Assembly: GCA_010405405.1 (NCBI GenBank)
Contig: MU004234.1
Location: forward strand, 2,109,441-2,139,443
DNA: 30,003 nucleotides
Direction: 5' to 3'
Source: Microthyrium microscopicum
Lineage: Eukaryota > Ascomycota > Dothideomycetes > Microthyriales > Microthyriaceae
The notes under the pieces are model-generated. The model had not been told where the DNA came from. It was given only the letters and a program-made list of their open reading frames with translations, and did not search any database. The translations under genes and the position numbers were made by a program. Below, piece after piece: positions 1 through 30,003 of the stretch (position 1 is its first letter; the number at the start of each line of letters is the position of its first letter).

Positions 1-2100
1 TAATATCTTTAATATCTTTAATATTTAAAATATTTATTATGTTTCTTATATCTACTATATTTATAATATTCTAGATACTAATATAGGTATAATATAGTAG
101 ATAGCTCTAATTACTATATATAGAGCTACTCTAGAAACTAGCCTTACTAAAATAATTACCTAAATACTTAGAATTATCTAGGATTATCTAGAATTATCTA
201 GAAGGATTAGAAGCCTCTACTCGTCCTTATTAGAATTAAATACTTTACTACGTTATAGTATTAGATCTTAACTTTATAGACTACCTTATTATAGGCGTAT
301 TAAGATTAAGTTTTATAATGCTATACTCTTTTTACTATTATCTATAATCTATACTTCCTTCTCTTAGCTTAAGTCCTTACCTATAAGATAGAATAATAGG
401 GTATAATTTAGATCTTTCTTATTATTAGTAGTATCTATAATATTCTAAGGAGTTAGAAAGCTCTTAAGGTTTAGTAGCTTAGTTTCTATCTATTCTAGTT
501 TAGTAAACTAAATATATATCCTCTCTAGCTAGTCCTTATTACTAGGTTCTATTTATATAATTTATTAGTAATTAGAGCCTATATATTTACTTAAATATAT
601 AAGATTTATCTATTAAGTCTATATAATTAGGATTATTCTACTTATTATCTACTTTATATCTATTATTAGTTAAGAACTTGCTATATAATACTACTTTCTT
701 AGGCTATAAGGTATATCCTTTATATCTATATTGCTTATTAAACCTAGCTTTAGAACTACTTTACTTACGCCCTAAATATTATAGTAGCTTAGAGGAGTCC
801 TAGTTCTTATTATTTTCTTAAGTAGGTAGATTATAATTATCTTTCTATATAAGCTAGGGTTTTGCCTAAATAGTAATATTAGTAAGATTATTATTAGTTT
901 TTTAAAGAACGTACTTTATAAAGCTTATTAATATTATTATAGTTAAAAGTATATATATCTAGTATTAACTCTTATTACTCTTTATATTATACCCTAGTTT
1001 TATATAATATAAAATCTCTAATAGTTTTTTAAATAAGTAAGCTTATTTTTTATTTTAAATAAGGTAGTTATAAGTTCTATTATTTAAGCTATTTTTAATA
1101 ACTTGCTATAGTTACTAGTTAGTATTATATTATTTATTTAATAATCTAAATTACCTTAATATATAGGTAGATTATACTAAAAATTATTAACTTTTTAGAT
1201 AATAGTCTCTATATATAGCTTAATAAGTATATAGATATATATAATAAGTTTACTTAAAAATAGCAATTCTATAGTCTTTATAACTTAGTAGTTTCTAGAA
1301 TATTTCTTATTCTAGCTAAGTATAAGGATTTTATACTTATAACTAGTATGCAAATAGAATAGTAAGTTATTAATAAGAAAGAAGATTATCTTGTTAGTAA
1401 ATAATATATATTCCTAAAGGTATTATTAATATATAGTTATAATTTAGTCTTATTTAAAAATATAAACTTATATAAGGTTTACTCTCTCTATTTTTACTAT
1501 GTTTATATAATCTAGTAAAGTTACTATCTTTTCTTAGTTACTTAGTAAACTTCTATATATCTAGTTTCTTAGTCTTAGGTAATCTTAGAAACGTAGAGTT
1601 AAATAGTACTAACTAGTATATATCTTACTTAATCTAGATATTTAGTAATAATACTTTTAACTATTTAGATATAGTAATTCTATACTAACTAATATAGTAT
1701 TATATTTAAGTAGTTTTTAAAGTTAGCTAAATTCTATATATACTATATTTAAGAAGATATAAGAATAAACTTATATTCCTATAAAATTAATTATATTTAG
1801 ATATAGTTAGTACTTCTAGAATATTAATTACTATAGTTAGGAACTTAGGTAGTACCTTTTCTAGATATACTTTATAATAATAGTTCTAGAGCTTATTACC
1901 TATTATACTTTATTTATTAGTACTATTTTAATAATCTAGCTAGGGATCTAAGTTATACTTACTATTAAGAGTAGCTAAGGTTAGTTTATTTATAGTTAAT
2001 CTAATAACTCTATTATTATATAGACCTTAGCTTAGTATAGGTTCTTATTTACTTTTTCTTATAGGTAAACGTAAACCCTATAATAGACTAGATTTATTAA
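1..2100. other. Unassigned AT-rich stretch, no supported gene
   Basis: I see no recognisable domain here. Around 560-800 the minus strand reads as a charged Lys/Arg/Asn-rich protein segment once TAA/TAG are read through, so a minus-strand remnant is possible, but no repeat or motif fixes the frame. The only clear structure is a short decamer array at 171-202. Confidence 0.4.
171..202. repeat. Three tandem 10-bp units (GAATTATCTA type)
   Basis: Units begin at 171, 181 and 191. The middle one differs by a single A/G change. Each junction forms the palindrome TCTAGA or a one-base variant of it. A related 9-10 bp array lies at 25492-25531. No function is evident. Confidence 0.75.
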
Positions 2101-3570
2101 TAAGGTTATTAGTATTATAATAATAAGCTTAGAGAGAAATAGTTGTTTAAAGGCTATATATAGCTACTAAGGTATAGAAATTAGTAGACTAGATTATATA
2201 GATTATAAAGAAAGCCTATCTATATTTATACTATATATAAAGTAATTACTAAGAAGATAATTACCTAAGCTAAAAATAGATATTTAGTTTATATTAGAAG
2301 GTAGTAGGTTATATATTTATACTTATCTTAGTTTTTATAAATAAAAATAACCTAATATAGTATCTTTATTATTTATAACTTAAAAAGAGCTATAGTTAGA
2401 AGAATTTATTTTAATACTATTATATTAGCTTATATATATAATAAGGTAGAGGCAAAATAGAATAAAAGAGATAGATACTAGTATATTATATAATACTATA
2501 TTACTTATTAAGCTTTTTTAAGTAATTACGTTACTATAACTAGTAAGGTAAAGAGAAGAAGTTTCTAGAATAGTCTAAAACTTATATATCTATTAGTATT
2601 TATTAGCTTTCTAAATAAATTTAGATAAATAAATAGTAGAAATACTTAGCTACTACTAAAAGACTTATCTAAGGTACTTATAGGTCTTATATCCTAGGTA
2701 GCTTTTAGAGCTTTATTAGAAGTAGTATTTAATACTATATAGGAATTACGACTTAGTTAATATTTAATAGGAATTATTCTTTTAGAAATTATTAAGCTAG
2801 TTTTTAGATAGTTAAATAAGCCTAACTTAGAATTTAAGGCTTAGAGTTTATTAGTGCCTCTAGATTTATAAGCACTATTTTACTTAATAGTAGTACCTTT
2901 AACTTATATCTACTTAGTTAGGTCTAAAAACTCTATTTATTTATCTAGCTAGTAGGCAATTATTATATTAGCTAATATTTAGTTTAGTAAGTATATTTAG
3001 AATATATTATATTAGTATTAGACGTTTACTTTATAAAGTTTATTCTATTTTATTTATTATAGCTTAAAAGGTCTTAAGCTGTAGGGTCTTATAATAGAGG
3101 TCTACTATTCTTAGTAAAGAAGAATATATAAATTAGAATTTAATAAAAGTAAATTATAGGCTAGGAAAATATATATAGTAGTTTACTTAACCTTATTTCT
3201 CTTTATACCTTAACCTTTATAAGCTCTTATAAGCTTATTCTTCGTCTTACTTTTTATAATATTACTTTACTCTACTAAATTTATTATAGTTTTATTAACT
3301 TAGTATAGGCTTACTTAAGAAGTTATATTATATATAAAATATATTATTAAAATTTAAATATTAAAGTAAAGTAGTAGTAAGAATTTAATAAGTATAATAT
3401 TATAATAAAGATTACTAGGTATATAGATATTCTAATAGAAATATATAATTAGTAGAATTTTAGATAAGTATAGTAAAGAATAAGAAGTAGATTGTATAGA
3501 ATAATAAAGAAAGAAAATAATATTTTAAAAGTTATACTATATAATATATAAAAGATATTAGTACTAGGAC
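2100..3570 (+). pseudogene. RIP-degraded coding remnant, unknown protein
   Basis: Three separated protein-like anchors share one plus-strand frame (codon start position mod 3 = 1): a charged stretch near 2443 (NKVEAKQNKRDRY with TAG read through), a Ser/Lys stretch at 3370 (SSSKNL), and an acidic/basic C-terminal-looking run at 3463 (DKYSKEQEVD) followed by a Lys/Arg-rich segment to about 3530. The plus strand becomes purine-rich towards the end, as is common for charged C-termini. TAA/TAG codons interrupt it throughout, as expected after RIP. The start near 2100 is a guess. I do not recognise the family. It is followed by the TATA-bearing repeats at 3690-4160, which suggests a gene boundary near 3570-3690. 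Confidence 0.35.
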
Positions 3571-3703
3571 TAATCCTAGTAGCGTTTCTTATTACTTTTT
3601 AACTCTTAACTAACGTAGTATATGCTAAGTATACGTAAAGGTTATATTCTTAAAACTTGTTTAGCTATTATTATTAGTTTTTATTAAATAGGCTATTCTA
3701 AGG

Positions 3704-3719
3704 ACTATATAAAAGGGGT
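3704..3719 (+). promoter_or_regulatory. TATA-box-like site, copy 1
   Basis: The sequence reads CTATATAAAAGGGG-like (actatataaaagggg), close to a strong eukaryotic TATA box followed by a G run. Such boxes are common in LTR and transposon promoters. It contains no CpA or TpG, so RIP could not have damaged or created it through the usual change except at flanking bases. Strand is inferred from the downstream plus-strand remnant. Confidence 0.4.
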
Positions 3720-3848
3720 AAGAGAAGGTAAGTTATATTAAGCTATTTCTATATTACGTTATATTAATATAAGAGGTTAAACTAAAGTAGATTATAGGAT
3801 CCTATTTAGCTATTACTTTCTATTATTATTAGATTTATTAATTCTAAG

Positions 3849-3864
3849 GCTATATAAAAGGGGC
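3849..3864 (+). promoter_or_regulatory. TATA-box-like site, copy 2
   Basis: The same box, ctatataaaagggg, occurs at the same place in the second repeat unit. Retention of the box and its G run in two units is the main support for a promoter role. Confidence 0.4.
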
Positions 3865-4017
3865 TAGAGATTATTAAGTTATACTAAGTAATTTCTATAC
3901 TATATTATATTAAAGTAGAGGCTAGGTAGTAATTCTATATTATAAAATTAGGTTTAGCTTACTATTATATTTAATTATTATCTAATGCGTTAATTATTAT
4001 ATATACTAATTCTTAGG

Positions 4018-4033
4018 CTATATAAAAAAGGCC
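4018..4033 (+). promoter_or_regulatory. TATA-box-like site, copy 3 (degenerate G run)
   Basis: The third unit carries ctatataaaaaaggcc. Two of the Gs are replaced by A, a G-to-A change that fits RIP-type mutation. This is the copy nearest the remnant that begins near 4480. Confidence 0.35.
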
Positions 4034-4479
4034 TAAGATTATAAGCTTATACTAAGCTATTTTTATATCTCCTTATATTAAAGTAGAGGCTAGGTATTAA
4101 TCTATATTATAAAGTTATATTTAGCTATATTAATTTATATTATAAAGTTGTATTTAGCTATTATACTAATATATTATTAAATATATAAATAAGCTTAAGT
4201 ATTATATAAGGTAGGTAGAAGATTTATAGTTTATAGTTAGTAATAATAGGATAAGCTAAATCTAAATAGTTAAATAGAAGTTAGTATTAGACTTATACTA
4301 TTTCCTATAAGAATATCTTAATTGCTACTCTATTAAGCTACTAAAAGTTTATATTCTTTTTTATTACTATTATACTACTATAATAAGTAAAATACTAGCT
4401 ACTACTATTACTTCTCTTATATAAAATAAGTTAATTATTTACTAAATTATTCTAGAAATATATAAATATATTTAGCTAC

Positions 4480-7400
4480 TAACCTTTACTAGCTAGAGTA
4501 AGCTTATCTAGTTTATATAAGGGGATACTTTTAATAAAGAGGCTAGTATTAAACTTCTTAATTACTTTATTTAAGTAACTAGTTTATTAGTAATTACTAT
4601 TACGTTATTTTATAATGACTAGTTTATTTTTCTTAATTATAAGTAAGCTATAAAAGCTACCTTTATTACTAATTAAGCTAATATAGAGTCTAAACTTATA
4701 GAGTTTATAAGTCCTAAAGTACTATATTAGTTATTATCTTTATATATATTAATAAATAATAGTTAGATACTAGGTATTGCTATGCTTATAGTTTACGCTT
4801 ATTTAATAAGTTTAGACCCTTCTATTATTATATAATAGTTTAATTTTAATTCTATATATTAAACCTAGTAAGATATTAGTTAATTATTATAGTACTAATT
4901 ATAGGCACTATTCTAACCTTCTATAGATAATTGCTTAATCTATATATTATATAACTATTTACTTTCTTATAAATATAGTAGTAAATATATTAACTATATA
5001 TAGACTAGCTATACTTTAATAAGTTATATTAATTCTATAGAAACTTGCTATAAGGTATATAAGAGGATGCTAAAGAATAGTATTCTAATAATTCTATAAT
5101 ATATAGATAATCCTCTATATATATAAGCTTATTAGCTAGTTAGTACTATTAGATAGAACTTAATATTTATAATACTATAGAATACTATTTCTTAGTTAAA
5201 TCTTACTAGTATATAGAAAATAGGTAATACTTTCTAGTTTTATTAGACAAAACTACTAAACCTAGCTAATATATACTAAAAGTCTAATTAAGATACTTTC
5301 TTAGTATTAGAATTACTAATAATTATTAACTCTAACTTATTAGATACTACTTTAAAGTTAGAGTTATAGGCTTCTTCTATTATAAAGCTTAAGGCTTCTA
5401 TTAAATAATTACTAGATTAGGAATTATAATAAGTACTTTATTTTATAATTCTTATTAAATAACTTTTAGAACTAGAGTTATAAGCTTTATTTATTATAAA
5501 GCTTAAGGCTTCTATTAAATAAGCTTTAGACTTAGAGTTATAGGCTCTTTTCTTTATAAAGCTTAAGACTTTTATTAAATAAGCTCTAGATCTAGAGTTA
5601 TAGGCTCTTTCTATTATAAAGCTTAAAGCTCCTATTAAATAAGCTCTAAGCCTAGAGTTATAGGCTACTTTTATTATAAAGCTTAAGGACTTTATTAAAT
5701 AAGCTCTAAAGTATTTTATTAAAACTAAGTTATAATTATTTCTTTAATCTAAGATAGAGGCTAGCTCTTAAGTTTTATTAAAAGCTTCTATTAAGCCTAA
5801 TATAGAGCTACTTTTTAATACTAAGCTTAAGGCATTTTTTAAAGCTAGAATAGATACTACTATATTAAGAATTAAAATATAGCCTAATCCTTAGGTATTT
5901 AATAAACCTATGCCTAATTAACTTATAGTACTATCTACTATCTATATTAAGTAGCTAGTAGACTCTAAATACTATTAATTTAATAGATATATATAGATAT
6001 ATTAAGAAGATAACTAGTTTACTATATAGAAGTAGTAAAATAAGTAATATACTCTAGAAAGTAAAAAAGTACTTAAATTAAAGCTAAGGTTTAGATTAGT
6101 ATATATAGAGATTTAATATTTAAGGCTAACCTATTCTACTAAGCTATTAAGATCTAATACTAATTTATTTTGCCTAAAGAATATTTACTTTATTAATTAT
6201 AAAATTATAAAGCTAAGTTTTAACTTAGGAATTAAGTATTCTAGTATACCTTAGTATCTTACTTATAATAATTAATATTATGCTTTATTTTAATTATTAG
6301 TATATTTCCTAAGTTAAAAAGGAAGAAAGAACTTATAATAGTCTAAAGATTATATAGTAATAGATTATATTTTATCTCTTAATTTATTTTATTACTTTAA
6401 ATTTAGTAGTTTGTTACCTAATTAATATAGTACTATTAATTACTCTATAAAATAAAACTTTACTATTAATAAGAGTTCTCTTTATTTAATTAAATTTATA
6501 AAAAAGTAAAAGCTCTTTATATTACCTATACTTAAAGAATTCTCTAAGGAACTTAACTATAGTATTATAATTTAGAGTATTAGTATTTTTCCTAGAACTA
6601 TTATAGCTACTATTTATAAACTTTCTATAGTCTAGAGTATAAATATAGTTACTTACTACTTTATAAATATATATTTATATATTTATAACTATTAAGAAGG
6701 AGTTAGAATCTAGAAGTATATATAGCTATATCTTAGGTTGCGTATTATTATAATCCTAAGATTATTTTAATTCTTTTAGCCTTAAGCTCTAGGAAGATAC
6801 TAATAGAGTTTTATTAGTAATAGACTTTATCTATTATTAATAGATACTTAAAGTTAGAATAGGGGTTTACTTATATATATTCTAAGTTTAGGCTTTTATT
6901 TATTTTTATTAGTATATATTTTATTAATAATAATAGACTAATATAAGAAGTAATCTTTATTATTTATCTTTATATATAGCTTTATTATGCCTTATACTTA
7001 GCTAACGTAATCTTCTAATATATAGATAGCCTTATTTAGCTAGTAGTTATATACTTAGGTATTATATAATATTAGTAATTATCTTTTACTTTTCTTTATA
7101 TATATTATAGTTATTAAGACTATAGTATAAGTCTTAAAGTTACTTCTTTATAGCTATAGCTAATTAGATATATTTATTTAAGTTTATATTAAGTTGTTAT
7201 ATTAGCTCTTTTTTAGTTATATTTAGATACTTCTTTAAGCTATTCTACTATTTAACTATATTATCTTTTAAAAGTCTAACTATAATATAAAGAAGTTATT
7301 AAGTAAGGAGAATAGTATAAGATTAGAGTTAGAATAGAGAGAATATACTAAAGATTAATAATAAGTATATTATAAGGATTAGGAGTTATAAATTTATTAT

Positions 7401-7680
7401 AATATAGAAAGGGAAATATAAGGAAAATATATTATAGTAGTACTTAAATAGTTAGAAATGCGTTATTACTTAGGACTATATACTACTTATAACTAGATTT
7501 ATTAGTTCTAAGGGCCTATATATTAAGCCTATAAATATTTTTATACTACTAGAAGAAGACTTATAGACTTATATTTAGGTTAGTAGCTATAGTTAGATTA
7601 TATTTATATATAAGATATAAAGTAAGTAGTAGTATTTAGTATTAATAATATAATAAAGTAAATATTCTTTAAGATTATAT
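4480..7680 (+). pseudogene. RIP-degraded coding remnant with 20-residue repeats, unknown protein
   Basis: Five anchors over about 2.8 kb share one plus-strand frame (mod 3 = 0): 4524 (DTFNKEASIKLL), 5040 (ETCYKVYKRMLKN), the 60-bp array at 5361-5715, 6456 (NFTINKSSLYLIKF) and a charged coiled-coil-like run at 7320 (RLELEQREYTKD). All TAA/TAG are taken as former Gln or Trp. No net indel is needed between the anchors, so this was probably one ORF of roughly 1,000 codons. A single TGC survives in the 5040 anchor, encoding one of the very few Cys left in the window. No catalytic motif or known domain was recognised. The TATA-bearing repeats upstream could be its promoter. The 3' end is convergent with the minus-strand remnant that ends near 7680. 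Confidence 0.45.
5361..5715 (+). repeat. 60-bp tandem array (20-residue repeat)
   Basis: Clear copies start at GAGTTATAGG/GAGTTATAAG positions 5361, 5475, 5535, 5595 and 5655. The 114-bp gap between the first two holds a degenerate copy near 5418. The unit reads ELxALxxIKLKAxIKxALxL on the plus strand, in the same frame as the anchors at 5040 and 6456, with x including RIP stops. Copies differ mainly by C/T and G/A. The minus strand also reads as a Gln-rich helix-like repeat, so the strand rests on frame continuity rather than on the array itself. Confidence 0.8.
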
Positions 7681-9460
7681 AAGATATTTTTAAAAATTTC
7701 TAAACTTATCTAGACTTTTTAGACTTTTTTAAATATACTATTATTTAAGACCTATATACTTTTAGGGAAGGTTACTTTATAAATATATTTATAGCTTAGA
7801 ATTACTACCTTTATATTTCTTATATTATAATATATAGTATTATAGATTTTATTCTCTAGTATAATAAGTTAGCTAATAGTTATAACTATTCTAATACTAT
7901 AGAGTTATAGCCTTTATATTATTATAGTTTTATTTTATAACTTATTATTTAGTATATTTACTATACTTAGATAGTAACTAAGTCTAGTATATAAATTCTA
8001 AAGAGTAATATCTATTTTAGATATAGTTAAGGTATTTTATATCTTATTATAATAAAGGTCTAAATAGTAGATTATTCTTAGCTTTTTCTAGTAACTAGCT
8101 TCCTATATATTAATATCTTATAAGCTTCTATTATTAATATAAAGTTTCTAGTAATAACTTACTTACTAGTCTTATAATTTAAAGAATTATATATTTATAA
8201 AATAGACTATGCTTACTAGGATAAAGAGGATTATATAGATAGTAGTTTAGATATTCTAGCTTATTTATTATTAGCTCTTTATATTTAAAATTGTTAATAG
8301 CTATATAGTTTTACTTATAGGATTATTATTCTTATTTCTATTAAGTTAAGGAATATTAGTACTAAAAGATATATTATAATAATAAAGCCTCTAGTTATAA
8401 TCTTCTACTTCTAAGAGTAAATCTATAGTAATAGCTTTAGGTTTAGTAACTCTAATAAATTAATAAAGGAGTTAGTAATTATTATTATTATTCTATTCTT
8501 ATTTAAAAGTAAGGTAAGTAAATTAAGAGTACGCTATAAAGCTTAAGAACTATTTATAGCTATCTATATATAGTTACTACTATATAATAAGTTTATCTTA
8601 AATAGATATTATTATAGGCTTTAATATAACTAGTTTATTTATAATTAGTATTAATTAAATAATAAGAGGTAGTATAAATAAAATAAAAGTCTAATAGCTA
8701 TTTTATATAAAGTAGACTTATAATAAGATTATATCTTTTCTTTATTATAGTAATTAAAAGCCTTAATATATTACTTAAGATACTATATTACGTTCTAAAT
8801 TTTATATTATATAATTTATTATAAACTCTATAGCTTCTTATAAATATAATTCTACTAAGTACTTTATTTATAAAGTGCTAAAGGTAAGTACCTAAGTACG
8901 TATAGTTTTTAATATTTTTTAAGTTATTTCTATTAAGGTAAATAAAAAGTATACCTACTTAGAGGTAAATAGGAATAATATAAGAAGAAAATATAATATA
9001 CTTAAATATTTTAGATTTAATAACTTTAGTTAATATTATACTTTCTTAGTAAAAATTAAAAGCTTTTTTATTTTTAATAGATAATAATATTTTATAATAT
9101 AGACTAGGTTATACTAATTAATTTATAAAGTATACTAATAAAACTAAATAGTAATAATTACTATTTAGTTCTTTACTTAAAGCGCTAATCTTTTCTATTT
9201 TAATTTCTAGCCTAAATATAATTAATAGTAATAATTTAGACTTTTATTACTCTTAAATTATTATATTAGCTTAGTTTTATAGCTAATTATAATAGTCTAG
9301 TTATTCTTTACTTTTATTTACTATATTTCTTCTTTTTTTACTTTCTATTTTACTTATTTCTTTTTCTTTTCTTTCTTTTTCTTTTATTCTTTATTTTTCT
9401 TACTTATAATTTTTTTTTTCTTTTTTTTCTTTTTATTTACTACTCTAAGATATAGGTAAA
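7680..9460 (-). pseudogene. RIP-degraded minus-strand remnant, block A
   Basis: Two anchors share one minus-strand frame (plus-coordinate codon low end mod 3 = 1): the Lys/Glu-rich segment at 9310-9445 and a Lys/Ser-rich segment at about 7690-7760 (QKSLKSLDKF with TAG read through). It looks like a protein with a charged coiled coil in its N-terminal part, ending near 7680 against the convergent plus-strand remnant. Frame differs from block B upstream, so it is either a separate gene, a later exon, or the product of a frameshift near 9.5-10.0 kb. No known family was recognised. Confidence 0.35.
9305..9450 (-). other. Polypyrimidine tract: Lys/Glu-rich coiled-coil coding segment
   Basis: The plus strand is almost pure C/T for about 130 bases. 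On the minus strand, one frame gives alternating basic and acidic residues (for example IKEKERKEKEISKIE), typical of a charged single alpha-helix or coiled coil, while the other frames give mostly Lys and Arg. The tract could also be a simple-sequence expansion. It is the most strand-asymmetric stretch of the window. Confidence 0.5.
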
Positions 9461-10055
9461 GAAAATAGTAGTAATAGTATTAATATAGTAAATAGTTTTA
9501 TAATTAAGGCTTATCTTATCTTAGTAGACTCTACTCTTCTTTTCTTAAGAATAATATCTTAATCTTTATACTAATTAATATATATTTAATATAAAGGTAT
9601 AGTTACTATAAATAGAAAAAGATAAGTAGTAGAAAAGAGAATAAGAAACCTTAAAGCTTAGTAGTAATTTTAAGTTTAGAACCTTATATAACTTTTTTAA
9701 TAGTTAATTAGATTCTTAGATTTTAAGAGTAGTAAGGTAATCTCTCTTATTAAATATACCTATAGCTTAAGATTCTATTTCCTTTAATTGCTACTTTTAA
9801 TTATTATCTCTTTTATAACTTATCTTATTGTTTACTATATATCTTCTATAGATAAGTATATTTAGAATATTTAAGGTTATATTAGAGAGCTTTCTAATAT
9901 AGAGATTAGAATCTTTAAAATAAAAAAGTATAGATAAAGAAAATTATTTAAGCTTTTAGAACTAATATTATTAATTAACTTTAATATAGTAATTATAGGT
10001 TCTATATAATAACTTTTAGTTTCTACTTAGTAAAGAGTATTTTATATCTTAAATT

Positions 10056-10255
10056 CTAGACCTTTTTAGCCTTTTTAGCTACTACCTTAACCTTATTTTT
10101 AAGTATAGTTTTCTTTAATAAGTTAGTAACTTTTTTTATCTTAGTTTTCTTCTTTAACTAAGCCTTCTTTATAGCCTTTTTTATAACCTTTTTTACGTAC
10201 TTCTTTATTTTCTTTACGTTCTCTAGTTTCTTTATATTCTTAGCCTTTAAGTAGA
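10056..10255 (-). other. Lysine-rich coding segment
   Basis: In one minus-strand frame about 65 residues are roughly 40 percent Lys with Val, Ala and Thr spacers (VKKIKKYVKKVIKKAIKKA). The pattern is histone H1-like or that of a basic linker tail. Lys codons AAA/AAG contain no CpA or TpG, so this composition survives RIP well and is a good strand marker. Confidence 0.55.
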
Positions 10256-10984
10256 GATATAAAATATAGTAAGCTTATTCTTAGTAGAGTAAATAATTAC
10301 GTAGCTATAGCTTTATATTTATAGGATAATTAGTTTATACTTAATTATTTTAAAAGATTATAGTTCTTACTCTTAATTTTATTTATATCTTAAGTATTAC
10401 TTTACTCTTCTTTAGACTTCTTAAAAATTAGCCTAGGGTATTCTAAGTAGGTCTAATTAAAGTATAATAGTATCTACCTAAGTAAATTTTAATAAGAAAT
10501 ATAAAAAGGATAGGTTACTATAACTAGAATAAGTATATATTAAAGTATGTATCTAAATAAAGCTAATTATAGAGAAGTATAATTATAGTTAATATATTAA
10601 GATTAAATGCTATTTAAATCTAGATACTATATTAAGTTTCTTAAGGTTTATATATTTATATAAGCTTATTAAGTTTATAGGAGCTTAACTAAGTTTATAG
10701 ATTATTTTAGTATAAGAAATAATATAATATTTATAATTATTAGTAATAGATATAATACTAAAATAGATAAAGATATTAGGTATAAAGATAGAGTTAAATA
10801 AGTAAGCTAGGAATTAAAACTAGTAATAGTTATTATAAGTAAGTCTTAGATTTAGATAGTAAAGTTACTTAGACTAATAGTTTATTATTAAGGTTATAAA
10901 AGGATATAGCTTTTCTTATCTAATTAAATAGAACTTAATACCTTAAGTTTAAGCCTTCTTAATCTCTAGTTCCTTATCTCTATT

Positions 10985-11050
10985 TTTTTTTATCTTTCCT
11001 TTTTTTATTATCTTTTCCTTAGCTTTTAGATATAGATAAAGTAGATAATA
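10985..11050 (-). other. Short Lys/Asp/Arg-rich basic segment
   Basis: The minus strand reads GKDNKKRKDKKK in the same frame as the lysine-rich segment at 10056-10255. It is visible on the plus strand as a run of T-rich pyrimidines. Confidence 0.45.
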
Positions 11051-14000
11051 GAATTAATTCTAGTAAAGAAGATAGTTATATAACTAGATTTTTTTTAGTT
11101 TATCTAAGTATATTAATAATACTAGTATTATAATATAGTATAATTTATTAACCTTTTACTAATAAAGATAATAGATTTATTTATAAAAAAGCTAAAGTTA
11201 AAAGACTAAATTACTAATTTTTGTTTTTAAAGGAGTTCTAATATTATAAATAAATAGGAGGAAGATTAATAGAATACCTTATTAGAATGTTAGCTTAGAT
11301 TATTAATTACTTAATAGTATAGATAATATAGCTTTATAATTCTTTCTAAGCTTTTTACTTAAGATTCTAGTAGGAGCTATAGAAACTAATAGTACTATAT
11401 TATTTATTTTATAAGTTAATATTATTAGGAAGGAAGGATATAAGTAGAATAGTATTTATAAATAAATATAGCTAAGTTATATCTTATAGATATATATTAA
11501 AAGATATTTAGCTAAATAGATACTTTATAAGCTATAAGGTATTATTATCTATCCTTATTATTTTTTTATCTCTCTCTAGATTCTTTTAGCTACTAGATAT
11601 ATCTATTAGTCTAGTTAAGATATTTAGATTTACTATAAAGGTATATTTTATATATTAATAGTAATAATATTAACTTTAAGTATATTTTCTAATATTCTAT
11701 ATTATTAATAATTTAATAGTAGTACTTTAATCCTTATTATAAACTAAATTAATTATATATAAAGTTGTTTATTAAATTTGTTATTTCTAAGCTTTGTCTT
11801 AATTATAACTAAACTCTTTTTAATATTTTAGTATATATTATTTTTAATATTCTTTAGGTATTTTTATATCTCTTTTATAAATAGAGAAGCTAGGGCTTCC
11901 TTAGGTTAAGATACTAGTTTAGTTAACTTAGACTAAGTTAGTCCTAATTTAAGATATATCTATAAATTTTTAAGTCTTATTAGTTATACTACTTAACCTT
12001 TAGAATAAGCCTTTATAAAACCTATAGTATTTAACTAAAGCTTATTAATATTCTATAATAGTATATTAATTAGATTATTATCTAAGTATAATACGTTAAT
12101 TAAGATATACTTTACTATATTACTTACTTAAAGAACTTTTTTAATACTCTAAGTCTAATTACTTAGTAATATTAGAATAGACATTATAATTAGATACTTT
12201 ACTTACTACTAGTTACTTCTAGTACTATAGCTACTATATATTTTAACTAAAACCTAAATATTCTTATTAAAGAAGTATTTACTTACTCTTAATAGCGTTT
12301 AATTACTTATAGTAGACTTTAGAATATTTTAGAAGAAGTAATAGATATTAGCTTTATTATATAAGGACGAGCTAGTTCTTAAATAGCTTACTTTAATTAA
12401 AAATAACTTTTTACTTAATATACTAGTTTTGCTAAAATAAAGTACTTAGAAATTAAATTTCTTAATTATATATTAAAGTGTTACTATAATTATACTAGTA
12501 GAAGTAGGATACTTTATAATAATTAAGACCTTACCTTATTATAAGCCTTATTTTTTTTACTCTCTATTAAGAAAGTACGTTTCTAGGTTAGTATAGACCT
12601 TTTTAATAATATTTACTATATACTATATTTAAATGCTTATTTTTAGAAACTAAGGAGCTTTTTTAATAAAGAGATTATTCTTAGGCTTAGCTAGTTTCTT
12701 AGAGTTAAGCTTTAGAAATAGGCTACTATTAATTCTTACTAGTACGTAATAGAGATTATCTTTAGCTTATTCTTTAATTTTCTTTACTTATTTTAATATT
12801 AATAGATAGGGTACCTTAATAATAAGTCTATAATATATAATCTTAATAAAGGTTTAGTAGACTATATAGTTAGCTAGCCTAGCTTATATTTATTTAGCTT
12901 AATATAGTTTACTTTTATACTAAGTGCTAAAGTTATTAATAGTAGTTATTCTTAGTTTATTTATTTATATTACTATGTATTTATTAAGCTTATTTATAAA
13001 CTATATTATCTCTAAGTCTATTATATTAATAATAATAAGTCCTATTTTATTTAAAAGTAGTATAATATACTTTTAACTAAAAAGCTCTATATTTATTATA
13101 TAGTAGAATTTAAATAAGGTATATATACTAGCTAAAGTAGCGCTTACTTAGGCTTATTCTCTTATAAGCTATTTCTCTTCTCTTTTATTAAGATACTTAT
13201 ATAATCTTATATTTTTTATAATAAGTATAATAATCTAACTAGAAATAGCATTAAGTAATAAAAGAGTAAATAATATATAGTTATTAATAAAGATTACCTA
13301 ATCTTTCTTTAATTTCTATTTAAGAAACTCCTTAATGTCTTTATTAGTATTAGAGAAGTAAATATATTATATATTTACTAAGTAAGTAATTAGGTTTAGT
13401 TAGCTTACTATAGTATTATAATATATCTTAGATTAACCTAATATAGTAGCTTTAAACTATATACTATAATAGTACTTTAATAGTATATAACTAAGTATAT
13501 AGGTTTTTTTATTAATATTAGAATAAGTTAGGTTATTTAGTATTTAATATCTATAAGACTTATCTAAGACTAAAACTCTAACTATAAAGTATCTTTAACT
13601 ATATAGGTATTTACCTTTATTTACTACTAATTCTATATTAGTATAGAGATAGTTCTTAAGTTCTAGAGTTTTATAATATCTAGTTTTCTATTCTTCTAAC
13701 TACGCTTATAAGAGTCTTATAATTAGTTATAAGACTTAGGATATATATAAACCTAATATTATTAGTATAATAATACTAGTCTACTTAAGTATTCTAAAAT
13801 TAGTTTTAAAATTAGTAAAAAGTCTATATATATAGGAGACTTTATTTAGGAATATAAACTTAGGTTTTGCGCTTAAATAGTTAATATAAAAGGTAAATAT
13901 CTAGTTAAGCTTACTTTTATATTTTAAGGTATTAATTACTTTTTCTTATTTATCTAATTAAACTAAGATTATAGATATAATTATTTATATATAGTTTATA

Positions 14001-15479
14001 CTAATAGTAAGAGTACTATACTAGTAGTTATTAGGATTAATATAAGTTATAGTAAATAATAACTATACTAGCAATTTCTTAGAATAATAGTATATTATAA
14101 GTTAGTTAAGATTCCTTAACTATATATAAGGACCTTTCTCTTTATCCTTAGGGCTCTAATAACTAGGAACCTAAACATCTAATAGATATTCTTTAAGAAG
14201 CTTAGGTTTCTTTTTCTTTATAAGGCGCTACTTCTTTATATATATTACTATACTTTTAGTCTATTAACTATTTATCTAAATAGTAACTAGTATTTAGATA
14301 GTCTTTCCTAAGCTTAGAATATTTATAATATAAAGGCTTTATATAAGGATAATATACTTATATATAATTATTACTCTAATAGCTTAATAAATTTAAATAT
14401 TAACTTTAAATTTAGGAATAATAAAGTCTAATATATTACTTTTATCTTTATAGTTAAAGAATATATATATCTCTTTCTAGTTTTTAAGTATTAAGTACTT
14501 ATAAGTTTTATTCTATAGTAGTCCTATATAGAAGCTTATAGTAAAGAAAGCTTTTAAATTCTTATTTTTAACTATTTTAGACTCTCTACGTTCTATATAT
14601 ATATTATAAAATAGTTTAACTTATAAAGCTTTAGTATATAGAGCTTTACTTATTATAAAAGACTTAAGTATAATAGATTTACGTTTAGTATAGTTAAAGT
14701 AATTAATAAAGAAACTAGTTCATTCTTAGATATATTTATTTTTAGAAGTTTTTAGTATATAAAAACTAATAGTATTAGGTATTAGTTTATATATATTAAA
14801 TAGATAAGATTTAATTTGTTTTTTATAAGCTTACTATATATTAATTCTTATATTACTATCCTTACTATTATAGTTATACTATTACTTATCTTTATAAAGT
14901 TATAACTCCTAAAGGTATTTTACTTCTATACTATATAATATATTTACTTTATTTAATAAAGAAAATAGTAAGTTTAGTAACTAAGGTTTAAATAGCGTAG
15001 TAATCTTTTTTATAGTTAAATTATTTACTTTAGTAGCTATAAAGTTATCTAGTATAGTAATATCTTTCTTAGTTAAGTCTTTAATATTTATAAAAACGTT
15101 TACTATAAGTAGTAATAATTCTAAGTTATTAGTAGTAAGATTAATAATATCCTTAGTACTAGTAAAATTAATAATATACTTAGAAGAACTTAAAGGTTTA
15201 GTATAGCTAAAAGAAAATAGCTTATTTTAAGAAGATAGTATAGTTAAAGAAGCTAGCATACTTAGAAAGCTATAATATTTTTTTAAGTAATTAAGAGGAA
15301 GTTTAGCTATTATTAGATAACTTAATTTTTATAGAATAAAGAGTAATATAATATAATCTAGAGTAGTAGAATTAGGTTTCTATAAATAATATATTTTAGA
15401 TAGATAATTAATATTTATAGAAATTAGCGCTTATACTTTATTATTTTTTATTTATATATTGCTAGTAGGAAGCTTAAGA

Positions 15480-16075
15480 CTTTAAAGCTATATAAGTCTA
15501 TTACTATCTAGAAGTAGTACTTAATCTTATTATATATTCTCTATTTCTAGCTTAATAATATACTCTTTAAGTCTTTAAGAAGATATAGTAGTAGTATTTA
15601 TAGGTCTAGCGCTATCTAGAAGTAATACTTAATCTTATTATATACCTCCTATCTCTAGCTTAATAATACGCTCTTTAAGTCCTTAAGAAAATATAGTAGT
15701 AGTATCTATAGGTCTAGTACTATCTAGAAGTAATACTTAATTTTATTATATACCTCTTATCTCTAGCTTAATAATATACTTTTTAAGTTCTTAAAAAGAT
15801 ATAGTAGTAGTATTTATAGGTCTAGTGCTATTTAGAAGTAGTACTTAATCTTATTATATACCTCTTATTTTTAGCTTAATAATAGGCTCTTTAAGTCCTT
15901 AAGAAGATATAGTAGTAGTATTTATAAGTCTAGTACTATTTAGAAGTAGTACTTAATCTTATTATATGCCTTTTATCTCTAGCTTAATAATATACTCTTT
16001 AAGTCCTTAAAAAGATATAATAGTAATATTTATAGGTTTAGTACTATTTAGAAGCAATACTTAATTTTATTATAC
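15480..16075 (-). repeat. 108-bp tandem array (36-residue repeat), about 5.5 copies
   Basis: Plus-strand anchors GAAGTARTAC or variants fall at 15511, 15619, 15727, 15835, 15943 and 16051, exactly 108 bp apart. On the minus strand in the frame of the surrounding ORF each unit contains GLKExIIKLEI, then QQDQVLLLDS, then TRPINTTTIS (Q mostly from TAA/TAG). The pattern suggests a helix followed by a Thr/Ser linker. Copies differ almost only by C/T or G/A, often at CpT rather than CpA. Confidence 0.88.
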
Positions 16076-16504
16076 GCTCTTTATTTTTATATTAGTAATA
16101 ATATTTTAAAATTATAATATTTAGACTAGTAAGCTTAGAGGAGTATAATATTCCTAGCTATTATTCTTATTAATTACTTTTAAAATTAGAGTTAATTTTA
16201 TCTTTATCTCTTTATATTTAGACTTACTTTTATTTTTTCTACTAGATAGGCTTATTTATACTAAAGTTTATTATTCTTTATAATTATAAGAACTAGATTT
16301 ATTTTTAAATTTTTTTTTATTTATAAATACTAAAAGATTATAGCTACTATTAACTCTTTTTATATTATCTTTATTATTATAGTACTTCTACTTTATTTTA
16401 TTAAGTAGTACTAGTAGAAATTCTAAGTCTTCTTCTTTAGAATTATCTAGATTACTATTTAAATTTATTTTAGAATCTTTAACTAAGCTATCTTTAGAAT
16501 CCTT

Positions 16505-16615
16505 ATTTAAACTATCTTTATTATCTTTAGTAACTTTACTATCTTTATTATCTTTAGTAACCTTACTATTTTTATTATCTTTAGTAACCTTACTATCTTT
16601 ATTAAATTAGTTAGG
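16505..16615 (-). repeat. 27-bp tandem array (9-residue K/D/S repeat), about 4 copies
   Basis: Plus-strand anchors ACTAT(C/T)TTT start at 16511, 16538, 16565 and 16592, exactly 27 bp apart. On the minus strand each unit reads DSKVTKDNK, followed on the C-terminal side by a degenerate Asp/Ser/Lys region. The reading is in frame with the 108-bp array. A hydrophilic repeat like this points to the minus strand as coding, because the plus strand would give only Leu/Ser. Confidence 0.85.
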
Positions 16616-17258
16616 AATAGGATCTTTATATATATTACGTTTATATATTAATAGTTTAGTAGTAAAGGTAGGTTAAGTAGTTAGCTAGGGATTTATATAA
16701 GGTTAAGTATAAGGTTTCTTATTATATCTATTTTAGAGTAAAGGAAAAGGGCTTAGAGTAGAAGTAACTAAAGTCTTATACTTTTATTTACTAGTATAAG
16801 TTTTCTTTAAGGGAGATTTAACCTAGGTAATCTTAAAAGTAATTTTTTTTAGCCTATAGAGATTATTATAGGTAACTTTAGTAAAATTATATATATTTAA
16901 ACTTATTAAAATAGTTTAATTATTTTATACTTAATCTATATTATAAATTATATTTAAACTTTTAGATAAGTCTAACTTTAGGCTTATTATACTTTTAAAG
17001 TACCTTATACTAATCTTAACTATATATTTATAAATATCTATATTTATTTTAGATAAGTTAAAAGGGCTTAGTTTATATATATTTTTTAGGTCTAGTATAA
17101 CTTATTTTTATAAAAAGTCCTTAGTAAATACTAGTATAATTGTATTAAGGTCTTTATTATTCTAAATGTTAGTTTCTTAAAAGGTAGATAAGGACTATTA
17201 GGTTTTATAGTATTTCTTTAAAGTAGGCTTTTTCTTTTTTAATTATATATATATAGGA

Positions 17259-17425
17259 GAGTCTAGTAGAGCTAAAGGAAGTAGCTAGGTAAATTTAGGT
17301 AGTATATAGCTATTACTAGAGATATATATATAAGATTAGGAAGAGTTTAGTAGAGCTAAAAGAGGTAGCTAGGTAAATCTAAATAGTATATAGCTATTAC
17401 TAGAAGTATATATATAAGATTAGCT
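17259..17425 (-). repeat. 84-bp tandem duplication (28-residue repeat), two copies
   Basis: Anchors GTCTAGTAGA at 17261 and GTTTAGTAGA at 17345 are 84 bp apart, and similarity continues for most of the unit. On the minus strand both copies contain FTQLLxLALL (Q from TAG), in frame with the rest of the ORF. It lies at the presumed N-terminal side. Confidence 0.75.
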
Positions 17426-17429
17426 ATAC

Positions 17430-18370
17430 TATAGCGTATTACTATAATAATCTCTTAAGGTACTTTAGAAGAAGTTATTATTATCTTTATTAATATAGCT
17501 TAGCGCTATATTTTTACTAATATTAAATTATTATAGAGTTTAATATAAGCTATAGTTATTAGAACCTAGCTAAGGTGGAATTATACTTTTAAATCTAAAT
17601 ATTATAGAGTTATACTAAGTTAGGTTATGCTATATAGATAGTAGAAGTTATATTCTATAATAGCTAGGCTACTACTATAGTTAATAGTAGATATTACTAT
17701 TTTAAAAGCTTAGTAGTAGTATTATATAGTTTTAGTATCTATATTAGTTAAATAAAAGATAAGATATAACTAAACTTAGACTATTACTTTATAGTTATAG
17801 TATATTTAGTAATATACTATTAATAAGGTTTAGATAGTAAGTATAATTTCCTTATAGTCTATTTATAGTCTTATAAAGCTAGTTAGGAAGCTAGGAATAG
17901 TATAGCTAATATCCTTTAAAAGTAGAATTACTATGTATATTTTTATTATTAAATATTATAAATACTTAAGTTATTTATAGAATAATTAGAATTATATTTA
18001 ACTTTAAAGTAAAATGATTATATAGATTATAAGGCTACTTTTACTACTTATATTATTCTTAATAAGCTTATTTATTACTAATAAGATATTATACGTATAA
18101 AAGTATAATCTAGTCTAGAGCTTTATAAGAAGAAATATTAAATATTAATAAGATAATAGCTTAGGAGAATTATAAATTGCGTTTAATAACTTTAATATAT
18201 TTAAGATTATAGCTAATAGTATTAGTAGGCTATCTAATTATACTAAATTAGTTAAGAATATCCTTTTTTATAATAGAGATAATATTAAGGACTATTTTAT
18301 TAGTATAATAGCCTAATTCTATATAAAGGTTTGCCTTAGTTACGTTATTCTTAGTTTTAACTATTTACTT
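17430..18370. other. Unassigned AT-rich stretch
   Basis: I find no repeat, motif or charged run that fixes a strand or frame. It sits between the start of the large minus-strand remnant and a weak plus-strand coding signal, so it may hold a divergent promoter region, but no promoter element stands out. One of the few surviving TGA triplets lies at about 18015. Confidence 0.35.
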
Positions 18371-19150
18371 AATCTATTTATAATCTTTCTAATTATACTT
18401 AAAGTTTGCTTTATAAATTGTCTTTACTATATTATTTATAAAGTTAAGTATAGATTTATTAATAGAGTTAATAGCGCTAGAAGAAGAAAATTTATTAGAT
18501 ATAGTAAATTAATAGTAAATTAGAAGTAAAGAGTATTTAGTAAGAATATATTAAAGCTAGTAAGTTAAGTTAGCTAAAATATTTATTTAGTACCTCTAAG
18601 TAGTATTATACTATATTTTTAAAGTTAGTTATTATAAAATATTATACCTATAGGCTACTATTAACTAAAAGTAAGGTTTATACTAAAGAAGAGCTAGTTT
18701 TAGAGATTTATATATAAAATACTAAAACCTTCTAAAGTAAGAGTACTAAAGGAATAGCTTATCTAATATTATAATTAATTTATAAAAGGAAATTATACCT
18801 AGAGGCTTTATTAAAGAAATAGTTAGGTATATAAAAGCTTTAAGCTATAGAATTAAGAATACTAATTTATATCTCTAACTTAAGGAGAAGGATTTAATAC
18901 CTATAGAGCTAAACTAAAGTAATTATTAAGTATATAAAATACTAATAGCTAAAGAATAAATAGATTAAAAGAACTTATTTAATTTAATAATTATAAAGAA
19001 GTAATAAGATAGAAATATAGTAGTAAGAGAAGAAGTATTAAAGGCCTAAAGAAAGAATATTTTAAAGTAGTAAAGTAGAACTTAGTTAATATAAGCTTAA
19101 ACTTAAAAAGAAGTCTTAGCCTATATAAGGTTAGCTAAGTTTCTAACTTA
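18370..19150 (+). pseudogene. Weak plus-strand coding remnant, helical/charged
   Basis: From 18688 the plus strand (mod 3 = 1) reads as a Lys/Glu/Leu/Gln-rich segment (EELVLEIYIQNTK, then LRRRIQYLQSQTKV), which looks helical and charged. No repeat confirms the frame and no domain was recognised. The neighbouring 19330-19850 stretch reads better on the minus strand, so this would be a short, isolated remnant. Confidence 0.28.
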
Positions 19151-19625
19151 ATAGTTATAATATAAGGTTTAGTAGTAATTATAATAGAATAGGAAATTAT
19201 AATTAATATCTATATTTATACTTAATATTTAAGAAAAAAGGAGTAGTTTCTTTTAACCTTAAGAACTATATAATTATTATATATAGGCTCTAGTAAGGTT
19301 TCTATCTATTTAACTAGAAGATTCTATATTAAAAGAGAGAATATTTCTATTTTTTTACTATTAAATCTTTCTTACTACTATTTTCTTACTATTATTTTAT
19401 AATTACTAGATTAAATAAGTTCTTCTAAATTTATCTTATACTTAGTTATTATATATAGAATAGTATAGCTTTATAATAACTTTACTAGTAGATAAACTTC
19501 TAATTATATCTTTAGTAGAAAGAGTAATTTCTTACTTTATTCTTATAACTTCTTTCTTACTATTATCTTTCTCTTTTACTACTCTTTATAATTATAAGAA
19601 TTAAATAAGTTCTTTTAAATAATTT
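18965..19625. repeat. Dispersed 45-70 bp motif: one forward and two inverted copies
   Basis: AAGAACTTATTTAAT followed by an ATAATTATAAAG-like tail and purine-rich sequence occurs on the plus strand near 18968-19035. The reverse complement occurs near 19372-19426 and 19550-19616, anchored at TTAAATAAGT 19411 and 19601, so the two inverted copies are 190 bp apart. Matches are imperfect. The inverted arrangement could mark a foldback element or rearranged repeat. Confidence 0.45.
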
Positions 19626-19850
19626 CTTAAGTTTATCTTTTTATAGATAGTATAGCTTAGTAATTTAAAGTTTAGGCTAAATAGCTAACTTTTAGTAGTT
19701 ACGCCTTTAAGCTTTAGTATAGTAAGTAAGTTATTATTTTTATTACTATTATTTATCTTCTTTTCTTAATATTTCTTCTTTCTTAAAGAAAATACTACTT
19801 AAATTCTTTATATCTTCTATCTCTTCCTTAGCTTTTACTCTACTTATTAT
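19330..19850 (-). pseudogene. Short minus-strand charged remnant
   Basis: The plus strand is T/C rich. The minus strand reads KEEIEDIKNLSSIFFKKEE near 19735-19840 and a Lys/Arg/Glu-rich run near 19540-19600, consistent with a helical charged protein. It includes two copies of a 45-bp motif 190 bp apart (listed separately). The strand is likely, the frame is uncertain, and the function unknown. Confidence 0.28.
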
Positions 19851-22240
19851 AAGTATAGCTACTTATAATACTTTACGTACTTAGTAATTAGTATATAATT
19901 ATAATAGCTAAATTTATAGCTAAGATATAGGTAAAGATAAAATTTCTACTAAGATTTCTAGTTATCTAGCTATTATAATCCTAAAACTTCTTTCTAATTA
20001 GTATAAAACTTATACTCTTTATAAAGATAGTAAGCTAAATAATTCTAAGATTATTAAAATATAAGTTTAAAGAAATTTATTTCCTTATTTCTAGCTAATT
20101 ACTTATATAGACTAAATTTTATAGCTATCTCTATCTACTTAGCTAAGGAAGATCCTTTATCTATATTCTTAAACTTAAGTAAACAAAATCTTAAAACTAA
20201 AGATAAAGATAAAGTAAAAGTCTAGAATAGTCTAAAAGTCTTTAAATATATTCTTATACTAACGCCTTAAATAGATTCTAAGAATTCTTAATATATTATT
20301 TATAATCTTATAGTAAATCTATCTAATAGTAAGCTCCTAATCTAGTAGATCTATAGCTTATAAGTATATTTAGGTAAGCCTTATCTAGAAAATATACTAA
20401 AGAAAAGTTTAAAAATAGCTCTTAGTAAAAATAATCTAGTTAATAAAGTAAATTAATACTTAAGTAATAGTATTAATAATAAAGTTAATTAAGATAGTAC
20501 TACTAGTAAGCTTAAATATATATATAAATTAAAAAAGAAGTATTAATAGGCTATAGTTTTTAATATTAAAGTATAATTCTTTATAATAAAGAATAATAAA
20601 TAAGTTATCTAGTTTATATTAACCTTAATTATTTACCTATATTTTAAAGATAAAAGAAATACTTTTAAAGTTAATAAGAATAGAAATAATATATAAGAAA
20701 ATATTATAACTTTAATAGTTAAAACTATCTACTTTTTACTAAATAATCTAATTATAAAGAAGAAAAAGATAGACTAGATAGTTACTAAGTTTTCTATAGT
20801 TATTTTAGAAGAGTAACTTATCTAGTTAGCTTATAAGATTAATTAAAATATTAAATACTATAAAAGTATACTAGCTATAAGCTATATAACTATGCTTACT
20901 ATTAAGATATACTCTAACTTATTAAATAACCTTTTTTAAGTCTACTCTACTATAACTAGTAATTTAATAGTTAGTAGTAAAGATACTAAATTTAACCTAC
21001 TTCTTTACTATCTCTAATATATTATTTAGAATTAGTACCTTATAGTCTTTTAATTCTTTAGGGTTAATACTAGCCTAGCTATACTTATAAAAAAGAATCT
21101 TCCTTAGCTAATCTTTTAAGGTATATAAACTAATCTAGATATTATTTCTACTAATATTAATTATTTATTTATAAATAGCGTCTTTAGCTTATAGAAGGAT
21201 TATATTACTCTTCTAGATAATTATAATAATCTTATAAAAGTAAAGAATAATAGAATTATAAGTTTATTATATATAGTCTATTCTTTAATTCTATATCTAT
21301 TTATAGCCTAGAGTATAGATTTAGTAGAATAGCTTTATTAGGCATATAAGTAGAATAAAGCTCTCTATAATGCTATATTATATACTACTAGAATACTAAG
21401 AAGTAAAGATTATAAATTCCTAGTAAGCCTTAATTTTTATACTATAGTAAATAGATATAAATATCCTTATTTTTAAGAAAGTAACGTCTATATAATCTAA
21501 CTTAAGCTAAGAGCTAGACTTAAAGGCTCTTAATTTACTACTAAAGTTATTAACTAAGACTATAATATTTAAGCTACTTATAATATATTTATAATTATAT
21601 ATTATTTTTCTATTATACTTAATAATAGATATACTAATAATACTTAATTTTCTTTATTCTAAATCCCTAAAGAAGTTATTATTTCCTTAGACTATAGCTA
21701 ATTAATTAAGAACCTATATAAGGCCTTCCTTAAACTAAAAGAGCTAGAGGTTAAGGTATATATATATAATTTAGATAAGCCTATTATATACTAAATAAAT
21801 AGTCTTAACTAGATATAGTTAAGATAAAAAGAATATAACCTAGATTACTATTTTATTATAGTACTTAGCTTATACCTAAACTTCTTAGAATATTAGCTTT
21901 TATTAGAGAAGATTTTTACTATTTATACCTTACCTTTATTTCTTAGAAAAGTAGAGTTTAGTATTATATTAAAGTATACTAAAGAAGTATTAATAAATAC
22001 TAATACGCTAAAAGAGTTAACTATAAAGGTTAATAAGGTATAAAAGGATACTCTATTAGATAGCTTATCCTCTAGTAATATTAAGAATAATATATTAAAA
22101 CCTTTAACTAATTAGACTAAAGAAACTTTAAAAAAAATAAGTAGTAGTTCTACTTTATAAAAGCTAATTAATAAGCTACTTAATTTAAATTTATCTAACT
22201 ATATAACTAAATCTTAGTTTAAATAGGAATTTAAAGCTAA

Positions 22241-22635
22241 TAATAATAATACCTCTTATCCTCCTTCTCCTTTTATCTAAGATAATATTAATATAGAATT
22301 TTTAGATACTACTATAGTAGTGCTCCTCTATTCTATTAATAATAGTACTTCTTAGCTTCTCTACTCCTTTATCTAAGATAATATTAATATAGAATCTTTA
22401 GATACTACTATAGTGGCGCCCCTTTATTTTAATAATAATAGTACTTCTTATTCTTTTTTTCTCTCTATCTAAGATAATATTAATATAGAATCCTTAGATA
22501 CTACTATAGTAGTATCCTTCTATTTTACTAATAATAGTACCTCTTATCCTTCTTTCTCCTCTATCTAAGATAACGTTAATATAGAATCTTTAGATACTAC
22601 TATAGTAGCGCCTTTTTATTTTATTAATAATAATA
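22241..22635 (+). repeat. 96-bp tandem array (32-residue repeat), four copies
   Basis: The anchor ATCTAAGATAA falls at 22275, 22371, 22467 and 22563, exactly 96 bp apart. In the helicase frame each unit reads IQDN(I/V)NIE.LDTTIV then a Ser/Thr/Asn/Pro-rich linker (NNSTSYPS-like), with Q from TAA. Copies differ at positions such as gaatTTtt/gaatCTtt/gaatCCtt, i.e. C/T changes. It is probably a disordered or adhesive-like spacer ahead of the helicase domain. Confidence 0.88.
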
Positions 22636-22694
22636 CCTCTTTCTTTATAGAGTCTTAAGCTTAAGATTAATAGACTAAGCTAAAGGTTACTAAA

Positions 22695-22793
22695 GCTAAT
22701 AGTAAATAGGATTAATAATTAAAAGTAGCTAATAATAAATAGGATTAGTAATTAAAAATGGCTAATAATAAATAGGGTTAGTAATTAAATATA
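22695..22793 (+). repeat. 33-bp tandem array (11-residue repeat), three copies
   Basis: Units start with GCTAATA at 22695, 22728 and 22761, and a fourth partial begins at 22794. In the helicase frame each reads ANNK.D..LK (dots are RIP stops). It merges into the Asn-rich tract downstream. Confidence 0.85.
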
Positions 22794-22918
22794 GCTAATA
22801 ATGCTAATAATGATAATAATAATAATAATAATACTTATAAAGATATACTTAAAGATATTTTTAATTCTAATAAATAGTTAGATAATAAGATTACGCCTAT
22901 AAAAAATACTAATAATAC

Positions 22919-22955
<37 letters not shown>

Positions 22956-22996
22956 AATACTACTAATGTTAATAATACTAATATTAATAATAATTA
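22794..22996 (+). repeat. AAT trinucleotide-rich tract (poly-Asn linker)
   Basis: Two clusters of AAT/ACT/GCT triplets (about 22794-22832 and 22902-22996) flank a short charged segment (YKDILKDIFNSNK). In the helicase frame they encode Asn with a few Thr, Ala and Asp. Triplet phasing is kept across both clusters. AAT has no RIP target, although AAC could have contributed through CpA at codon junctions. Confidence 0.85.
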
Positions 22997-23216
22997 GTAC
23001 TAGTTACTAAGTATTTTTATAGGACTAGATATAGCTACTTTTGTATAATTACTAAAAACTAACTTTAGAATTACCTTAGAAGAGATTTAAAATCTTATAA
23101 AAAAGATAGAATAGATTAGTATTATAAAGGCTTTTTATAAAGATTAAAAAGAGTTTGTTAATATTATTCTCTTAAAAGATAGTAAAGATAGACTTAATAT
23201 TTACTATACTAAACTA

Positions 23217-23245
23217 GGATATAGTAAGACTAAAACTATAAAAGC
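23217..23245 (+). other. Helicase motif I (Walker A) remnant
   Basis: The codons read GYSKTKTIK. The family consensus is G-x-G-K-T-x-T, so the third residue has changed from an expected Gly (GGT/GGC to AGT by G-to-A) and the Lys-Thr pair is intact. It is followed by a hydrophobic strand and by a motif Ia-like KILAIYT at 23298, then DNL near 23330. Confidence 0.7.
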
Positions 23246-24725
23246 TATAATAGTAATATTAATTACTCTTATAATATTTTATTCTAATTTTAAGATAAAG
23301 ATTTTAGCTATATATACTATAAATATATAATTAGATAACCTTATTACTAAGTATATAAATGTCTATATAGAAGTTAATTCTATAAACTTTTTGTAATTTT
23401 TTGCTATCTAAGAATACTTAATTAAGATAGAGAAATCTATTACTTTAAGGAAATTAAAAGAGGTATAAACCTAAGTCTACTAAAATTAAGGTTCTAGTAT
23501 ATAATAGTAGAACATAGATAATATAAATAACTATAGTACTAATATCTTAAATACTAAAATAGTATTACTTACTAAATAATATAGTGCTTACTACTTATAG
23601 TAACTTTATATAAATACTAAACATTAAGACTTTAAAGATATTTATAATTATTATATTAAATATTTTAAATACTTATTTAGAGAATTTATAAGTTAAGCTA
23701 GTAGGATAATTAATATAATTAACTTAGTAATAGGAAAGTAAGAATATAATATAGATATAGCTACTAAAGAGTTACTTAATTATACTTTTAACTTCTAAAT
23801 TCTTAATAAAAAGTATTATAATAAAGAGAAGCTCTTAAAGTTAAAAAGCGCTAATTATAGTAAACTACTACTAGACATAGAGTAATATTATTTATAATTA
23901 ATAATTACTCTTCTTAGTTTTATAAACTATAATGCTTTATAAGAGCTTTTTTAGGTAAATTTTATAGGTATTAACTTATAAATTTATAATAAAGTAGTAG
24001 CATTATATAGACTATAAATAATAGCTATTATATCTCTATATAGACCTTAAATAATTATATAGACTAGAGATCTATTCTAGTCTAGACTTATCTATAATCT
24101 TAAATATAAAAAAGCTATATTTCGTAATAGTTCTTAAATACTATTAATATATAATACTATAGTAAATAGCTTTAGCTAAACTATACTAAAATAGGTATTT
24201 AGATTTAATTTATTATACTATAATCTTCTTAATAATATAGGCTATAAAATTCTTAAATATACTAATAATAATAACTCTAAATTTAACTAACTATAATATA
24301 TTATAGGCTAGCTTTTCTTATCCTTAGAATATAAAAAAAATATGCTACTTATAATATTTATAAATATTAAAGATAGTAAAGTTAAAAAGGATATTACTAG
24401 TTTAAGTTCTAATGCTTATAATACTTATATTATAACCTTTATATAGATTAAACTTCTATTATAGATATAATTAAAAGGCGTTAATACTATAGTTATTACT
24501 CTTTACCTTACGTAAACTAGCCTCTATACTAAAACTAAAGATTAGCTACTTAAATAAGTTACTATATATATTTAGAATAATTATATATATACCTAGTAAA
24601 ATTATTAAGATATACCTTTATAATTTAGCTAAGTTTTAATAACTACCTATAATAATAGCTCTAGTACTAAGCGTAATTAGAATCTTATTAATCTTATTTA
24701 AAAAGATTATACTAGTTTCCTTATA

Positions 24726-24775
24726 GAAAACCTATAAATAAATACTATAGTATCTTAAGGCTACTTATCCTTATT
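24726..24775 (+). other. Helicase motif VI remnant
   Basis: The codons read ENLxINTIVSxGYLSLFF, where each x is TAA. In SF1 UPF1-like enzymes the equivalent is a R-L/I-N-V-A-L-S/T-R-A block that carries the arginine finger. The two TAA codons sit where Arg residues are expected. CGA would give TAA only by two steps (CGA to TGA to TAA), so this is an oddity or the ancestor had Gln there. Confidence 0.5.
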
Positions 24776-25169
24776 TTTTAGTAACTTAAAGCTTTATAGT
24801 ACTATAATAGCCCCTAGTACTAAGAAATAAGAAGAGTTTAAACAATCTATACTTAGTAGATTACTAAAGTATTTTATTAATAATAGCTATATATAGTATA
24901 TACTATTTACTAATAATTACTCCTATTAGAATTTAGAGAAACTTAATATTCCTAACTTTAATAAAGTAGTTTCTTATTATAAGAAAGAGCTAAATATACA
25001 TAAGAAGATTAAAACTATTATATTTAAAGAACTAAAAGTAATTAGAGATCTTATAGGACTAACCTTACTTTATAGTTTTAAACTTAAGAGTAAAGAATTT
25101 AAAACTAATAAAGCTAATAAAGAAAGTAAAGTTAGTAAAGATTAGTAGTAAGGAATAGTAATAAAGAAA

Positions 25170-26080
25170 AGAATAGTAAGAAGGTTTAAGTTTAAAGTAA
25201 GGTTTATTTAGCTAATTAATTAACTAACTTAGATAGTATAATAGTTAGTACTAAATAGAAAAAGAGTTTAGGATAAAAGAGTTATATAAGTAAGAAAATT
25301 TAATAAAAAAAAATATATAAAGGAGTTAGACTAGAAAAATAGATAAAATAGTACTATTACTAGAAAAGTTAACTTACTAAGCTAGTAATTAATAATATAA
25401 AGTTACGTAATACGTTTTTAGTATAATATTATAACCTATTAGTTATATAAGATTAGCTAGTACTCTTACTTAGTCTTAGTATTAGCTATTTAGAATATCT
25501 AGAAATATCTAGTATATCTAGAAATATTTAGTAAATAAAGGTATATTATATATATAATAAAATATTATTAGGTAATATTCCTAGAAGTTAACTTTACTAC
25601 TTAAGCTTTAGAATACTAAGTAAAATTAAACGCTAGTTATTATTAGTATAAATTTAATACTAGATTTACTACTTATATACTAAGAATGTACCTATATCTT
25701 TAAAAGTTAATAAGGATAAAATAGGTATAGAAGTTAATATACTAGTATAACCCTTCTAGTATTACGTATAATAATAAAGAGAGATAATTAAATATAGACC
25801 TATTTAACTTATATATTTTAGTCTTTTAATATATATTTAACCTAAATAAGTTATATTACTATTCTTATAGACTAATCTTTTTAAATATAGGTATATTAAG
25901 TCTTTTAAATAGCATATAGTTCCTCTTTACTATAAATCTTTATAATTACCTCTAAAGGCCCTTTAATTAAGTATAAAGATTAGTACTAGTAATAAAAACT
26001 CTAGTAAAAGAACTCTCTATAAATAGTCTCTTTACTAGTATAAGATTTACTACTTATCCTAGTTATAACTATACTATATC
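25170..26080. other. Spacer between helicase and transposase remnants
   Basis: I see no coding evidence except a purine-rich stretch at about 25230-25360, which may be the tail of the helicase remnant or its 3' region. It contains a 9-10 bp array at 25492-25531. If the downstream transposon has a 5' terminal repeat it should lie here, but I could not identify one. Confidence 0.4.
25492..25531. repeat. Four tandem 9-10 bp units (AGAAATATCT type)
   Basis: AGAATATCT, AGAAATATCT, AGTATATCT and AGAAATATTT follow one another and produce repeated TCTAGA-like junctions. This resembles the decamer array at 171-202. Confidence 0.65.
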
Positions 26081-26870
26081 TAAAACGTTTATAATAGAAG
26101 ATAAAATAATTACGCCTTTTACTATATTCTTATCTTTAGTTACTCTTAAAGCTATAGAAAGAGTTACTACTCTAATATAGTATAAATATAGTTTATAAGA
26201 TAAAATAAATAAGGCTAATAAGTCTTAAAAGTCTAAAAGTAGTATATAATATATAGTTAATAAAGTTATTATATATTTATAATAAAATCTAGGATATTTA
26301 GTAAGTATACTTATACTAGCTTATAAAACTAATAAAAGCTATAACTAGATTAATAAGTATAAACTACTACTTTAAGATACTATTAAGATAAAGTACTAAT
26401 ATTATTATTTAGAGAAAGAAAAGCTCTATAGAGAAGTAAAGCTATAAAGTTAACTAGAGAAAGAACTAGAGTTTACTAGTTAAGTAGTTTCTAGTAGTAT
26501 ATTAAAGAATAAAATAAATAAGTTATTTTAAGAAATAGCTTTTAGAAGTAAAATATATAACTTACTTAGTTAGAAGGTAAAGGATTATAAATTACTAATA
26601 AAAAATATTAATAATCTTAAAGGCTTTATACCTAGCTAGTAGAAAGTAATACTTAAGAAGCTACTATATAATAAAATAAAAGGTATTAAAAATCTTCTAG
26701 GTAGTAAAGTTAAAGTATACTTTTAAAGTATCTTAGAAGTTATTAAATTCTTTATCTTCTATAGGCCTTTTACTAAAGACCTCTACTTTAAGCTTATAAT
26801 ATAAAAAGATAAAGATAGTAAGTATATCTATACTAATACTTAATTAGTAGAAAGGTAGTAGAAATTATAA

Positions 26871-27060
26871 GATAAGGTTAATTTAGATATTATGCTTATT
26901 CTTATCTACTAGGAGTTAGATAAGACTATAATATCTAAATAATATAGTAATAACTATATATAGGCTTGCTATATAACTATTTTTAATCTATTAGGAAGTA
27001 TTAGAAGAGCTATAGGAAGACTAAGATTTCTTTTTATTATAGTACTTCCTAAACTAAAAG
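26871..27060 (+). other. Plavaka core block (DKT...IRRA...LPK)
   Basis: In frame mod 3 = 0 the sequence reads ELDKTIISK, then after 20 or so residues ITIFNLLGSIRRAIGR, then FLFIIVLPKLK. The spacing matches the conserved SDKT / N-(x)-RRA / LPK block of Plavaka transposases. Expected His, Cys and Pro positions are changed to Tyr and Leu, as RIP predicts, except for one Cys retained as TGC near 26968. Confidence 0.7.
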
Positions 27061-28119
27061 ATATAAATATTAATAGTAAACTTAAGATATTTTATAATAC
27101 TATAAATATTATGTTTAAAGGTTTAATACTACGTATTTAAGTATTATAAAGCTATTTACTAATAAAATATAGAACTTAGAATAATCCTTAAAAGTAGTTA
27201 CGTTATAGTAACTACTAATAGCTAGTTTTAAAGGTATCTTCTAATTCTTACTTATATAAGTATAAATTATAAAGAGCTTATTATAATTATAGATATCTAG
27301 TCTAAATATTACTATTCTATTTACTTAGTACTATAACTATATTAGTAAAACCTTACTAGTAAATAGGCTTATTAAACTTATATAACTTTATAAGAGAATA
27401 TATTAAAATAGGAAGCACTTTGCTATACTAATTAAAAAAGAGAGTATACTAAGTAGCTTACTACTACTAATAATACTAAAGATAAAAACTATATCTATAA
27501 AATTTATAATTTTATTTAGAATTATTCTTTATTAAATATTTATATAGTAATTACTTTTAATTTACTATATATATTCTTTTTAAATAGACTAGTTAAGTAA
27601 GTAATAGACTAGATAGCCTAAATTATTTTAAAAAAGAGAGTACTAGTAATATCTATAATACTAGTAGCTAAAATAAAGAATAATAGAACTATATAGAAAA
27701 CCTATACCTATAAGACGCTAAAGACTAAGAGGAAAGATAGTAATATACTAAAGACTAAGTAAGAAAAGAAAAAGAAGAAGTCTATATTTAGTATAAAAGT
27801 AAAGTCTATAATTAATTATAGGTTTTTATAGTATTCTATTTATCTAGGCTTTCTAAGGATAGCTTAAGGCTACTATAACGTTTAATAAAAGACTAGCCTA
27901 GAATTATAAGTACTTTTAAAGTAACTTATAGCTACCTTAGCTCTACTCTTAAACTTAAAGAACTTAATTATAATAAAATTTATTAAAGCTTTAATAGATA
28001 TTATTATACTTTCTAGCTATAAGTTATATAATAAGAATATACTTAAATATATATAAGTCTATTTATAAATTATAGAATATACTAAAATAGTAATATATAA
28101 GTATAAGACTCTTTAAGCT

Positions 28120-28290
28120 AAGTTTAAAGAACTTAATTTCCCTAAGTTCTATAACCTAATTTACTTTATACTATCTATTTATATATTTAGTACTATAGAT
28201 AGAACTAGTTCTAGCATTATAGAAAAGTTATATTAAGAGTATACTATACTAGTAATAAAATAAACTAACTTTTAACCTAGTTAGTACGTT
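28120..28290 (+). other. Plavaka C-terminal block (NFPKF...EK...IK)
   Basis: Frame mod 3 = 1 reads FKELNFPKFYNLIYF, then STIDRTSSSIIEKLYxEYT. In the family this is FNFPKFHxxxHY...GSxDGxDTSxSEAxHK. The His residues have become Tyr or Leu and Gly residues have become Asp/Arg/Ser through G-to-A, all transition changes. Confidence 0.7.
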
Positions 28291-29379
28291 TAGATAATTT
28301 ACTATTTTACTAATTATATTAAGAATATAATCTAGAATAATAATAATAATTATAACTATTAAGTCTATAATGTTACTAAGAAGAAGATTATATTTAAAAG
28401 AACTTATCTTATAATTATTCTATTAAGTATACCTAAATATAGTTTATAACTCTAATTATATTATATAGATAAACTATATAATAAAGATATTTATAAATTT
28501 AGTATACTTCTTACTAAAGACATTAATAAATAGGCTAAGCTTAATAACCTTAAAAGTTATTTATATAGCTAGTTAATTAATTACTATAAAGAAAACCTTA
28601 AGAAGCGCTAGTCTTTTCTAAAGCTAATACTATTATATATATAGAGTAAAGAAATATACTTAGATAAAGATCTTATTAATAATAAACTAAACTTTATATA
28701 CTCTAGTAAAGTATTATATCTTAATACTTTTTAGCTAAGTTACCTTATTATAATACTATATAGTAATATAACCTATATAATAAATAATAATAAGAATAAT
28801 ATATAACTCTTTATAGCTTACTATAAATAGAAATAGCAAAAAAGTAAGAATAATAGTTAATAGTATAATAAAGTCTTAATTAAAAACTACTAGTAATATA
28901 ACTTTATATAGGCTTAAGCCTATCTTATATCTAAGAAAGAGCTTAATAATAATTTTAATCTTTTAGGTTAACTTCTTATATAACTACTTATTATTTATAT
29001 AGTATATAATATAAATTAAATAATAAAAGATTTTAAATTATAACGTAGATATACTAAATTTCTTATAACTTTAGTTTAAGAGTATATACTAATCTTAAGA
29101 AAAGCTATAAAACTTATATTTAATAAACTATTAAGTCTTATATTATTTAAGCTAGTTATAAAGTTAAAAGTATATAAACTAAATAAACTATTAACTATTA
29201 TATATATAGTTCCTTATAAAAACTTAAAGTATCTTAATTACTATTAGTTAAATTTATACTCTAATTATAATAATTATACTAGAATATATAACTTAGTTAT
29301 TTTTAGCAAATAAGGAATTAAGATAACTAAGACTAAAACTATAGCAAGATATAAAGCCCTAGAAAAAAAGAATAGAGAG

Positions 29380-29585
29380 CTTTATAAAGCTTAGGTTAAA
29401 GTTTATCTTAAGAAGCTTACTAATAAAATAAAGAAAATAAAGTATAATAATAAAAAAGAAGTAGAAAATAAAGAGAATAAACTAGATAGTAGCAAAAAAG
29501 ATAAGTAAGAGACTAGTAAAGATAGTAAAGAAGAGACTAGTAATAATAATAAAAAAAATAGTAGTAATAATAGCAAAAATATATA
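29380..29585 (+). other. Lys/Glu/Ser/Asn-rich C-terminal tail of the transposase remnant
   Basis: The plus strand is purine-rich and reads KKNRELYKA, then VYLKKLTNKIKKIKY, then KDSKEETSNNNKKNSSNN, in frame with the 28.1-28.3 kb block. The tail is charged, then Ser/Asn-rich. Several CpA sites survive here within AGCAAAA contexts (about 29306, 29344, 29492, 29572). Confidence 0.55.
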
Positions 29586-29599
29586 ATAAAATAAAAGTC

Positions 29600-30003
29600 T
29601 AATAAACGTTTTATTACCTAAGAATTATATATTTTATAAACTACTAAGTATTATTATTATTATTATAATATTATCTCCTAAATAATTTAGTTTTATTAGT
29701 ATTAGTTATAGACTTAAATATAATAGTTAGTACAATATAGAATATAATAGAATAAATTAACCTAGGAACTTTAGAAATATATATTTATATAGAATAGTAT
29801 ATATATAAAAAGCAAAATTATTTATTCTTTTTAATAGCTTTTAATTCATAATTCTTTAAATAAAATAATAAGCTATTAATTTTAAATTTTTTTTCTTTAA
29901 TACTTATAGTAATTTAAACTTATTTTACTTCTTTACCTTACTTTTAATATATATATCTTCTCTATACTTTATCTTAAGCTTCTATAGAAAGCTTATCTAG
30001 TTA
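29600..30003. other. Unassigned AT-rich end of window
   Basis: A short ATT/TAT run lies at about 29650-29675, and a T-rich tract is at about 29885-29900. No coding signal, terminal inverted repeat or target-site duplication could be recognised, though the 3' end of the transposon should be in this part or just beyond it. Confidence 0.4.

What the first reader, a model, noticed from the sequence alone, without database searches (positions are those of the whole stretch)
19900..25170. Ghost of a ~1,750-codon repeat-rich protein ending in a UPF1/DNA2-like helicase
An SF1 helicase core preceded by a long unrecognised N-terminal region, a 32-residue Ser/Thr repeat, an 11-residue repeat and poly-Asn is not a standard UPF1, SEN1 or DNA2 layout. 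Being hit by RIP means it existed in multiple copies, so it may belong to an undescribed mobile element or a multicopy helicase family. This is the best candidate for a new system in the window.
Basis: partly seen in the sequence, partly recalled or inferred. Interest (0 to 1): 0.7.

Follow-up and report, generated by a model that had tools for sequence, protein, structure and literature searches.

The report
Dead giant transposon carrying a helicase
The ruined helicase gene is part of a roughly 44-kilobase jumping DNA element that spread through a fungal-type genome and was then mutated to death by the host's repeat defence; it looks like a giant relative of the little-known Plavaka transposons.

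Summary
Window 20058-25148 (+) is a RIP-destroyed gene of about 1,700 codons with a 32-residue repeat, an 11-residue repeat, an Asn tract and a C-terminal SF1 helicase. Plain HMMER finds nothing; a RIP-tolerant motif profile finds the helicase in 9 of 9 genomic copies (0 of 1000 shuffles each; controls flat). The copies differ at 1,361 transition and 3 transversion sites.

The gene lies inside a 43-45-kb element with shared ends, short terminal inverted repeats (CATCGTG...) and a 2-bp target duplication in the two copies readable on both sides. Seventeen end pairs were found: seven long (43.2-49.4 kb) and ten short (714-2,796 bp, eight of them 872-874), which look like non-autonomous derivatives. 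The next relict gene matches Pfam Plavaka transposase (E 7e-10 with stops read through; 0.0054, below cut-off, with stops masked). Ends and duplication resemble published PlavakaB.

Best reading: a giant Plavaka-type DNA transposon carrying a UPF1/SEN1-like helicase, killed by RIP. I found no printed report of that combination in the library searched; SF1 helicases of other kinds are known in Polinton-like viruses. The helicase's role is inferred.

The parts
1..30003 (.). Interior of one copy of the element. The copy runs C5:2108191-2152383 (44,193 bp), i.e. from 1,250 bases left of the window to 12.9 kb right of it.
   Evidence: Terminal patterns paired on C5; window position. Matches to other copies shown for 1-6000 and 10113-30003; 6001-10112 was not scored.
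20058..25148 (+). Relict gene of about 1,697 codons: unrecognised N-terminal region, repeats, SF1 helicase
   Evidence: Stop depletion; in-frame indels across nine copies; RIP-tolerant profile.
22238..22641 (+). 32-residue (96-nt) repeat, about 4 units here; one of nine copies has one unit fewer
22694..22802 (+). 11-residue (33-nt) repeat, 3 units
22786..22996 (+). Asn-rich low-complexity tract, varies by 3 or 6 nt between copies
23199..23261 (+). Helicase motif I block (Walker A region)
   Evidence: Best block position codon 68 of the 22998 frame in the C5 and C7 copies; 12 and 32 of 1000 shuffles reach it.
23298..23354 (+). Helicase motif Ia block
   Evidence: Codon 101; 29 (C5) and 93 (C7) of 1000 shuffles.
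24045..24095 (+). Helicase motif III block
   Evidence: Codon 350; 13 and 0 of 1000 shuffles.
24708..24788 (+). Helicase motif VI block
   Evidence: Codon 571; 23 and 6 of 1000 shuffles.
25461..27300 (+). Relict gene of a Plavaka-type transposase, about 310 bp downstream of the helicase gene, same strand
   Evidence: Pfam PF18759: E 0.0054, 16.4 bits, stops masked; E 7e-10, 39.1 bits against cut-off 26.3, stops read through.
26592..27053 (+). Part of the transposase that matches PF18759 (profile positions about 6-163 of 325)
   Evidence: 154-aa piece alone: E 2.1e-10, 40.8 bits.
27400..30003 (+). Further relict gene, function not recognised
   Evidence: Stop depletion in part of it; no credible Pfam match (DUF6584, E 0.052).
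15491..16074 (.). 108-nt tandem array in a stop-poor stretch; two other copies carry one unit more

Best explanation
The feature is one gene of a giant (about 43-45 kb) DNA transposon of Plavaka type. Shown: defined inverted-repeat ends, insertion in different flanks, near-identity of copies before mutation, short elements sharing both ends, a transposase-like relict beside the helicase relict, and many in-frame stops from RIP in all nine helicase copies. Inferred: the Plavaka-type (DDE) transposase recognises the CATCGTG... ends, cuts the element out and pastes it at a T-containing 2-bp target, and also moved the short derivatives in trans; a burst gave at least nine nearly identical copies, and RIP in the sexual cycle then converted CpA to TpA throughout. 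Also inferred: the SF1 helicase, linked to the transposase, worked for the element (on DNA or RNA during excision, replication or repair of such a long element, or against host silencing) rather than being captured host cargo.
For: Nine copies of the gene. 1,361 transition against 3 transversion sites; over 9.9 kb further left, two other copies differ from the window by one 108-nt unit, 913 and 933 transitions and 13 and 2 transversions. Shared left ends in four copies and right ends in three; no match between the flanks compared. Inverted repeats, and 17 of 21 left-type ends paired with a right-type end in the right order within 60 kb; reversed-pattern control 0 hits. Size classes: 7 long (43.2-49.4 kb), 8 of 872-874 bp, 714 bp, 2,796 bp. 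Duplication TA/TA and TC/TC in 2 of 2 copies with both flanks readable. PF18759 in the adjacent relict, no Pfam hit in 8 control frames read the same way. Helicase profile. Published PlavakaB termini 5'-CATCA..TGATG-3' with 2-3-bp duplications (PMC12730594, passages).
Against: The Plavaka match covers about half of the profile and was tested in the window copy only; it passes the cut-off only with TAA read as Gln and TAG as Trp (23.0 bits, below cut-off, with both as Gln). The rest of the domain was not found downstream. The whole-genome search with PF18759 returned 0 matches, not even this relict. The duplication was readable in only two copies, 2 bp is weak, and the exact first base was fixed after seeing the flanks. 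The published PlavakaB terminus differs in the fifth base. Four left and six right ends are unpaired, and two end pairs stand in the wrong order. The role of the helicase is not shown; I have no intact relative. Other genes of the element stayed unidentified. Structure prediction of the relict helicase was uninformative (mean pLDDT 31.8).
Confidence: 0.75

Rival explanations
1. Same giant transposon, but the helicase is passenger cargo captured from a host SF1 gene and plays no part in transposition.
For: The short 714-2,796-bp elements suggest that the ends alone suffice for being moved. Giant transposons often carry cargo (Starships, PMC12134995, passages).
Against: The helicase is divergent from the host helicases tested: six single-protein profiles give mean z 1.3-4.6, best SEN1, so it is no recent copy of one of these; it lies directly beside the transposase relict on the same strand.
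Confidence: 0.3
2. A Starship: a giant element moved by a DUF3435 tyrosine recombinase.
For: Size, fungal-type RIP host, occasional inverted repeats in Starships (PMC12134995, passages).
Against: No DUF3435 match in the X-masked frames scanned (RIP makes this weak, and not all frames nor the whole left end were scanned); Plavaka-type transposase instead; short derivatives with both ends; near-constant length (43.2-45.0 kb) of the six copies with helicase and both ends.
Confidence: 0.07
3. Repeated segmental or subtelomeric duplication of a host gene cluster containing a helicase, later RIPped (as proposed for X3X3R8 in Parastagonospora nodorum, and as for RecQ subtelomeric helicases).
For: Nine copies of X3X3R8 with helicase genes are described (PMC3017866, passages). 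Some tandem units of the element recur near contig ends.
Against: Common ends with inverted repeats, different flanks, positions inside contigs, short elements with the same ends; helicase is SF1, not RecQ or SNF2.
Confidence: 0.04
4. An integrated large DNA virus or Polinton-like element.
For: Size and inverted repeats are in range; Polinton-like viruses and Tlr1 carry SF1 helicases (PIF1-like, and another kind) beside inverted repeats (PMC4642659, passages); viral and Plavaka giant repeats occur together in Amoebidium (PMC11244446, passages).
Against: Inverted repeat of about 20 bp rather than long; 2-bp duplication rather than 5-6 (recalled for Polintons); short derivatives; no viral Pfam match in the masked frames scanned, though RIP weakens that.
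Confidence: 0.05

Closest known systems
PlavakaB DNA transposons (Kojima 2025, PMC12730594; passages read)
   Same: PF18759-type transposase; termini beginning CATC and ending GATG; 2-bp target duplication, within the published 2-3 bp
   Different: Fifth base (CATCG, published CATCA); 43-45 kb; SF1 helicase gene; the Plavaka families reconstructed there are from Agaricomycotina, whereas this genome shows RIP of the kind known from Pezizomycotina
'Plavaka giant repeats' of Amoebidium (PMC11244446; passages read)
   Same: Giant repeats (up to 50 kb) with a Plavaka transposase and many genes
   Different: Host is a protist; its genes named there are tyrosine recombinases; the main text does not contain 'helicase' or 'inverted repeat'
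Starships (PMC12134995, PMC12289983; passages read)
   Same: Giant multi-gene transposons of filamentous fungi
   Different: Moved by a DUF3435 tyrosine recombinase; no sign of it in the frames scanned here
AcademH, KolobokH and Helitron transposons (named in PMC10799480 and PMC10045372; passages read)
   Same: Transposons that carry a helicase
   Different: Their helicases are DEAD/Helicase_C or PIF1 types; AcademH makes 9-10-bp duplications
Polinton-like viruses and Tlr1 (PMC4642659; passages read)
   Same: Inverted-repeat elements with SF1 helicases
   Different: Capsid genes, long inverted repeats; the Tlr1 helicase is PIF1-like and the other is only called superfamily 1; no Plavaka transposase named in the passages
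UPF1, SEN1 and other AAA_11/AAA_12 helicases of the host
   Same: SF1 motifs in the same order by the chain score
   Different: Long unrecognised N-terminus, repeats, Asn tract; multicopy; SEN1 is the best single match (mean z 4.6); in-silico RIPped host helicases score z 14.6-34.7 against the joint profile, the relict 4.7-9.7

Membership tests
Plavaka DNA transposons | Transposase with the PF18759 domain | tested here: met
   39.1 and 40.8 bits against cut-off 26.3 with TAA as Gln and TAG as Trp; below cut-off with both as Gln (23.0) or masked (16.4, 17.5). About half of the profile; window copy only.
Plavaka DNA transposons | Termini 5'-CATCA..TGATG-3' (PlavakaB) or TGT..ACA (PlavakaA) | tested here: inconclusive
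   CATCG..CGATG or RIP variants of it in the readable ends; four of five bases as in PlavakaB.
Plavaka DNA transposons | 2- or 3-bp target site duplication | tested here: met
   TA/TA and TC/TC in 2 of 2 copies with both flanks held; 3 bp not matched. Small sample; register fixed after seeing the flanks.
Plavaka DNA transposons | Phylogenetic placement of the catalytic core | not testable with these tools
   No intact sequence or reference set at hand.
UPF1-like SF1 helicases (AAA_11/AAA_12) | SF1 motifs in order | tested here: met
   In-order chain z 4.7-9.7 in 9 of 9 copies; singly only I, III, VI (and Ia in one of two copies) stand out.
UPF1-like SF1 helicases (AAA_11/AAA_12) | Recognition by Pfam AAA_11/AAA_12 | tested here: inconclusive
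   No match in any reading. How a RIPped true member would score in Pfam was not tested.
Starship | DUF3435 captain as leading gene | tested here: inconclusive
   No match in masked frames scanned; part of the left end was not readable and some frames were not scanned.
Subtelomeric helicase repeats (RecQ) | Location at chromosome ends and RecQ helicase | tested here: not met
   Eight of nine copies lie far inside contigs, one within 15 kb of a contig end; SF1 motifs.
Helitron | No inverted repeats, no duplication, Rep-PIF1 protein | tested here: not met
   Inverted repeats and 2-bp duplication present; no Helitron match in the frames scanned.

The most novel reading that the evidence does not exclude
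Filamentous fungi carry a second class of giant transposon beside Starships: 'giant Plavakas' of 40-50 kb moved by a CMCT-clade transposase, with a dedicated UPF1/SEN1-like SF1 helicase as a core mobility gene, and parasitised by 872-bp elements that keep both ends and may escape RIP through their shortness.
Probability: 0.4. Interest if true: 0.78.

Novelty: new variant of a known kind. Interest (0 to 1): 0.62.

Why it matters
In the papers I saw, giant transposons of filamentous fungi are Starships. A giant element with inverted repeats, a Plavaka-type transposase and its own SF1 helicase would be a second route for moving large gene sets, and links fungal elements to the giant Plavaka repeats reported in a protist. 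It also shows that RIP can hide such elements from ordinary annotation: neither gene passes a standard scan unaided, so more may be lying unseen in AT-rich blocks.

Tried and rejected
Plain HMMER of masked or read-through frames for the helicase: nothing (one weak UBX7_N hit, E 0.045, in 1 of 9 N-terminal reads, taken as chance). RIP-tolerant pairwise alignment with 13 host frames (one of them, L054, turned out to be an antisense frame): best SEN1, z 2.0 and 1.7, 7 and 10 of 200 shuffles; no power. First idea that the copies have staggered left ends: rejected, breaks there coincide with stretches that read N. Centromere and subtelomere readings: rejected by position and ends. Starship, AcademH and Helitron: see membership test. 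Weak Pfam hits DUF6584 (0.052), POX (0.18), TAFH (0.095) taken as chance. Not scanned against Pfam: forward frames of window 1-9999, reverse frames of L033, most reverse frames of window 20000-30003. AlphaFold of the relict helicase: mean pLDDT 31.8, no fold search made. A 9-bp duplication seemed possible in one copy; set aside when the element start was put one base outward, which gives 2 bp in both copies. Literature searches for an SF1 helicase in a Plavaka or other inverted-repeat transposon: (11 papers hold 'Plavaka', 10 listed); listings only apart from the papers named. One search listed two Polinton-like-virus papers; I read passages of PMC4642659, not of PMC7805220. Not held: 10.1093/molbev/msac109 and PMC7165386. 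PMC3017866, PMC4522978, PMC7473861: passages only; the helicases named there are RecQ, SNF2 or Helitron types.
Full report
What was claimed.

The setting. The window is C5:2109441-2139443 of a 36.9-Mb, 20-contig genome. The window is about 20% GC with CpA o/e 0.03, TpG 0.07 and TpA/ApT 1.63, the mark of RIP. Only one stop-free frame of 100 residues or more exists in 30 kb.

The gene. One forward frame has far fewer stops than the other two. In-frame stop density places its start near 20058 rather than 19900 (15 stops in 52 codons before, 69 in 980 and 58 in 717 after). It holds the 96-nt, 33-nt and Asn repeats claimed. Nine copies lie in the genome, the window's included. Over 5,273 aligned positions they differ at 1,361 transition sites and 3 transversion sites. 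All length differences within the gene are multiples of three, but they all lie in repeat tracts and indels are rare outside too, so this supports coding less strongly than it seems. One sequence, nearly identical in all copies, was multiplied and then mutated by RIP copy by copy.

The helicase. Standard tools see nothing: Pfam and PDB scans of masked or read-through frames and a nine-copy profile were negative, and pairwise RIP-tolerant alignment with host helicases was inconclusive (best z 2.0). I therefore took 11 AAA_11/AAA_12 helicase frames of the same genome (two identified as UPF1 and SEN1 by PDB matches), made ten motif blocks, and scored each relict copy codon by codon under a model of C-to-T and G-to-A change in RIP contexts. 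The in-order sum has z 4.7-9.7 in 9 of 9 copies, with 0 of 1000 codon shuffles as high in any copy. Twelve control reads gave z -0.7 to 1.3. Five of five host helicases left out of the profile and RIPped in silico gave z 14.6 to 34.7. A second set of 29 control reads (nine N-terminal parts, 18 other frames, two neighbouring relicts; six of these repeat earlier ones) gave -1.6 to 1.5. Against this: the RIP rates were set by hand, not fitted. Block by block, in the two copies printed, I, III and VI stand out in both (0-32 of 1000 shuffles), Ia in one (29) but hardly in the other (93), and Ib, II, IIIb, IV, IVb and V do not; the best site of II, and of V in one copy, is out of order. The sum is well below the positive controls, so the helicase is divergent. 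Of six single host proteins SEN1 fits best (mean z 4.6), UPF1 worst (1.3).

The element. Homology among copies does not stop at the gene. It was seen for window 1-6000 and 10113-30003 (the piece between was not scored) and beyond the window. Where flanks could be read, four copies share one left end and three share one right end; no match was found between the flanks compared, and the fourth left flank differs by eye. The ends are inverted repeats of about 20 bases: CATCGTGAAAAAATTAT(T/C)AT at the left, its complement at the right, with RIP variants. Searching the genome with 31-32-base end patterns that reach inside the repeat gave 21 left-type and 23 right-type ends; the same patterns read backwards gave none. 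Seventeen of 21 left ends pair with a right end in the right order within 60 kb: seven at 43.2-49.4 kb, eight at 872-874 bp, one at 714 and one at 2,796 bp. Four left and six right ends stay single, two end pairs within 60 kb stand in the wrong order, and two on opposite strands, both between neighbouring elements on C3. The window's copy is 44,193 bp. Of the nine helicase-bearing copies, six have both ends, one left only, one right only, one neither within two mismatches. In both copies with readable flanks on both sides the element is bordered by the same two bases, TA/TA and TC/TC; three other single ends also show TA or TC. The first base was placed one outward of the pattern after I had seen the flanks; the readable bases there (C, T, C, C at the left; A, G, A at the right) agree with one base changed by RIP.

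The transposase. With stops masked, the next relict gene (25461-27300) was the only stretch of those scanned to give a Pfam match below E 0.01: PF18759, Plavaka transposase, E 0.0054, below the cut-off. Reading TAA as Gln and TAG as Trp raised it to E 7e-10, 39.1 bits, over the curated cut-off of 26.3; with both as Gln it is E 5.4e-5, 23.0 bits. The 154-residue piece alone gives 2.1e-10. Eight other frames read with the Gln/Trp code gave nothing (three, five). The match covers roughly positions 6-163 of 325, and the rest was not found downstream. Searching the genome with PF18759 gave no match at all, so no intact transposase of this family was detected, and the relict itself is below that search's reach.

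Comparison with print. Kojima 2025 (PMC12730594, passages) gives PlavakaB as 5'-CATCA..TGATG-3' with 2-3-bp duplications, in the clade of EnSpm/CACTA, with families reconstructed in Agaricomycotina. The present ends, CATCG..CGATG and 2 bp, differ in one base of five. A protist, Amoebidium, has 'Plavaka giant repeats' up to 50 kb (PMC11244446, passages); that text does not mention a helicase. Helicase-bearing transposons named in the passages read (AcademH, KolobokH, Helitron; PMC10799480, PMC10045372) have DEAD/Helicase_C or PIF1 helicases. Polinton-like viruses with inverted repeats carry SF1 helicases, one PIF1-like and one of another kind (PMC4642659, passages), so an SF1 helicase in an inverted-repeat element is not new as such. 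I found no paper in the library that puts a UPF1-like helicase in a Plavaka (mostly listings); that library lacks most subscription journals.

How it most likely worked. Shown: ends, copies, short derivatives, neighbouring transposase relict, RIP. Inferred: the transposase moved the long element and, in trans, the short ones. The helicase may have served the element in excision, replication or repair of a 44-kb molecule, or in evading silencing; cargo cannot be excluded. Eleven of 23 right ends had their letters shown. The five that belong to short elements keep CpA and TpG; some of the long ones keep a few too, so the idea that the short elements escaped RIP rests on 31 bases each.

Verdict. 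It is a new variant of a known kind; the helicase and the size are the unusual parts.

Noticed in passing
C2:304060-353458 (own genome): A 49.4-kb pair of the same ends matches the window's first 6 kb in only two blocks and no helicase copy was found there: a divergent or mosaic relative.
   Followed up: no
872-bp elements, e.g. C2:2669742-2670614: The five right ends of short elements whose letters were shown keep CpA and TpG; the long copies have lost most of theirs. Only 31 bases each.
   Followed up: partly
window 5438-5743 (-), array 5453-5708: The only stop-free frame of 100 or more residues in the window is a 60-nt (20-residue) tandem repeat.
   Followed up: no
window 3825-4143, 15491-16074, 16511-16604, 17254-17423: Many tandem arrays have periods divisible by three (168, 108, 27, 84 nt), which suggests other repeat-rich proteins of the element.
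   Followed up: partly
C16:9374-13245, C6:21476-24564, C11:1723441-1724242: Tandem units of the element's right part recur near contig ends and elsewhere, with single right ends at C16:14031 and C6:24795.
   Followed up: no
C5:1572070-1574292: A host AAA_11/AAA_12 helicase relict with in-frame stops, separate from the element.
   Followed up: no
C17:11105-12790: An AAA_11/AAA_12 helicase in a 905-residue open frame near the start of contig 17; not close to the relict by RIP-tolerant scoring.
   Followed up: partly
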